Shown one piece after another: positions 1 to 64,000 of a stretch of DNA of 64,000 bases (positions are counted from its first letter, which is position 1; each line of letters begins with the position of its first letter). The notes beneath the pieces were generated by a model. That model was not told the DNA's origin and made no database searches. It saw only the letters and a list, made by a program, of their open reading frames with translations. Made by a program: the position numbers and the translations under genes. The stretch spans positions 2,232,001 through 2,296,000 of the forward strand of contig NC_005125.1 of NCBI RefSeq assembly GCF_000011385.1. Reading direction: 5' to 3'. The stretch comes from Gloeobacter violaceus PCC 7421 (GTDB lineage: Bacteria; Cyanobacteriota; Cyanobacteriia; Gloeobacterales; Gloeobacteraceae).

Positions 1-1
1 G

Positions 2-310
2 AAAGAAGGCGAAGTTTTCTGGCCCCTCTACCGGGAATACCAGGCAGAGGTTACCAAACTCAACGACCGGTTCATTCCGATTCTCGATACGGTCTTTGAG
101 AACAAACCCCTCGGCGAACCAAAAGCCCAACAGCTTATCGACGAGGTTCTTCAAATCCGCGAAGACGAGCTCAAGCTTAAAAAAACCTACGTCCAGAAGT
201 TTCGGACCGTATTGCCTGCTCCCATCGTCGTCAGGTATTTTCAGCTGGAAGACAAACTGGATGCCGTCGATCGATTTGATCTAGCCGGTACCATTCCGCT
301 TGTAAAATAG
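2..310 (+). CDS. C-terminal part of an unrecognised helical protein (5' end outside window)
   Basis: An open frame enters from the left edge and ends at a TAG at 308-310, giving 102 residues. The sequence is charged and mostly helical (many E, K, L, Q) and contains a stretch of the type LIDEVLQIREDELKLKKTYV. I see no catalytic motif. The pattern of a long helix ending in a hydrophobic tail resembles periplasmic Spy/CpxP-like or hypothetical exported proteins, but I cannot assign a family. The N-terminus and any signal peptide lie outside the window. Confidence 0.6.
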   Translation, partial: KEGEVFWPLYREYQAEVTKLNDRFIPILDTVFENKPLGEPKAQQLIDEVLQIREDELKLKKTYVQKFRTVLPAPIVVRYFQLEDKLDAVDRFDLAGTIPLVK

Positions 311-392
311 ACCTCTTGCATAAAGCTTCGCGTCCTTGGCAAAATTGGCCGAGCGCGAGACGCGGCCATGCATGGCTGACTGGGCGAAGCGG

Positions 393-752
393 TCGACCTT
401 CGCCGCCGATTGTCAGTCTAGATATTTTCCATTTCTAGAGCAAAGCGGTTTCGATGCAGTGCACTGGTCCTGCATCGGTGACCCAAAAGCAGAAGATCGC
501 GCCTTGGTGTTGTAGGCGAAGGCCAATGGGTACCTCGTTTTCACCCACGATTTAGATTTTGGAGCAGTGTTGGCTGCTACTCGCGCAGATGGCCCCAGCG
601 CCATGCAAGTACGCTCACAGGACACCCTACCGGGCACCATGGCAAACGTCGTCGCCAGCGCTCTGCATCAGTTTCAAACTGAATTGGAGGTAGGAGCCCT
701 TGTTGTTGTAGATAGGGGTCGTTCGAGAGTGCGTGTACTTCCAATCAGTTGA
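393..752 (+). pseudogene. Broken DUF5615 (PIN-like) toxin-type gene
   Basis: One frame from about 393 to the TGA at 750-752 reads like a DUF5615 PIN-like protein. It has an N-terminal piece (FPFLEQSGFDAVHW), then the conserved THDLDFGAVLA segment, then a C-terminal VVVDRGRSRVRVLPI. A TAG at 513-515 interrupts the frame between the two halves. No start codon with the expected N-terminal beta strand (of the type MKFLxDxxL) is present. The 3' end overlaps the end of chpX by 8 bases. DUF5615 proteins are usually toxin partners of a small antitoxin; no antitoxin is visible upstream. I read this as a decayed toxin gene. Confidence 0.6.
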
Positions 753-1872
753 ACGCCGGCAGCCGAGAATGCATTAGCCGGTCCATCCAGTTTTCAAGAT
801 AGGCGCGGTTGGCCCGCTGCTGATCAGGTCCGTCGGTATCGATTGGGTAGGGGGCAAGACCCAGCATGGCGGCGGTGGTGACACAGAACATCGATTTTTG
901 GAAGCTCACGCAGATTTGCACCCGCATGTCTTCTTCGCCGCGCAGGCTGCCCAGGTAATACTCGCGCAGGTACTTGGGCAGGTGCTGCTTCATGTCCTGC
1001 ATCAACAGCGTCGGCGGAATGCCCGAGCCGCCGATGGGAAGCGGATCGGCGTAGAGCGCGCCGTAGTTGAAATCGGCCTGATTTTCGGAAATTTGGCCCG
1101 CCTGGGCGTTGTAGGAGACCGTGCCCATAAACGGAAACGAGCGGAAGAAAACCGCTTCGACGTAGGGCACCGCGGCGTCCATCAAAAAGTGCAGTCCGGC
1201 CTCGGCCGGAATCAGTTCGTAGTGCTCGCCGCGAATATCGACCGCGTAGGTAAGGGGCAGATTCGCCGCCTCCACCAGACCGTCTTTGATGTGGGCCACC
1301 ACGTCGGGAATCGAGCGGATCTCACCCCGGTCGTAGCGGTCGGAAAGGATCAGAAACATCGGGCTCATCACCCGCCAGAACTGCCCCAGCACGCTGTAGT
1401 AACAGCTCTGGCGCGCCCACTCCGGCAGGAAATCCGGGAATATGCGGTGCAACAGCCCGGCGGCCGGGTTGAACTTGATCTTGGCGCGGATCGCCCGCTC
1501 GGCCCGCTCGGCAAAGGCGGGGCTGTCCAGGTAGGCGTCGAGTTTGGCGGCCCCGTGCCAGAGCATCGCCTTCATGCAGTACTCAGAAAATTCGTAATTA
1601 ATTCGCTGGTGGGCCCAGTGATCGAGCAGCTTCGGCAGGCTCACCTTGCCGTTGAAATACTTGAAAAACGGAAAGAAGACCAGAAACTGGCGATCGGCGA
1701 TGTAGAGCAGGTTGCGCCAGTAGGCGTCGAGCACCACGCCGTAGCTTTTGAGGACACCGACCACCTCCATCAGGTTGTCGGAACCGTCGGGCAGGAGCGC
1801 CCCGCCCGCCTCCATCCGCAAGATCACCTTGCCGAGGGGATGGGAAGAGCCTTTCTGGTCGTACATCACCAC
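745..1872 (-). CDS. chpX: CO2 hydration protein ChpX/CupB of the NDH-1 CO2-uptake complex
   Basis: A 375-codon gene whose product matches the ChpX/ChpY (CupB/CupA) family, the peripheral subunit that converts CO2 to bicarbonate on specialised NDH-1 complexes. Recognisable family segments are PLGKVILRMEAGGALLPD near the N-terminus and NLLYIADRQFLVFFPFFKYF. It is the last gene of ndhF4-ndhD4-chpX. By family rules the partner ndhD4/ndhF4 set goes with the constitutive low-affinity form (CupB). The start is GTG at 1872, 8 bases after the AAGGAG site that overlaps the ndhD4 stop; an ATG two codons downstream (1866) is the alternative. The 12-base gap to ndhD4 supports one transcript. The CupA/CupB choice is inferred from context. 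Confidence 0.88.
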   Translation of the reverse strand: MVMYDQKGSSHPLGKVILRMEAGGALLPDGSDNLMEVVGVLKSYGVVLDAYWRNLLYIADRQFLVFFPFFKYFNGKVSLPKLLDHWAHQRINYEFSEYCMKAMLWHGAAKLDAYLDSPAFAERAERAIRAKIKFNPAAGLLHRIFPDFLPEWARQSCYYSVLGQFWRVMSPMFLILSDRYDRGEIRSIPDVVAHIKDGLVEAANLPLTYAVDIRGEHYELIPAEAGLHFLMDAAVPYVEAVFFRSFPFMGTVSYNAQAGQISENQADFNYGALYADPLPIGGSGIPPTLLMQDMKQHLPKYLREYYLGSLRGEEDMRVQICVSFQKSMFCVTTAAMLGLAPYPIDTDGPDQQRANRAYLENWMDRLMHSRLPAFN

Positions 1873-1884
1873 GGACGGTTCTCC

Positions 1885-3417
1885 TTAGGGGGTAGGGGCG
1901 CGGCGCACCGCGACGGTGTGGGTGCGCTCGGCTTTAGCGGGCAGCGCGTCCGCCAGGGCGGGCCGCTCGGCGACGAGGGCGGCGGTGGTCGCTTCACTCC
2001 AGCGGACCAGCCACTGCGGTTGCAGGCCCAAAAAGACGACCAGCAGGGCGATGGCCAGACCCGGCAGTCGCTCCGACCAGCGCACCTGCGGCAGGTTGGC
2101 AAACTGGGCCGGCAGACGGCCAAAAAAGGCGCGGTTGATCAAGATCAGCAGGTAGACCGCCGTGAGGCCGGTCCCGAGGATGCACAGCAAGGTCTGCACC
2201 GGGAAAACCGCGTAGCTCGCCCGGAAGATGATGAATTCGGCCACGAAGCCCACCATGCTCGGGATGCCCGCGGAGGCCATCACGGCCAAGATCATCAGGC
2301 TGCCGACAAAGGGCAATCCGCGCTCCGGGGCCAGCAGACCGCACAACACGTCGATGTCGCGGGTGCCGGTTTTTTTGTAGACCACCCCCACCAGCAAAAA
2401 CAACAGCCCCGAGATGAGGCCGTGGCTCACCATCTGGGCGACCGCCCCCAGCAAACTCAAAGGCGTTGCGGCGGCGGCGGCGAGCAGAATATAGCCCATG
2501 TGCCCGATCGAACTGTAGGCCACCATTTTCTTCATGTCCTTCTGGGCGATGGCCGTCAGACAGCCGTAAAGGACGCTCACCACCGCCCAACCGGCAAGCC
2601 AGGGCGCTGCGACACTCCAGGCCTCGGGGAAAAAGCCCAGGCCAAAACGCAACAAGCCGTAGGTTCCGAGCTTGAGGAGCACCCCCGCCAGCAGCAGCGA
2701 CACCGGGGTGCTCGCCTCGACGTGGGCGTCCGGCAGCCAGGTGTGAAAAGGCACGAGCGGAATCTTGATGCCAAAAGCGACGAGCACCGCCCCCAACAGC
2801 AGAAACTGGGTGGCCAGGGGCAGATTGTGGGCAGCCAGCACTTCGTAGGAATAATTGGCGATGCCCGCCAGACCCGCCAGGCCGAAGAACGCCACCAAAA
2901 CCATGATCCCCGAGATGGCGGTATAGAGCAAAAACTTGGTGGCGGCGTAGTTGCGCCGGGGTCCACCCCAGATGGCTATCAGCAAATAGAGCGGAATCAG
3001 TTCCAGTTCGTAGAACAAGAAAAACAACAGTGCGTTCTGGGTGGCGAAAGCCCCCACCACCCCGCCGCACAAAAGCAGCAAAAGCGCATAGTAGAGGCGC
3101 GGGCGCTGGACGTTCTCGTCGCTGCTGAAGATCGCTATCCAGACCAAAAAGGCATTCAGCAGCAACAGCGGCAGCGACAACCCGTCGATGCCCAGTTCGT
3201 AGGACAGACCCAGCGAGGTCATCCAGGGGACAAATTCGCGAAATTGCAGCCCGCCGTCGGCCGGATTGTACTGGAAGGCAAGGACCGCCGAGAGCACCAA
3301 CCCTAAAGACGCCACCAACAGAGCAATCCGGCGCGGCCAGACAGCCGATACGCCGGCGGGCCAGCAACCGACCACCGCCGCTCCCAGGATAGGCAACCAG
3401 ACCAGCAAACTGAGCAT
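1885..3417 (-). CDS. ndhD4: NAD(P)H-quinone oxidoreductase subunit 4 (NdhD4 type)
   Basis: A multi-pass membrane protein of about 510 residues, a MrpD/NuoM-like proton-pumping subunit of NDH-1. Conserved elements seen are FYELELIPLYLLI, the proton-channel region with IPLVPFHTWLPDAHVEA, and KLGTYGLLRF. It lies between ndhF4 and chpX with 6- to 20-base gaps, which assigns it to the CO2-uptake form of the complex rather than the respiratory NdhD1. The start is ambiguous: ATG at 3417 has GGAG 12 bases upstream, while GTG at 3426 lies only 3 bases from it. I chose 3417 because it places the first transmembrane helix (LSLLVWLPILGAAVVG) at the N-terminus. Confidence 0.93.
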   Translation of the reverse strand: MLSLLVWLPILGAAVVGCWPAGVSAVWPRRIALLVASLGLVLSAVLAFQYNPADGGLQFREFVPWMTSLGLSYELGIDGLSLPLLLLNAFLVWIAIFSSDENVQRPRLYYALLLLLCGGVVGAFATQNALLFFLFYELELIPLYLLIAIWGGPRRNYAATKFLLYTAISGIMVLVAFFGLAGLAGIANYSYEVLAAHNLPLATQFLLLGAVLVAFGIKIPLVPFHTWLPDAHVEASTPVSLLLAGVLLKLGTYGLLRFGLGFFPEAWSVAAPWLAGWAVVSVLYGCLTAIAQKDMKKMVAYSSIGHMGYILLAAAAATPLSLLGAVAQMVSHGLISGLLFLLVGVVYKKTGTRDIDVLCGLLAPERGLPFVGSLMILAVMASAGIPSMVGFVAEFIIFRASYAVFPVQTLLCILGTGLTAVYLLILINRAFFGRLPAQFANLPQVRWSERLPGLAIALLVVFLGLQPQWLVRWSEATTAALVAERPALADALPAKAERTHTVAVRRAPTP

Positions 3418-3432
3418 CGCCGCCACCCGCTC

Positions 3433-5289
3433 CTAGCGCAACAAAGTCGTCAGTTGATAAGCGCACACCACGATCACCCCGAGCAGGATCGTGAGCAAAT
3501 AGGCCTGGGCCTGTCCCGGCGCACTGCGTTTGAGTCCTTCGCCCCCGGCAATCGTAGCCACCCCGATCATGTTGACCACGCCGTCGACCAGGTGGCGATC
3601 GAACTTGGACATCAAACTCGAAGCCCCGGCCACCCAGACGACAATGGTCCGGCGGTAGAACTGCTCGATATAAAGATCGTAGGCCAGAAAATCGTGGGCC
3701 ACCCGCCAGGTCTGAATAAAGGAAGCATGCACCCAGGCGGTCGGGAGCTTTTCGTGGGTGATCCACCAGCCCACCAGGCAGCCCGCCAGGCTGGAAGCCA
3801 TCAGCGAACCGCCGAACACCCAGGTGGGCACCGGTCCTTCCACCGAAGTCAAAAGTCCCAACTGGAGCAGAATCACCGGCGAGAGGATGTTGATGATCGA
3901 AAGCGACAACATCGGCACCGACATCGGCCAGGCGATTTCGGGAGCGCGCCGGGTCTTGGCCTGTCGAGGCCCCAGGAAGACCCGGCAGTAAACGCGGGTG
4001 AGATTGAGAGCGGTGAGCCCGTTGACCAGCAGCAACACCCCGACCGCCCAGGGAGCCCAGGTCCAAAGCCGCTCGCTCGCGTAGATCGAAGCCCAAAAAG
4101 TGCCCAGAGGCAGCAGCGACACCGAAGCGGCCCCTCCGACCACAAAGGCGGTGGTAGTGGCCGGCAGGCGCGACCACAACCCGCCCATCTCGGTGACATC
4201 CTGGGTGCTGGTAATCAAGATCACCGCCCCGACACTCATAAACAGCAACGCCTTGGCGACGGCGTGGGTCAGCAGCAGCAGCAGCGCCACTTCGTTTTGC
4301 TCGAGGCCCACGGCGACAAACACCAAGCCCAGGTAGGCACTTGTCGAATGGGAGAGAGCACGCTTGATGTCGATCTGTGCCAGGGCTACACAGGAGGCGC
4401 CGACCGCCGTCACTGTGCCCACCACCAGCAAGGCTCCCAGTACCCAGGGCGAAAGCGCCAGAACCGGCTGCATCTTGATGAGCACGTAGGCTCCACAGGC
4501 CACTACCAGCGAGTTGCGCATGATCGAGGCGGGGTTGGGTCCTTCCATCGCCTCGTCGAGCCAGAAGTGCAACGGGATCTGGGCACACTTGCCGATTGGA
4601 CCGGCAATCAGGGCCAGTCCCAGGAGTGTGGCGCTCAAGGGGGGCAAATCGGCCGTCTCAGCCCAGAGCGCCAGGTCTTGAAAATTGAGGCTGGGGGCGA
4701 GATTGGCCAGGACCACCACCCCCATCAACAGCAACAGATCCCCCACCCGCTTGGTCAGGAAGGCGTCGCGCGCCGCGGTCACCACCAGCGGCTGGGCGTA
4801 CCAGAAGCCCACCAGCAGATAAGTCGAAAGGGTGAGCATCTCCAGCAGCGCGTAGCTCAACAGCAAGTTGTTGCTCATCGCCAGGCCGCAGATCGCTCCT
4901 TCAAAAAAGCCCAACAGCGCGAAGAAGCGCGCCAGCGCCCAGTCCTTTTCCATGTAACCCAGGGCATAGATCTGGGCGCACAAACTCAAAAACGTAATGA
5001 CCACCACCGCGCCAATCGTGACCGGCGAGACCTCCAATTCGAGGGCCAGACGCATTCCCTGTGTTTCAAGCCAGGTGTATTCCAGCTGCAGCGGCAGTCG
5101 CCCCCAGACGGCGGGCAGCAACGTCAGGCCATGCACTAGGGCCAGCACCGCCATCAAAATGTTGAAGTAAGCCGCCGGCCGCGGTCCGCCGCTACGCACC
5201 CCGACCGTCGCCCAGGGCAGGGTCAACACCGCGCCGATCAGCCCATAGAAGGGTATCCACCAGCTTGTGAAAAGGAGCGATTCGGTCAT
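3433..5289 (-). CDS. ndhF4: NAD(P)H-quinone oxidoreductase subunit 5 (NdhF4 type)
   Basis: A 618-residue polytopic membrane protein of the NuoL/NdhF antiporter-like family and first gene of the ndhF4-ndhD4-chpX operon. Family marks include LLSYALLEMLTLSTYLLVGFW, PLHFWLDEAMEGPNPAS (proton-channel region) and the long C-terminal helical segment after about residue 430. An in-frame ATG lies 15 codons further upstream, but ATG at 5289 is preferred because GGAGAAG sits 8 bases upstream and the first helix then begins at once. Together with NdhD4 and ChpX it forms the distal membrane arm that couples CO2 hydration to electron transport. With no thylakoids in Gloeobacter, the complex would sit in the cytoplasmic membrane (inference from organism guess). 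Confidence 0.92.
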   Translation of the reverse strand: MTESLLFTSWWIPFYGLIGAVLTLPWATVGVRSGGPRPAAYFNILMAVLALVHGLTLLPAVWGRLPLQLEYTWLETQGMRLALELEVSPVTIGAVVVITFLSLCAQIYALGYMEKDWALARFFALLGFFEGAICGLAMSNNLLLSYALLEMLTLSTYLLVGFWYAQPLVVTAARDAFLTKRVGDLLLLMGVVVLANLAPSLNFQDLALWAETADLPPLSATLLGLALIAGPIGKCAQIPLHFWLDEAMEGPNPASIMRNSLVVACGAYVLIKMQPVLALSPWVLGALLVVGTVTAVGASCVALAQIDIKRALSHSTSAYLGLVFVAVGLEQNEVALLLLLTHAVAKALLFMSVGAVILITSTQDVTEMGGLWSRLPATTTAFVVGGAASVSLLPLGTFWASIYASERLWTWAPWAVGVLLLVNGLTALNLTRVYCRVFLGPRQAKTRRAPEIAWPMSVPMLSLSIINILSPVILLQLGLLTSVEGPVPTWVFGGSLMASSLAGCLVGWWITHEKLPTAWVHASFIQTWRVAHDFLAYDLYIEQFYRRTIVVWVAGASSLMSKFDRHLVDGVVNMIGVATIAGGEGLKRSAPGQAQAYLLTILLGVIVVCAYQLTTLLR

Positions 5290-5573
5290 CGACAGATCTT
5301 CTCCAGGGGCGCTGAGCAAAAACCGGTCCTGCACCCGTGGAACAGAGACAAGCCTACCCAGCTACTTTACGATTTCTTAAGCATTATACTTTGGTTTATC
5401 AAAATTTTAATCTCGTCACCGGATTTGTCACATTCGGAAGCATCGCGCCCCAGCGGCGCGCGAAGACCTATGGCACGGCAGGATCCCGTTGCGCGAACCC
5501 CGGACAAAGCACTAATAATTATGCCTGCAATTACAGAAAATTCCGGTCGTGTTGCGCTGCCGGTCAGAAAAAT

Positions 5574-5792
5574 TTACGCGCCCGGAAAACGGTGTTTGAA
5601 TGCAGAGGAGGAATTTTTCAGCAACCAGTTTGCCGCCGGCTCATCCCCTTCGTGCCAGGCCAGCCGTTCGATGCACGAGAGCAACACATCGGCCACCCGC
5701 TCGCCGCTCATGCGCTGCTGCAGTTGCATGAGGATGTCGGTTGCCCGCTCGACGTCGCGTTCGCGGATAGCGCACTTCAGGTCTGTCTGCAT
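5574..5792 (-). CDS. Small unknown protein, 72 aa
   Basis: A 72-residue frame starting MQTDLKCAIRERDVERATD. It is predicted mostly helical and has no membrane segment. I do not recognise a family. Support for translation comes from CTGGAGC seven bases before the ATG at 5792 and from codon use similar to the flanking genes. It lies between the divergent ndhF4 operon and the DUF6671 gene, inside the carbon-uptake island. Its role is unknown. It could be a helical-repeat-like adaptor, but that is only a guess from composition. Confidence 0.55.
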   Translation of the reverse strand: MQTDLKCAIRERDVERATDILMQLQQRMSGERVADVLLSCIERLAWHEGDEPAANWLLKNSSSAFKHRFPGA

Positions 5793-5945
5793 CGGGCCGC
5801 TCCAGCTTCGGTCCTACTTCACTAACATGGCCCAGGGTCTGCCCAGCCCGGTTTTTTGGGCTTCTTCACCGCCACTTAGTATTCTTCTAAATTCGACAAC
5901 TTCGTTTGCAAATTCTAAAGAAACCACTCGCCTTTCTGTCGCAAG

Positions 5946-6812
5946 ATGCAACAAAACACCACCAGTTCCCATCCGCTGCTCGGCGGCCGCGCGGCGGTGC
6001 TTGCCACCATGCATCGCAAGGAGACGGCGATTGCCCCGGTGCTCGCCTCGGGCCTGGGGTTGCAGGTGCTTGTCCCGCCGGCGGATTTCGATAGCGACCG
6101 CTTCGGAACGTTTACCCGCGAAGCGCCCCGTCCCGGCGATCAGCTACAGACGGCCCGCGCCAAGGCCCGTGCCGGCATGGCCGCCACCGGACTGGCGGTG
6201 GGCATAGCAAGCGAAGGCAGTTTCGGCCCCCATCCGGGTCTGCCCTTTGTGCCTGCCAACCGCGAGATCGTCGTGCTCATCGACGACGAGCACCACCTGG
6301 AGGTGGCGGGCGAAGCGTTCTCGACCCAGACCAATTTTGCCGCCGGTGCCGTCCGCAGTCTGCCGGAGGCCCTCGCTTTTGCGCAGCGGGTTGGATTTCC
6401 CGAGCACGGGCTGATCGTGGGTACCGGCCTCCCCGAGGACACTCTTCTCAAAGGCGTCGTCGATCCGCAGCAGCTGAAGGAAGCGGTCGCCTTTGCCCTG
6501 GCCCGCTCGGGGCGGGTGCACCTTGAGACGGACATGCGCGCTTTGTACAATCCGACCCGCATGGGGGTGATCGCCCAGGCCGCCCGCAATCTAGTCGAAA
6601 AACTCCACCAATTTTGCCCCCGCTGCGGCCATCCGGGATACGGCATGATCGCACTTCGGCGCGGCTTGCCCTGCGCGCTGTGCGGCACGCCCACCGACTT
6701 GCCCCGCGCCGAAGTCCACGGTTGCTCGCGCTGCATATGGCAAGAGGTCGTGTCCAGGCCGGACGGCCTGCTCGCGGCGGATCCGGCCCAGTGTCCGCTG
6801 TGCAACCCTTAG
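5946..6812 (+). CDS. DUF6671 family protein with C-terminal zinc ribbons
   Basis: A 288-residue soluble protein. The N-terminal 200 residues contain LLGGRAAVLATMHRKE and LETDMRALYNPTRMGVI, the pattern of the DUF6671 family found in cyanobacteria and other bacteria. The last 70 residues hold four CxxC-type pairs (CPRCGHPGYG, CALCGTP, CSRC, CPLCNP), consistent with two zinc ribbons. The family function is not known to me. It ends exactly where the putative operator of the cmp operon begins, so it could be read into that operon or be independent. No strong ribosome binding site precedes the ATG at 5946. Confidence 0.8.
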   Translation: MQQNTTSSHPLLGGRAAVLATMHRKETAIAPVLASGLGLQVLVPPADFDSDRFGTFTREAPRPGDQLQTARAKARAGMAATGLAVGIASEGSFGPHPGLPFVPANREIVVLIDDEHHLEVAGEAFSTQTNFAAGAVRSLPEALAFAQRVGFPEHGLIVGTGLPEDTLLKGVVDPQQLKEAVAFALARSGRVHLETDMRALYNPTRMGVIAQAARNLVEKLHQFCPRCGHPGYGMIALRRGLPCALCGTPTDLPRAEVHGCSRCIWQEVVSRPDGLLAADPAQCPLCNP

Positions 6813-6866
6813 CATAGATTAATATCTATGATTTGTATTATGTAAATCGACTTTTCTCTATGCATA
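6813..6866 (+). promoter_or_regulatory. Putative operator of the cmp operon: four CATAG/CTATG half-sites
   Basis: Positions 6813-6830 form a perfect inverted repeat, arms CATAGAT and ATCTATG around TAAT. Positions 6857-6866 form a second perfect palindrome, CTATGCATAG. Both use the same CATAG half-site. They lie 115-170 bases upstream of cmpA, in the only non-coding gap before it. LysR-type regulators (CmpR, CcmR) control this operon in other cyanobacteria and bind AT-rich dyads, so a regulator site is plausible. Which protein binds is not shown by the sequence. Confidence 0.45.
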
Positions 6867-6981
6867 GTCTCGATTACGATTGCGGTCGTGGAGGTCAACG
6901 ATGCACTGCGGTTCGCTTTGGCGTCGCGGTGCACCTGGCTCCCGACTGGTATCGGCAGCGATTTGAAGAAGAGGACACACT

Positions 6982-8328
6982 ATGGCAGGTAAACCACTTG
7001 GCCAGAGGGGCGCCGGCGCCCAGGCCGCCGACTTTGAGCAATCTGCACGGTGGAAACCGACCAGACGCCAGTTTTTGCAGGTGAGCGGGGCCGCCTCGGC
7101 CGGTTTATTGCTGGTACCCGGGTACGCGGGGGCGGCGGACGCGCCTGAGGTGACGGCGGTTCGGATCGGCTTCGTAGGCCAGACGGACGCGTCGCCCATC
7201 ATCATCGCCAAGGTCAAAGGGTACTTCGAGAAGCACGGCCTCAAGGATGTTGAACTGATCAAGCAGCCTTCGTGGGGGGTGACCCGCGATAACCTTGAAC
7301 TCGGTTCCAGGGGCGGCGGACTCGATGTGGCGATGGTCCTGCGGCCGATGCCCTTTTTGATGGCCCTCGGGGTGAACACCAAGGGCAACAAAAAAATTCC
7401 CATATATGTGCCGTTGCAACTGAACGTCGACGGGCAGGGGATCACCGTGGCCAAGGTGTTCAACGCCGAGAATGTCCGCCTCGATGCCTCGGTGATGAAG
7501 CCCAAGATTGAAAAGGCCAAAGCCGAGGGCAAAAAGCTCAAGTTCGCCAGCACCTTCAAAGGCGGCACCAGCGATTTGATGCTGCGCTATTGGCTGGCTG
7601 CCGGCGGTATCGACCCGGACAACGACATCGATTGCCTGTACGTGCCGGGGCCGCAGCTGGTGGCGAGCATGAAGGTGGGCAATCTGGAGGGTTTCTGCGT
7701 GGGCGACCCCTGGCACGAGCGGGCGATCAGCGAAAAGATCGGCTATTCTGCGGTGATTTCTGGAGAACTCTGGAAGGACCATCCCGAAAAAGCCCTCGCC
7801 ATGCGCGCCGACTGGGCCGACAAGCACCCCAAAGCCGCCCGCGCCATCCTCAAAGGGATTATGGAAGCCCAGCAGTGGTGCGACGTGATGACCAACCGCG
7901 ACGAGTTGTGCACGATTCTCTCCTCGCGCGAGTACGCCAATGTGCCGGTGGCCAACATCAACAACCGCCTCAAAGGTTCCATCGAGTACGGCAACAACCG
8001 TCCGGTGGTGAGCAACAGTCCCTACGTGATGCGCTTCTGGCGCGAAAACGCCTCCTATCCCTACAAGAGCCACGATCTCTGGTTTATGACCGAGAATATC
8101 CGCTGGAACTTGCTGCCGGCTGCTACCGATGTCAAGGCGGTGGTGGGGGCGGTCAACCGCGCCGATCTGTGGCAGCAGGCCGCCAAAGAAGGGGGCATTG
8201 CCGCTGCGCAGGTTCCGAAGGTGGCCTCGCGGGGTGTGGAGGTGTTCTTCGACAAGACCCGCTTCGACCCGGCCAACACCACCGCCTATCTCAAAGCGCT
8301 CAAAATCAAGCGCGTCGCGCTCGCTTGA
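6982..8328 (+). CDS. cmpA: Bicarbonate-type ABC transporter solute-binding protein (CmpA/NrtA family)
   Basis: A 448-residue periplasmic binding protein of the CmpA/NrtA family. Family segments seen include VRIGFVGQTDASPIIIAKVKG, KFASTFKGGTSDLMLRYWLAAGG and GFCVGDPWHERAI. The N-terminus carries a twin-arginine signal (T27-R-R-Q-F-L) followed by a hydrophobic stretch ending AGA near residue 51. There is no lipobox cysteine, unlike the lipoprotein form known from other cyanobacteria. AGAAGAGG precedes the ATG. The binding protein alone cannot separate bicarbonate from nitrate. The neighbouring carbonic anhydrase and carboxysome operon favour bicarbonate, so the cmp name is an inference from context. 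Confidence 0.85.
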   Translation: MAGKPLGQRGAGAQAADFEQSARWKPTRRQFLQVSGAASAGLLLVPGYAGAADAPEVTAVRIGFVGQTDASPIIIAKVKGYFEKHGLKDVELIKQPSWGVTRDNLELGSRGGGLDVAMVLRPMPFLMALGVNTKGNKKIPIYVPLQLNVDGQGITVAKVFNAENVRLDASVMKPKIEKAKAEGKKLKFASTFKGGTSDLMLRYWLAAGGIDPDNDIDCLYVPGPQLVASMKVGNLEGFCVGDPWHERAISEKIGYSAVISGELWKDHPEKALAMRADWADKHPKAARAILKGIMEAQQWCDVMTNRDELCTILSSREYANVPVANINNRLKGSIEYGNNRPVVSNSPYVMRFWRENASYPYKSHDLWFMTENIRWNLLPAATDVKAVVGAVNRADLWQQAAKEGGIAAAQVPKVASRGVEVFFDKTRFDPANTTAYLKALKIKRVALA

Positions 8329-8368
8329 GCGCACCCCAGCCAACCCATAGCCATCCAGGAGAGACGAC

Positions 8369-9205
8369 ATGACGACGACCCTCGAAGGCCGCCGCCAATC
8401 GCCGGTCCAACAACTGCTTGCCGCATTGCCCGATGCCGGGAGCCTGCAGAAACTCGCAGCGCCGGTGGTGGCGATCGGTGTGTTCCTGCTGCTGTGGCAG
8501 CTGTTGACTTTGAGTCCCGACGCCACGCTGCCGGGACCTGCCAAGGTGGTCTCCGAGACCTGGGGACTGATCGTGGATCCGTTTTTCCGGGGTTCCGGCA
8601 CCAACCAGGGGCTCTTCTGGCAGATCGCAGCCAGCCTGCAGCGGGTGGCCCTCGGCTTCAGCCTCGCCGCCGCAGTCGGGATCGTGGTCGGTATCTTGAT
8701 CGGTGCCAATGCGCTGATCTACTCGGCCCTCGATCCGCTCTTCCAGGTGCTGCGCACCATTCCGCCCCTCGCCTGGCTGCCTATCTCACTTGCGGCCATC
8801 CAGCAGTCCGAACCTGCGGCGATTTTTGTGATTTTCATTACCGCCATCTGGCCCATCATCATCAACACGGCGGTAGGCGTCCAGCAGATCCCCCAGGACT
8901 ACAACAACGTCGCCCGCGTCCTGCAGCTGTCGCGCCCGAAGTACTTCTTCAAGGTGCTGCTGCCGGCGGCCCTGCCGTATATCTTCACCGGCCTCAAGAT
9001 TGGCGTCGGCCTCTCGTGGCTGGCGATCGTGGCGGCGGAGATGCTGATTGGCGGCGTCGGCATCGGCTTTTTTATCTGGGACGCCTACAACAGCGCCAAG
9101 GTGAGCGAGATCGTGCTCGCCCTGGTCTACGTCGGGCTGGTGGGCCTGTTGCTCGACAAGCTGGTGGGCTTCATCGGCAAGCTCGTTGCTCCCACCGAGC
9201 GCTGA
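8369..9205 (+). CDS. cmpB: Bicarbonate-type ABC transporter permease (CmpB/NrtB family)
   Basis: A 278-residue integral membrane protein with the BPD_transp_1 fold. The cytoplasmic EAA-type loop with its invariant glycine is seen around QDYNNVARVLQLSRPKYFF. About six membrane helices can be traced, beginning with VVAIGVFLLLWQLL. It follows cmpA by 40 bases with GGAGAG upstream of the ATG, and presumably works as a homodimer with the ATPases CmpC and CmpD. Substrate assignment rests on operon context. Confidence 0.87.
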   Translation: MTTTLEGRRQSPVQQLLAALPDAGSLQKLAAPVVAIGVFLLLWQLLTLSPDATLPGPAKVVSETWGLIVDPFFRGSGTNQGLFWQIAASLQRVALGFSLAAAVGIVVGILIGANALIYSALDPLFQVLRTIPPLAWLPISLAAIQQSEPAAIFVIFITAIWPIIINTAVGVQQIPQDYNNVARVLQLSRPKYFFKVLLPAALPYIFTGLKIGVGLSWLAIVAAEMLIGGVGIGFFIWDAYNSAKVSEIVLALVYVGLVGLLLDKLVGFIGKLVAPTER

Positions 9206-9277
9206 AACCCGGCACCTGAAACCTAAAATCTGTCCAATCCAGAGATTGATTTCGATTCACACCTGCAGGAGGACCCT

Positions 9278-9982
9278 ATGATCGAGCAACAGCCTAGATT
9301 CTTCTCGCGCCGGGATCTGTTTGTAACCGCCGGTACGGGGTTGTTGGCCGGGCTGATCACCGGTGCTTTACCCAGGAGCGCGGGCGCCACCACCAACCTC
9401 ACCGCCGAGCAGGCGCTCGAGCGGCTCGTCGAAGGCAACAAGCGCTGGATCCAGTTCAAACTCACCGGAGCGGACCGCACCAAAAGCCGACTGGCGGAAG
9501 TGGCCAAAGGCCAAAGTCCCTTCGCCGCCTTCGTCAGCTGCGCCGATTCGCGCGTACCGGCTGAACTTATCTTCGATCAGGGCCTGGGAGACCTGTTCAT
9601 GAACCGGGTGGCAGGCAACGTCCTCGATGAGATGATGCTGGGCAGCCTCGAATTTGCCACCTCCGTCCTCGGAGCGCCCCTGGTCGTGGTCATGGGCCAT
9701 CAGCGCTGTGGTGCGGTGCAGGCGGCGGTCAAAGCGGTGACCGAGGGCACCCAGTTTCCGGGCCACCTGGCCAATTTTGTCGATGCCATCCGCCCGGCGG
9801 CGGCGAGCATCAAGGGCATGCCGGGCGACCCGGTGGAAAACGCCATCCGTGCCAACGTGCTCATCACCGTCGACAAGATCAAAACGGCCCCGCCCATCAT
9901 CAGCAAGCTGGTGGAGCAGAGCAAAGTCAAGGTCGTGGGCGCCCGCTACGACCTCGATACCGGTGCTGTGAGCTTTTACTAA
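9278..9982 (+). CDS. Beta-class carbonic anhydrase with Tat signal, inserted in the cmp operon
   Basis: A 234-residue beta carbonic anhydrase that interconverts CO2 and bicarbonate. The zinc site is complete: C88-x-D90-x-R92 (in SCADSR) and H141-x-x-C144 (in GHQRCGAV). The N-terminus reads SRRDLFVTAG at residues 10-19, followed by a hydrophobic core and an AGA cleavage site near residue 37. That is a twin-arginine signal without lipobox, so the enzyme should be folded and exported to the periplasm. GGAGG lies upstream of the ATG. It sits between cmpB and cmpC in the same direction (72- and 19-base gaps), so it is very probably co-expressed with the transporter and could convert CO2 to its substrate outside the cytoplasmic membrane. 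Confidence 0.9.
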   Translation: MIEQQPRFFSRRDLFVTAGTGLLAGLITGALPRSAGATTNLTAEQALERLVEGNKRWIQFKLTGADRTKSRLAEVAKGQSPFAAFVSCADSRVPAELIFDQGLGDLFMNRVAGNVLDEMMLGSLEFATSVLGAPLVVVMGHQRCGAVQAAVKAVTEGTQFPGHLANFVDAIRPAAASIKGMPGDPVENAIRANVLITVDKIKTAPPIISKLVEQSKVKVVGARYDLDTGAVSFY

Positions 9983-10001
9983 TTTTGTGGAGAACGCTTC
10001 G

Positions 10002-12002
10002 ATGTCCGTTTTTCTCGAAGTCGAACAGATCGACAAAGTCTTCGCTTTGCCGGGAGGCGGCAACTACATCGCCCTCAAAGGTGTGGAATTGACCGTGCGC
10101 AGGGGCGAATTCGTCTCGCTCATCGGCCATTCCGGCTGCGGCAAGTCGACTTTGCTCAACATCGTCGCGGGTCTCGACCGCCCGAGCACCGGTCGCGTGG
10201 CCCTCGCCGGCCGGCCGGTGCTCGGCCCCGGCCCCGACCGGATGGTGGTCTTCCAGAATTACTCGCTGCTGCCCTGGCTCACGGTGCGCGAGAACATCGC
10301 CCTGGCCGTGGACGAGGTCTACACCGACAAATCCAAAAAAGCGCGCGAGGAAATTGTTCGCTCCCACATCCAAATGGTGGGCCTCACCCCGGCCGCCGAG
10401 AAGAAGCCCGCTCAACTGTCCGGCGGCATGAAGCAGCGCGTCGCCATCGCCCGGGCGCTTTCTATCCGCCCCGAGTTGTTGCTCCTTGATGAGCCGTTCG
10501 GCGCCCTCGACGCCCTCACCCGCGGCAATCTCCAGGAGCAGTTGATGCGCATCTGCGAGGAGACCGGCGCCACCTGCATGATGGTCACCCACGATGTGGA
10601 CGAGGCGTTGCTGCTGTCCGATCGCATCGTCATGCTCACCAACGGCCCCCAGTCGCGCATCGGCCAGATCCTGGAGGTGCCCTTCGAACGCCCGCGCACA
10701 CGCCTGGAGGTGGTCAACCACCCGAACTACTACAGCCTGCGCAGCGAGATGCTCTATTTTCTGGGCCAGCAAAAGCGCATCAAGCAGCTGCGCTCCCGCC
10801 AGAAGGATCCCATCGCCCGCCACGGCCTCGAAAAGATCAACCTTGAAGTGGGCTATTTGCCTCTTACCGCCTGCGCGCCGCTGGTGGTGGCCAAAGAAAA
10901 GGGATTTTTCAACCGTCACGGTCTGGAAGAAGTGACTCTGGTGCGCGAGCCGAGCTGGCGGGCGGTGGTGGACGGGGTGGCCGGGGGCTATATCGACGCG
11001 GCCCAGATGCCCGCCGGGATGCCCCTGTGGTTTACTCTGGGGGGCCACGAGGACAAGCCTTTGCCGGTGGTGACCGCCCTCACCCTCTCGCGCAACGGCA
11101 ACGCCGTTACCTTGGGTAAAAAATTTCTTGACCTGGGTGTCTTCAACCAGGCGGACTTAAAGGCCTACTTGCAGCGCACCGCCCGCGACCGCCACACCTT
11201 CGGCCTGGTCCACCCGGCCTCGATGCACAACTTGCTGTTGCGCCACTGGCTTGCGGCAGGCGGCATCCACCCGGACCGGGACGTGGATCTGACCACGCTG
11301 CCGCCCGCCCAGATGATTGCCAACCTCAAAGCCGGCAACATCGACGGCTTTTGCATCGGCGAACCCTGGAACATCCGGGCCGCCGCCGAGGGCATCGGCT
11401 TTACGGTCGCGACGGATCTGGAGATCTGGCCCGGTCACCCGGGCAAGGTGCTGGGGGTGCGCGAGGACTGGGCGCAGACCTACCCCAATACCCACCTGGC
11501 CCTCATCAAAGCGCTCATCCAAGCCTGCTTGTACTGCGCCGAGGAAGCGAACGCCGAGGAGATCCGCGGCCTTCTTTGCCGCGACGAGTACCTGGGGGCC
11601 GATCCCGCCTACGTCCAGTTGGGCGAGGGCGAACCGAACACCTGTGCCCTCGGCAAGGACCGCCTCCAGTACGCCCACCACCTGTTTGCCGGTGCCGGGG
11701 TGAACCGCCCCAGCCGCACCGAGCAACTGTGGATCCTCACCCAGATGGCTCGCTGGGGGGATGTGCCCTTCCCGCGCAACTGGGTGGAGGTGATCGAGCG
11801 GGTCTGCCGGGTGCAGGCTTTCAGCACCGCTTCGCGCGAGTTGGGGCTCGAAGTCGATTACCGGCGCGGTCCCATCCGTCTGGCCGACGGCACCCCCTTC
11901 GACGCCGACGACCCGCTGGGTTACCTCAAGGCGCTTGAGATCAAAAGCGATGTCTATATCGCCGAGGTGCCCTTGCCCGCAAGCCTCGCCGCCGCCCGCT
12001 GA
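10002..12002 (+). CDS. cmpC: Bicarbonate-type ABC transporter ATPase fused to a binding domain (CmpC/NrtC family)
   Basis: A 666-residue two-domain protein. Residues 1-250 are an ABC ATPase with Walker A GHSGCGKST, signature LSGGMKQRVAIARAL and Walker B LLLLDEPFGALDAL. Residues 280-660 repeat the CmpA fold without a signal peptide (compare HPASMHNLLLRHWLAAGGIH and GFCIGEPWNIRAA), and in relatives act as a cytoplasmic regulatory sensor. An in-frame GTG exists at 9987, but ATG at 10002 is preferred because GTGGAG lies nine bases upstream. The fusion is typical of cyanobacterial NrtC/CmpC. Confidence 0.9.
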   Translation: MSVFLEVEQIDKVFALPGGGNYIALKGVELTVRRGEFVSLIGHSGCGKSTLLNIVAGLDRPSTGRVALAGRPVLGPGPDRMVVFQNYSLLPWLTVRENIALAVDEVYTDKSKKAREEIVRSHIQMVGLTPAAEKKPAQLSGGMKQRVAIARALSIRPELLLLDEPFGALDALTRGNLQEQLMRICEETGATCMMVTHDVDEALLLSDRIVMLTNGPQSRIGQILEVPFERPRTRLEVVNHPNYYSLRSEMLYFLGQQKRIKQLRSRQKDPIARHGLEKINLEVGYLPLTACAPLVVAKEKGFFNRHGLEEVTLVREPSWRAVVDGVAGGYIDAAQMPAGMPLWFTLGGHEDKPLPVVTALTLSRNGNAVTLGKKFLDLGVFNQADLKAYLQRTARDRHTFGLVHPASMHNLLLRHWLAAGGIHPDRDVDLTTLPPAQMIANLKAGNIDGFCIGEPWNIRAAAEGIGFTVATDLEIWPGHPGKVLGVREDWAQTYPNTHLALIKALIQACLYCAEEANAEEIRGLLCRDEYLGADPAYVQLGEGEPNTCALGKDRLQYAHHLFAGAGVNRPSRTEQLWILTQMARWGDVPFPRNWVEVIERVCRVQAFSTASRELGLEVDYRRGPIRLADGTPFDADDPLGYLKALEIKSDVYIAEVPLPASLAAAR

Positions 12003-12026
12003 CGCACTCTACCTACGAGCACTGCT

Positions 12027-12836
12027 ATGATCGCCAATTCCGTCTCGCTCGAACCGCTGCTGGCCATCCGCAACGTCAGCAAATCGTTCCCGACCCCGAA
12101 CGGCCCCTACACGGTGCTGGAGGACGTCAATCTCGCCGTGCGCCAGGGCGAATTCGTCTGCATCATCGGTCATTCCGGCTGCGGCAAGACGACCCTGCTC
12201 AACATGGTGGCGGGCTTTGCCACCCCCACCACGGGCGAGGTGCTCCTGCGCTCCGAGCCCATCGCCCGGCCCGGCCCCGACCGGATGGTGGTCTTCCAGG
12301 GCTACGCGCTGCTGCCGTGGCTCACGGCCTTCGAGAATATTTATCTGGCCGTCGACGCGGTCTGGCCCACCAAGTCCAGAAGCGAAAAAACGACCATCGT
12401 GCAGACCAACCTGGCCCGGGTGGGCCTGTCGGATGCGGCCGAGAAAAAGCCCGCCCAACTGTCCGGCGGCATGAAGCAGCGCGTCGCCATTGCCCGGGCG
12501 CTTTCCATCCAACCGGAAGTACTGATTCTGGACGAACCTTTCGGCGCTCTTGACGCCATTACTAAAGAAGAACTCCAGGAGCAACTGCTGCAAATCTGGA
12601 ACACCAGCCGCGCCACGGTGCTGATGATCACCCACGACATCGACGAGGCACTGTTTCTGGCCGATCGGCTGGTGATGATGACCAACGGTCCGGCCGCCCA
12701 TATCGGCGAGGTACTGACGATTCCCTTTACCCGGCCGCGCAACCGCACCCGCATCATGGAAGACCCGCGCTACTACGACCTGCGCAACCACGCCCTGGAT
12801 TTTCTTTATCGCCGCTTCGCCCACCAGAGCGACTAA
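12027..12836 (+). CDS. cmpD: Bicarbonate-type ABC transporter ATPase (CmpD/NrtD family)
   Basis: A 269-residue ABC ATPase with Walker A GHSGCGKTT, signature LSGGMKQRVAIARAL, Walker B VLILDEPFGALDAI and the H-loop ITHDIDEA. It is closely similar to the ATPase half of CmpC and would form the ATPase heterodimer of the transporter with it. It ends the cmp operon. Its TAA (12834-12836) overlaps the TAG of ccmO on the other strand (12833-12835), so the two operons converge without a gap and any terminators must lie inside the opposing gene. Confidence 0.9.
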   Translation: MIANSVSLEPLLAIRNVSKSFPTPNGPYTVLEDVNLAVRQGEFVCIIGHSGCGKTTLLNMVAGFATPTTGEVLLRSEPIARPGPDRMVVFQGYALLPWLTAFENIYLAVDAVWPTKSRSEKTTIVQTNLARVGLSDAAEKKPAQLSGGMKQRVAIARALSIQPEVLILDEPFGALDAITKEELQEQLLQIWNTSRATVLMITHDIDEALFLADRLVMMTNGPAAHIGEVLTIPFTRPRNRTRIMEDPRYYDLRNHALDFLYRRFAHQSD

Positions 12837-13570
12837 CGCTCGGGAGTCTTGGCGGGCAGCTCCAACAATTCGCCCACTTCCTGGCGCACCAGGCTCGGCA
12901 GAAGCAGGGGCTCGGGCACTTCGAGCAACGCCGGGGAGATGGGCAGCGATTGCTCCAGTTCGTCGAGGGGCCGGGGAATGACCATGACCGCGTGCAGTTC
13001 GCCGATGCGCTCGGCTTCTTTCATCCCGGCATCGATGGCGTAGATTACATCGGCAACGTGGCCCTGGATGATCACCGTGCACAGCCCGGCGCCGATTTTT
13101 TCGTAGCCGATAAGGTGCACCTCGGCGGCGCGCAGCATCGTGTTGCTCGCGCCCACCAGCGCCGGAAATCCACGGGTCTCCAACAAGCCAATCGCCTGGT
13201 TGCTGAAATGGCTGAAAGCCTGCTTGCGGGCGTAGCGGGGGATGCGGCTGTTGATGGGCAGCACCGCCTCCAGGTTGGCGAGGGGCCGGGGGATGATCGA
13301 AGAAGAGACCAGTTGACCGAACTCCTTGGCCGTCTGCACCCCCGCCTCGACGGCCAGGCGGACATCGGAGGTCTTGCCCCGCACCACAGCGGTGCAGTAC
13401 CCGCCGCCCACTTTTTCGTAGCCTATCAGCATTACCCCGGCGGACTTGAGCATCGCGTCGGCGGTCCCGACGATCGCGGGATAACTGGAGGTCGAAACCA
13501 GACCGAGGGCGCTTTCCATTAGAAGTCCTGACTCACGCCCTGGCAAAGGCGTGGCAATCCTCTCAATCAT
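12833..13570 (-). CDS. ccmO: Carboxysome shell protein CcmO (tandem BMC domains)
   Basis: A 245-residue shell protein with two BMC (bacterial microcompartment) domains: first at residues 15-105 (ALGLVSTSSYPAIVGTADAML, LIGYEKVGGGYCTAVVRG), second at 120-215 (AIGLLETRGFPALVGASNTML, LIGYEKIGAGLCTVIIQG). A longer frame runs upstream to 13633, but GGAGGAGCT directly before the ATG at 13570 fixes the start. CcmO is thought to sit at the shell as a pseudohexamer. It is the last gene of the ccmKKLMNO operon, whereas in many beta-cyanobacteria ccmO is elsewhere. The tail after residue 215 is acidic and leucine-rich. Confidence 0.92.
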   Translation of the reverse strand: MIERIATPLPGRESGLLMESALGLVSTSSYPAIVGTADAMLKSAGVMLIGYEKVGGGYCTAVVRGKTSDVRLAVEAGVQTAKEFGQLVSSSIIPRPLANLEAVLPINSRIPRYARKQAFSHFSNQAIGLLETRGFPALVGASNTMLRAAEVHLIGYEKIGAGLCTVIIQGHVADVIYAIDAGMKEAERIGELHAVMVIPRPLDELEQSLPISPALLEVPEPLLLPSLVRQEVGELLELPAKTPER

Positions 13571-13645
13571 AGCTCCTCCGTTTTGCCCACCCGGATAGGG
13601 AATGGCGGTTTCGCACGATGTGCATAGGGCCAAGGATGGGCAAAC

Positions 13646-14251
13646 CTACGCTCCTCCACCGGTCGCGGAATCGGGGTTCTGCAGCGGGGCGTTGTGGGGA
13701 AAGAGGCTGAGGCGCAGCCGCTCCAGGTAAGCCTTGCCCGCCACCGGCGGCTGGCCGTTCTGGACGATGCCGCCCTGCGGTTCGGGGAGGGCCGCCTGCA
13801 CCGGCGGGTCAAACCCGGCCGCAAGCGCCTGGTTGGGATCGCGTGGAGCCGGAGCGGCGGGAACCACGTAGGGTTGTGCCGCCGCCGTGGGGAAGGCCTC
13901 GGCGGAGCGGCCGGCCTGGCCGACCAGTGAATTGGGAGGCACCACCTGGCCGGGGGCGATGTCGGGATTGAGCAGGGTCGTGGCGGTGCCGACGCAGGCG
14001 TCAGCACCGATTTTGCCTCTGCCCACCACCAGCACCCCCGCGCCAAGGCTGGCCCCCGAGCCTACTTCGAGGGTGCCCTGGTGGGCGTGCAGGATGGCTC
14101 CCATGCCGATGCACGCTCCTGAGCCGATCACGATGCGGCTGTCGGGGTCGGCCCGCAGCAAAGCGCCGGAGGCGACGGCAGCACCGGGATGGATGGTCAC
14201 ATCGCCGCTTGTGTAGGCGTTGGCGTCCCAGGGCGGTGGCAGAGAAGCCAT
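13646..14251 (-). CDS. ccmN: Carboxysome assembly protein CcmN
   Basis: A 201-residue protein. Residues 15-110 form a left-handed beta-helix of hexapeptide repeats (for example IVIGSGACIGMGAILHA, LEVGSGASLGAGVLVVG), which binds CcmM. A proline/alanine-rich linker (about 115-170) leads to an amphipathic helix at about 171-188 (GKAYLERLRLSLFPHNA), the encapsulation peptide that recruits the CcmK/CcmO shell. A further 13 residues follow the helix, so the peptide is not exactly terminal. It starts 4 bases after the ccmM stop. Confidence 0.92.
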   Translation of the reverse strand: MASLPPPWDANAYTSGDVTIHPGAAVASGALLRADPDSRIVIGSGACIGMGAILHAHQGTLEVGSGASLGAGVLVVGRGKIGADACVGTATTLLNPDIAPGQVVPPNSLVGQAGRSAEAFPTAAAQPYVVPAAPAPRDPNQALAAGFDPPVQAALPEPQGGIVQNGQPPVAGKAYLERLRLSLFPHNAPLQNPDSATGGGA

Positions 14252-14255
14252 CGGT

Positions 14256-16262
14256 TCAGGGCCGCTGGATGATCAGTTCAGCCACGCGGCGCTTGGCCTT
14301 GGGGTCGATGCCAATCAGCCGCACGTACTCCCCGGCGTGCTCGCGCAGCACGGTCTCCAGCGCCGCCGCCGCCTCCGGCTCGCGGGCCGCCTGGATTGCC
14401 GGGCCGCTCACCCACGAGTTGGCCTTGAAGCGGCGGACATCGGCAAATTCAACCCCAATCCGATGGCCCTGACCGAGCAGATGCCGCAACTGATCGAGCA
14501 CCTCGCTGCTGAGCGAACTGCTGCGCATCGGGCCGGGTGCGTGTGCCGGTGCGGGACTGTAGCCGCCCGCGGCCGGTGTGCTCGCAGTAGCAGCCCCCCC
14601 CGAGACGGGCCTACCGTTGGGCCGCTGGATGACGGTCTCGGCCACGCGGCGCTTGGCTTTGGGATCAATGCCGATGATGCGGACATATTCGCCCGCATGC
14701 TCGCGCAGCACGTTCTCCAGGGCACTGACCACCTCCGGCTCGCGGGCCGCCTGGATCGCCGGACCGCTCACCCACGAGTTGGCCCGGAAGCGGCGCTCGT
14801 CAGCAAATTCGACGCCGAGGCGATGGCCCTGGCTGAGCAGTGAACGCACCATATCGAGCACGGCGGCATCGAGCATGCCGCCCCCGCTCGCCCGATGGCT
14901 GACGGTGTTGTAACCCTGAGCTGGAGCGGCGGCTCCCCCACTGGGTTGCTTGCCGTTGGGGTGCTGAATAATCGTCTCGGCCACACGGCGCTTGGCCTTC
15001 GGGTCGATGCCGATGATGCGGACGTATTCGCCCGCGTGCTCCTGTAGACAACCTTCGAGGGCTGCGAGCACTTCCGGTTCGCGGGTGGCGGCAATCGGCG
15101 CGCAATTCTGCCAGGAATTGGCCCGGAATCGCCGCTCATCGGCGTGTTCGGTGCCGATGCGATAGCCCTGGGAAAGGAGCGATTGCACTTGCTGGGCTGC
15201 CTCCGGACTCAACAGACCGCCGTTGCCGGGCCGGTGGGAACCGCCCGGGGGAGCGGCCGGGGTCATAGCGAACTTGCCGCTGCTGCTGTTGGCCTCGACC
15301 GGTTTGCCGTCGGGCCGTTGGATGACGGTCTCGGCCACGCGGCGCTTGGCTTTGGGATCAATGCCGATGATGCGGACATATTCGCCCGCATGCTCGCGCA
15401 GCACGTTCTCCAGGGCACTGACCACCTCCGGCTCGCGGGCCGCCTGGATCGCCGGACCGCTCACCCACGAGTTGGCCCGGAAGCGGCGCTCGTCGGCGAA
15501 TTCGACCGCGAGGCGACAGCCCTGGGCAAGCAGGGAGCGCACCGTGTCGAGGGTTTGACTGGTCATGAACATACTGCTTACCTGAGCGTGGGTTTTGGGT
15601 GTGGGTTTACCGTTGGTGCCCGGCGCCGCCGGGCTGCTCTCGTCGCGAATCGGCACGATACACTCGATGTCGGCGGCGCAGCGGTAACCCTGGCGCAACG
15701 CATCGTTGATGCCGATGACGTGCTTGGCAAAGTGGATGTCGATATCCTGGGCGTCGGGCAGGCGGTTGGCCTGCTGCTGGGAGGTGATCACCGCGCCGGA
15801 GGGCACGTACTTGCCGGGCGGGATTTCCACATCCTGCACCAGCGCGTGCATCATCACGATGCAGCCTTTGCCCACCCGGGCGTTGAAGATCGTCGAGCGA
15901 AAACCGATGAAGCAATCGTCGCCGACGTAGCACGGCCCGTGGATGAGGGCCATGTGGGTAATCGAGGTGTTGGAGCCGACCCACACCGAGTAGGATTGGC
16001 CGTCGTCGCCGTTGACCCGCCCTTCCTGCAGGCCGTGCATGACCACGCCGTCCTGGATGTTGGTGTTGGCACCAATGTGAAAAGGTGAACCTTCGTCGGC
16101 ACGGATCGAGGTTCCCGGCGAGACCAGCACGTTGGCGCCGATGCGTACATCGCCGATGATCTGCGAGAAACTGTGTACGTAGGCGGACGGATCGATTGCG
16201 GCTTCAGCCAACCGTCTCGACCACGGGGTAGGGGGAGCCGCAAGGCGGCTTTGTGCAACCAT
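14256..16262 (-). CDS. ccmM: Carboxysome scaffold CcmM: gamma carbonic anhydrase domain plus four Rubisco-small-subunit-like repeats
   Basis: A 668-residue scaffold. Residues 1-210 are a gamma carbonic anhydrase domain with the three zinc histidines present (two in THMALIHG, one in IVMMHALV) and the C-x5-C pair (RCAADIEC) needed for redox activation in the Thermosynechococcus enzyme, so it looks catalytically competent. Four SSUL repeats follow at about 233-320, 352-440, 463-550 and 580-668, joined by Pro/Ser/Gly linkers; they condense Rubisco. Only the second repeat keeps the cysteine pair (WQNCAP and LEGCLQEH). ATG at 16262 has GGAGG nine bases upstream. An internal start for the short form is listed separately. 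Confidence 0.95.
14626..14801 (-). repeat. 176-bp segment of ccmM SSUL repeat 3, identical to repeat 1
   Basis: This stretch matches 15319-15494 over 176 bases with no difference that I can find. The offset is 693 bases (231 codons), so the copies are in frame. Repeats 2 and 4 differ from it at many positions. Confidence 0.85.
15319..15494 (-). repeat. 176-bp segment of ccmM SSUL repeat 1, identical to repeat 3
   Basis: Partner of 14626-14801. Identity ends sharply on both sides (third-codon differences resume at once), as expected for gene conversion or a recent duplication with conversion inside the repeat array. Confidence 0.85.
15560..15585 (-). promoter_or_regulatory. Probable internal translation start of the short CcmM isoform
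   Basis: Between the carbonic anhydrase domain and the first SSUL repeat, AGGTAAG lies 5 bases before an in-frame ATG at 15572 (codon 231), with another ATG two codons on (15566). Initiation here would give a 438-residue protein holding only the four SSUL repeats. Beta-carboxysomes are known to need such a short CcmM made from an internal site in the same gene. Position and spacing fit that role; initiation itself is inferred. Confidence 0.55.
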
Positions 16263-16292
16263 CAACCGATTCCTCCAAACGCATTCAACCTG

Positions 16293-16595
16293 CTAGCGGT
16301 ACTGGTCCTTTTTGCTGTAGAGCGGGCGGTTGTCGACGCTGACCGTGTCGATGATGCCGATCACCACCGCGTCGACTGGACGCTTTTCACTGCCCGCCAC
16401 CTGCCTGGCCGCACTGCCGCGGCTGAACAGTACCCATTCGTCGAGCCCGGCCCCGACGCCGTCGGCCGCCACTTCGTATTGGGGAAGCGGCTGGCCGGCC
16501 TCATCGATAAGCTGCAGCAGCAAAAATTTCACCCCGACCATGCTGGGCTCTTTTTGCGAGCTGACCACTGTGCCGCGGACTCTGCCAATCTGCAT
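16293..16595 (-). CDS. ccmL: Carboxysome shell vertex protein CcmL
   Basis: A 100-residue BMC-P (EutN/CcmL) protein that forms the pentamers closing shell vertices. Family marks are the N-terminal [15 protein letters not shown], the central GAGLDEWVLFSRGSAAR, and AVVIGIIDTVSV. The start overlaps the stop of the upstream ccmK by one base (TGATG), implying translational coupling. Confidence 0.95.
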   Translation of the reverse strand: MQIGRVRGTVVSSQKEPSMVGVKFLLLQLIDEAGQPLPQYEVAADGVGAGLDEWVLFSRGSAARQVAGSEKRPVDAVVIGIIDTVSVDNRPLYSKKDQYR

Positions 16596-16936
16596 CAGGG
16601 TCTGCCGTAAGGACGGATAGAGTTGACGCCCTCGCGGAACTGCTCGACCGCCTCGGTGTAGCGGATGGGCAGCACGTACTCGAGGTTCTCGTGGGGACGG
16701 GCGATGATGTGGTGCGAGAGCAACTGACCGCCGTAGACGCGCTTGATCGATTCGATCCCCGCCGCCACCGAAGCTTGCACCTCGGAAACATCGCCGCGCA
16801 CGATCACCGTGACCCGGCCGCTGCTGATCTTCTCATAACCGACCAGGGTCACCCGGGCCGCCTTGACCATCGCATCCGCCGCCTCGACCACGGCCGGAAA
16901 ACCCAGGGTTTCAATCATGCCAACTGCAACTGCCAT
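16595..16936 (-). CDS. ccmK: Carboxysome shell hexamer protein CcmK (second copy)
   Basis: A 113-residue BMC-H shell protein. Diagnostic segments are [43 protein letters not shown] and [30 protein letters not shown] lies upstream of the ATG at 16936. It carries a 10-residue C-terminal extension (NSIRPYGRP end) not present in the first copy. With the other CcmK it should make the flat facets of the shell. Confidence 0.94.
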
Positions 16937-16973
16937 TCAGATTCCTCCTTAAAAAACACACAAACGCAACCCA

Positions 16974-17282
16974 TCAAGTTCGGAACTGCTCGACCGCTTC
17001 GGTGTAGCGAATCGGCAGCACGTACTCGAGGTTCTCGTGGGGACGAGCAATAATATGCGTCGAAAGTATCTCGCCGCCATTCACCCGCTTGGCCGATTCG
17101 ACGCCCGCCGAAACCGAAGCCTGGACCTCGGAAACATCGCCGCGCACGATCACCGTGACCCGGCCGCTGCCAATCTTTTCATAACCGACCAGGGTGACCC
17201 GGGCCGCCTTGACCATCGCGTCCGCCGCTTCGACGATGGCCGGAAAGCCCTTGGTTTCGATCATTCCAACAGCAATAGGCAT
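16974..17282 (-). CDS. ccmK: Carboxysome shell hexamer protein CcmK (first copy, first gene of operon)
   Basis: A 102-residue BMC-H shell protein, about 85-90% similar to the adjacent CcmK by eye ([57 protein letters not shown]). A longer frame begins at 17300, but GGGAGG six bases before the ATG at 17282 fixes the start at MPIAVGM. First gene of ccmKKLMNO. Confidence 0.94.
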
Positions 17283-17433
17283 GAACAACCTCCCGTGCAT
17301 TTCGCGCAGTCAAACATAACAGTTTGTGGCGAAAATTGTGAGGGAATACTCATCGCTTTTCGTAGGCGAAAATCCTGGGTATTCCTAGCTTATAGGATAA
17401 GACCACGCCTCCCCGAATGCAATATTAGTCGCG

Positions 17434-17460
17434 ATTATAGTTTCATATATTTTATATCAA
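17434..17460 (-). promoter_or_regulatory. Candidate sigma70-type promoter of the ccm operon
   Basis: On the minus strand TTGATA (17455-17460) and TATAAT (17434-17439) are separated by 15 bases within an AT-rich block, unlike the surrounding GC-rich DNA. This places a transcript start near 17427, about 145 bases before ccmK. The spacer is two bases short of ideal, so confidence is moderate. Confidence 0.4.
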
Positions 17461-17494
17461 CTCTACTTATCTATTGATGCCGGTGCCGTCGCAG

Positions 17495-17527
17495 CCTACC
17501 CGCCTGGAAAATCGCAGGCGGGGTAGG
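17495..17527. other. Stable hairpin between ccm promoter region and tRNA-Asp
   Basis: CCTACCCGCCTG (17495-17506) pairs with CAGGCGGGGTAGG (17515-17527) with one bulged base and an 8-base loop. No run of T follows on either strand, so it is not a typical terminator. It lies in the 292-base gap between ccmK and tRNA-Asp. It could separate two divergent transcripts or be a regulatory stem. Confidence 0.4.
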
Positions 17528-17574
17528 TTGACACTGGCTCTGCCTTCAGGCAAAGATGGTATTTGCGCCAGTAA

Positions 17575-17648
17575 GGCCCCGTAGCTCAATTGGTTAGAGC
17601 GCCGCCCTGTCACGGCGGAGGTTGACGGTTCGAGCCCGTTCGGGGTCG
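17575..17648 (+). tRNA. tRNA-Asp (GTC anticodon)
   Basis: A 74-base cloverleaf: acceptor GGCCCCG pairing with CGGGGTC (one G-U), D arm containing AGCTCAATTGGTTAGAGC, anticodon loop CTGTCAC with GTC, and T arm GGTTCGAGCCC. Discriminator G. CCA is not encoded. Confidence 0.95.
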
Positions 17649-17699
17649 CTGATTTAAGGGTGTCCAGGTGTCAGGGTACGGCCGCTGAAACTTGGTATC

Positions 17700-18879
<1,180 letters not shown>

Positions 18880-18902
<23 letters not shown>

Positions 18903-20910
18903 GGGCGGTCTGGAATTCTAATATCAGCGTACCGCATTGATCGATGACTCCCTGCCATCCCAGCGGAACGACAACGGTGGCCTCGGGCATCTCGATCAGG
19001 GCGGGGCCTTCAAGGCGGCTGAGCGGCCCCAGGCGGGTGCGGTCGTAGACGGGCACCGGTTGAAAGTCCCCGTCAAACCAGGCAAGGCGCTCTGCCGGCG
19101 GCCCATCTTGATCGCCAGCCTCAGCCGACAGCTCCGGCAAGGCCACCGGCTCGGTGGCCACCAGCCGCGCCTGTACCAGTTCAATCGCCTGGGCCGGATC
19201 CGACCAGCCGTATCGGCGGGCATGCGCTTCATGAAAGGTGGCGGCGACAGCTTCGAGATTTTGCTCTAGATCTACCGGCACCGTGAGTTCGAACGACTGG
19301 CCGCGGTAGTGCACATCGGCAAAGTACGCACGCTCGGCAAGCTCCGGTGGCACCTGAGCGGCCAGGGCAGTGAATTCGCTTCGCCACGGTTCGTCCAGAT
19401 CCGACAGCCGCCGCAGCACGGCACGGGAGAAATCTCGCCTCAATGGGGAGACGGCAAGCCCCAGGGCGGAGAGCACTCCTCCCGCCTCGGGCACCAACAC
19501 CCGCCAAATCCCCAGATGCGCGGCCAGGTCGCAGCCGTGCATCGGCCCGGCCCCCCCGAAAGCCAGTAGCGCCAGGGCGCGCGGATCGATCCCCCGCTCC
19601 ACCGACATTACCCGCAAGGCCGCGACCATGTGGGCGTTCGCCACCGCCCGGATACCGACCGCCGTGCGCTCGACCCCCAGGCCGAGTTTGTCTGCAAGCC
19701 GCTCAAGGGCGGCGGTAGCGGCGGATTTGTCGATCTGGAGCGCTCCGCCCAACACCGCCCCGTCCGCCAGATAGCCAAGAAACACATTGGCGTCGGTGAC
19801 GGTGGGTTCGGTTCCTCCCCGGCCGTAGGCCGCAGGACCGGGGATGGAACCGGCCGAATGGGGACCGACCCGCAGCGCGCCGCCGCCGTCGGCCCAGGCC
19901 ACCGAGCCGCCCCCCGCGCTCACGGTGTGGATGTCGATCTGCGGCAGTCGTACCGGGTACCCCACCACCACCGCCTCGGCACTGGTCTGGGGCCGGCCCC
20001 GCAAGATGAGCGACACGTCGGTGCTGGTGCCGCCCATGTCGAAGGTGAGCACATCGGCGAACCCCGATTGGGCCGCCACGAAGGCCGCTCCGCGCACGCC
20101 GCCCGCCGGACCGGACAAAAGTGCCGCCGCCCCCCGTGCCCGCTCGATGGTGGTTACCCCGCCGCTCGACTGCATGATGAGCGGCACGGGCAGTTGCCGC
20201 TCCCGGCAGCGCTGCACCAGTCGGTCGAGATAGTAGCGCAGCTTCGGGCTCAAGTAGGCATCCACAACCGTGGTACTGAAGCGTTCGTACTCCCGAAACT
20301 CAGGAGCCACCTCGCTTGAGAGCGACAGATGCACTTGCGGAAACGCCTTTTGTAGAGTGCGGGCCACGGCCTGCTCGTGTTCGGAGTGGCCAAAAGCGAA
20401 CAAAAACCCGACGGCCACCGATTCGATCGCACCGGCGGCGATCAGCGGTTCCAGTTTGGTGACCAACACCGCCAGTTCCTGGTTTTCAAGAGGGATCACC
20501 ACCCCTGCAGGTCCCATCCGTTCACGCACAGTAAAGCAGTGCTCGCGCGCCACCAGCGGCCGGGGTCGGGGCTGGGTCAGGTCATACAGGTGGGGCCGGT
20601 TCTGGCGGCCGATGCGCAGCAAATCCCGAAAGCCCTCGGTGGTGACAAAAGCGGTCGAAGCTCCTTTGCCTTCCAGCAGGGCATTGGTGGCCACGGTCAT
20701 CCCGTGGGCAAAGACGCCGACTGCATCGCCTGCGAGCCCCGTGCGCGCAAACGCCTCGATCACCCCCTCCGACTGATCGGCCGTGGTGGGCACTTTGGCG
20801 GTGATCACTGTGCCTTCGACCACGGCCACCAGGTCGGTGAAGGTACCTCCCACATCCACGCCTAGGCGAATCTGTCCCACGCCCCTCGCTCCCAACGCTG
20901 TGAGAGCCAT
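18880..20910 (-). CDS. hyuA: Hydantoinase/5-oxoprolinase subunit A family protein (HyuA)
   Basis: A 676-residue ATP-dependent amidohydrolase subunit of the HyuA/OPLAH-N family. The ASKHA-type ATP site is seen at LGVDVGGTFTDLVAVVEG, with later family motifs LTFDMGGTSTDVSLI and LLAFGGAGPMHGCDLA. Relatives act with a HyuB subunit to open 5-oxoproline, hydantoin or similar rings. No hyuB is adjacent; the 3' end instead overlaps a protease gene. The exact substrate cannot be told. The start at 20910 lacks a clear ribosome binding site, and a GTG at codon 11 is an alternative. Confidence 0.87.
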
Positions 20911-20928
20911 CTTGGCATGGGGCGGGAG

Positions 20929-22311
20929 CTAGAGCCCGTAGCCGGTGCGCGGATTCCAGCTGGTTGTGTCGATCGCAAGCGGGCTGGGGAATGCTTTAGC
21001 CAGCGACTGCCAGGGGGTGTACTTAAAGTTGGTGTTGTCGCGGGCTTCGCCTTCGTTGTCCGACACCTCGGGGGTGTTCCCTCCGTCCTGGGTGACCAGC
21101 AACCCCAAGGGAAAAGCCGCTCCCAAAGGCACGTTCAGCACCGCTGCACCGTCGCACTCCTGCACACCGTCTACACCTTTGCGGCGGTTGTCTGCGATCT
21201 CGAAGCCGCCGATAAAGCGATTGACATCCCGGCGGTCGTAGACGGCGAAGGTGTTGTCTCCCTGGCTGGAGGCAATCAAATACCCCTGATTGCTAGCGGT
21301 GTAGTAGATAGTAAGTCCTTCGACATCCGCGCTCAGGTGCTTGCCGCCATAACCCGGATCGGCGGCGTAGTCGATGACACACTCTTCTTCTTCGGTATCG
21401 TAGGTATAGGGCACGCCGAATTCGCGCACTTTGTCCACCAGCACCGGGCTTGCCGCTTCGAAGGCCGCCGAGATCCGCCAGATGCCCACATCTTCCTGGC
21501 CCGCATAAAGAATGCCCAGTTCCTGGTCCACCACCATCCCCTCCACCTGGGCCAGATCGCCAGGATCGTTGCAGGGGGTCCAGCTGGTGCCGTTGGGCAG
21601 TGTAAAACTCTCAGGAAGAACCACCTCGGCAATTTTGCGGTAGCCCACCTGTCCGCCACCGATATCGAACAGTTCGAGCTTGGCGATGGCTGTGCGCGAG
21701 CGTTGGCTCACAAAGGCGAAGGTGCGGCCGGAGTGGCGGTTGCGGTAAAGGGCGAGGCCATAAGCTGTGGTTTGCTCGTTGACTTGTACTTGATCGGCCG
21801 AAAACACAAAGCCCGCGTCTGGGTCGGTGACATCCACCAGCGGGGCCTGGCTTTGGGCTGCCTTCGCCGGGTCGATCGTGTAGATGCGCAGCTTGTCGCG
21901 ACCGCGGTCGGTGGTGACGGCCAAATCGACACTGCGTCCACCCAGGGTGAAGCCATAGACCACATCGACGTTGTTGAACCGGCCGGGGGCGTCGTCGGGG
22001 GTAGGGGGCGGCGGGGCGGCGACGGCCTGCAGTTCTTGGCCCGCCAGGTCGTAGACCGACAGTCCGGCATTTTTCTTGGTGCCCACCATGACACTTTTGG
22101 CCGGGGCGACCGGGTGCAGCCAGATGGACGGATCGTCGGCGTCCGCTTCACCACCCGCTTCGTCGTCAAAAAGGGCCGGCGTCTCCAGCTTCGGCCGGAC
22201 GGTTGCCACCGGAGCAGTCGCCTGGGCCTGGACCGCCGTGACCGCCAGGGTGGCAGCCAACGCAAAGCAGGCGAAAGACTTGATCTCAATGCGAAGCTTT
22301 ACAGACACCAT
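20929..22311 (-). CDS. Secreted beta-propeller phytase
   Basis: A protein of about 460 residues matching the beta-propeller (BPP) phytases, which release phosphate from phytate using calcium. Family motifs seen are ADADDPSIWLHP, YDLAGQELQ, NNVDVVYGF and SADVEGLTIYY. A signal peptide is present (SFACFALAATLAVTAVQAQA), so the enzyme is exported. A longer frame begins at 22353, but ATG at 22311 puts the signal peptide at the N-terminus; no strong ribosome site decides it. It lies 18 bases upstream of hyuA, possibly one transcript. Confidence 0.87.
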   Translation of the reverse strand: MVSVKLRIEIKSFACFALAATLAVTAVQAQATAPVATVRPKLETPALFDDEAGGEADADDPSIWLHPVAPAKSVMVGTKKNAGLSVYDLAGQELQAVAAPPPPTPDDAPGRFNNVDVVYGFTLGGRSVDLAVTTDRGRDKLRIYTIDPAKAAQSQAPLVDVTDPDAGFVFSADQVQVNEQTTAYGLALYRNRHSGRTFAFVSQRSRTAIAKLELFDIGGGQVGYRKIAEVVLPESFTLPNGTSWTPCNDPGDLAQVEGMVVDQELGILYAGQEDVGIWRISAAFEAASPVLVDKVREFGVPYTYDTEEEECVIDYAADPGYGGKHLSADVEGLTIYYTASNQGYLIASSQGDNTFAVYDRRDVNRFIGGFEIADNRRKGVDGVQECDGAAVLNVPLGAAFPLGLLVTQDGGNTPEVSDNEGEARDNTNFKYTPWQSLAKAFPSPLAIDTTSWNPRTGYGL

Positions 22312-22379
22312 ATTTACCCACGAGTTGGACCCGCGCGATCGTAGTGTCCCCACCCTAAGTGCAGGTTAACGGAGCGCCT

Positions 22380-23339
22380 TCAAGTCACCGCCGCTTGACA
22401 CAGCCGGGCGCGGTGCTCGCCGAGCAGCGGTTGCAAAGCGGTGGCGACCCGTTTATCGAGATGGGGATACACCGGAAGCCGCGGCTCCAACCGCCAGCCC
22501 GCCGCCGCGAGTCGTTCGCCGAGCCGCTCCACAACCGGGTGGGCATAGTCGGGATTGACCACGTCCACTGGACCAATCCCCCCCAGATCCCGCGCCCCCG
22601 CCTCCAGCAGCGGCACGGGGTCACCCACCAGGTTGGGCGGGATCTGAATCGTAATCTCGGCAGGCAGAATCTGCCGGGCCAGCCGCACCACTCCGAGCAG
22701 TTGTGCGTCGCCCAGCGGTTCTCCAGCCCAGCTTTGGGAGCCGCCGGGGCTGTGGGGCTGCAGGATGACCTCCTGGATGTGTCCGTGGCGATCCTGCAGC
22801 CGGGCGATGGTCCGCAACGTATCCTCGCGCTCGGCGGGTGTCTCGCCGATTCCCAACAGCAGACCGGTGGTAAAGGGGATGCCCAAAGCACCCGCCCATT
22901 CGAGTTGCGCGGTGCGCAGCGCCGGGATCTTGCTCGGGGCATGGCGGTGGACGCCTCCCAGCAGCCTGTTGCTGTCGATTTCGAGCATCAGACCCAGCGA
23001 GACGTTCAGCTGCTGCAGCGCGCGCATCTCCTCGAAGCTCAGAACGCCGCAGTTGGTGTGGGGCAAAAATCCCAGCTCCAAGGCCACTGCACAGATGTCC
23101 TCAATCATCGCAAACCATTCGCCCCGACGGGGATCGTGGGGGTGCACCTCCCCCGAGAGGACCAGAATTTCGACCACACCGCTTCCCACCAGCGGCAGCA
23201 GAAGCGCGCGCACCTCGGCAGGCTGCAGCCACGCAGCCCCGCGATCGGCCCGAAAATTGCAGTAGCCGCAACGGTTGAAGCACTCGCGGGTGGGCACCAG
23301 CGTAAAAGCAGGGCTGTAGGTGACCGTGCGCTCCCTCAT
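22380..23339 (-). CDS. cofG: 7,8-didemethyl-8-hydroxy-5-deazariboflavin synthase subunit CofG
   Basis: A 319-residue radical SAM enzyme. The cluster motif is C20-x3-C24-x2-C27 (ECFNRCGYCNF), and the family segments LSGEVHPHDPRRGEW and ILQPHSPGGSQSW are present. With CofH it builds the deazaflavin chromophore Fo, which cyanobacteria use as antenna of DNA photolyase. CofH is not in this window. The start overlaps the end of the DUF7734-like gene by four bases (ATGA), so translation is coupled. Confidence 0.92.
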   Translation of the reverse strand: MRERTVTYSPAFTLVPTRECFNRCGYCNFRADRGAAWLQPAEVRALLLPLVGSGVVEILVLSGEVHPHDPRRGEWFAMIEDICAVALELGFLPHTNCGVLSFEEMRALQQLNVSLGLMLEIDSNRLLGGVHRHAPSKIPALRTAQLEWAGALGIPFTTGLLLGIGETPAEREDTLRTIARLQDRHGHIQEVILQPHSPGGSQSWAGEPLGDAQLLGVVRLARQILPAEITIQIPPNLVGDPVPLLEAGARDLGGIGPVDVVNPDYAHPVVERLGERLAAAGWRLEPRLPVYPHLDKRVATALQPLLGEHRARLCQAAVT

Positions 23340-23635
23340 AGATCGATCCCCACCTCGGCAAGCAAGGTGGCCAGCGCTTCGCCCTGCAACCCCGTGGCAA
23401 TCACCTGGGGGTTGACGGGGGAGAAAGGAGCGTGCTGGCGCTCGACGCCCAAAAGTTGGGCGCCCGCCGGGATCACCGGCTGGCCAGGATCGGCGGGCGT
23501 GGGCCGGGTCAAAAAACTGGAGGCGCCGCGAAAGACCAGCACCTCCTCAGAGGAACCATCCAGGAGAACCCGCACCAGCAGCACTTCGCCGGGACGTTTG
23601 CGGGTATAGGCTTCGAGGGCATCGCCGAGGGGCAT
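23336..23635 (-). CDS. Small DUF7734-like cyanobacterial protein, 99 aa
   Basis: A short soluble protein (starts MPLGDALEAYTRKRPGEVLLV, ends LAEVGIDL) resembling the cyanobacterial/plastid DUF7734 family. Function unknown to me. The frame is open to 23692, but ATG at 23635 has GGAG nine bases upstream. It is joined to cofG by an ATGA overlap; a link to deazaflavin or photorepair is conceivable, from context only. Confidence 0.7.
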   Translation of the reverse strand: MPLGDALEAYTRKRPGEVLLVRVLLDGSSEEVLVFRGASSFLTRPTPADPGQPVIPAGAQLLGVERQHAPFSPVNPQVIATGLQGEALATLLAEVGIDL

Positions 23636-23712
23636 CGCATCGGTCTCCGGCTTGGGTGTCCAAGTGTATTCTCGACCAGCGCCAGCACCCATGGGTGATA
23701 AATTGTAAACAA

Positions 23713-24042
23713 ATGTTGTGGTTGGTGCGTCTGGTGTTGCCGGCGGTCGCGGTGGGCTTTTTCGCCTGGGTCGCCTCCGAAAATCCTCTGCCGGCGGTCT
23801 GGCGGGAGGTGCGATGTCTGCCGGTTTACTGGCGGCCGACGCTTCCGTATTCAGAATTTCTTGCCCGGCTGCGCGCCGGGGAGATCCGCTTTGTTCTGCT
23901 CAACCCCGAGCAGGCACGCATCTATGGGCGCAACGGTGACGAGCAGTACGCCGTGCGCGTGCCGGAACTGGATTTTACCTGGCAGGAACTGCTCCACGAA
24001 AAGCGGGTGCGGGTGGTGGTACTGGCCGAGGGCGGATGTTAA
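23713..24042 (+). CDS. Membrane-anchored protein resembling the FtsH extracytoplasmic domain only
   Basis: A 109-residue protein with one N-terminal membrane helix (LWLVRLVLPAVAVGFFAWVA), followed by YSEFLARLRAGEIRFVLLNPEQARIYGR and a C-terminal VRVVVLAEGG. The soluble part resembles the FtsH-ext domain (YSEF...V...V) but no AAA or peptidase domain follows. The ATG at 23713 places the helix first; a GTG upstream at 23656 is less likely. It could be a stand-alone adaptor or a relict of ftsH. Confidence 0.6.
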   Translation: MLWLVRLVLPAVAVGFFAWVASENPLPAVWREVRCLPVYWRPTLPYSEFLARLRAGEIRFVLLNPEQARIYGRNGDEQYAVRVPELDFTWQELLHEKRVRVVVLAEGGC

Positions 24043-24045
24043 AGG

Positions 24046-25131
24046 TCAAGGCTGGGCGTCATCGGCGGTGCTTTTGGCCCACCAGAGGCACAGCAGTGAA
24101 CCCACCGCGACGATCGCCAGGGCGTTGAGCAGGTGAACATGCGTCGGAAACGGGTCGAGCACCTGTCTCAGGTAGAGATACAAGATCAAACTCGCCCCGG
24201 CCCCAAAAAGCGTCACCAGCGGCACGGCCACAGCGAACAACAAACTGCCCCCCAACAGCGCAAAGGGTTTCCAGGGGTTGCCCGCCGCGAGCGGCCTCAG
24301 CGCCCGGCCGCAACTGCTTGCAGCATAGAGGGCTTCTCGGTGCTTAAGAGTTTCGAGCGCCTCGCGGGCGTTACCCAGACGCTCCTCAAGGGCCGGTTCG
24401 AGCAGGCGTTCCAACCAGCGCACCAGCGGCCGACCCACCCCCACCCGGCTCTGGAAGATTAGATGCAAGCCCCGGCGTGGAAAGTCCGCCGGATCGGTGC
24501 CGGTGAGGGCAAAAAGCAGTGTCGCTCCCAGCGCGTAAAGGTCCGATCCCGGTGCGGCGCGGCCGATAAATTGCTCGGGTGGCATATAGCTGAAGGTTCC
24601 GGCGACCGTCAGGGTGGCCGTACTGCTCTGGGCCTGAACCGAGCCGAAGTCGATGAGCGCGTAGCCGCCATCGGCGGTGCAGACGATATTGCTCGGCTTG
24701 ATGTCGCGGTGAATCACCGGGGGCGCCTGGCTGTGCAAGTAGGCAAGCGTCTCCAGCAGGTTCGCCGCCAGACGGACGATATCCGCTTCGCCCAGACGCC
24801 CACCCGAGCCGACCCGTTCGGCCAGGGTGATCCCGGCGATGTACTCCTGAGCTAGGCAGTAGTAATGCCCTTCGGGCAGCTCCACCCAGAAGGCATCCCG
24901 GTGGCGGGGGATGCCGGGGTAGTCGAGCGAGGCGAGGGTGCGCGCCTCGCGCTCCAGCCGTTCGTGATCCTGCCAGGTGGCACTGCGGCCGAAATAAAGC
25001 GTCTTGAGGGTGACGGACACTTCGGCGCACAGCCCGTCCGCCGCCAGCCAGGTCTCGCGACCGCCGTTGACGCCGAGGTGCCGACACAACCGGTAGCGCT
25101 CTCGAACCAGCTCGCCTTCGCTGAACGGCAT
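24046..25131 (-). CDS. Membrane-anchored Ser/Thr protein kinase
   Basis: A 361-residue Hanks-type kinase: invariant K43 (VTLKTL), HRD at 141-143 (HRDIKPSN), DFG at 161-163 and APE-like MPPEQFIGR. The glycine loop is degenerate (LGVNGGRETW). After the kinase domain (about 12-275) come two hydrophobic segments (ALLGGSLLFAVAVPLVTLFGAG and LLNALAIVAVGSLLCLWWA), so the kinase domain is cytoplasmic with a C-terminal membrane anchor. AGGAGG precedes ATG at 25131; an upstream frame to 25218 is not needed. It is paralogous to the interrupted kinase at 47806-50048. Confidence 0.88.
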   Translation of the reverse strand: MPFSEGELVRERYRLCRHLGVNGGRETWLAADGLCAEVSVTLKTLYFGRSATWQDHERLEREARTLASLDYPGIPRHRDAFWVELPEGHYYCLAQEYIAGITLAERVGSGGRLGEADIVRLAANLLETLAYLHSQAPPVIHRDIKPSNIVCTADGGYALIDFGSVQAQSSTATLTVAGTFSYMPPEQFIGRAAPGSDLYALGATLLFALTGTDPADFPRRGLHLIFQSRVGVGRPLVRWLERLLEPALEERLGNAREALETLKHREALYAASSCGRALRPLAAGNPWKPFALLGGSLLFAVAVPLVTLFGAGASLILYLYLRQVLDPFPTHVHLLNALAIVAVGSLLCLWWAKSTADDAQP

Positions 25132-25256
25132 GGCGGCCTCCTGCGGTTGAAGGGTTAGGGTCTGGCCGAAAACTGCTACAAGGAAATCATAGTGTTCGAC
25201 CAACCGTGTGTTCTTCACAACACCGGGCGGGCGGAATCGTTCGCAGCAGGTACCCG

Positions 25257-25526
25257 ATGAAAGGCCGGCGCAAAATCAAGTATCCCCACCTTGTGGGCTC
25301 CAAGTGGACCTCCGCCGGCAAGATCATGGGATGGCGGCACTTTCAGGTTTTTGCCCGCGAGGACCGCAAGGGTCTGGTCTTTGCCCGCCTGCAATCAGTG
25401 TGTGCAGTGGAGGTCAATGTTTGGGTGAACGCCAAGACCCTCAAAAACCGGGATCTGTGGGAACCCGGCTGGACCGCCCTCGGCGAAATGGCTCCGGATC
25501 CCGACGCAGAGGCGCAGATTCAGTGA
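25257..25526 (+). CDS. TIGR02450 family small Trp-rich protein
   Basis: An 89-residue protein with the signature start KIKYPHLVGSKWTS, then GWRHFQVFARED and WEPGWTALGEM; the spacing of tryptophans defines TIGR02450. Function unknown. ATG at 25257 (AGCAGG upstream) gives the family N-terminus. Its last seven bases overlap the 3' end of the convergent Fe-S gene. Confidence 0.82.
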   Translation: MKGRRKIKYPHLVGSKWTSAGKIMGWRHFQVFAREDRKGLVFARLQSVCAVEVNVWVNAKTLKNRDLWEPGWTALGEMAPDPDAEAQIQ

Positions 25527-25870
25527 GCGGCGATAGCCGCCTCGGGATTGGTCGAGAAGGAGGAACCGCAGCCGCAGGTGTGGGTGGCACTGGGGTTGTG
25601 GAAGCGGAAGCCGCCCCCCATCAGATCGCCGGACCAGTCGAGGGTGAGCTCCCCAAGATAGGGCAGGCTTGCGGCATCAACGGCCACACGCACGCCGTCC
25701 TGATCAAACAGGTGGTCGTCCGCCCGGCTTTCGGTGTCGAACTTCATCGTATAGGACATGCCGGAGCAGCCGGCGTTGACCACCCCCAGACGCAAGAACT
25801 GCCGGTCGTTGCCGCTTTTTTTCTGCAGGCGCCTGACTTCTTGGAGGGCGGTTTCGGTGAGGTTGATCAT
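25520..25870 (-). CDS. IscA/SufA/HesB-type iron-sulfur cluster carrier
   Basis: A 116-residue A-type carrier with the three conserved cysteines C35 (AGCSGMSY) and C99-G-C101 (TCGCGSSF). It takes part in Fe-S cluster delivery to apoproteins. The start MINLTETAL at 25870 fits the family; the frame extends four codons upstream to a GTG. No other isc/suf genes adjoin. Confidence 0.9.
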   Translation of the reverse strand: MINLTETALQEVRRLQKKSGNDRQFLRLGVVNAGCSGMSYTMKFDTESRADDHLFDQDGVRVAVDAASLPYLGELTLDWSGDLMGGGFRFHNPSATHTCGCGSSFSTNPEAAIAAH

Positions 25871-26049
25871 GGTCAGAACCACACAATCGCTTTGTTACGC
25901 GCATTGTAGCCCACCGATGCACCTGCCTTTTGCAGAAGCGGCGGCTGCGCCCAAGCGCACCCAAACATGGGTTCAACTCCGTGGTTCAGACCCGGGCCTG
26001 CCGCGACGATGAAGAAGCAAGCCAACAGGCAAGCACCCGTCCGCACAAG

Positions 26050-26099
26050 ACGGCAACCGGGCTTCATGCACCCCCCTGGCGTGAGGCCCGGTTTGCCGT
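26050..26099. other. Long imperfect hairpin between the Fe-S carrier and a small membrane protein
   Basis: ACGGCAACCGGGCTTCATGC (26050-26069) pairs with 26079-26099 over about 20 positions with one bulge and G-U pairs, leaving a 9-base loop. It is followed on the plus strand by a G-rich run, not T's. Placement downstream of the minus-strand gene at 26119-26367 suggests a transcript end, but it lacks a U-tract. Confidence 0.45.
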
Positions 26100-26118
26100 T
26101 TGGGGGGTTTGCGGCGGA

Positions 26119-26367
26119 CTAGTTCAGATTTTTGGAAGTATTTTTATCGGCTACTACGCGCGCAGGTTTCAAGAATAACCAGCAAACGAAAAAGAATGAA
26201 GCCGTAAACAGCAGGACCATGTCCAGTGCGTTCAGATAGCCATCCGCCAGAGCTGCGGTGGTCCTGTCGCACAGGCCGAATATCCACGCCGCGATGCCTA
26301 GGATCCAGATGCCCTTTTGAAGCTTGTTGAGAAATACCAGCGATTCGAGTTGTTGGTTTTTTTGCAT
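26119..26367 (-). CDS. Small membrane protein, 82 aa, unknown
   Basis: A short protein with two predicted membrane helices (IWILGIAAWIFGLC and MVLLFTASFFFVCWLFL) and a charged tail. I do not recognise a family. No strong ribosome site precedes the ATG at 26367, but hydrophobic patterning in frame and lack of a competing frame support it. A 13-base palindrome (26376-26388) lies just upstream. Confidence 0.5.
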   Translation of the reverse strand: MQKNQQLESLVFLNKLQKGIWILGIAAWIFGLCDRTTAALADGYLNALDMVLLFTASFFFVCWLFLKPARVVADKNTSKNLN

Positions 26368-26667
26368 GAAAATTGCTCTAGCCTAGAGTCTGCCAAGCCT
26401 TTCTAAAAGGCTCGGTAGGCCTTGCCTGGATCCGGCACGTACTGCTTTTGGTGGCCACACGGCTGAAGCCAAGCGAGTCGCACTGTGGCCAAGTTATCAA
26501 CATATCTTTACAGGACGGTCTGTCCAGGGGCTGAACAAGTTTGTTGTGGGGAGCACAAATTCGTTTCGCCGGATGATAGCCCAGTACATGCTTTGTGCAG
26601 CCGACTCGACAGACGAAGCGCTTGTGCTAGCTTGGGCTTTTCCTATCCAGTCGCAGGGGAGCGTAGG
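26368..26667. other. 300-base non-coding stretch with small dyads
   Basis: Between the small membrane gene and the second HtrA gene. It holds a perfect palindrome CTCTAGCCTAGAG (26376-26388) and a short stem AGCCTTT/AAAGGCT (26396-26412). An upstream in-frame extension of the protease through this stretch lacks protein-like composition. I see no RNA gene. Confidence 0.4.
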
Positions 26668-27708
26668 ATGGCAGGGATTCTTAGGCTGGTCTCAGACAGT
26701 GCATTCGCAGGCGAATCGGTGCCTTTGTCACAAGCTGGCTCTCCCGAAGACGGGGAATTGCTGGACGCTTACTCGAACGCGGTGACTCGCGCCGCCGAGA
26801 CTGTGAGCCGCTCGGTGGTCAATATCGACGTGCACAAAAGCACACGGGGACGCCGGGGCAACCAGCAGACGCAGGGCAACGGCTCGGGTTTTTTGTTTAC
26901 CCCCGACGGCTACATCCTCACCAACAGCCACGTCGTTCATGGGGCCGGCGAAGTAGGGGTGACGCTGCAGGACGGTCGGCGGATGGCGGCAACCCCTGTG
27001 GGCGACGACCCCGACAGTGACCTCGCTGTCATCCGCATCGACGGGGCCAACCTCTACCCCGTCAAATTGGGCGATTCCCAGAAAGTGCGCGTCGGCCAGT
27101 TGGCCATCGCCATCGGCAGCCCCTACGGTTTTCAGTACACGGTGACCGCCGGGGTGGTGAGCGCCCTTGGCCGTTCGCTGCGCTCCGGCTCCGGGCGGCT
27201 CATCGACAACATTGTCCAGACCGACGCCGCCCTCAACCCGGGCAACTCCGGCGGACCGCTGGTCAACTCGCGCGGCGAGGTGATCGGGGTGAATTCGGCG
27301 GTCATCCTGCCGGCACAGGGCATTTGCTTTGCGATCGCCGTCAACACCGCCAAATTTGTCGCAGGCCAACTCATCAATGGGGGCCGGGTGCGCCGTAGCT
27401 TTATCGGTGTGGGCGGGCAGACGGTGCCGCTGCCGCGCTTTGTGATGCGCTTTCACAATCTCGCGGCCGAAACCGGGGTGCTGGTGGTTTCTGTCGAGGC
27501 CGACAGCCCCGCTTCGCAGGCGGGTTTGCGCGAAGGAGATGTGATCGTCGAACTGGCCGGGCAGGCGGTGAGCGACATCGACGCCCTGCACCGCGCCTTG
27601 AGTGACAAGCAGGTGGGGGTGCGCTCGTCGCTGACCGTCCTACGGCGCAACGACAAGCTCAGCCTGGAGATTGTCCCGGCGGAGTCACCACAGCGGTCCG
27701 GCCGCTAA
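26668..27708 (+). CDS. HtrA-type serine protease with PDZ domain, no signal peptide
   Basis: A 346-residue S1C protease: H88 (TNSHVV), D118 (SDLAVI), S194 (PGNSGGP), then a PDZ domain at about 255-340 (SPASQAGLREGDVIVELAGQ). GGGGAGCGTAGG precedes the ATG at 26668. From this start the protein has no hydrophobic leader, unlike the HtrA at 17700-18902, so it may work in the cytoplasm or be a soluble form. The frame is open far upstream, but the extra residues are not HtrA-like. Confidence 0.85.
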   Translation: MAGILRLVSDSAFAGESVPLSQAGSPEDGELLDAYSNAVTRAAETVSRSVVNIDVHKSTRGRRGNQQTQGNGSGFLFTPDGYILTNSHVVHGAGEVGVTLQDGRRMAATPVGDDPDSDLAVIRIDGANLYPVKLGDSQKVRVGQLAIAIGSPYGFQYTVTAGVVSALGRSLRSGSGRLIDNIVQTDAALNPGNSGGPLVNSRGEVIGVNSAVILPAQGICFAIAVNTAKFVAGQLINGGRVRRSFIGVGGQTVPLPRFVMRFHNLAAETGVLVVSVEADSPASQAGLREGDVIVELAGQAVSDIDALHRALSDKQVGVRSSLTVLRRNDKLSLEIVPAESPQRSGR

Positions 27709-27763
27709 GTCGCTCGCTCCCGCGCTCTAAACTAGGGCATAGGAACGCATTTGGAGACGCACC

Positions 27764-28345
27764 ATGGCCCGTACCGCTTCGACGATGATGGAGCTTGATA
27801 CGCTGGCACCGGCCTTTGTTCTACCGGATGTGAGCACCGGCCAGATGCTCACGCTGGCAAGCTTCGCAGGTCAACCGGCGCTGCTGGTGATGTTCATCTG
27901 TCGCCACTGCCCCTTCGTGAAGCACATCCAGGGCGAGCTGGCCCGGCTGGGCAAGGACTACGCCGATTCGGGCCTGGCGATCGCGGCAATCAGTGCCAAC
28001 GACGCCGTCAAGTACCCGGTCGACTCCCCCGAGAGCCTCAAGGAGATGGTGGACGAACTGGGCTTCACCTTCCCGGTGCTCTACGACGAGAGCCAGCAGA
28101 CCGCCATAGCTTACCAGGCGGCCTGCACCCCCGATTTTTTCCTGTTTGATGCCGCTCGGCGGCTGGTCTACCGCGGACAACTTGACGACAGCCGCCCCGG
28201 CAACGACCTGCCGGTGACGGGCAAAGATCTGCGCATCGCCATCGACGCGGTGCTCGGGGGCAAAGCGCCCGCCATCGAGCAAAAGCCCAGCATCGGCTGC
28301 AACATCAAGTGGAAGGAAGGAAATACCCCTCCTTACTACGGCTAA
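27764..28345 (+). CDS. Thioredoxin-fold redoxin (AhpC/TSA-like) protein
   Basis: A 193-residue thioredoxin-fold protein with C46-R-H-C49 (FICRHCPFVKHI) and family segments LPDVSTGQMLTLASFAGQPALLV and QAACTPDFFLFD (cis-Pro). It ends SIGCNIKWKEGNTPPYYG, typical of the widespread 'thioredoxin family protein' of cyanobacteria. Probably a thiol-disulfide or peroxide reductase; no substrate known. No signal peptide. Confidence 0.85.
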   Translation: MARTASTMMELDTLAPAFVLPDVSTGQMLTLASFAGQPALLVMFICRHCPFVKHIQGELARLGKDYADSGLAIAAISANDAVKYPVDSPESLKEMVDELGFTFPVLYDESQQTAIAYQAACTPDFFLFDAARRLVYRGQLDDSRPGNDLPVTGKDLRIAIDAVLGGKAPAIEQKPSIGCNIKWKEGNTPPYYG

Positions 28346-28347
28346 AC

Positions 28348-30552
28348 GTGGATCTCTTCGAGCGGCACCGCGAGCAGCAGCAGGCGGCGGAGGCACCGCT
28401 CGCCGACCGGATGCGCCCGCGTTCGCTCGATCAATTCGTCGGCCAGGGCCACATCGTCGGCCCCGGCCGACTCTTAAGGCGGGCGATCCAGGCCGATCAG
28501 CTCTCTTCGCTGATTTTCTACGGCCCTCCGGGCACCGGCAAAACGACGCTGGCACGGATCATCGCGGGCACGACCCGCGCCCACTTCATCGCCATCAACG
28601 CCGTGCTCGCCGGGGTCAAAGATATCCGCGAGGCGATCGACGAGGCCAAAAGCCGCCGCGGCCAGTTTGGCCGGCGGACCATCTTGTTCGTGGACGAAGT
28701 GCACCGCTTCAACAAGTCCCAGCAGGACGCGCTGTTGCCCTGGATCGAAAACGGCACGATCGTGCTGGTGGGCGCCACCACCGAGAACCCGTTTTTTGAA
28801 GTCAACAAGGCCCTGGTGAGCCGCTCACGTTTATTTCAGCTCAAGCTGCTGGAAAGTGAGGATCTGCGGGCAGTAGCCCTGCAGGCGCTCGCCGATACCG
28901 AGCGCGGCTACGGCAAGCGCAATGTGCGGCTCGATCCCGAGGCGCTTGCGCACCTGGTGGATGTGGCCGGGGGCGACGCGCGCACGCTGCTCAACGCCCT
29001 GGAACTGGCCGTTGAGACCACTCCGGCAGATGGCGACGGTGCAATCCGCATCACCCTCCCGGTTGCGGAAGAATCGATCCAGCGTCGGGCAGTGCTCTAC
29101 GACAAAGAGGGCGACGTCCACTTCGATACGATCAGCGCCTATATCAAAAGCCTCCGAGGCTCGGACCCCGATGCCGCCTTGTACTGGCTGGCACGGATGA
29201 TCTACGCGGGGGAAGAGCCGCGCTTTATCTTCCGGCGGCTGCTCATCCAGGCGAGCGAGGATGTGGGCCTCGCCGACCCGCAGGCGTTGGCGGTCGTCGT
29301 GGCCTGCGCCGAGGCTTTTGACCGGGTGGGGATGCCCGAGGGGCGCTATCACCTGGCCCAGGCGACGCTGTACCTGGCCACTGCGCCCAAATCCAACAGC
29401 GCCATGGCCTTCTTCGACGCCCTGGCGGCGGTCGAGGGCGAGCGGGCCTCGGATATTCCCAACCCCCTCAAGGACGCAAACCGCGACAAGGAGGGCTTCG
29501 GCCACGGCGCGGGCTACCTCTACCCGCACGCCTACCGCGACCACTGGGTTGCCCAGCAGTATCTTCCCACCAGCCTGCAGGGGCAACTGTTTTATCAGCC
29601 CGGCGACCAGGGTTACGAGGCTGGTATCCAGGCCGCCGTCGCCCGTAGACGTGAAGCGCAACTGGCCGCCCTGGTCGAAACCGATAGTCCCGAGCGGCTC
29701 AGTTTCGGTCCGGCCGACGGGCCGAGCGAGCGCTGGCTGGCGCGGGCCATGGGCCGCCAGGGCGAACAGCTCGCCCGCCTGCGCGATCGGATCTTTGAAC
29801 TGGCAGCCCCCGAGCGCCACCACGTCATCCTCGACGCGGCGGCAGGCAGCGGCCTGCTCACCTGGGAAGCCATCCGCCGCACCCCGGAAGGGGGTGTCTA
29901 CGCCCGTGCGGCCAACGCTGCCGACGCCGACGCCCTTGCCGAGCAGGCAGCGGCCTTGAGCCCTCTGCGCCGCCCGGTGATTCTGACGGCGGCTCTCGAA
30001 CACCTGACCGCAGCGGTAGGGCAGCATAGTCCTGGTTTGCGCTTCGAGCGGATTGTCGGACGAAACCTGCTCAAAGGCACACCCCACAAAATTGCTGTCC
30101 TTACCGCGCTGCAAAATCTACTGGCCCCGCGCGGCGTGCTGGTGATTGCCGAAAACATGCCGAGCCGGGGAAGTCGCCTCTGGCAACTGCTCGACCCCGC
30201 CTGGCTTGCGGCCGATCTCTACCGGCGGGTTGTCGAAGCCGAGGAGCTTGCCTTTGGCGACGACCCGCAATTGGGCTGGGAACCGGACGACCTGCAATCG
30301 GTCTTCGAGCAGGCGGGCCTGGCCTGTGAGATCACCAGTGAAAGTGTGGAGGGTGAACTGCGCGTCAGTGGGCCGCTATTGGCGCGCTGGTTTGCCAGAT
30401 CCCATCCGAGGGGCGCTTATGCTGCCCAGCTGGCTCGGCTGCTGTCGCCCGCAGAAGTAGAGAGTCTCGAAGCAATCTTTAGGCGGCAGTTACTCGACCG
30501 GGTAGTGTCCTGGTCCAGTGCGGTGGCTTATGCAGTCGGGCGGCCAGTCTGA
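28348..30552 (+). CDS. rarA: RarA/MgsA-type AAA+ ATPase fused to a methyltransferase-like domain
   Basis: A 734-residue fusion. Residues 1-420 are a RarA (MgsA/WHIP family) clamp-loader-like AAA+ ATPase: Walker A YGPPGTGKTT (58-67), Walker B ILFVDEVHRF, and the C-terminal segment GEEPRFIFRRLLIQASEDVGLADPQ. Residues 450-734 form a second domain with a SAM-binding-like motif (VILDAAAGSGLLTWEA). RarA acts at stalled replication forks. Start is GTG at 28348, two bases after the redoxin stop, giving VDLFE as in relatives; another GTG at 28309 overlaps the redoxin gene. Confidence 0.88.
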   Translation: MDLFERHREQQQAAEAPLADRMRPRSLDQFVGQGHIVGPGRLLRRAIQADQLSSLIFYGPPGTGKTTLARIIAGTTRAHFIAINAVLAGVKDIREAIDEAKSRRGQFGRRTILFVDEVHRFNKSQQDALLPWIENGTIVLVGATTENPFFEVNKALVSRSRLFQLKLLESEDLRAVALQALADTERGYGKRNVRLDPEALAHLVDVAGGDARTLLNALELAVETTPADGDGAIRITLPVAEESIQRRAVLYDKEGDVHFDTISAYIKSLRGSDPDAALYWLARMIYAGEEPRFIFRRLLIQASEDVGLADPQALAVVVACAEAFDRVGMPEGRYHLAQATLYLATAPKSNSAMAFFDALAAVEGERASDIPNPLKDANRDKEGFGHGAGYLYPHAYRDHWVAQQYLPTSLQGQLFYQPGDQGYEAGIQAAVARRREAQLAALVETDSPERLSFGPADGPSERWLARAMGRQGEQLARLRDRIFELAAPERHHVILDAAAGSGLLTWEAIRRTPEGGVYARAANAADADALAEQAAALSPLRRPVILTAALEHLTAAVGQHSPGLRFERIVGRNLLKGTPHKIAVLTALQNLLAPRGVLVIAENMPSRGSRLWQLLDPAWLAADLYRRVVEAEELAFGDDPQLGWEPDDLQSVFEQAGLACEITSESVEGELRVSGPLLARWFARSHPRGAYAAQLARLLSPAEVESLEAIFRRQLLDRVVSWSSAVAYAVGRPV

Positions 30553-30627
30553 GCGAATTACGCACAGGCCCTTGCACTCGGCTGCTCGGTGTGCTTGTCT
30601 TAAATCTAAGTTAAGAGATCATAAAAA

Positions 30628-30810
30628 ATGAGCCACCCAAATCCGAGCAGCGACGATCACGCTTTCAAAGGCAACAGCACCGACAAATCGCAGAGCGATT
30701 TCGTCTTCATGAGAGGCGATGAATTCCTGTTGCGCAGCAATGTCGACCGTTTGGAGCGCGTCTTCAATCTTCCGTCCGCACCGAAATTGGACAGCCCACC
30801 TGGCATCTGA
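30628..30810 (+). CDS. Possible small hydrophilic protein, 60 aa
   Basis: A short frame starting MSHPNPSSDDHAFKGN in the 380-base gap after rarA. AAGAG lies 11 bases upstream of the ATG. The composition is polar and I see no family. The rest of the gap has a GC-rich stretch with GTGCC/GGCAC ends (about 30820-30898) that can fold. Could be spurious. Confidence 0.3.
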   Translation: MSHPNPSSDDHAFKGNSTDKSQSDFVFMRGDEFLLRSNVDRLERVFNLPSAPKLDSPPGI

Positions 30811-30934
30811 AATGCTCGTGCCGTAGCAAAGACTACCGATACGTGTCGCCGCCTGCTTGCGCGCGGGCGCTGCGCCTGTACCGTCGCGCCGTGGCACACC
30901 GGCGTAACAAACCGATAAACAACGGCCCGCAGCG

Positions 30935-31270
30935 ATGAAAATCAGCCTGGATCAGGTTGCACCGGTGCCGGTCACCCACGACCCGCGGCTCAATAAGCGT
31001 GTGCTAGTCAAAGACGCCGATGCGCGCTCCAACCTTAAAATGCTCAATCATGCGCGCATGGAACCGGGCGAGTCGTTTCGCGCCCACAGCCACGCTTCGA
31101 TGGAGGAAGTGTTTTACTTCCTGGAAGGCCAGGGGGAATTTTGCCTGGGCGATCAGTACCTAACGGTTTCGGCGGGCGATTGTGTATTGGTGTCGGCGGG
31201 AACAGCCCAAAGCTGCTGCAACACCGGCACACGCCCTCTGGTTTTTCTGGCCTTTGGAGTCGCTCTTTAA
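30935..31270 (+). CDS. Cupin-domain protein
   Basis: A 111-residue single-domain cupin. Motif 1 (FRAHSHASMEEVFYFLEGQGEF) and motif 2 (VLVSAGTAQSCCNTGTRPLVFLAFGVA) are present, with H residues and E for metal binding in motif 1; the usual motif 2 histidine is replaced (QSCCN). Enzyme or binding role cannot be told. A hairpin terminator follows. Confidence 0.8.
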   Translation: MKISLDQVAPVPVTHDPRLNKRVLVKDADARSNLKMLNHARMEPGESFRAHSHASMEEVFYFLEGQGEFCLGDQYLTVSAGDCVLVSAGTAQSCCNTGTRPLVFLAFGVAL

Positions 31271-31292
31271 AGCTCACATCTTCAAAAGCGAA

Positions 31293-31325
31293 CGGGGTGC
31301 GCTTCGACAAACCGACCGCACCCCG
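31293..31325 (+). terminator. Probable intrinsic terminator after the cupin gene
   Basis: CGGGGTGCG (31293-31301) pairs perfectly with CGCACCCCG (31317-31325), with weaker pairing outside (AGCGAA/TTTGCT). CTTTGCT follows. It lies 22 bases after the cupin stop and 24 bases before the end of the convergent small gene. Confidence 0.55.
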
Positions 31326-31348
31326 CTTTGCTATAGAAGTGACCCAAG

Positions 31349-31489
31349 CTAGCGAACCGCTTCAGAACGCTGACCCACAACGCGCTCGACGCCCCTTTCA
31401 AGCAGACTCTGCTCACGATTCCGCTTGTTGTGGCGAAGACGCAGCATCAGGTTGCGTGTCTTCGTATCAACGGTGCCTTCCATCATCAT
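31349..31489 (-). CDS. Very small basic protein, 46 aa
   Basis: A 47-codon frame with three successive ATG codons (31489, 31486, 31483) directly behind GGGAGGCGC, an excellent ribosome binding site. The product starts MMMEGTVDTKTRNLMLRLRH and is rich in R, E and L, probably one amphipathic helix. No family recognised. It is divergent from the VKOR gene and a palindrome (31585-31600) lies between them. Confidence 0.5.
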   Translation of the reverse strand: MMMEGTVDTKTRNLMLRLRHNKRNREQSLLERGVERVVGQRSEAVR

Positions 31490-31584
31490 GCGCCTCCCAA
31501 ATCTGAATTGTTCGTCGGACAATTTGCGCTCTCATTCATCCTATCGCACTCTTGTAGCGTAAGCTACGGATTCTTGTTTTGTTG

Positions 31585-31600
31585 TGTATCTTTAGATACA
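31585..31600. promoter_or_regulatory. Palindrome between divergent small gene and VKOR gene
   Basis: TGTATCT-TT-AGATACA, perfect 7-base arms, in an AT-rich stretch between genes starting at 31489 (minus) and 31697 (plus). Suitable as a dimeric regulator site for either; no regulator identified. Confidence 0.35.
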
Positions 31601-31696
31601 TGAATTAAATTAAAAATAGTTTCCAGGCCGGAGCCCCCTCTAGAGCACGGCGGCCGATGTGATACAACGAGAGTGCCGAGATCCCCACTGCCACCC

Positions 31697-32542
31697 ATGA
31701 AGACCGTTTCGCAGCAAGAGGCCGTTTGGCCGCGCTGGGCCATCGCCGGTCTGGCCGCCTGCGGCAGCGCGCTCACTGCTTATCTCACCTGGACAAAGGT
31801 GTCTGCTTCCCAGGCGGCGTTCTGCACCGAGGGTGCCGGGTGCGATCTGGTACTGCAGAGCCCTTACGCTTCACTTTTCGGGATACCCGTTTCGGCGTTG
31901 GGCCTGGGGCTGTATCTGACGCTGTTGCTGGTGGCGCTGCTGCCGGGGATCGACCGCTGGCGCTGGGGAACGTTGTTCGGCCTGTCGTTGGTCGGGGTCA
32001 CCTTTAGTGCGTATTTGATCTATCTGCTGATGTTTGAGATCGTGGCTTTTTGCTTGTACTGCATAGCCTCGGCCGCCTTGATCGCCGCCATCTTTGCGCT
32101 GACGCTGGTCGGTCACCGTTGGGAGAAGCCCGACAATCTGGTCCTGGGGGGCCTGGGTGTGGTGCTCGCGGGTATGGCCGGCATCTGGGGCATTTACAAC
32201 GTCCAGAGTGTAAGCGCTGGCCCGCTCGATTACTCGGTGGCCCTCGCCAAGCATCTGCGCACCACCGGCGCCAAGTTCTACGGCGCTTCCTGGTGCCCGC
32301 ACTGCCAGGATCAGAAAAAAGCCTTCGGCGAAGAGGCGGAGCGCTTTGTGCCCTATATCGAATGTTCGCCGGGCGGGCGGGGTGCGCCCCCGGCCAAAGT
32401 CTGCACCGAGGCCGGGATCGACGGCTATCCCACCTGGGAAATCGGCGGCAAGCGCTACGAGGGCGGCTATCCGCTCAAGGATCTGGCCCGTTTGTCGGGC
32501 TTTAGTCCAGCCGGCGGGGTGGGTGAAACCAAGAAGCCCTGA
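31697..32542 (+). CDS. Vitamin K epoxide reductase-thioredoxin fusion (disulfide-forming)
   Basis: A 281-residue fusion as known from cyanobacteria. The VKOR part has four to five membrane helices, loop cysteines C43 and C49 and the quinone-site C119-x-x-C122 (FCLYC). A thioredoxin-like domain follows with C200-P-H-C203 (SWCPHC) and the cis-Pro loop GYPTWEIGGKRYEGG. It oxidises periplasmic protein thiols and passes electrons to quinone. ATG at 31697; an in-frame ATG at 31673 is possible but puts charged-poor filler before the conserved start. Confidence 0.93.
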   Translation: MKTVSQQEAVWPRWAIAGLAACGSALTAYLTWTKVSASQAAFCTEGAGCDLVLQSPYASLFGIPVSALGLGLYLTLLLVALLPGIDRWRWGTLFGLSLVGVTFSAYLIYLLMFEIVAFCLYCIASAALIAAIFALTLVGHRWEKPDNLVLGGLGVVLAGMAGIWGIYNVQSVSAGPLDYSVALAKHLRTTGAKFYGASWCPHCQDQKKAFGEEAERFVPYIECSPGGRGAPPAKVCTEAGIDGYPTWEIGGKRYEGGYPLKDLARLSGFSPAGGVGETKKP

Positions 32543-32563
32543 CGGGAGAGCGAGAGCAAACGT

Positions 32564-32569
32564 TATAAT
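32564..32569 (+). promoter_or_regulatory. Candidate -10 element upstream of purL
   Basis: TATAAT stands alone in GC-rich DNA 24 bases before the purL ATG. No good -35 is visible at the expected distance. If used, the purL leader would be under 20 bases. Confidence 0.3.
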
Positions 32570-32592
32570 CGGCGGGTGAATACTTGGCCGAG

Positions 32593-34917
32593 ATGACCGC
32601 GCCGACCGAGTCCTCCCCGTTTAGCCCCGCCGATCTGGCCCGCCACCGCCTGAGCCCCCAGGAGTACCGGCGCATCACCGAACTGATCGGACGCCACCCC
32701 AACCTCAACGAGTTGGGCATGTTCAGCGTGATGTGGTCTGAACACTGCTGCTATAAAAATTCCCGGCCGCTGCTTAAAGGATTTCCGACCACCGGCCCGC
32801 GGGTGCTGGTGGGACCGGGCGAGAACGCCGGGGTGATCGATATCGGCGACGGCCTGCGCGTCGCTTTCAAAATTGAATCGCACAACCACCCGAGTGCGGT
32901 GGAGCCGTTTCAAGGGGCAGCCACCGGCGTCGGGGGCATTCTGCGCGACATTTTTACGATGGGAGCGCGGCCCATCGCTTCGCTCAATTCGCTGCGCTTC
33001 GGACCGCTCGAAGACGCCCGCAACCGGGCGCTTTTTCGGGGCGTCGTCCACGGCATCGGTCACTACGGCAATTGTGTCGGGGTGCCCACGGTCGGGGGCG
33101 AGGTGTACTTCGATCCGACCTATTCCGGCAACCCGCTGGTGAACGCCATGGCCATCGGCGTGCTCGAAACGCCCGAGATCGTCCGCTCCGGGGCGGCGGG
33201 CATCGGCAACCCGGTGCTCTATGTCGGCTCCACCACCGGCCGCGACGGCATGGGCGGGGCAAGCTTCGCCTCGGCGGAACTTTCTGACGCGTCGCAAAAG
33301 GACCGCCCTGCGGTACAGGTGGGCGACCCGTTCACCGAAAAATCGCTCATCGAGGCGTGTCTGGAAGCTTTTCGCACCGGGGCGGTGGTCGCCGCCCAGG
33401 ACATGGGGGCGGCGGGGCTCACCTGCTCGTCTTCGGAGATGGCCGCCAAGGGTGGGGTCGGTATCGAGATGGACCTCGACCTGGTGCCCGTGCGCGAGAC
33501 GGGCATGGTGCCCTACGAATTTCTGCTTTCTGAGTCGCAGGAGCGTATGCTCTTCGTGGCCGAAAAGGGCCGCGAAGGCGAACTGATTGCCCTGTTTGAG
33601 CGCTGGGGATTGCACGCGGTGGTAGTAGGCCGGGTGATCGGTGAACCCCTGGTGCGCATTTTTCACAGCGGCAAGGTCGTGGCGGAACTCCCCGCCCGCG
33701 CCCTCACCGACGATGCCCCGGTCTATCCCCGAGCAGTGCTCCCCGAGCCCCCGGCTGCGATCCTCAAGCTCAGGGCCTTCGACTGGCATTCGCTCGCTGA
33801 ACCCACCGACTACGCCGAAGCGCTGCTTACGCTGCTCGACAGTCCGACGATTGGTTCCAAAAGTTGGGTCTACCGCCAGTACGACCACCAGGTGCAGAAC
33901 AACACGGTGATCGTGCCGGGGGCGGCGGACGCTGCTGTCATTCGGGTGCGTCCGCAGAGTTTTGGCCCCGGCGAAGTCGAAGCGGTGCCGTTTACCGAGC
34001 GGGGCATCGCCGCCACAGTTGATTGCAACAGCCGCTACGTCTATCTCGACCCGTACCGGGGGGCGATGCTCGCCGTGGCCGAGGCGGCCCGCAACTTGAG
34101 CTGCGTGGGAGCCACTCCGCTCGCGGTCACCGACAACCTCAATTTCGGTTCCCCCGAAAAGCCCGAAGGCTACTGGCAGTTGGCGATGGCCTGCCGGGGG
34201 ATTGCAGACGCCTGCCTCGAACTGATGACCCCGGTCACCGGCGGCAACGTCTCGCTCTACAACGAGACCCAGAGCGACGGCAGGACAACAGCCATCTACC
34301 CGACTCCCACGATCGGTATGGTCGGGCTGGTGGAAGATATCCACCGCACCTGCAGCCAGAATTTCAAGTCCCCCGGCGATCTGGTGTATCTGCTGGGGGG
34401 CGGCGAACCGACCCTGGGCGGATCCGAGTACCTGGCTTGTCTGCACGGCGTGGCGGCGGGCGAGCCTCCGGTTCTGGACATGGCCCTTGAAATCCAGGTG
34501 CAGTCGGTCTGCCGCCTGGGTATCGAGCGGGGGTTGTTCAAATCGGCCCACGACGTTGCCGAAGGTGGTCTTGCCGTTGCTCTGGCCGAGTGCTGCATCA
34601 CAGGTAACTTGGGGCTCGACGCTGTGCTGGGGGCGAATCACCCGCGCGCCGATGTGGTGTGCTTCGGGGAGATGGCTGCCGCCATCATTGTCACCATCGA
34701 TCCTTGTGATCAGGTCGCCTGCGAACTTTGGCTCGAATGCTCCCTAGCCGAGCGCTGGAAACTCCTGGGCACAGTCGCCGCGCAAAGTTTCGATCTGCGC
34801 GTCGAAAATCGCGATTGCCGCATCTCCACTTCCTGCGAGCGGCTCAAGACCACCTTCGAACAAGCCATCCCCCGCCGGATGGAGCACATACCTGTCACCG
34901 AGGCACCCCAACGATGA
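32593..34917 (+). CDS. purL: Phosphoribosylformylglycinamidine synthase, large subunit
   Basis: A 774-residue PurL of the small (non-fused) type, catalysing ATP-dependent amidation of FGAR in purine synthesis with PurQ and PurS. Motifs: [13 protein letters not shown] with the catalytic-region His, [25 protein letters not shown], and [16 protein letters not shown] nine bases upstream (32584) is an alternative start. The stop overlaps the purF start by four bases (ATGA). Confidence 0.95.
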
Positions 34918-36350
34918 CCTACGCTGCACCCTCTGCTCCCGACAAGCCTGAGGAGGCTTGCGGGGTCTTCGGCATCCTGGCGCCGGGCGAAGCCGTCGCC
35001 AAATTGACCTACTTCGGTCTGTTCGCGCTCCAGCATCGCGGCCAGGAGTCCGCGGGGATCGCTGTGCTCGACGGCGACCGTCTAACGATGCACAAGGACA
35101 TGGGTCTGGTCTCCCAGGTCTTTGACGAGGCACTGCTAAACGAGCTGCAGGGGCAATTGGCCGTGGGCCACACCCGCTACTCGACCACCGGCTCCAGCCG
35201 CAAGGTAAACGCCCAGCCGGTCGTCTCCCGCACGCGCCTCGGTCCGGTCGTCCTCGCCCACAACGGCAACCTGGTCAACGCCGCCCAGTTGCGCGAAGAG
35301 TTGCTCGCCCGCGAGCACACCCTGCTGGCCACCACCGATTCCGAAGAGATTGTCCACGCCATCGGCGAGGCGGTCGACGACGGCAAGGGTTGGGTCGAGG
35401 GGACCGTTCACGCCCTCAAGCGCTGCCGCGGCGCCTTCAGCCTGGTGATCGGCACCCCGGCGGGGCTGATGGGCACCCGCGACGCCAACGGCGTGCGTCC
35501 GCTGGTCATCGGCACCCTCAAGGGCCGCTACGTGCTCGCGAGTGAGACCTGCGCCCTCAGCATCATCGGTGCGAAATACCTGCGCGACGTCGAGCCCGGC
35601 GAACTGGTGTTCATCACCGAATCGGGCCTGGAGTCCCACCACTGGGCGAAACCCGAACCGCGGATGTGCATCTTTGAGATGATCTATTTTGCCCGCCCCG
35701 ATTCGCGCGTGAACGCCGAGAGCCTCTACACCTACCGCGAGCGCCTGGGCGAGATCCTCGCTCAGGAGGCCCCTGTGGAGGCGGACGTCGTCATCCCGGT
35801 CCCCGACTCGGGTACCCCCGCCGCCATCGGCTACGCCCGCGCCTCCGGCATTCTCTTCCAGCAAGGTCTCATCAAGAATCACTACGTAGGCCGCACGTTC
35901 ATCCAACCCACCCAGACGATGCGCGAGGCGGGCATCAAGATGAAGCTCAATCCGTTGCCCGACGTCATCGAAGGCAAGCGGATCGTAATCGTCGACGATT
36001 CGATCGTGCGCGGCACCACCAGCCGCAAGATTGTCCAGGCCCTGCGCGACAGCGGTGCGCGCGAGGTGCACATGCGTATCTCCTCGCCCCCGGTCACCCA
36101 TCCCTGTTTCTACGGCATCGACACCGACTCGCAGGACCAGTTGATTGCCGCCACCAAGAGCGTGGATGAAATTGCCCGGCACATCGAGGTGGACAGCCTT
36201 GCCTACTTGAGTGTCGAAGGGATGCTCAAGGCGACCCGCACCGACGGCCAGGGCTTTTGCACCGCCTGCTTCACCGGCGATTACCCGATTCCGATTCCTG
36301 ATGCGATCCGCCGCACCAAACTGGTGCTCGAAAAAACCGCAGCCAGCTGA
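34914..36350 (+). CDS. purF: Amidophosphoribosyltransferase
   Basis: A 478-residue PurF, first committed step of purine synthesis (PRPP + glutamine). A short propeptide precedes the nucleophile cysteine in EEACGVFGI. The PRPP motif is [14 protein letters not shown]. Cysteines in PRMCIF, HPCFYG and GFCTACF match the [4Fe-4S] ligands of the Bacillus-type enzyme. The start ATG at 34914 overlaps the purL stop; the frame is open further upstream but inside purL. Confidence 0.95.
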
Positions 36351-36489
36351 TCCCGATTCCAGAGCCTCGGCTGAGCGACATGCCGCTACTGCAGCGGGTG
36401 TTTCACCCCGGATGCCCAGACCCAGGCTCGGCACGGGAAAACTCAAAATTCGCGACCGGAAAATTCAGTCCAAACAGGATTAACAATAG

Positions 36490-36562
36490 TACCCCCAACC
36501 GGATTCGAACCGGTGTCGCCTCCGTGAAAGGGAGGTGTCCTGGGCCTCTAGACGATGGGGGC
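36490..36562 (-). tRNA. tRNA-Glu (TTC anticodon)
   Basis: A 73-base cloverleaf on the minus strand: acceptor GCCCCCA with TGGGGGT, D arm TCGTCTAGAGGCCCAGGA, anticodon loop CTTTCAC with TTC, T arm GGTTCGAATCC, discriminator A. In cyanobacteria this tRNA also feeds tetrapyrrole synthesis. It lies 16 bases downstream of the HD-domain gene on the same strand. Confidence 0.95.
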
Positions 36563-36578
36563 GAGGCACAGTCTCTTA

Positions 36579-37211
36579 TTATGGGGGCAGATCCGATAGA
36601 GCGTCAACCTTCACGGACAAGGATCCCTCACCGCCGTCACGGGAGAGATTTTCGACCGCTTGGACGGCCTGCTCCAGTTCGACCAAAAGCGGATGGGCGC
36701 TGTCCAGCCAGCGACGTACGGCAGAGAGCACCTCACGGTAGTACCGAAAAGTCGGTTGCGGACCGCGCCCAAAGTGAGCCCAAACTCCGGGACCATGGGT
36801 GCGCAGTTCGTGGATCATCGATTGGATATTGTGCAGGGTGTCGGCCGCTTTTAAGGCGGCCACCTCTGGCCCGGCGGTGCACAGGTGCCCGATGGCGAGT
36901 CGCTTGCGTTCTTCCCAGGCAATCTTCTCACCATTGCGCAATTTGATCTCGGAGACTGCCTCCACCAACCGGGCGACTTGCAGGCCGAAGGCCGTCTCGA
37001 TCGCTTCCAGGCTGACATTGCAGTCTTCGACCACATCGTGCAGCAGGGCGGCAATCGCCACATCTTCGCTGTAACCGCAGCGGATGAGCAGCAGCGAGAC
37101 GTGAAAAGGATGCATGACGTAGGGAATGTCGGTGCCCTTGCGCAGTTGGTCGCAGTGGGCTCTAGCGGCAAGAATAAGGGCGTCGTTGTAGCGGACGGAG
37201 TAGATAGACAT
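36579..37211 (-). CDS. HD-domain protein, probable MESH1-like (p)ppGpp hydrolase
   Basis: A 210-residue stand-alone HD domain like the hydrolase part of RelA/SpoT. Metal ligands fit: H in YVMHPFHVSLLL, HD in ALLHDVVEDCNVSLEAIE (the HDxxED motif), and D in AADTLHNIQSM. No synthetase, TGS or ACT domain is present. Family knowledge suggests removal of the 3'-diphosphate of the stringent alarmone; substrate is inferred. The C-terminal 70 residues look family-specific. Confidence 0.8.
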   Translation of the reverse strand: MSIYSVRYNDALILAARAHCDQLRKGTDIPYVMHPFHVSLLLIRCGYSEDVAIAALLHDVVEDCNVSLEAIETAFGLQVARLVEAVSEIKLRNGEKIAWEERKRLAIGHLCTAGPEVAALKAADTLHNIQSMIHELRTHGPGVWAHFGRGPQPTFRYYREVLSAVRRWLDSAHPLLVELEQAVQAVENLSRDGGEGSLSVKVDALSDLPP

Positions 37212-37342
37212 GGGACGTAGAGCGCGATCCTGGCATTCAGGCTATCACCCCGGCTGCTTTGGGCGTAAGTCTGACGGGCTGTCTTTTGACAGACCCCCGC
37301 GCGTTGCCGGAGCATGAGCAGGCGTTATCGCCAAACCTTTTG

Positions 37343-39400
37343 ATGAGATCCCACACCCTCCATTGCGCCTTCGCCTGGACCCTGGCGCTGTGCCTGCCCG
37401 TGTCCTGCCTGGCGGAGACAGTGATCACCCGCGCCGATCTGAACTTCCCCTTGTACTCGGCCCGCGACCTGGTAGCTCCCGCCCTTGCCCAAGCGCCACC
37501 CAGACAAGCCGATTCCCCACCGGTAGAAGTGCCACCGGTGCTTTCACCCCAGGTGGAGACTTTGCAGCCGCTGCCGCCGGTGGCGCCGGTCTACACAGTC
37601 CCCGCCGCCCAGATCGAAAAGCAGGGCTCCCAGAGCCTGGCAGATGTGTTGCGCGGCATGCCGGGCTTTGCCGTCAACGACGTGGGACCGGCGGCGGATA
37701 TTCACACCGGCACCTACTACCGGGGATCTTCGATCAACCAGTCGACGTTTTTGCTCAACGGTCGTCCCTACGGCTCCAACATCAGCACCTACCACGGCGC
37801 CACCGACTTAAACGCCCTGCCGGTCGAATCGATCGAAAAAGTAGAGCTTTCCAGCGGCGCCAGTTCGACACTCTACGGCACCGAGGGCTTCGGCGGCGTG
37901 GTGAACGTGATCACCAAAAAGGGCAAAGGCCCGCCCCAATTCAAAGCGGGGGCCGAGTGGGGCAATTACTCCCAGGCAAACTACCAGGCGAGTTTCTCCG
38001 GGTCCACCGAGCAGTTGAGCTACCGGGTGGGCTATCAGAGTTTTTTGACCGACAACCGCTACTACGTGCCGGAAGCATCGATCAATCGCGGCGCGGACGG
38101 GTTGCTTTTCAACGGCGACACCTACCGCAACAGCTACTCGGGCAACTTTACCTTTGACATCGACCCGCGCAATGCCATCAGCCTCGATGTCACCAAGATC
38201 CTCTCGCGACGCGGATTGTTGTACTTTGGCTTTCCCGGCAGCTGCAGTCCGACCCTGGCGCTGCAGTGCGACCGCCTCGACCACGACGGGTTCAACCTGG
38301 GCCTGGGATCGCGCCATCAGCTTGGGGCGGGCGAGGATTCGGTGCTCACGGTCAACCTCGGCTACAACCAGGACTACTTCAACACCTACGGCCCCACCGG
38401 CGTGCGCTTCAACCGCACCGGCACCCTCGACACCAACTTGCTGAGCGCCCGCGTCGAACACGACTGGAAGACCGCCCCCAATCTGCAGTTGCGCTACGGC
38501 CTCGATGCCACCAGCAACCAACTCAATAGCGACACGCTCAGCACGCTGCCCAATCGGGCGCCCTTCAATGAAGTGGAGAACCGGGCCGTCTTCAACGGCG
38601 CCCTGTTTGCCGTGGGAAGCTGGAGCGTGGCCCCCTCGGCGGTGCTGGAACTGGGCGTGCGCCAGACCGTCAACAGCCGCTTCAACAGTTACACCAACCC
38701 GAGCGCCGGCTTTCGCTGGGCGCTCAGCCCCGATGTCGCCCTGCGCGCAAGCTGGGTGCTCGCCCAGCGCAACCCCGGTCTCGATCAGCTCTACGTCTAC
38801 GATACGGTGCACGGCTGGCTGCCCAACGATCAATTGGTGCCTGAGACCGGTTCGGCCTACACCGCCGGCCTCGACGTGCGTTTCAGCGACGCGCTCGAAG
38901 GCAAATTCACCTACTTCGGCAGCGGCCTGAATAATCGCCTTGCCGTCGTGACCGGCCAGTGGCAGAACGTCGGGGTAGTGGCCACCAATGGCCTGGAGGC
39001 GGCGGTGCGCTGGCAGATGGCACCGCAGTGGTCGAGTTTTCTCAACTACACCTACACCGACGCGCGCATTCTCACCGGCCCGGAATCGGGACTGCAATTG
39101 GGCTTTGTACCCTACTCGGTCGGGCAGGCCGGGGTAGGCTACGACAACAGCGGCTGGCAGGCCAATGTGCAGGTTACCTACGGCAGCGGCTCGCGCCGGG
39201 CATTTTTTAATTTCGACAGCACCAATACCGATTTCTCGCCCCCCTGGGCCTCGCTCGATCTCAGAGCCCGCATCCCGATCAACCCAAACCTGGCGATTAC
39301 CGCCTACGTCGAGAACCTGCTCGACATCCCCTACGAGCGGGTCAACCGCACCTACACTCCCGGGCTGCTCTACCGGATCGGGTTGCAGACGAGTTTCTAG
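37343..39400 (+). CDS. TonB-dependent outer membrane receptor
   Basis: A 685-residue outer membrane receptor. A signal peptide (HCAFAWTLALCLPVSCLA) is followed by a Pro-rich spacer (about 55-85), a plug domain (PAAQIEKQGSQSLADVLRGMPGF, RPYGSNISTY, EKVELSSGASSTLYGTEGFGGVVNVITK) and a beta-barrel ending in aromatic F (LLYRIGLQTSF). Ligand (siderophore, vitamin or other) unknown. No AMIN domain or FecCD/BtuF partner adjoins. ATG at 37343 gives the signal peptide directly. Confidence 0.9.
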   Translation: MRSHTLHCAFAWTLALCLPVSCLAETVITRADLNFPLYSARDLVAPALAQAPPRQADSPPVEVPPVLSPQVETLQPLPPVAPVYTVPAAQIEKQGSQSLADVLRGMPGFAVNDVGPAADIHTGTYYRGSSINQSTFLLNGRPYGSNISTYHGATDLNALPVESIEKVELSSGASSTLYGTEGFGGVVNVITKKGKGPPQFKAGAEWGNYSQANYQASFSGSTEQLSYRVGYQSFLTDNRYYVPEASINRGADGLLFNGDTYRNSYSGNFTFDIDPRNAISLDVTKILSRRGLLYFGFPGSCSPTLALQCDRLDHDGFNLGLGSRHQLGAGEDSVLTVNLGYNQDYFNTYGPTGVRFNRTGTLDTNLLSARVEHDWKTAPNLQLRYGLDATSNQLNSDTLSTLPNRAPFNEVENRAVFNGALFAVGSWSVAPSAVLELGVRQTVNSRFNSYTNPSAGFRWALSPDVALRASWVLAQRNPGLDQLYVYDTVHGWLPNDQLVPETGSAYTAGLDVRFSDALEGKFTYFGSGLNNRLAVVTGQWQNVGVVATNGLEAAVRWQMAPQWSSFLNYTYTDARILTGPESGLQLGFVPYSVGQAGVGYDNSGWQANVQVTYGSGSRRAFFNFDSTNTDFSPPWASLDLRARIPINPNLAITAYVENLLDIPYERVNRTYTPGLLYRIGLQTSF

Positions 39401-39451
39401 CCGGACCATGCCGCAAATACGGTTTGCTGATAGGATTGCAGTAATTTCGCT

Positions 39452-39924
39452 TTGATCCCCACGGCCAGGCTTCCTTTCGCGCCCTGTCGTCAGTTACTGC
39501 TGGACGGACAATGGTTCCACTACATCGACTTTGGCAAGGAGTCCGAGGGACCGGCCCGCGTCCACGAAATGCGCTACCCCGGCGGAGACTGCACCTCCGA
39601 CATCTGGATTTAGCGCGGTGTCGACCTGCCGGGTGGCGATGGTCAGGTCATACCGGTGCGCGCGGAGCAATCCATTCTGGCGGCCGCCGAGGCGGCCGAG
39701 ATCGCGCTGTCCTTCGGCTGCCGCTATAGAGCCTGCATCACCTGTGCAGCCCGACTGATTGCAGGAAAGGTAGAACACTCGCGCACCGTTGCCTCAAGCC
39801 GGAGCAGCTCGCCGCCGGCTTTGTCCTGCTATGCGTTGCCCACCCCCGCTCGGACTGCCGGCTGCAAGTCGGTCTGGAGAGCCAGTGGGAGCTTTATCGC
39901 AATCCCTGGAGACCTACGATTTAA
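39452..39924 (+). pseudogene. Decayed [2Fe-2S] plant-type ferredoxin gene
   Basis: In frame 2, after a TAG at about 39611, comes a ferredoxin sequence: VRAEQSILAAAEAAEIALSF, then CRYRACITCAARLIAGKVEHS with three cluster cysteines (the classic CxxxxCxxC). After EHSRTV the frame is lost, but the +1 frame continues with LKPEQLAAGFVLLCVAHPRSD, the fourth-cysteine region, to a TAA at 39922-39924. So one stop codon and one frameshift inactivate it. Its end overlaps the end of the convergent 69-aa gene. Confidence 0.7.
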
Positions 39925-40123
39925 GCTGCTCCTCGGCGCGGTGGAGCATGTTGTGCTGGAGGTTCTCCTCGTGGCGGCGCTGCTCGGTGAGCAACTCTCT
40001 CGCCTCCTCGGTGATGGGCTCAGGTTCGGCCTCCTCGGCGCGCACAAGCATGTTGTGCTCAAGATTTTCTTGCTGGTGGCGCTTTTCGGTGACAATTTCC
40101 CGCTTCTCTTCGTCCGTGGGCAT
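39914..40123 (-). CDS. Small internally repeated acidic protein, 69 aa
   Basis: A 69-residue, charged, helical protein with two near-copies of a 19-residue unit: EKRHQQENLEHNMLVRAEE and EQRRHEENLQHNMLHRAEE. CGGAGG eight bases before the ATG at 40123 supports translation; the frame is open upstream but only this start has a site. No family recognised. Two amphipathic helices, perhaps a coiled coil. It is divergent from the acidic toxin-like gene. Confidence 0.65.
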   Translation of the reverse strand: MPTDEEKREIVTEKRHQQENLEHNMLVRAEEAEPEPITEEARELLTEQRRHEENLQHNMLHRAEEQLKS

Positions 40124-40219
40124 GGCAAACCTCCGAGTGTGTCTGTTTATACTGTCGCCCTGGAGGCTCGCAGCCAAACCGCACCGGCAAGAAAAATTGA
40201 TGTTGTCCGGATCCTGGGG

Positions 40220-40261
40220 CAAGTGTCCAATCATATCTGGTTGGATGCGATTGGACACTTG
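40220..40261. promoter_or_regulatory. 12-base inverted repeat between divergent genes
   Basis: CAAGTGTCCAAT (40220-40231) and ATTGGACACTTG (40250-40261) are perfect complements around an 18-base spacer. They lie in the 285-base gap between the 69-aa gene (minus) and the toxin-like gene (plus). Either a regulator site or a hairpin in the leader of the plus-strand gene. Confidence 0.5.
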
Positions 40262-40408
40262 ATAGCTTCGCCCAGCCGGACGGTTTAACCGGATGCGATC
40301 TGCTCAGCGATGTCTGGCACACCTTGAACAACGTCGCCCAATAGATATATTATTATGCAGACAACTCTGATTTTGTCTGCACGCTGCCAAACCTGCGCTG
40401 AGGTTATC

Positions 40409-41086
40409 GTGGACGCAAATGAGCAGTATGCCGCCAACACCGGAGAGTCGGCAGGCTTCGAGAACTCCTACCCGATAGACGATGCAGACACGGGCGATGT
40501 CGAGCTTTTCGTAACCGGTGCCGACATTGGCAACGCCGCCGGGGAAAATCCCGGCGGCTTGAGCACCCACAGCTTGGAGGTAGACAGTGAAAGCCAGGCA
40601 GGCTATGACACAGCCTACAGTGAGATGACCGCCCCGCAACCGTGGGACGGCCACGCCTGGTATGAGCCCGAGGCCGCCGTCCATTGGGAAGAGGCCGAGG
40701 CCACTTTTGAGGATCCTGCTGCCGATACCGGTGCTGAAGGGGCACAAACCCTGAGCGGCGATCACGACGCAGATGGCTTGGAGGATGGGTGCGGCGGTGA
40801 GCCGGACGAGCTTGGCTCAGCCAACGACCTGCAGGACGGCTACTGGAGCATCGAGGGCAGCGATGCAGCGTTCGGCCAAAGTGACACAGCGGCTGTGAGC
40901 GACTGGGAGACAGCCATTGTTCCTTGGGAGCACGCCGAGGCGGAACCATTGCCCAGCGGCTTCAAGGGGAGCGACATCGAGAATGCAGAGGCTGCTGCTT
41001 TTGATAGCTTGCCCAAAGGCGAGACATCCGGCAGGCAGGCAGGTTTCGAAAACGATGCAATCGACAGTGGCAGCTCAACGCCGTAG
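40409..41086 (+). CDS. N-terminal part of a large acidic, toxin-like protein (ends at an in-frame TAG)
   Basis: A 225-residue, very acidic, low-complexity segment rich in D, E, G, S and with scattered W (for example PWDGHAWYEPEAAVHWEEAEATFED). No signal peptide or known domain. The frame continues past the TAG at 41084-41086 in the same phase to 42076 with similar composition, so both parts were probably one gene of about 555 codons. GTG at 40409 has GAGGT just upstream; an ATG at 40355 in the same frame lacks a site. Confidence 0.5.
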   Translation: MDANEQYAANTGESAGFENSYPIDDADTGDVELFVTGADIGNAAGENPGGLSTHSLEVDSESQAGYDTAYSEMTAPQPWDGHAWYEPEAAVHWEEAEATFEDPAADTGAEGAQTLSGDHDADGLEDGCGGEPDELGSANDLQDGYWSIEGSDAAFGQSDTAAVSDWETAIVPWEHAEAEPLPSGFKGSDIENAEAAAFDSLPKGETSGRQAGFENDAIDSGSSTP

Positions 41087-41095
41087 CCGCTGTGG

Positions 41096-42076
41096 TTGCA
41101 GTTGGTTGCCGCCGACACGACCGAGGCGGCCGAGAGTCCAGGTGAGGACTGGTGGATCGCTGAGTGTGTCCTGGTCGACAGCAGCCAGACGGAGGGCAGC
41201 GGTGACAGTGACCAGGACGGTGACGGCAGCGCGAGTCCGCGATTTTTGCAGGCCCAACTAAGTGTTGATTTTGATGGAGCACAGACTGAGGACTTGCCGA
41301 GCCCGGCGCAGTCGGACACCGAGTGGCTCGCGGATATTGGCAAAGCAGGACTATCTGGACTGGGCTTAGTGCAGGAGTTGACTTATCCGATTTGGAAGCA
41401 ACTGCCGAATTCTCAAAAGGTGCTGACCGATTTCAATTTGTCATTTCGAGACATTTCGGGTTTTTCCAAGCCGACCGGTCAGGCTTATATCAACCAAGTC
41501 GATTCCCTGACCGGTAAGTTCAAAGATTGGAAAGGTTTGCGGTTGGACTACGGACCATTTCCGGTCAAAGATGCGGCCAGCGGAAAATTCACGATGGACC
41601 CGGTGATGGGAAAGCAAATGTACGCAGTCGGCTGGCACTGGAATCACCACAAAGCATTTGATGCTTTCGGCATTGAAAATCATACAGAAATCAAAGCCGG
41701 AACCTTCGCAGAAACCCTCGGCCGTACTCTGGAGCAGGCGAAACCGCTCGGCCGAGCGGCACTGGTAGGTGGTGTCGCCCTTGATGCCTGGGCAATGGGC
41801 AGCGCGCTCCATACCAGTCTCCAAAGCGGTGACTGGGACCATACTTTCGTCGAAGCGGCCCGCATCGGTGGCGGCTGGGCAGGCGGGTGGGCAGGAGCCC
41901 AGGCAGGTGGCGGCCTGGGTGCCACAATCGGTACCACGTTCCTACCGGGTATCGGTACGATGGTCGGCGGTGCGGTCGGGGGTCTGCTCAGTGGAGCCCT
42001 AGGCTACCTCGGCGGTGCAGCAGCGGGGCAGAGCGCAGCAGAGCAAGCTACAGGCTCTCTACGTCCAGAACCCTAG
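41096..42076 (+). CDS. C-terminal part of the toxin-like protein: glycine-zipper domain
   Basis: Same frame as the preceding acidic part, separated only by the TAG. Residues 1-75 keep the acidic style; residues 90-225 are a globular-looking domain (KGLRLDYGPFPVKDAASGKF, YAVGWHWNHHKAFDAFGIEN). Then follows a hydrophobic glycine-zipper stretch (GGGWAGGWAGAQAGGGLGATIG to IGTMVGGAVGGLL), as in pore-forming or membrane-inserting effectors. A related copy lies at 42912-43214. The only start for a separate protein would be a TTG at 41096 without a clear site. Toxin function is inferred from architecture and neighbours. Confidence 0.5.
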   Translation: MQLVAADTTEAAESPGEDWWIAECVLVDSSQTEGSGDSDQDGDGSASPRFLQAQLSVDFDGAQTEDLPSPAQSDTEWLADIGKAGLSGLGLVQELTYPIWKQLPNSQKVLTDFNLSFRDISGFSKPTGQAYINQVDSLTGKFKDWKGLRLDYGPFPVKDAASGKFTMDPVMGKQMYAVGWHWNHHKAFDAFGIENHTEIKAGTFAETLGRTLEQAKPLGRAALVGGVALDAWAMGSALHTSLQSGDWDHTFVEAARIGGGWAGGWAGAQAGGGLGATIGTTFLPGIGTMVGGAVGGLLSGALGYLGGAAAGQSAAEQATGSLRPEP

Positions 42077-42094
42077 TCAAGGAGGCGTAAAGGC

Positions 42095-42911
42095 GTGTTT
42101 TTTCTCGACTATTTCAGGGATATCTTTCGAGACTTGTACCAAGCTTGGCAGCACCAGAGAGATGACGCTGCCCGGGACAAACCAAGAGTGCACAACGCCC
42201 AAGAGTTGTTGGAGCGTTATGCGCAGGGCGAGCGCAATTTTGTCAGGGCCGATCTGGAAAAAGCGGACTTGCGCGGAGTGGACTTGCCGGGGGCTCACTT
42301 CATAGACGCGTTCATCAAAGGAGCGGACCTGCGCAAGGCGAACCTGACCGGGGCGACGTTTGACTACACCGACCTGGAAGGTCTGCTCATCGACGAGAAG
42401 ACACAGTTGGACATCAAATGGCGCACCGTTTGGGAACTTGTCAACCTACCGCCGCTCAAAGGCCGACAACTGCCCGGAGCGGATCTTTCCAGAACCCGGC
42501 TGACGGGGGTCCATTTGCAGCGGGCTAACCTGGCAGGAGCCGATTTTACAGAGACTTGTTTGGACGAAGCAGAACTGCAGGGAGCCGATTTTACAGAGAC
42601 TTGTTTGGACGAAGCAGAACTGCAGGAAGCGAATCTAGAAGGAGCGGATCTGCGCGAAGCGAGCTTCGTCAGTGCCAATTTGCGCAGGGCCAATTTGCGC
42701 AGGGCCGACTGCCGGGAGAGCGATCTGTTTGATGCCAACCTGTGCGAGGCCGACCTGCGCGAGGCCAAGCTGCACAAGGCGAACCTCCGACAGGCTCTGC
42801 TGGTTAGTGCCGATTTGCGCGGGGCGGACCTGCGCGAAGCGGACTTGAGTGGCGCGAACTTGCAGGGAGCCCATTTGGAGGGAGTTCTGCTGGCCGGGGC
42901 CACGATGCCCG

Positions 42912-42931
<20 letters not shown>
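42095..42931 (+). CDS. Pentapeptide-repeat protein
   Basis: A 278-residue protein with an N-terminal 45-residue helical part (FFLDYFRDIFRDLYQAW) and then A(D/N)LxX pentapeptide repeats in two blocks, residues 48-95 and 125-270, separated by an insert (IDEKTQLDIKWRTVWELV). Such proteins form a right-handed square beta-helix. GTG start at 42095 with AAGGAGG nine bases upstream and only 18 bases after the preceding gene, so one transcript. Contains a perfect 45-bp tandem duplication. A shielding (immunity-like) role is possible but unproven. Confidence 0.85.
42536..42625 (+). repeat. Perfect 45-bp tandem duplication in the pentapeptide gene
   Basis: 42536-42580 and 42581-42625 are identical; each encodes GADFTETCLDEAELQ, exactly three pentapeptides. 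Neighbouring repeats have diverged in DNA, so this is a recent copy that lengthens the helix by three coils' worth of repeats without frame change. Confidence 0.9.
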
Positions 42932-44459
<1,528 letters not shown>

Positions 44460-45497
44460 CTATCGGTTTTTTTGAAGCAAATAGTTGATTTGCTCCAAAA
44501 AGCGCCAGGTAATCAACAGTTGGGCGAAGCGGGTAGCCGATGTCAGCTCGTACTGCTCCTCCGGAATGGCCTCATCCGTGGGAATGCCTGTGTAGTTAAC
44601 GATATAGTCTTCGAGCCCGGCGATGGTCTTTTGCGACAGCACACCGTCGAGGTGAATGGCAATCGCCGAGCGCCCCCAGTAGCGGTAGGGGACCGCCGCC
44701 AGCATAAAAGGGGGCTGGTCGACGGCGAGCATCGCCGCGAGATCAAATGGCAGGGGCAACGTCGGCAGCGGCACAGGAGCCGGCTGCAGGATCAGTTCCA
44801 CTTTGTAGCACGGGTTGGGCAGGATGCCGGTGAACTGGTGGGGGGCAAGGCACTGCAGTTGGCTATGAAAAATTTTGATCACCACGTTGGCGTCAATCTT
44901 TTGAAAATCGATCCAACGCTTGAAGGCGGCTTCGCGCTGCAGCATCTCCTGCTCGAGCTGTTCGGCTTTGTGACCGCGGCGCTTGAGGTCGCGCTCCCAT
45001 TTCCACTGCCACTTGACGGGATGATCCGGATCGACGTAGAGGCTGAAATCGAGGTACGGGATCAATTCCGGGTACAGCGTATGCAAGCCTTCCACGACGA
45101 CAATCGGCGTCGGCACAAAATTCTCGGGCTGCTCAAACTTGCCCGAGCCGTGGTTATAGACGGGGATGGGCACGGCCTTTCCCTGTTTGAGGGCTTTGAG
45201 GTGCTCGGCCAACCGGTCCAGGTGGTTGGCCGCCGGGTCCAGGGGCAGACGGCCGCTGATCTGGCGCTGTTCGCGGTCCTCTTTGTGGTAGCCGTCCGTG
45301 CAGAGCGTCGAAACCAGATCGCTTCCCAGCAGGCGACGAATGCCGTTGCTGTAGGTGGTTTTGCCGCTGCCGCTGTCGCCTGCAACACCAACAATAATCG
45401 GAGATCGCAACTGTTTGAGTTGTTGACGCGCCGTGGCGCAGACAAATTGCACAGAGTTGGTCATAGGCTGCGTCTCTGTTGCGGTAAGGGTTTCCAT
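44460..45497 (-). CDS. Phosphoribulokinase/uridine kinase family protein (second PRK-type paralogue)
   Basis: A 345-residue P-loop kinase with GVAGDSGSGKTTYSNGI, STLCTDGYHKEDREQRQISG, and VVVEGLHTLYPELIPYLDFSLYVD. It resembles cyanobacterial phosphoribulokinase but carries TDGYHKED where Calvin-cycle PRK has LDDYHSLD, and has a long divergent C-terminal domain. I therefore call it the PRK-like paralogue of unknown substrate rather than prk. A second in-frame ATG is at 45464; no ribosome site decides between them. Confidence 0.8.
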   Translation of the reverse strand: METLTATETQPMTNSVQFVCATARQQLKQLRSPIIVGVAGDSGSGKTTYSNGIRRLLGSDLVSTLCTDGYHKEDREQRQISGRLPLDPAANHLDRLAEHLKALKQGKAVPIPVYNHGSGKFEQPENFVPTPIVVVEGLHTLYPELIPYLDFSLYVDPDHPVKWQWKWERDLKRRGHKAEQLEQEMLQREAAFKRWIDFQKIDANVVIKIFHSQLQCLAPHQFTGILPNPCYKVELILQPAPVPLPTLPLPFDLAAMLAVDQPPFMLAAVPYRYWGRSAIAIHLDGVLSQKTIAGLEDYIVNYTGIPTDEAIPEEQYELTSATRFAQLLITWRFLEQINYLLQKNR

Positions 45498-45624
45498 TCC
45501 GGCGGCGTCCAGATTGGCTTCGATTGCGTTGATAAAAAATCACCGATCGCCGTGGGTTCCCCCCAAGATAAATAGCACACAAAGACGAATGGGTGTTTGG
45601 CAATAAACGAACGCGATAAACATT

Positions 45625-47262
45625 CTAAAGGGGGGGATGGACGAGCACGGCGTGGGGAATGATCCGGCTGGGGATACTGGGAGCGGTGTGGCCGGTGACC
45701 AGCACCTTGCCCTGGTGGACCAGCGACGTCGAAAAGCCCGAGTCGAGCAGCACCGCCTCGCGCAGGCCCGCCTCTTCGAGGGCGCGGGCCAGTTGGGTGG
45801 CATTGACGTTGGTGAGGGTGGCACCCACCATCGGCAGACCGGCCTTGTCGATGCCCATGAATGTGCGGCGGCGAAATTCGGAATGGTTGGAAAGCCGGAA
45901 TTGCTCGATTTGCTCGGTGGTGAGGGCCTGTCCGTTGTTGACCAGCCAGACCCCCGCGACAAACAGGTCGGACAGGTCGCTTAAGTAGGCGCGCGCCTCC
46001 GCTTCGGTGTCAAAGGTCTCGGGGCTGTAGGGCACGAAGCGCAGGCCCGTCGCGCTGATCAGCACCACCGGTCGGCCCCGCAGGGACTTGTCGAATTCGG
46101 GGGCACCGGGCATAAAGCGCCCCTCGTTCTGGGACAGGTACGGCCCGACCATGTCGGAATTGGTCGCCCGCAGGCCCGCGAAGGCAAAAAAGCCGCCGTT
46201 GATGCCGCCCACCGCCCGCTCGCGCTCGATAAAATCGCCCACCGGGTAGCGGTTGCCCTCGGAGTGGCGGGTGGTGTAATTGCCCCCGGAAAGCCACACC
46301 AGCCGCACCCGCCGGTGGGTCTGCTCGTGAAGGGTCACCGGGGCTTCCATGTTGACGCGGGTATCGGCCACGGCCCCGACCCCCGCCAAGGCCAGCGGCA
46401 GGCGCGAATCGATGAACCGCTGCAAGGCGAGCAGGCTGCCGGATTGGCCCGTGTAGCCCAGATCCATTGTGAAGGAAAGCCGGTAGCCTGCATCGATGGC
46501 ACCCTGGCGCACCCGCTCGTCCTGGTTGCCCACCGGGTAGGCGAGGTAGTGGACAGGGTGGCCGAGCTTCTCTTCGAGAATCCGCTTTGATTCGACCAGT
46601 TCGCGCTCCAGAGCCGCGTCGTCGAGGGTACGCAGATCCGCCGGATGGGTGATCGTGTGCGACTGGATCGAGACGAGCCCTTCGGAATCGATTTGTTTGA
46701 TTTGCTCCCAGTTCATGTGGGGCTTGCCCGTCAGCGCGCCGACGTAGGCGGTGTGCACAAAGAACACCGCCGGGTAGTTGAATTCTTTGAGCAGCGGGTA
46801 GGCGTTTTCGAGATGGCCCAGATAGCCGTCGTCGAAGGTGAGCAAGATCGGTTTGACCGGCAGGGGGGCACCGTTTTTGAGGTGCTCGTGGAACTGGTCA
46901 ATAGTGATGGGCGTAGCCCCAGCCGCGCGGATGGCTTCGAGTTGGGCTCGAAACTCTTCTACCGTTGTGTCGAACCAGACGTCTTTGCGCCGCACGATGT
47001 CGTGGTACATGATGGCCGGCACCCGGGCAAGGCGGGCGGAACGGGCGATATCCTCCGGTCCGCTCGGGGCGCTGGGTAACTCGGCAGCCCCCACAGCAGG
47101 AGGCAAAGGCGTGGCCACGCTCGTCTGGGGCGGGGGAGCGGAACGGGGCAAGAAAAAGACGGCGGCGATCCCGGCTGTCACTCCAACGGCGGCCCCGATC
47201 GCCAGCAGACGCCTGAGGTTTTGATTGGGCCTGGGAGCAGACTTGGCTTGGGCGCGTTGCAA
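45625..47262 (-). CDS. Membrane-anchored polysaccharide deacetylase fused to a phosphodiester glycosidase-like domain
   Basis: A 545-residue extracytoplasmic protein. N-terminal anchor LLAIGAAVGVTAGIAAVFFL; NodB-type deacetylase at about 80-290 with VPAIMYHDI, LTFDDGYLGH (metal Asp) and SHTITHPADL (metal His pair); then a NAGPA/phosphodiester glycosidase-like domain at about 330-545 (GINGGFFAFAG, AVLLDSGFSTSLVHQGK). TTG start at 47262 behind GAGGGG. Suggests remodelling of N-acetylated cell-envelope glycans. Confidence 0.85.
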   Translation of the reverse strand: MQRAQAKSAPRPNQNLRRLLAIGAAVGVTAGIAAVFFLPRSAPPPQTSVATPLPPAVGAAELPSAPSGPEDIARSARLARVPAIMYHDIVRRKDVWFDTTVEEFRAQLEAIRAAGATPITIDQFHEHLKNGAPLPVKPILLTFDDGYLGHLENAYPLLKEFNYPAVFFVHTAYVGALTGKPHMNWEQIKQIDSEGLVSIQSHTITHPADLRTLDDAALERELVESKRILEEKLGHPVHYLAYPVGNQDERVRQGAIDAGYRLSFTMDLGYTGQSGSLLALQRFIDSRLPLALAGVGAVADTRVNMEAPVTLHEQTHRRVRLVWLSGGNYTTRHSEGNRYPVGDFIERERAVGGINGGFFAFAGLRATNSDMVGPYLSQNEGRFMPGAPEFDKSLRGRPVVLISATGLRFVPYSPETFDTEAEARAYLSDLSDLFVAGVWLVNNGQALTTEQIEQFRLSNHSEFRRRTFMGIDKAGLPMVGATLTNVNATQLARALEEAGLREAVLLDSGFSTSLVHQGKVLVTGHTAPSIPSRIIPHAVLVHPPL

Positions 47263-47366
47263 GGCGGTATCCCCTCTCCAAAACCACTCTCAACAATAAC
47301 AGCCCCGCCCGCCGCGTTTAAGCCCAGAGTCGTTTCAAAATGGGAAAGCATGCCGACGGGGGAGCG

Positions 47367-47672
47367 ATGAGCGAGCTACGCGAACAGTTGCAGCAGATGG
47401 TAGACGAAGCCCAATGGCCCGATCTGACCATCCACGCCCTCAACGGGCGGGTGATCATGGTCTCGCGCGCGTTGAAACTGGTAGAAGTGGGCGAAGCCTT
47501 GGTGGGGGACGACACGGCCCGTTTCACGGTGTGGCTGGAGCGGGGGATGCTCTACAAACCCACCGAAGCGGAGATCCACGAGCGCAACCGCACTGCTCAC
47601 CGCTACGAAGCGCTTATCGTGCGTCCTTTTGTGCTGGTGCACGATCACGGGCTGGAATCGGCTGTTCTGTAG
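47367..47672 (+). CDS. DUF2288 family protein
   Basis: A 101-residue protein (SELREQLQQMVDEAQWPDLTIHA, LKLVEVGEALVGDDTARFTVWLERGMLYKPT, LIVRPFVLVHDH), matching DUF2288 in length and motifs. Function unknown. GGGGGAG before the ATG at 47367 sets the start. Confidence 0.8.
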   Translation: MSELREQLQQMVDEAQWPDLTIHALNGRVIMVSRALKLVEVGEALVGDDTARFTVWLERGMLYKPTEAEIHERNRTAHRYEALIVRPFVLVHDHGLESAVL

Positions 47673-47805
47673 TCACCTCCGGACCCGGTGTCCGGCGCAC
47701 CGTCCAGCACAAGCCCACCTCACGATTCTTGCTGCCGCTTGAAGAGCCTTAATCTCCGATAGTGCTGTCGGCGTTGCCCTTTACTCCACCATTTCGTCGG
47801 AGAAA

Positions 47806-48066
47806 TTAGTGTTTGTGTTCCGGCATCTGATCGAGCCGAGCACTGATCGATCTGAGAAAGCCCGCAGCCAGAATAATCGACAAGAGTCCCAGAAAAGTAA
47901 GCAGGGAAGGCACACCCGGTAAGCGAAAAAACATCACCAGCAGAAAAACACAAAAAGCTACGGGCAAAACAGCGAGCAGATAGTCTTCTTGCCACGCTAT
48001 CTTTCCGGCCTCCAGCCGACGGGTCTGCAAACTTTGTGTATCTTTGTACGAAATGTCGAGAGGCAT
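47806..48066 (-). pseudogene. C-terminal fragment of the IS-interrupted Ser/Thr kinase (membrane anchor)
   Basis: Reads as an 86-aa protein with two membrane helices (YLLAVLPVAFCVFLLVMFF and LLTFLGLLSIILAAGFL). Its ATG (48066) is the AKM-P methionine of the kinase at 49206-50048, inside the 11-bp target duplication. Joining the two across the insertion gives a continuous frame of 357 codons plus stop, matching the membrane kinase at 24046-25131 in length and layout. No ribosome site precedes it, so it is probably not made on its own. Confidence 0.85.
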
Positions 48067-48072
48067 TTTGGC
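48062..48072. repeat. Target-site duplication, left copy
   Basis: GGCATTTTGGC, identical to 49231-49241; 11 bp is a usual length for IS4-family insertions. Confidence 0.9.
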
Positions 48073-48084
48073 AGAAATGTTGAA

Positions 48085-49140
48085 TCAATGGACATATGTA
48101 CACGCTCTGGGCAGCCGCGCTCTACGCCTCTGGCTACCGAGTAATTTTCCTAGCCAATGCACATAACTGATTTCTTGGCACATACAACATTGCAAGTAGC
48201 GCAACTTATCCAACCGTTGGCTCCCCCAAATCTTCGGCACGCTCACCAGTTCCAGCAACAGGTGGGCAATCAGGGTGATGTAGAGCTGCATCCGGATACC
48301 ATTCTCATTTTTTGTCATCAGCCGCTTCAGCTTCAAATGCATTTTCAGAAACTTCCATAACAGCTCTATTTGCCAGCGTTGACGGTACAGTTCCATCACC
48401 TCCTCGTCCCTGACTAACCATTCGCCTTCGGCAGGCAAATTGGTGACCAATCGATACTCAGCCCGGTTCTCGATATCGCAGAAGTTGACCACCCGATACA
48501 CCCCGGACTCTTTGCCCGTTCCCACCCGCATCTGGCCAGCATTGCCCTCGAAGGTGAGCTTGTAATTGCTCGGGATGCGCATTAAAAAATATTTGCTTGA
48601 TGCCTGGGCATTTTTTAGATATTCCAGTCCTGCAAAGCCCCGGTCGAATATACCTACGCCATTTTCAGGAATCGCTTCAAGCATATCATTTACGAAGTTG
48701 GAATCGTGGTCGTAGCCAAAGTTGATCAGGCTACCCTCGGTGGCGCCGCTGCCGTGTTCAAGGCAGGTGAGCAGTTTGACCTGGTGATAGTCTTGTGCCC
48801 ATAGCAATTTGCTTGTCAAGCCGACTACCGTCGAGTCAATTGGGCAAGGATGTAGTTTTTTAGCGGGCAGTTCTCGCCTGACCCGGACCAGCAAGGCCTG
48901 ATACAACTGCTCGAAGATTTGGAGAGAGCGGGACTTGCAGGCTTTGGAAAAAGTGGAGATATCGACGGGGATGCCAGTGTGGTTGACGCGTTTGAAGAGG
49001 TCCCGCATGCTGACGGTACTTTTGTCCATCACCAGGGCAAGCCAGCAACTGAAAAAGAGCCTGGAATCGAGAACAGGAAAATCATCATTGGGCAAGGAAG
49101 ACAGAGCGGTTTTGACAAGTTGCGGAAAATCGAGTAGCAT
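48085..49140 (-). CDS. IS4-family transposase
   Basis: A 351-residue DDE transposase. First Asp in CPIDSTVVGL, second in GIFDRGFAGLEYL, and the IS4 signature Y-x2-R-x3-E-x6-K in YRQRWQIELLWKFLK. The frame is intact with an ATG at 49140. The stop lies at the inner edge of the left terminal repeat. Confidence 0.93.
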   Translation of the reverse strand: MLLDFPQLVKTALSSLPNDDFPVLDSRLFFSCWLALVMDKSTVSMRDLFKRVNHTGIPVDISTFSKACKSRSLQIFEQLYQALLVRVRRELPAKKLHPCPIDSTVVGLTSKLLWAQDYHQVKLLTCLEHGSGATEGSLINFGYDHDSNFVNDMLEAIPENGVGIFDRGFAGLEYLKNAQASSKYFLMRIPSNYKLTFEGNAGQMRVGTGKESGVYRVVNFCDIENRAEYRLVTNLPAEGEWLVRDEEVMELYRQRWQIELLWKFLKMHLKLKRLMTKNENGIRMQLYITLIAHLLLELVSVPKIWGSQRLDKLRYLQCCMCQEISYVHWLGKLLGSQRRRARLPRACTYVH

Positions 49141-49164
49141 TGTCTCAACATAATGAAATTGAAC

Positions 49165-49195
49165 ACAGCTCGAAGTTTACACGACTTCGAGCTGT
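49165..49195 (+). terminator. Strong hairpin with T-tract near the right end of the IS
   Basis: ACAGCTCGAAGT (49165-49176) and ACTTCGAGCTGT (49184-49195) form a perfect 12-bp stem with a 7-base loop, followed by TTTT on the plus strand. It reads as an intrinsic terminator on the plus strand; on the minus strand it lies 24 bases before the transposase start and could block read-through from the kinase promoter or hide the transposase start. Confidence 0.7.
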
Positions 49196-49205
49196 TTTTG
49201 TAGGA

Positions 49206-50048
49206 TCAATTCCTGACATTCAACACTTCTGGCATTTTGGCTGTTTCTGCTTTTCCTAAACTTTCCAGTGCCTCGCGGGCACTGTCGAAACGATCCTGGT
49301 GCTCCGGTGCAAGCATGCACGCAAACCAGGCGCGCATTGGCTGCTCTACCAACGATGTCGACGGCAACTCGACTTGCAACCCCCGACGCGGAATTTCGGT
49401 CGCCTCCGTGCCTGTCAGGATGCATAGCAGCAGCATTCCCAGACTGTAGAGATCTGAGGCGGGGCTTGTCTTGCCGTAAAATTGCTCTGGAGCCATGTAA
49501 CCGAATGTGCCCACCACTGTCACCGTTTGGTCGGGCAGCGACTGGGCCTGGACTGCACCGAAATCGATAAGAAATAGTCTTCCATCGTCGCTCAAAATGA
49601 TATTGCTGGGCTTGATATCTCGGTGCACCACTGGGGGTGACTGAGAGTGCAAGTAGTCCAGGATCTCCAGCACCTGCCGCGCGATGTTCAGTACTTCACC
49701 CGGCGACCAACGCCGACCGGCGCGAAGCATTGCGGCTAGAGATTGGCCGGGAATGTAGCTTTGTACAAGACAGAAATAATGTCCCTCCGGCAGTTCCAGC
49801 CAGAATGATTCCACCAAACGCGGTATGCATGGGTGGGTAAGTGATTGCAACGTGGCAGCCTCTCGTTCAGCAAGCTTGAGTTGCTGCCATTGCATTTCGT
49901 TATCAAAGGCGAGGGCCTTGAGCACCACCTGCTCTGCGGTGCGTTCATCGCCGGCCAGCCAGGTCTGGCGATGAACGTTGTGACCCAACCGCTCAACCAA
50001 CCGGTAGCGTCCCCGAATCAGCCCTTCTCTAGACAGTGCCACTACCAT
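49206..50048 (-). pseudogene. N-terminal fragment of an IS-interrupted membrane Ser/Thr kinase
   Basis: A complete kinase domain: K44 (VLKAL), HRD at 142-144 (HRDIKPSN), DFG 162-164, MAPEQFYGK. It is very like the kinase at 24046-25131 (both have SFW/AFW-LELPEGHY and LHSQ-PPV). The last residues, EVLNVRN, are encoded by the end of the insertion sequence, and the membrane anchor lies beyond it at 47806-48066. A soluble truncated kinase of 280 residues could still be made. Start at ATG 50048 aligns with the paralogue; the frame is open further upstream. Confidence 0.85.
49231..49241. repeat. Target-site duplication, right copy
   Basis: GGCATTTTGGC, partner of 48062-48072. Confidence 0.9.
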
Positions 50049-50104
50049 CGATCGAAAAACTTGGTACCAATATAAACAATGTACTCTAAGGACGTCAGTT
50101 CGGG

Positions 50105-50309
50105 TTAAGCATTGAGCTGGTCGGCATCCGACGCCACCGAGGGCTTCTTCGGTTTGTGGCAGTAGGCAATCAACCCACACACCAGGTTCACCAAAAAGTT
50201 CACTTCGCTGCGATGACGGGTGTGCTCTATCTGCGAAATGTTTTTCAGCTGGTCATTGATCGCTTCGATATGGAGTGCACCCCAGGTCTGAGACAGTTTT
50301 CTCACTTGC
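50105..50309 (-). pseudogene. C-terminal remnant of an IS982-like transposase
   Basis: The frame contains [20 protein letters not shown] and [22 protein letters not shown], a conserved C-terminal end of IS982-type transposases. No N-terminal or DDE part is present upstream. The next bases belong to an IS3 remnant. Confidence 0.65.
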
Positions 50310-50533
50310 TTAAGTGGGATGGCTTGCTTGACTTGTCTCACACTTGATTTCGGCTTCAAATTCTACCGGCGATAGATAACCTATCGATGAGTGCAACCGC
50401 TTGCGATTATAAACCTCCTCGATAAATCTGGCAATATTCTCTTGGGCTTCTCGGTAATCTTCGTACTCATTCAACAACACTTCTTCGTACTTCAGGGTTT
50501 TCATGAATGACTCCGCAAACGCATTATCATAGG
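50310..50533 (-). pseudogene. C-terminal remnant of an IS3-family transposase (OrfB)
   Basis: Reads YDNAFAESFMKTLKYEEVLL and FIEEVYNRKRLHSSIGYLSP, the end of an rve integrase domain of IS3-family OrfB with the final Glu region. The reading frame is cut at 50533/50534, where the second IS4-family element begins. Confidence 0.85.
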
Positions 50534-51815
50534 ACTTGACGGGGTAACAGAGGGCTTGAAAAGCTTGCCCTGCATGGCTTCGATGCCTCTATCCTAAGAA
50601 AGAAGGGCTTGCCACTGTGGGCAAACCCCCCATCAATCAAATGTTGCCTCCATTCTACCAGCAGTTCCTTCAGCAACAACTTGGACTGGACAAAGCTGTA
50701 TTCTTGCACATCCTCCTCCATACCTTGCAGACCCAACAAAACCTTTGCCTCGAACGGCTTGCCAACGCTTTGCCCCTACCAATTACGGTCGATAGCAGGC
50801 GCAAGGCAGTCCAACGCTTCCTGCTGCTGCCATCGCTTTGTTTGTGGCATCTCTGGTTGCCTTTGCTCGCTCAGATCATCGAACACTTTGCTGTCCAACC
50901 CCAGCGGCTGGTCCTGGCTATCGACCGCACTAACTGGTGGAAGTACAACCTGCTAATGGTCAGCCTCGTCTGGGACCGCCGCGCTCTGCCTGTCTTCTGG
51001 CGACTGTTGAACCATGCAGGTAATTCCAGCCTGCCAGAGCGCCGAAGTGTGCTGCTGCCTGTCCTCAAATACTTTCACCACAAGCAGATTATCGTTTTGG
51101 GGGACCGTGAGTTTGGTTCGGTGGGCTTTGCCAATTGGCTCCAATCCCAGAAAGTCTCTTACTGCCTGCCTGCGTCTCAAGCGCAGTGAATGGTTGCAGT
51201 CGTCCGCACCATCGGACTGGCAATGTTTAGCAGACTTGGTGCTGAAGCCCGGCCAGTCTCTGTGGTTCAAAGGAGCAAAACTGGTCAAGCGCAAGCCGTT
51301 TGGGCCTGTAAACATCGCCGGGAAACTCGGATTCCAGCCAGGCAAAAAAGAGGCTTATTGTGAGCCCTGGTGGCTGTTGACTAATTTGTCGACACCGCAA
51401 GAGGCCATCACTTGGTATCGTTGCCGCTGGGGCATCGAGGAGATGTTCCGCGACTGTAAAAGTGGCGGGTACAATCTGGAGAAATTGCGTGTCCAGCCAA
51501 AGCGATTCAAGCGGATGCTGATGGTGCTTGCGATGGCGATGAGTTTGTCTGTGATGCACGGCAAGCAACTGAAGCGTCAGGGATTGCAAAAGTACGTGTC
51601 ACGGGTAGCGGAGCCAGGTAGAGTGGTCAAACGGCGAAGCACATTTCGAGTCGGTCTACAAAGTGAAGTCTGGTCCCAAGGGATGGAGCGATGTCGCCAA
51701 TTGGTGGAAAAGCTGATGAGCTTGCGGCGCAGATGGCTGAAACAATATCGTCAGGGTCAACGGGCTCTGATGCTTCTGCAGCTTACTTCCTGAGCCCTCT
51801 GTCACCCCGTCAAGT
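50534..51815 (+). mobile_element. Second IS4-family element, about 1282 bp, with 22-bp terminal repeats
   Basis: Left end ACTTGACGGGGTAACAGAGG and right end (inward) ACTTGACGGGGTGACAGAGG, extending to GGGCT with one mismatch over 22 positions. It carries one transposase that is frameshifted. I find no target duplication, and the IS3 frame does not resume on the right, so DNA has been lost or rearranged after insertion. Confidence 0.85.
50641..51793 (+). pseudogene. Frameshifted IS4-family transposase
   Basis: The first part (LPPFYQQFLQQQLGLDKAVF to NWLQSQKVSYCL) holds VLAIDRTNW and VLGDREFGS with two catalytic Asp. The second part in the next frame continues with LRLKRSEWLQ and ends after the signature YRCRWGIEEMFRDCK (Y-x2-R-x3-E-x6-K). 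The break falls at about 51165-51175 in TGCCTGCCTGCG; a 4-base tandem duplication (CTGC) explains the shift, since removing it restores YCLRLKRS. Confidence 0.85.
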
Positions 51816-51910
51816 AAAAAGCAGGACCTGATCGATTTCAGAAATCACACATTGGCAAATGCTCTCAATGGTCGAGTTTGCATTGTGAGTTTATTGTGCA
51901 GATCGCTGTC

Positions 51911-52198
51911 CTAATTCAATAAAACGCCCAGTGGACTCAGCAACTGTCGAAGGCGTTGGTGCTCTTTCGGTGATGCGTTGAAAGCTGCCACAAAGACCTC
52001 CCACCGCTTATCGTCGAGCAAAAAAAACCACCGGTCGGCCAGGATCTGTGCAGATGCCTTCAACCCGCTATCGAGCAGGAACCCGCTGACTGTTTTGTGT
52101 TCTATCGCCGCTGTTTCCTGCAAGGCTCGTTTAGCGGCGGGAGTGGTACGAATATCAATGCGCTCAGTTTTGGTTTGCGGTTCGGGAGTCATAGCCAT
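51911..52198 (-). CDS. DUF1778 (TacA-type) antitoxin without its toxin
   Basis: A 95-residue protein: N-terminal ribbon-helix-helix part (ERIDIRTTPAAKRALQETAAIEHKTVSGFLLDSGLKAS) and a C-terminal toxin-neutralising tail (DRWFFLLDDKRWEVFVAAFN). TacA antitoxins normally precede a GNAT acetyltransferase toxin. Here, only 95 non-coding bases and then the IS end at 51815 follow, so the toxin gene has been lost. No strong ribosome site is seen. Confidence 0.8.
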   Translation of the reverse strand: MAMTPEPQTKTERIDIRTTPAAKRALQETAAIEHKTVSGFLLDSGLKASAQILADRWFFLLDDKRWEVFVAAFNASPKEHQRLRQLLSPLGVLLN

Positions 52199-52270
52199 TC
52201 GTCAACTCACGTCGAGCATAGCGCAACGTCCGGACGATGTCACGACAAAAATCTTCGTTCGCGATCACCT

Positions 52271-53782
52271 TCAACGGCTTAGGGGAAGGCTCTTCTCGAT
52301 TAGGGCTTCGCTCTCCTCGGGGCGCACCAACGTATTGACACAGAGAATGGCGGATGCGGCGACAGCAGGCACACCGATACCTGGGATTGTCGTGTCCCCT
52401 ACCCGGTACAGCCCTAGGATCGGTGTGCCGGGTGCGGGAAAAGAACCGATTCCGGGCATCACCGCCGGGCCGTAGGTGCCCCGGTGGCGGCGTAGGTAGC
52501 GCGCGTGGGTGAGGGGCGAACCGGTCAGCTCCAGGACGACCCGTTCCCGAAGATCGGGGATCACTCGCTCCAGGGCCGACCAGAGCGGTCCGGCGCGCTC
52601 GCGCTTGCGCGTCTGGTAAGTTTCGTCGCGCCGCCAACCGGTGAACGGCTCCAGCGTGTAGGCGTGCACGGCGTGATGGCCCGGCGGGGCAAGGGCCGGC
52701 TCCCAGACGCTCGGGATCGAGATCATGCAGGTGTGACCGGGGGCAGTGAGCGGTTCGCGGTGGACGACGACGTGGTGGCCGTTCAGGTTTTCGAGACCCT
52801 CGGCGCGGATGCCCAGGTGCAGGTGCATGAAGCTGTCGACGGCAGGGGTGCCAAGAGCCGATCTTAAAAACGACGGGCTCAAAGAACCCTCCGGGAGCAG
52901 CTTCGTGTAGGTGTCCCAGAGGGTGGCGTTGGAGATGACCACCGGAGCCGGGATCGCCTCGCCGCCCGCCAGCCGCACCCCAACTGCCCGACCCCGCTCG
53001 ACTTGGATCGATTCGACATGCGTTCCCAGACGAATCCGGCCTCCCCAGCGGCAAAGTGCGCGCACCAGCGCTTCCACAAGCGCCCCGCCGCCGCCTACCG
53101 GATAATCGACCACCGAGCGGGAGCGCTCCCCGAGCATAAAGGCGAACTCCGGGGCGACGGTGCCGTGGGCGGTGAGCCCCGAGAGCAAGAAACATTCAAG
53201 ATCGATCAGGCGGCGTACCCACGGGTCGCGCACGTCGCGATCGAGAATCTGGCCGGTGGAACTTTGCAGGTCGGCCACCAGGGTGAGCAACCGGAGCGTC
53301 TGACCCAAGTAGCGGCCAAGCAGGGTGAGGAGCAAGCCCAGATCGGCGCGCAGCGCCAGAATCGGAATCTCGCGCAACGCCTCGTACATCGGCAAAAGCC
53401 GCGCCTCGAAGCGCGCAAATTCGCGCTCGCCGCGGGGGGTGATCGCGGCAATGGCCTCGCGGTAGCGCTTGGCCTCGCCGTGCACGGCCAAGCGCCCCTC
53501 CGGAAAGTGGTAATCGGCAAACGGATCGTAGGGGATAGCCGGAATCGTTTCTCCGAGCGCCTCCAGGATCAGCCGCAAAGGATTGAGGCTGTCGGGAGCG
53601 GCAAGACCGCAGTGAAACGACGGCCCCGAATCGAAGTGGAAACCCTGGCGGCTGAAGCTGTGGGCCGCCCCGCCGGGGATGGTATGGCTTTCCAAGACGA
53701 GCACCCGTCTGCCGTGGCGGGCCAAAAGCGCCCCGGCGCACAGTCCGCCGATGCCGCTGCCGATAACAATCGCGTCGAACAT
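52271..53782 (-). CDS. FAD-dependent oxidoreductase of the CRTISO/phytoene desaturase family
   Basis: A 503-residue flavoprotein with the dinucleotide motif VIGSGIGGLCAGALLARHG, the second FAD region LVLESHTIPGGAAHSF and a C-terminal VGDTTIPGIGVPAVAASAILCVN. The family includes carotenoid isomerase, CrtI and retinol saturase. Substrate unknown. No other carotenoid gene adjoins. It is divergent from coaE. Confidence 0.85.
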   Translation of the reverse strand: MFDAIVIGSGIGGLCAGALLARHGRRVLVLESHTIPGGAAHSFSRQGFHFDSGPSFHCGLAAPDSLNPLRLILEALGETIPAIPYDPFADYHFPEGRLAVHGEAKRYREAIAAITPRGEREFARFEARLLPMYEALREIPILALRADLGLLLTLLGRYLGQTLRLLTLVADLQSSTGQILDRDVRDPWVRRLIDLECFLLSGLTAHGTVAPEFAFMLGERSRSVVDYPVGGGGALVEALVRALCRWGGRIRLGTHVESIQVERGRAVGVRLAGGEAIPAPVVISNATLWDTYTKLLPEGSLSPSFLRSALGTPAVDSFMHLHLGIRAEGLENLNGHHVVVHREPLTAPGHTCMISIPSVWEPALAPPGHHAVHAYTLEPFTGWRRDETYQTRKRERAGPLWSALERVIPDLRERVVLELTGSPLTHARYLRRHRGTYGPAVMPGIGSFPAPGTPILGLYRVGDTTIPGIGVPAVAASAILCVNTLVRPEESEALIEKSLPLSR

Positions 53783-53853
53783 GCCTCAATCATCGCAGCA
53801 GCAGACGCTTCGAGGCTGCCACAATGGCAGGGCGGGCGCAGGGGGCGCGCTGG

Positions 53854-54441
53854 ATGGCAAGACGGGTAATCGGCCTGACAGGCGGGATCGCAACGGGCAA
53901 GAGCACAGTGGGCCGCCTGCTCGCCGGGTGGGGCATCCCGGTCATCGACGCCGACCTTCTGGCGCGCGAAGCGGTTGCACCCGGCAGCGCCGCCCTGGCC
54001 GAGATCGTTCAGCATTACGGTAGTACGATGCTCACCAACGCCGGAGCGCTCGACCGCTCAGCCCTGGCGCGCATCATTTTCTCCGACCCGCAGGAGCGCC
54101 GCTGGGTGGAAAGCCGCATCCATCCGTCCGTGCGCGCGGCCATGCAGGCGGCCGTCGAACGCGAGCCCGGGACCATCTGCTTGATGATCCCGCTGCTGTT
54201 CGAAGCGGGCATGACCGACCTGGTAACCGAAATCTGGGTGGTGAGCTGCAAGCCTGAGCGGCAACACGCGCGGCTAAAGGAGCGCGACGGGCTCGATGAC
54301 CAGGCGATTGCGGCGCGCATCGCAAGCCAGTGGCCGCTTACCGAAAAAGTGCGGCATGCCGACGTCGTACTCGACAACGACGGCGACTTTGCCCACCTGA
54401 AAATTCAGGTGGAGCGCGCCCTCGATCAAGCTTCGATCTGA
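53854..54441 (+). CDS. coaE: Dephospho-CoA kinase
   Basis: A 195-residue P-loop kinase, last step of coenzyme A synthesis. Motifs: IGLTGGIATGKSTV, VIDADLLAREAV (substrate Asp), HPSVRAAM and MIPLLFEAGM. ATG at 53854 matches the family start; an upstream frame to 53824 is possible. The 3' end overlaps the convergent DUF1997 gene by 16 bases. Confidence 0.95.
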   Translation: MARRVIGLTGGIATGKSTVGRLLAGWGIPVIDADLLAREAVAPGSAALAEIVQHYGSTMLTNAGALDRSALARIIFSDPQERRWVESRIHPSVRAAMQAAVEREPGTICLMIPLLFEAGMTDLVTEIWVVSCKPERQHARLKERDGLDDQAIAARIASQWPLTEKVRHADVVLDNDGDFAHLKIQVERALDQASI

Positions 54442-54995
54442 ACGGCCGCAGCCTGCCAGCGCCGAAAATCACTTTCGAGGGACCTGCTGAGCCGGTCGCG
54501 CAAGATCCACAGGAAACTTTCGAGGATCGTGCGCGCTGCCCCGCTCAAGACCGGTTCGGCCATCCAGGCCAGAAAGGGCGGCGTCGGAAAGCAGGCGGAA
54601 GCCTCGGCCCACCCTTGCATGGGGGTGCGCCCCGCCTGCATCGCATCGAGGGTGCGCAACTGGGCGCGAAAGTCGATTTTAAGGTGCTTGACCAGCCAGG
54701 GGTGACCCTTCAATTCGTAGGCAATCAGTTGCGCCCAGGCGCGCCCTTGATCGTCGGCACCGATTTGCAACTCGGCAGTCGGTTCGATGGCAAGGCCCAT
54801 CCAGACCAGTGGGCGCACCTTCAGCCGGAAGCGATCGGGGCCAAGTTGCTCGATGCGCTCCGGCGGAAAGCCGCTGCGCAAAAGCCGCTGCGGATCGCTC
54901 ACGTAGCGGCGGACTTCAGCGGGTGCGGCCGGCAGCGACACGTCGAGGGCAGCCTGGGCCGAAGCCTGGATCGGGCTGGTCATCGCGGTTTCCAC
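54426..54995 (-). CDS. DUF1997 family protein
   Basis: A 189-residue protein of the cyanobacterial/plant DUF1997 family: a START-like fold is suggested by the N-terminal VSLPAAPAEVRRYVSDPQRL and FRLKVRPLVWMGLAIEPTAEL. Function not known. A second in-frame ATG four codons on (54983) is possible. Confidence 0.8.
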   Translation of the reverse strand: METAMTSPIQASAQAALDVSLPAAPAEVRRYVSDPQRLLRSGFPPERIEQLGPDRFRLKVRPLVWMGLAIEPTAELQIGADDQGRAWAQLIAYELKGHPWLVKHLKIDFRAQLRTLDAMQAGRTPMQGWAEASACFPTPPFLAWMAEPVLSGAARTILESFLWILRDRLSRSLESDFRRWQAAAVQIEA

Positions 54996-55160
54996 GGTGA
55001 AAAGTTGCCCATGCAGTCATCACTTTCAATCATACTTTGAAATGCTTAACAGAGGAGCCTCCCGACGGCCGGGCGGCGGAGCGCTATTTGTGAAGTGTAC
55101 CCTGCTATAACGCCATTGCAAGCGGGGCTACAGTGGTGGGCGGTGGCCGGGAGGCAGGGT

Positions 55161-56045
55161 GTGGCCGAGCTATGGCAAGTGCAGGTGGAGACGGCCGCGG
55201 ACGGGGCCGACGGCGAGGTCGAAGAGACGCTCTACTGGTATCTGAGCGAACTGGGGCTTCCCCACGTCGAGCGGCAAATTCTCGCAGGGCGGCTGGTGCT
55301 GCGGGGGTATCTGAGCGGCGAGACGCCCGAGGGGGTGATGGAGCGCTGGCGCGAACACATCCGAGAGCGGCTGACCCAAAAGGCAGAAATTGGCTGGTAC
55401 GCAGTGGAGCGGCGCGACTGGCAGGCGGCCTGGCGCGAGCAGTGGCGGCCGATATTCGTGGGCGAACGCCTGGTTATCTGGCCGGTGTGGTTGCCGGATC
55501 CCCCCGGCGACCGGCTGGTGATCCCCCTCGATCCGGGCATGGCCTTCGGCACCGGCGAGCACGCCACCACCCGGCTGTGCCTGCGGGCACTCGAATCCGT
55601 ACCGGATCTGGGCACTTTTGCCGATGTCGGCTGCGGCTCCGGAGTGCTCACGGTGGCGGCCCTCAAGTTGGGGGCCGGGCGAGGCTGGGCGGTTGACACC
55701 GACGATCTGGCCGTCGTCTCCACCCGCAAGAATCTCGAAATCAGCGGGCTGGAGGAGCGGGTCACCGTCGCGCGCGGCAGCACCGAGCAGTTGTCCGGAC
55801 CGCTCGATGGGGTGGTGAGCAACATCCTGGCCGAGGTGATCGCCAATCTGGCCCCGGAATTTCGGCGGCTGGTGCACCCCGGCGGCTGGGGCATCTTCAG
55901 CGGCCTGCTGCTTACCCAGGCTCCCCGCGTGGTCGAAGCCCTTGCCGGACAAGGTTTTGCACTTTCCGAGACCCTCAGTGAAGGCGACTGGGCCTGCCTG
56001 GTGGGCCGCTTCAGCGCGGATCGCCCCCGAAGCGCCGGTAGCTGA
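55161..56045 (+). CDS. prmA: Ribosomal protein L11 methyltransferase
   Basis: A 294-residue SAM-dependent methyltransferase. DPGMAFGTGEHATTRLCL and FADVGCGSGVLTVAAL are PrmA hallmarks, with SNILAEVI downstream. GTG at 55161 behind GGGAGG gives the usual N-terminus (ELWQVQVET); the frame is open to 55095 but without a better site. It overlaps the end of convergent thiO by 35 bases. Confidence 0.93.
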   Translation: MAELWQVQVETAADGADGEVEETLYWYLSELGLPHVERQILAGRLVLRGYLSGETPEGVMERWREHIRERLTQKAEIGWYAVERRDWQAAWREQWRPIFVGERLVIWPVWLPDPPGDRLVIPLDPGMAFGTGEHATTRLCLRALESVPDLGTFADVGCGSGVLTVAALKLGAGRGWAVDTDDLAVVSTRKNLEISGLEERVTVARGSTEQLSGPLDGVVSNILAEVIANLAPEFRRLVHPGGWGIFSGLLLTQAPRVVEALAGQGFALSETLSEGDWACLVGRFSADRPRSAGS

Positions 56046-57048
56046 AGGCCGAGAGCAAAGGATCTTCGTCGCCGGTGAGCGCGCGGGTCACCAGCTGGGC
56101 GGTGACCGGTGCGAGCAGAACCCCGTTGCGATGGTGACCGGTCGCAAGGTACAGATTCGGCCACGGACCCGGTCCTATGAGCGGCGCGGCGTCAGGAGAA
56201 ACCGGGCGAAAGCCCCACCACTGCTCCAGGATGCAGTGGGAAGCGAGCCCCGGCACCAGGGTGAGGGCAGCGGCAAGCAGACTGGCCATCCCGCCGGCGG
56301 TGTTGCCCGGGGTGAAACCGATTGTCTCCTGGGTGGCGCCCAGGACGATGCGGCCGTCCCGGCGCGGCACCAGATAAATGTCCTCGCCAAAGACGATCGC
56401 TCCCAGCCAACCCGGTTCGCTTTCGAGGGCGAGCATCTGGCCTTTGAGCGGCTGGACGGGCAGTCCCCAGGCCCCTGACCAGGCCCCCTGGGCGAGCACG
56501 AAGGCGTCCGCCGCCACCGGACCGGCACTGGTGGCCACGGCGGCAAGACCCGGATCGGCGGGTCCGGTGACCGTCACTCCCGCCCAAATTTCGGCTCCCA
56601 GTCGCTCGACGGCCAGGCGCAGGGCGGTGAGCACCTTGCGGTTGTCGACGCAGGCTTCTTTTTCAAGCCACCACCCACCCGCGATCTCGGGGGCAAGACC
56701 CGGCACTGCGCTCGCCATCCGGGCGCTGTCCCACCACTGACCTTCGGCTGGGGCAATGGCGTCCCCGACCGCGGGCACCAGGGCGCCGCAGGGGGTGTAA
56801 TCGATTCCCTGGCCGCTGAATTCTTCGAGGCGCACCGCCCAGGCGGGCCACAGCGCGCGGCTTGCAAAAGCCAGATCCGCGAGTGGGCCGCCCGCCAATC
56901 CCTCGGCCGCTGGGGCGATCATCCCCGCCGCCGCCCAACCCGCGGGCACGCTGCCGCGGTCGAGCACGACGACTTCGACCCCGGCAAGCCGCAGTTCGAG
57001 CGCCACCGCAAGGCCGATTAATCCGCCGCCCAGGATACAGATTTTCAT
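56011..57048 (-). CDS. thiO: Glycine oxidase ThiO
   Basis: A 345-residue FAD-dependent amine oxidase of the DAAO family. N-terminal ILGGGLIGLAVALELRLAG binds FAD; PGWAAAGMIAPAAEG and the C-terminal NLYLATGHHRNGVLLAP fit ThiO, which makes dehydroglycine for thiazole synthesis in thiamine formation. No thiS/thiG adjoin, so the symbol rests on family resemblance. ATG at 57048. Confidence 0.87.
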   Translation of the reverse strand: MKICILGGGLIGLAVALELRLAGVEVVVLDRGSVPAGWAAAGMIAPAAEGLAGGPLADLAFASRALWPAWAVRLEEFSGQGIDYTPCGALVPAVGDAIAPAEGQWWDSARMASAVPGLAPEIAGGWWLEKEACVDNRKVLTALRLAVERLGAEIWAGVTVTGPADPGLAAVATSAGPVAADAFVLAQGAWSGAWGLPVQPLKGQMLALESEPGWLGAIVFGEDIYLVPRRDGRIVLGATQETIGFTPGNTAGGMASLLAAALTLVPGLASHCILEQWWGFRPVSPDAAPLIGPGPWPNLYLATGHHRNGVLLAPVTAQLVTRALTGDEDPLLSAFSYRRFGGDPR

Positions 57049-57143
57049 GCCACAGCCTGACAACACAGGGGAGTACCCTGTTATTCTGTTCCAGGTAAAG
57101 GTGCAGCGTCACCGTCCGAGCGTCCAAAAGGGTGAGGAACGCC

Positions 57144-57539
57144 ATGGAAACTTCGCAAATGCTGAGTCCGGACATCGATATCGTCGCTTCCACCGTACTC
57201 CGGCCCTGGGGTTCGTTCACGGTCCTGGGCGAAGGCAACGGCTACAAAGTCAAGCGCATCGAGGTCAAACCCGGCCACCGCCTGAGCCTGCAGATGCACC
57301 ACCACCGCTCCGAGCACTGGGTCGTCGTCTCCGGCACCGCCCGCGTCGTCTGCAACGACCGCATCGAACTCATCCACGCCAACCAGTCGACCTACGTGCC
57401 CCCCTGCGCCACCCACCGCCTCGAAAACCCCGGCATCATCCCGCTGGTGATTATCGAAGTTCAAAACGGTCAGTACCTCGGCGAGGACGACATCATCCGC
57501 TTCGAGGACGACTACAAGCGTATCGAGCCGCGCTCTTGA
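57144..57539 (+). CDS. Cupin-type mannose-6-phosphate isomerase (GMI C-terminal) domain protein
   Basis: A 131-residue single cupin matching the C-terminal PMI domain of bifunctional GMI proteins: RPWGSFTVL, KRIEVKPGHRLSLQMHHHRSEHWVVVSGTA (metal His/Glu cluster) and PCATHRLENPG. It is a stand-alone isomerase; no GDP-mannose pyrophosphorylase domain is attached. GAGG six bases before the ATG at 57144 fixes the start. Confidence 0.87.
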   Translation: METSQMLSPDIDIVASTVLRPWGSFTVLGEGNGYKVKRIEVKPGHRLSLQMHHHRSEHWVVVSGTARVVCNDRIELIHANQSTYVPPCATHRLENPGIIPLVIIEVQNGQYLGEDDIIRFEDDYKRIEPRS

Positions 57540-57624
57540 TCCCGAAAATCTTGTTAAAGAAGTCTACCGGCGGCTGAGCTTGCCCTACAGTGTTGGGCAA
57601 GATACCTCCTAACTGCGTCCTCAT

Positions 57625-57652
57625 GCCCCCGCTACTATTCAGCAGCAGGGGC
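57625..57652 (+). terminator. Probable intrinsic terminator before serA
   Basis: GCCCCCGCT (57625-57633) pairs with AGCAGGGGC (57644-57652) with one mismatch and a 10-base loop, followed by TCTTTATT. Lies 86 bases after the sugar-isomerase stop and 54 bases before serA. Confidence 0.55.
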
Positions 57653-57706
57653 TCTTTATTGGGGGTGTAAAATCAGAGGGCCAAATTCAGTTTCAACGGA
57701 GATCCC

Positions 57707-59287
57707 ATGCCCAAGGTGCTTGTCAGTGACGCGATCGACCAGGCTGGTATCGAAATTCTCACCCAGGTCGCTCAAGTAACTTACGAGCCGGATCTCAGCC
57801 CGGCGACGTTGCTTGAGACCATTCCCCAGTACGACGCTTTGATGATCCGCTCGGGCACCAAGGTGACCGCCCTGGTGATCGAAGCGGCCCAGCGCCTGCG
57901 GATCATCGGCCGCGCCGGGGTGGGTGTCGACAATGTCGATCTGCAGGCTGCCACCCGCAAGGGGATCGTCGTGGTCAACTCCCCCGAGGGCAACACGATC
58001 GCCGCCGCCGAGCACGCCATCGCCTTGATGATGAGCCTGTCGCGCCACGTGGGCGAAGCGAACGCCTCACTAAAAGCCGGCCAGTGGAAGCGCTCGCAAT
58101 TTATCGGCGTCGAAGTCTACAAAAAGACGATCGGCGTGGTGGGCCTGGGCCGCATCGGCTCGCATGTGACGCGGGTGGCGCGGGCACTCGGCATGCAGAT
58201 CGTCGCCTTCGACCCGTATATTTCCGCCGAGCGCGCCCAGCAGCTGGGGGCACGCCTGGTCGATCTGGAACAACTGTTTCACGAGGCCGACTACATCACG
58301 CTGCATGTGCCGCGCACGCCGGAGACCACCCACCTCATCAACGAGAAGACCCTCGCCTCGATGAAGCCCACGGCCCGGATCATCAACTGTGCCCGCGGCG
58401 GCCTCATCGACGAGCAGGCGCTTTATGTCGCCCTCAAGGAAGGCCGCATCGCCGGGGCCGCCCTCGATGTCTTCGAGAACGAACCGCTCGGCGAATCGCC
58501 CCTGTGCGCCCTCGGGCGCGAGGTGATCCTCACGCCCCACCTGGGTGCTTCGACCGAAGAGGCCCAGACCAACGTCGCCATTGATGTGGCCGAGCAGATT
58601 CGCGATGTGCTTCTGGGTCTACCCGCCCGCACGGCGGTCAACATCCCAGGCCTGCGAGCCGAGGTGCTGCAGGAACTGAAGCCCTATCTGGAACTGGCCG
58701 ACACCCTGGGCAACCTTGTGGGCCAACTGGCCGGCGGCCGAGTGGATGCCCTTGACATTCGCCTGCAGGGCATTCTCGCGGCTAAAGACGCCCAGCCCAT
58801 TGTCGTGGCCGCCCTCAAGGGCCTGCTCACCCCGGCGCTGCGCGAGCGGGTCAACTTCGTCAACGCGCTGCTTGAGGCCAAGGAGCGGGGCATTCGGGTG
58901 ACCGAGACGCGCGATTCGGCCTTCGCCGATTACGCGGGCTCGATCCGCCTGGAGGCGCGCGGCCCGGAGGGCGAGCGCTCCGTCACAGGCGCACTTTTGG
59001 CTGAGGACGAACTGCGCATCACCAACATCGACGAATTTCCGATCAGCGTCGCCCCGAGCCGCTACATGCTCATCACCCTGCACCGCGACATGCCGGGGAT
59101 CATCGGCAAGGTGGGTTCGTTTCTGGGCTCCTACAACGTCAACATCGCCGGCATGCAGGTGGGTCGCAAACTGGTGCGCGGCGACGCGGTGATGATGGTC
59201 TCCCTCGACGACCCGCTGCCGGAAGGGTTGTTAGGGGAGATTGAGTCGGTCCCCGGTATCCGCAAGGCGTATACGGTCAATCTTTGA
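57707..59287 (+). CDS. serA: D-3-phosphoglycerate dehydrogenase
   Basis: A 526-residue type 1 (long) PGDH, first step of serine synthesis. NAD motif VGLGRIGSHVTRVARALGM; catalytic NCARGGLIDEQAL, and LTPHLGASTEEAQ with the active His. The intervening domain spans about 310-450 and an ACT domain the last 75 residues (LITLHRDMPGIIGKVGSFLGSYNVNI). GGAG six bases before the ATG. Confidence 0.96.
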   Translation: MPKVLVSDAIDQAGIEILTQVAQVTYEPDLSPATLLETIPQYDALMIRSGTKVTALVIEAAQRLRIIGRAGVGVDNVDLQAATRKGIVVVNSPEGNTIAAAEHAIALMMSLSRHVGEANASLKAGQWKRSQFIGVEVYKKTIGVVGLGRIGSHVTRVARALGMQIVAFDPYISAERAQQLGARLVDLEQLFHEADYITLHVPRTPETTHLINEKTLASMKPTARIINCARGGLIDEQALYVALKEGRIAGAALDVFENEPLGESPLCALGREVILTPHLGASTEEAQTNVAIDVAEQIRDVLLGLPARTAVNIPGLRAEVLQELKPYLELADTLGNLVGQLAGGRVDALDIRLQGILAAKDAQPIVVAALKGLLTPALRERVNFVNALLEAKERGIRVTETRDSAFADYAGSIRLEARGPEGERSVTGALLAEDELRITNIDEFPISVAPSRYMLITLHRDMPGIIGKVGSFLGSYNVNIAGMQVGRKLVRGDAVMMVSLDDPLPEGLLGEIESVPGIRKAYTVNL

Positions 59288-59336
59288 ACACCACTTTTCG
59301 GTGTAGGATGCGCGGACAAGCGTAGGATCTGACTAC

Positions 59337-60077
59337 TTGAACGTCCGCATCGTCCTGGTTGCAACGCAGGGGGCACGGAACCTGGGGGCGATCGCCCGGG
59401 TGATCAAAAATTTTGATCTGTCCGAGTTGTGGCTGGTGGCGCCCGAGTGCTCGCCCAAGGACGAGGAGGCGCGCCACATGGCCGTGCACGCAGCGGATGT
59501 GCTCGATCAAGCCCGGATCGTAGCGAGCCTTTCGCAGGCCCTGGCAGATTGCACTCGGGTGGCCGGCACCACAGCCCGCACCCGCACGGTCAGCGATCCG
59601 CCCCTTTTACCCGCCGAAGGAGCGCGCTGGCTGCGGGCGGACAAAGGAACGGCAGCCTACGTGTTTGGCCCCGAAGATCGCGGGCTCAGCAATGAAGAGC
59701 TGGCCCACTGCCAGCGCACCGTGCAGATTCCCACTGGTGCAGCTTACCCGTCGCTCAATCTGGCGCAAGCTGTGGGAATCTGCGCCTACGCGCTTTTTAC
59801 AGATAGCAAGCCTCCCTCACCCGTCTTTCAGAACGAGCCGATGCCTGAGGCGGAAGTGCTGGAGGGCTTCTATGGCCATCTAGAAAGGACGCTACTGGCT
59901 ATTGGCTATCTGCAGGAGCACACGGCGGAGCGCAAACTCGAAAAGTTTCGCCGCCTATTTAACCGGGCGGGCCTCACTGCCCAGGAAGTAGCCCTGCTGC
60001 GCGGTGTGCTCAGACAGATCGACTGGGCAAGTACCCAAAACCCAGCTCGCCAACTCCCCCTGACACCTGACACCTGA
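59337..60077 (+). CDS. SPOUT-class RNA methyltransferase, TrmJ-like
   Basis: A 246-residue SpoU/TrmJ-type methyltransferase: VLVATQGARNLGAIARVIKNF, FGPEDRGLSNEELAHC and IPTGAAYPSLNLAQAVGI are the knot motifs. In Escherichia coli TrmJ makes 2'-O-methyl at tRNA position 32; position here inferred. TTG start at 59337 behind AGGA. Its last codons lie in a heptanucleotide repeat. Confidence 0.88.
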   Translation: MNVRIVLVATQGARNLGAIARVIKNFDLSELWLVAPECSPKDEEARHMAVHAADVLDQARIVASLSQALADCTRVAGTTARTRTVSDPPLLPAEGARWLRADKGTAAYVFGPEDRGLSNEELAHCQRTVQIPTGAAYPSLNLAQAVGICAYALFTDSKPPSPVFQNEPMPEAEVLEGFYGHLERTLLAIGYLQEHTAERKLEKFRRLFNRAGLTAQEVALLRGVLRQIDWASTQNPARQLPLTPDT

Positions 60078-60083
60078 CACCTG
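60060..60083 (+). repeat. Heptanucleotide short tandem repeat (CTGACAC)
   Basis: Three full units of CTGACAC plus CTG, spanning the stop codon of the TrmJ-like gene. Degenerate echoes (CACCTGAAACCT at about 9210, CAGGTGTCAG at about 17666) occur elsewhere in the window. Resembles the STRR class of cyanobacterial repeats. Confidence 0.7.
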
Positions 60084-60096
60084 TACCATAGTCCGG

Positions 60097-61689
60097 ATGC
60101 TTATCCGTTCGAACCGCCGCGACCTATTGCGCTCCGGCCTGCTGCTCGCTCCGCTGTTGGCAGGCTGCAGTCGGACGCCCTCCTCCTACTTCGGCAAAAC
60201 CACACCGCCCACCCGCGACCGGGTGCGCATCGGCAACGCCGCCGAACCGCGCTCGCTCGACCCGCACAAAGTCGAAGGGGCGCTGGGCGAACTGAATTTG
60301 TGCATGGCACTTTTTGAAGGACTCACCGAGTACCATCCGCGCACCCTCAGACCCCTGCCGGCCCTGGCACTGCGCTGGCACTCCGAAGACAACGCCCGGG
60401 TGTGGATTTTTAATTTGCGGGCGGGGGCGCGCTGGAGCGACGATAGTCCCTGCACGGCCGCGGATTTTGTCTACAGCTGGCGGCGGGCGCTCGATCCGAA
60501 TACCGGCTGCCCCTACGCCAACGTGCTTTACTACCTCAAGAACGCCCGGGCGATCAACGAGGAGAAATTGCCTGCAGACGCCCTCGGGGTAAGCGCACCG
60601 GACCCGCTTACCCTGCGCATCGAAATGGAAGGACCGACGGCGTTTTTTCCGCTGCTGTCGGCGTTTTTTGTCTACCGCCCGGTGCCAGCCCAGGCGATTG
60701 CCCGCCACGGTGATTGCTGGGCAAGACCCGGCAAGATGATCAGCAACGGCGCATTTGTGCTGGCGGCCCACCGCCCCTACGACGAAATTCGGGTGGTGCG
60801 CTCCGAAACCTACTGGGATCGCTCCCGGGTGCGTCTGGCGGAAGCGTCCTTTTTGCCCGTTGTGGACGGCTCCCAGAACGTTAATCTCTACCAGGCGGGC
60901 GAACTGGACGTGACGGTGGGGGGGGTGTTGCCCCGGCCGCTATTGCCCGCCCTGCGCCAGTACCGCGACTACCACACCGACGGCCGCTTTATCACCTATT
61001 ACTTGAGCTTCAACTGCAGCCGGCTGCCTTTCGACCGCCAGGGCGCGCGCGCCACCTTAAGCAATGCCGTCGAGCGCGAAGATCTGGCGCTGCGCTATCT
61101 CAAGGGCGACGCCGTACCGGCGAGCAGTTTCGTGCCGCCGGGCATCCCCGGCTACGGCGGCCCCGGTGCGCTGCGCCCTGCAGGTGAGAGCAACCCGCCC
61201 GAGCGCTTCACCATCCACTGCGCCAACCGCGAGCCCGACCGGACGGTGGCAGCCGTGCTGCAGAGCGTCTGGAAGCGGCGTTTGGGGGTGGCTCCCGAGG
61301 TCAGTACCGAGGAGCTGCAAACTTTCCTGGCGCGCATCCGTCGCCACGACTACGACGTGGCAGTGTCGCGCTGGGGTGGCGATTACTTAGATCCGACCAC
61401 GTTTCTCGATCTCTACGACGGACCAACTCCCAAAAACTACCCCAACTGGCTGGATCCGGTCTACCAACTCCTGCTTGCCCGGGCACGGCGCGAGGGCGAC
61501 CCGGTTCGCCGCTACCGGCTACTGGCCCAGGCCGAGGCACGATTGCTTAGCGAGGCTCCCATCGCTCCACTGTTTCACACGGGCCTGGAGTACCTGCAAA
61601 AGCCCTGGCTGGTAGGCTGGGAACCGAACTTGCAGGATCTCCACCCGCTCAAGTATGTGGCTGTCGACCGGCGCTGGCGAGGGTCATAA
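60097..61689 (+). CDS. Oligopeptide-type ABC transporter substrate-binding lipoprotein
   Basis: A 530-residue SBP_bac_5 (OppA/DppA-like) protein. The N-terminus has a twin-arginine pair (R7-R8) and a lipobox LLAGC with C24, so a Tat-exported lipoprotein is likely. Family marks: EPRSLDPHKVEGALGELNL, FNLRAGARWSDDSP and RWGGDYLDPTTFLDLY. No permease or ATPase gene adjoins. Substrate unknown. Confidence 0.9.
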   Translation: MLIRSNRRDLLRSGLLLAPLLAGCSRTPSSYFGKTTPPTRDRVRIGNAAEPRSLDPHKVEGALGELNLCMALFEGLTEYHPRTLRPLPALALRWHSEDNARVWIFNLRAGARWSDDSPCTAADFVYSWRRALDPNTGCPYANVLYYLKNARAINEEKLPADALGVSAPDPLTLRIEMEGPTAFFPLLSAFFVYRPVPAQAIARHGDCWARPGKMISNGAFVLAAHRPYDEIRVVRSETYWDRSRVRLAEASFLPVVDGSQNVNLYQAGELDVTVGGVLPRPLLPALRQYRDYHTDGRFITYYLSFNCSRLPFDRQGARATLSNAVEREDLALRYLKGDAVPASSFVPPGIPGYGGPGALRPAGESNPPERFTIHCANREPDRTVAAVLQSVWKRRLGVAPEVSTEELQTFLARIRRHDYDVAVSRWGGDYLDPTTFLDLYDGPTPKNYPNWLDPVYQLLLARARREGDPVRRYRLLAQAEARLLSEAPIAPLFHTGLEYLQKPWLVGWEPNLQDLHPLKYVAVDRRWRGS

Positions 61690-61748
61690 GCCAATCGCGC
61701 CTACCCTGTAGGATTGGAGAGATTTGCAGCCGGCTGCCGGAGAACACC

Positions 61749-62624
61749 GTGCGCACGGATCATCTCTTTTTCCGTCTATTTCAAGCCCTTCCAGAAACCC
61801 TGTTCGAACTGATCGCCGTTGAGCCGCCGCCGTCGAGCTGCTACAGCTTTCAGTCTGTAGAAGTCAAGGAGACGGCCCTGCGCATCGATGGTGTGTTTGT
61901 GCCGACGGCGGCCGGCCAGCCGTTTTATTTCGTCGAAGTCCAGTTCCAGAAGGACAGCGATATCTACTGGCGTCTTTTCATCGAGCTATTATTGTATATG
62001 CGTCAACAAAATCTTTGTGCCGATTGGCGGGCGGTGGCAATCTTTCCAGAGCAGTCACAGGATGTCGACGTACCCGAGAGTCTACGGGATCTCGCGGATG
62101 GCCCGCGCTTTAAACGAGTATATTTAAATACTTTGAGGGTCACGGAGGCAAGCTCCCTGAGATTGGGATTGGTAGAATTGATAGCGATCAAAGATGAAGG
62201 CGATTTCATTGAGGGTGCCCGTCAGCTACTGCGCAGGACACGGCAGCAAACAGTTGCCGAGCAGGAGGGTATACGGCTTTTGGGGTTGATCGAAACGGTA
62301 ATTGTTTACAAGCTTTCGTATAGCCGGGAGGAAATCGAAGCCATGTTTGGACTGGAAGAGTTAAAGAAAACCCGTTACTTTCAAGAGGTTGCTGAGGAGG
62401 CAAGGCAAAAGGGGCTGCAGGAAGGACGGCAGGAAGGACGGCAGGAAGGTGAGCTGACCCTGATTGTACGCATACTGACAAAGAAGTTTGGCACTCTGGA
62501 ACCAGAAATCTCGGAGAAATTAAGGCGAATGACTATTCAGCAGCTGGAGACTTTTGCCGAGGCTTCTCTGGATTTTGCGAATATCGCTCAACTCAATGCC
62601 TGGTTAGAGGAAAGCGGCTCCTAA
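61749..62624 (+). CDS. DUF2887 (Rpn-type PD-(D/E)XK) protein with C-terminal DUF4351
   Basis: A 291-residue cyanobacterial Rpn/transposase-like nuclease protein. Nuclease-type residues occur in RIDGVFVP (Asp) and FYFVEVQFQKD (E-x-Q). A tandem QEGRQEGRQEG linker precedes DUF4351 (LTLIVRILTKKFGTLEPEI, LETFAEASLDF). GTG start at 61749. Such genes are often multicopy in cyanobacteria. Its stop lies in a 26-bp tandem repeat. Confidence 0.85.
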   Translation: MRTDHLFFRLFQALPETLFELIAVEPPPSSCYSFQSVEVKETALRIDGVFVPTAAGQPFYFVEVQFQKDSDIYWRLFIELLLYMRQQNLCADWRAVAIFPEQSQDVDVPESLRDLADGPRFKRVYLNTLRVTEASSLRLGLVELIAIKDEGDFIEGARQLLRRTRQQTVAEQEGIRLLGLIETVIVYKLSYSREEIEAMFGLEELKKTRYFQEVAEEARQKGLQEGRQEGRQEGELTLIVRILTKKFGTLEPEISEKLRRMTIQQLETFAEASLDFANIAQLNAWLEESGS

Positions 62625-62675
62625 AAGTTAGCCAGGTGAGTGGCAGACCAAAGTTAGCCAGGTGAGTGGCAGACC
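62624..62675. repeat. Perfect 26-bp tandem duplication at the VOC gene 3' end
   Basis: 62624-62649 and 62650-62675 are identical. The unit carries the last five codons and stop of the VOC gene (CHSPG-stop on the minus strand), so the outer copy repeats the gene end downstream of it. Confidence 0.92.
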
Positions 62676-63031
62676 GCTTCAAGGCGGTGGCCGTCGGGAT
62701 CGATAACGAAGGCGGCGTAGTAGTTGGGGTGGTAGTGGGGGCGCGGTCCCGGCGGGCCATCGTCTTTGCCTCCGGCCGCCAGGGCGGTCCGGTAAAAGGC
62801 ATCGACGTGGGTGCGGCTGTTGGCCTGGAAAGCCAGGTGGTTGCCCTGGACAGCCTGGACGGCCGCTTCGGGTTGGTAATGCAACCAGAAAACCGGGCGT
62901 CCGCTCGGCCCGTAAGCCGCTCCTTTGGGAAAGCGAAAAGCGCGCTGGCAGCCCAGAGAAGCCAGTGCCGCATCGTAAAAGGCAATGCTCACCTCTAGAT
63001 CCCGGATACCGACGGAGATGTGATCGAACAT
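62654..63031 (-). CDS. VOC (glyoxalase/bleomycin-resistance fold) family protein
   Basis: A 125-residue single vicinal-oxygen-chelate domain: MFDHISVGIRDLEVSIAFYD, HLAFQANSRTHVDAFY and YYAAFVIDPDGHRLEAVCH, with the His/Glu metal residues. Probable small-molecule lyase or resistance protein; substrate unknown. Its 3' end lies in the tandem duplication. Confidence 0.88.
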   Translation of the reverse strand: MFDHISVGIRDLEVSIAFYDAALASLGCQRAFRFPKGAAYGPSGRPVFWLHYQPEAAVQAVQGNHLAFQANSRTHVDAFYRTALAAGGKDDGPPGPRPHYHPNYYAAFVIDPDGHRLEAVCHSPG

Positions 63032-63039
63032 GGGTACTC

Positions 63040-64000
63040 CTAATTCTCTGCGCGCACGAGGCTGGTACGCAGTTGGGCCTCCAGTTGCGCTTCGCTTTCA
63101 ATGGGCTCTAGACAGCGCAGCCCCTCGCACACCAGTGCGACAGCAGGCTTGACATCGACCGCCTTGAAGACGGCCGTCGGCCAGTAGCCGCGCAGCAACT
63201 CGGCGATGCGCTCCGGATCGGACTGCACCAGCACCTGGTTGCGGTACCAGTCGTAACCTGCCAACAGCGACGGGCCGGCGCGGGGAACTTCAGCCAGGAT
63301 GCGGGCGAATTGCCGCAGCAGCGCCTCGGCCGCCTCCAGGTAAGCAGGTTCGTCGGTGAGCAAAAACAGTCGCACCAGGTTGGCGGCGGCGAGCCCGTTG
63401 GCCGCCGGGGTGGCGCTGTCTTGAAAGTCTTTTTCGCGGATGAGCAAATCAGGACCGGACGGAGCGCTGAAGTAACCGCCCATTTCCAGATCCCAGAGCC
63501 GCTCGTCCATCTGTTGCTGCAAGGCGCGGGCCGCCTCCAGCCATTCGCCCTGCTGCGTGCTCACGTACAGATCGATCAGGGCTTTGATAAAGCAGGCGTA
63601 GTCTTCAGCGTGAGCCGGGATGGCCGGTTCGCCGTCATAGTTGAGGCGATAAAATTCACCCGGCGCGCGCTGGTGCTCCAGGATGAAGCGCGCGGCGCCC
63701 ACGGCCGTCTCGCGGTACTCCGGCCGCCCAAAGACGTCGGCGGCACGGTTGAGCCCCGCGATCATCAGCGCGTTCCAGGAGACGATGAGCTTGGTATCGG
63801 TGGCGGCGGGCACTCGGCGGCTGCGCACCCCGAAAAGCTTTGTCAGGGCAGTTTCGACCACCGGTGCGAGCACATCGCCGCTGCGGCGCTGCAGTACGGT
63901 CGTGCGGCCCTCGAAGTTGCCCTCGGCAGAGAGAAAAAAGGCCGATTCCAGGGCGGCCAGTTCCTCGCCACTCAATATCTCCTGCAGCTCGGAAGCACTC
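63040..64000 (-). CDS. C-terminal part of a YyaL/DUF255 (SSP411-like) protein; 5' end outside window
   Basis: Open from the right edge to a stop at 63040 (about 319 residues seen). The segment shows the alpha/alpha-barrel part of thioredoxin-domain DUF255 proteins: DTKLIVSWNALMIAGLNRAADVFG, HAEDYACFIKALIDLY and PAANGLAAANLVRLFLLT. The N-terminal thioredoxin-like domain is beyond the window. It ends eight bases before the VOC gene start, on the same strand. Confidence 0.88.
   Translation of the reverse strand, partial: SASELQEILSGEELAALESAFFLSAEGNFEGRTTVLQRRSGDVLAPVVETALTKLFGVRSRRVPAATDTKLIVSWNALMIAGLNRAADVFGRPEYRETAVGAARFILEHQRAPGEFYRLNYDGEPAIPAHAEDYACFIKALIDLYVSTQQGEWLEAARALQQQMDERLWDLEMGGYFSAPSGPDLLIREKDFQDSATPAANGLAAANLVRLFLLTDEPAYLEAAEALLRQFARILAEVPRAGPSLLAGYDWYRNQVLVQSDPERIAELLRGYWPTAVFKAVDVKPAVALVCEGLRCLEPIESEAQLEAQLRTSLVRAEN

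Follow-up and report, generated by a model that had tools for sequence, protein, structure and literature searches.

The 64,000-nucleotide stretch of the Gloeobacter violaceus PCC 7421 genome analysed here (the window) encodes a beta-carbonic anhydrase (CA) with a predicted twin-arginine (Tat) export leader, and its gene lies inside an ABC uptake operon preceded by a putative low-CO2 operator. Our preferred reading, to which we give a probability of roughly 60%, is that this CA would work in the periplasm, keeping CO2 and bicarbonate near equilibrium beside the co-produced ABC uptake system. The argument draws on gene order, on the placement of the operator, and on related CAs with similar leaders that are found in other types of carbon-uptake operon.

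Results

The CA gene (9278..9982, plus strand) starts with ATG, follows a Shine-Dalgarno sequence AGGAGG (9267..9272, plus strand) and encodes 234 aa. Its assignment as a beta-carbonic anhydrase, made in the original prediction, is borne out by a Pfam Pro_CA match (PF00484; E=5.6e-40; 137.6 bits against a curated cut-off of 25.7), by its best solved-structure relative, the beta-CA 2a5v/1ym3 (E=4e-36), and by its catalytic residues. The alignment places the zinc ligands, likewise predicted to be complete, at C88 (9539-9541), D90 (9545-9547), H141 (9698-9700) and C144 (9707-9709), with R92 of the dyad in the same plus-strand span (9539..9709); the resulting site, Cys-X-Asp-X-Arg ... His-X-X-Cys, is unchanged in 102 of 102 aligned sequences. 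A search of the genome (4,659,019 bp, one contig) found a second beta-CA, leaderless and unlinked to carbon-uptake genes, and found no alpha-CA, no SbtA and no cyanase.

The leader covers approximately residues 1-37 (to 9388), with the twin-arginine motif SRRDLFV at residues 10-16 (9305..9325, plus strand); its h-region has a mean hydrophobicity of 1.6, its c-region carries Arg33, and cleavage is likely between AGA and the T that follows. Support from Tat profiles is weak: TIGR02811 matches at E=8.5e-4, under its cut-off, and general profiles score the leader poorly, although its hydrophobic core is clear. The relative L125 does exceed the TIGR01409 cut-off, and the genome encodes TatC. The low profile scores could be taken to mean that the leader is unused and the CA cytoplasmic, which we think very improbable. 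Every operon-linked relative has an RR leader with a hydrophobic core, and among 100 sampled relatives the leaderless sequences (8 of 8) are all unlinked. Furthermore, CA in the cytoplasm would short-circuit the CO2-concentrating mechanism. Most cyanobacteria are reported to have no cytoplasmic CA (PMC13249358).

The operon runs along the plus strand as A (6982..8328, substrate-binding protein), B (8369..9205, permease), CA, C (9987..12002, with the probable start an ATG at 10002; an ATPase with a binding-protein-like regulatory domain, CmpC-like) and D (12027..12836, ATPase). The gap between B and CA is 72 bp and that between CA and C is 4-19 bp. A weak promoter-like match at 9202-9229, in the B-CA gap, means that the CA may be transcribed separately from B. 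The A-B-CA-C-D order occurs in all five Gloeobacterales genomes with a complete operon (G000, G013, G061, G033 and G083); in a sixth operon-bearing genome (G047) the contig stops soon after B. We considered that the CA might be linked to the operon by chance, and this is ruled out by the recurrence in five genomes together with the clustering of gene contexts on the CA tree described below. The claim that the CA sits inside a bicarbonate transporter operon thus stands as to its position between permease and ATPase genes, while the sequence leaves the substrate undecided.

The gene content of the window makes it a carbon-concentrating island. NDH-1 CO2-uptake genes (745..5334, minus strand) encode a CupB-type ChpXY (745-1872), NdhD (1885-3426) and NdhF (3433-5334); a DUF6671 protein gene (5946..6812, plus strand) lies directly upstream of the ABC operon; and the beta-carboxysome genes ccmO, ccmN, ccmM and ccmL, with two ccmK-like BMC genes, occupy 12833..17300 on the minus strand. 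DUF6671 genes recur beside cmp-type, sbt and ndhF3 operons (window 5946-6812; L085 4541-5404; L191 3887-4750; L172 1595-2467; L174 10731-11633), and we regard DUF6671 as an uncharacterised candidate carbon-concentrating gene. Elsewhere in the genome (C1:2790152-2791168) there is a third ChpXY (CO2 hydration) gene, in addition to cupA and the one of cupB type.

For a response of the whole operon, with its CA, to carbon limitation, the operator pattern is the strongest argument. Upstream of A lies an inverted repeat, ATAGATTAATATCTAT (6814..6829, plus strand), a putative operator that matches exactly ATAG-N8-CTAT, the consensus reported for the low-CO2 LysR regulator NdhR (PMC13249358); a second, degenerate copy, ATCGACTTTTCTCTAT (6846..6861, plus strand), has one mismatch. 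Such sites number two in the window against 0.14 expected, and both are upstream of A. The pattern ATAGA-N6-TCTAT, which contains the published motif, precedes the operon in six of the six Gloeobacterales genomes having it, and has only three exact occurrences in the genome. One of the others lies between a gene for a CbbR-like LysR protein (genome C1:1072648-1073592) and the ndhF3-ndhD3-cupA-cupS operon, and the pattern is found between lysR and ndhF in G000, G013, G033 and G083. In G072 it is 107 bp upstream of sbtA-sbtB, and in G047 it is 92 bp upstream of a free-standing CA gene with a Tat leader. Totals of these sites in relatives are no higher than those of a reversed control pattern, so that the argument rests on where the sites are placed and not on their number. 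Upstream of sbtA in other cyanobacteria, ATAG-N8-CTAT shows no enrichment (0/37), which limits the argument to Gloeobacterales plus a small number of ndhF3 and cmp loci. The remaining exact site in the genome precedes a gene for a DUF2490 protein (L240 1686-2954; genome C1:2454685-2455953); similar sites occur in G061 (L257) and, with apparently the same gene, in G013 (L246).

The nature of the transporter was examined through its subunits. Protein A is 44% identical to CmpA (2i48), 51% to NrtA (2g29) and 54% to the NrtA of its own genome, whose gene heads a separate nrtABCD-narB operon. A tree of 73 binding proteins sets the A proteins of Gloeobacterales apart as a group (support 0.973), and their pocket is distinctive: Gln, Glu and Asp occur in each CmpA sampled, and His, Lys and Glu in each NrtA sampled, whereas the Gloeobacterales clade has Ser at the position of NrtA His196, Lys at Lys269 and Asp at the Glu position. 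Reported Ca2+ ligands of CmpA are Glu271, Gln155 and Gln198 (PMC13249358); Glu271 and Gln198 are replaced by Lys and Ser throughout the clade, and with at least two of the three ligands gone the CmpA-type Ca2+-bicarbonate site is missing. NrtA K269 and H196 are described as basic residues that offset the charge of nitrate (PMC8786288), so that with Ser in place of His196, and Lys269 kept, half of the nitrate site is gone as well. The leader of A, LLLVPGYAGAADAP, includes the Tat motif TRRQFLQ (7060-7080, plus strand, read from the sequence) and no Cys, hence no lipobox such as that of the lipoprotein CmpA. We class A as a third binding-protein subclass, between NrtA and CmpA, seen only in Gloeobacterales. 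Binding proteins with the Ser/Lys/Asp pocket are those of the window (6982-8328) and of L122, L123, L124, L125 and L138. Separately, the genome has a lone NrtA/CmpA-like binding protein (L041 6100-7389; genome C1:4153099-4154388) whose leader contains RR and whose gene has no recognised transporter genes adjoining it.

The C subunit gives a clearer signal, scoring 1020 bits to CmpC against 881 to NrtC and being CmpC-like also in its tree; as a control, NrtC of the same genome favours NrtC (718 bits) over CmpC (674). The B permease is intermediate between the Cmp and Nrt types. The original idea that CmpA catches the bicarbonate made by the CA therefore needs revision: its Cmp side is upheld by the C subunit, but A is not a canonical CmpA, having lost Ca2+ ligands and being nearer to NrtA overall.

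A possible objection, then, is that nitrate, nitrite or some other small oxyanion is what the ABC system carries into the cell and that the CA is a mere neighbour. The closeness of A to NrtA (51-54%, against 44% for CmpA) and its retained Lys269 are in keeping with this, yet we consider it quite unlikely, given that His196 is Ser across the whole clade, that an exact NdhR motif lies upstream with no NtcA box (GTA-N8-TAC) in the 260 bp upstream of the operon, that the operon sits between NDH-1 and carboxysome genes, and that the regulatory ATPase is CmpC-like, with a true nrtABCD-narB operon elsewhere in a genome that has no cyanase. The separate nrtABCD-narB operon, the NdhR motif, the CmpC-like subunit and the lack of cyanase also weaken nitrate or cyanate transport as the main role of the operon. 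The name bicarbonate transporter is supported by the apparent regulation and is unproven by sequence.

Gene neighbourhoods were compared for 100 relatives of the CA within Cyanobacteriia; these were high-scoring matches rather than a random sample, near relatives among them are not independent, and context labels were assigned automatically from genes within 600 bp of the CA. SbtAB-linked CAs numbered 39 (38 after setting aside L225, whose sole neighbour is a weak SbtA paralogue), NDH-linked 19, ABC-linked 7, mixed 2 and unlinked 33. About 66 of the 100 thus lie among carbon-uptake genes, in the arrangements sbtA-sbtB-CA, ndhF3-CA-ndhD3-cupA or cmp. Exported-type beta-CA genes follow sbtA-sbtB in L136, L139, L202 and some 35 further loci; in L132, L131, L128, L085 and some 14 more, the NDH-1MS operon has such a gene between its ndhF3 and ndhD3. 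An exception to the usual ndhF3-CA-ndhD3-cupA order among NDH-linked CAs is the second CA of L136, which is 3' of cupA; this CA belongs to a supercluster (L136 1-13211) of NDH-1 genes with a cup gene, sbtA-sbtB-CA and ndhF3-ndhD3-cupA. L172 has a merged cluster, sbtA-sbtB-CA-cmpA-cmpB-cmpC-cmpD-DUF6671, and in L198 and L189 sbtA-sbtB-CA is joined to ccm genes.

Context follows the CA tree, with 11 label changes observed against 51 in shuffles. The ABC-linked CAs of Gloeobacterales form one group (support 96/89), and those of L173, L174 and L231, with the arrangement cmpA-CA, fall in a different group; linkage to ABC bicarbonate genes thus appears to have arisen at least twice. The CA of L175, from a Synechocystis-like genome (G217), groups (100/99) with two ndhF3-CA-ndhD3-cupA sequences, apart from the window CA. 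We found no description of sbtA-sbtB-CA, ndhF3-CA-ndhD3 or A-B-CA-C-D in the open-licence papers searched, and earlier notice may exist elsewhere; a 2026 commentary states that, before SbtC, no SbtA-associated proteins were known beyond SbtB (PMC13360264).

Discussion

We propose that the CA gene product would be an active beta-CA sent by the Tat system to the periplasm, and that, when carbon is limiting, it would be made alongside an ABC uptake system from the NrtABCD/CmpABCD superfamily, presumably by co-transcription. At the cytoplasmic membrane it would hold periplasmic CO2 and HCO3- near equilibrium: as the transporter withdrew what is probably bicarbonate, the CA would refill the pool from incoming CO2 and from CO2 that escapes the cell, if net catalysis runs in that direction. 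The photosynthetic membrane here is the cytoplasmic membrane, and the pool would also face the NDH-1 CO2-uptake complexes. As there are no thylakoids, one periplasm is shared by the ABC and NDH-1 systems, and both could profit from the CA.

That shared periplasm leads to the question of whether the CA acts chiefly for the NDH-1 complexes, which lie in that membrane too, by making CO2 from bicarbonate or by accepting product outside, with its place in the ABC operon reflecting co-expression only. Nearly all of the 19 NDH-1-linked relatives have the ndhF3-CA-ndhD3-cupA order, and the CA of L175 groups with sequences of that kind; this grouping fits the reported action of EcaB with CupA/CupB, and the link of EcaB to CupA/B and its thylakoid location point the same way (PMC10096703, PMC11456788). 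Moreover, cupB-ndhD-ndhF genes are next door (745-5334), and the operator is common to the ABC operon and ndhF3. With the same CA family beside NDH-1MS in other cyanobacteria, bicarbonate supply to a CmpA-like protein has at least one live competitor as a reading. We nevertheless think it unlikely that NDH-1 is the main client in Gloeobacter. First, in all Gloeobacterales having an operon-linked CA, it is inside the ABC operon. Second, the ndhF3-ndhD3-cupA operon of the same genome has no CA. Third, the ABC-linked CAs of Gloeobacterales are a clade of their own, and the bicarbonate transporter SbtAB is the partner of about 38 relatives.

A further alternative places the work of the CA on the outer side of the photosynthetic membrane, equivalent to the lumen side, where it would buffer protons or provide bicarbonate, with photosystem II as one possible user. 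Gloeobacter is described as lacking thylakoids (PMC7281370), so that its periplasm corresponds to the lumen, which would make such a role conceivable; we hold it to be highly doubtful, since operon context and regulation all indicate carbon uptake and no photosystem genes are among the neighbours.

Returning to the periplasmic equilibrator beside an uptake system, its partner would vary by lineage, being either a bicarbonate pump (SbtA, BCT1) or the CO2-taking NDH-1MS complex. In the widest form of this proposal, to which we give somewhat less than even odds, Tat-exported beta-CAs would be an overlooked standard part of inducible cyanobacterial carbon uptake, with an SbtAB lineage, an NDH-1MS lineage and independent ABC lineages, each pump having its own periplasmic equilibrator, and the Gloeobacterales A subclass would take bicarbonate without Ca2+. 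Conserved operon ties between exported beta-CAs and three carbon-uptake systems give each enzyme a concrete, testable partner, and an operon-linked exported CA is a candidate missing component for rebuilding bicarbonate uptake in crop chloroplasts. Gloeobacterales are the deepest cyanobacterial branch, and their operon bears on the divergence of bicarbonate and nitrate ABC transporters.

Among known systems, BCT1/CmpABCD shares the A-B-C-D architecture, the CmpC-like ATPase with a regulatory domain, a putative carbon-limitation-type operator and adjoining carbon-concentrating genes; the Gloeobacter operon differs in its exported-type CA gene between B and C, and its A protein differs from CmpA in lacking Glu271, Gln198 and the lipobox Cys. 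NrtABCD is nearest to A by overall score and shares Lys269, whereas the Gloeobacter operon has Ser for His196, no NtcA box found and no narB. In the E. coli cyn operon the beta-CA gene cynT stands beside cynS and, as here, adjoins genes for handling a small anion, but CynT is cytoplasmic and the Gloeobacter genome has no cyanase. The alpha-CA of Rhodopseudomonas palustris is of a different class from the beta enzyme here and, to our knowledge, is not embedded in any transporter operon. It is periplasmic and reported to be required for taking up bicarbonate (Puskas 2000, cited in PMC10880623), and in both organisms an extracytoplasmic CA is proposed to hold the carbon pool of the periplasm close to equilibrium.

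The idea of external CAs feeding carbon transporters has been put forward before, without confirmation (PMC11360081), and the literature continues to call their physiological role in cyanobacteria unknown (PMC11360081, PMC10096703). The closest known enzyme is EcaB (slr0051) of Synechocystis sp. PCC 6803; this beta-CA is exported, bears a twin-arginine motif, is mostly thylakoid-associated and is reported to act with CupA/CupB (PMC11360081, PMC10096703, PMC11456788). It resembles the Gloeobacter enzyme in class, in its twin-arginine leader, in its periplasm/lumen side, which for the Gloeobacter enzyme is predicted, and in its link to carbon acquisition (PMC11360081, PMC10096703). EcaB being already known as an exported CA, what appears new relative to the open-licence papers searched is the embedding of such CAs in carbon-uptake operons. 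The Synechocystis-like CA belongs to an NDH-linked branch of the tree, unlike the Gloeobacter CA, which is encoded within an ABC uptake operon under a putative operator of the NdhR type.
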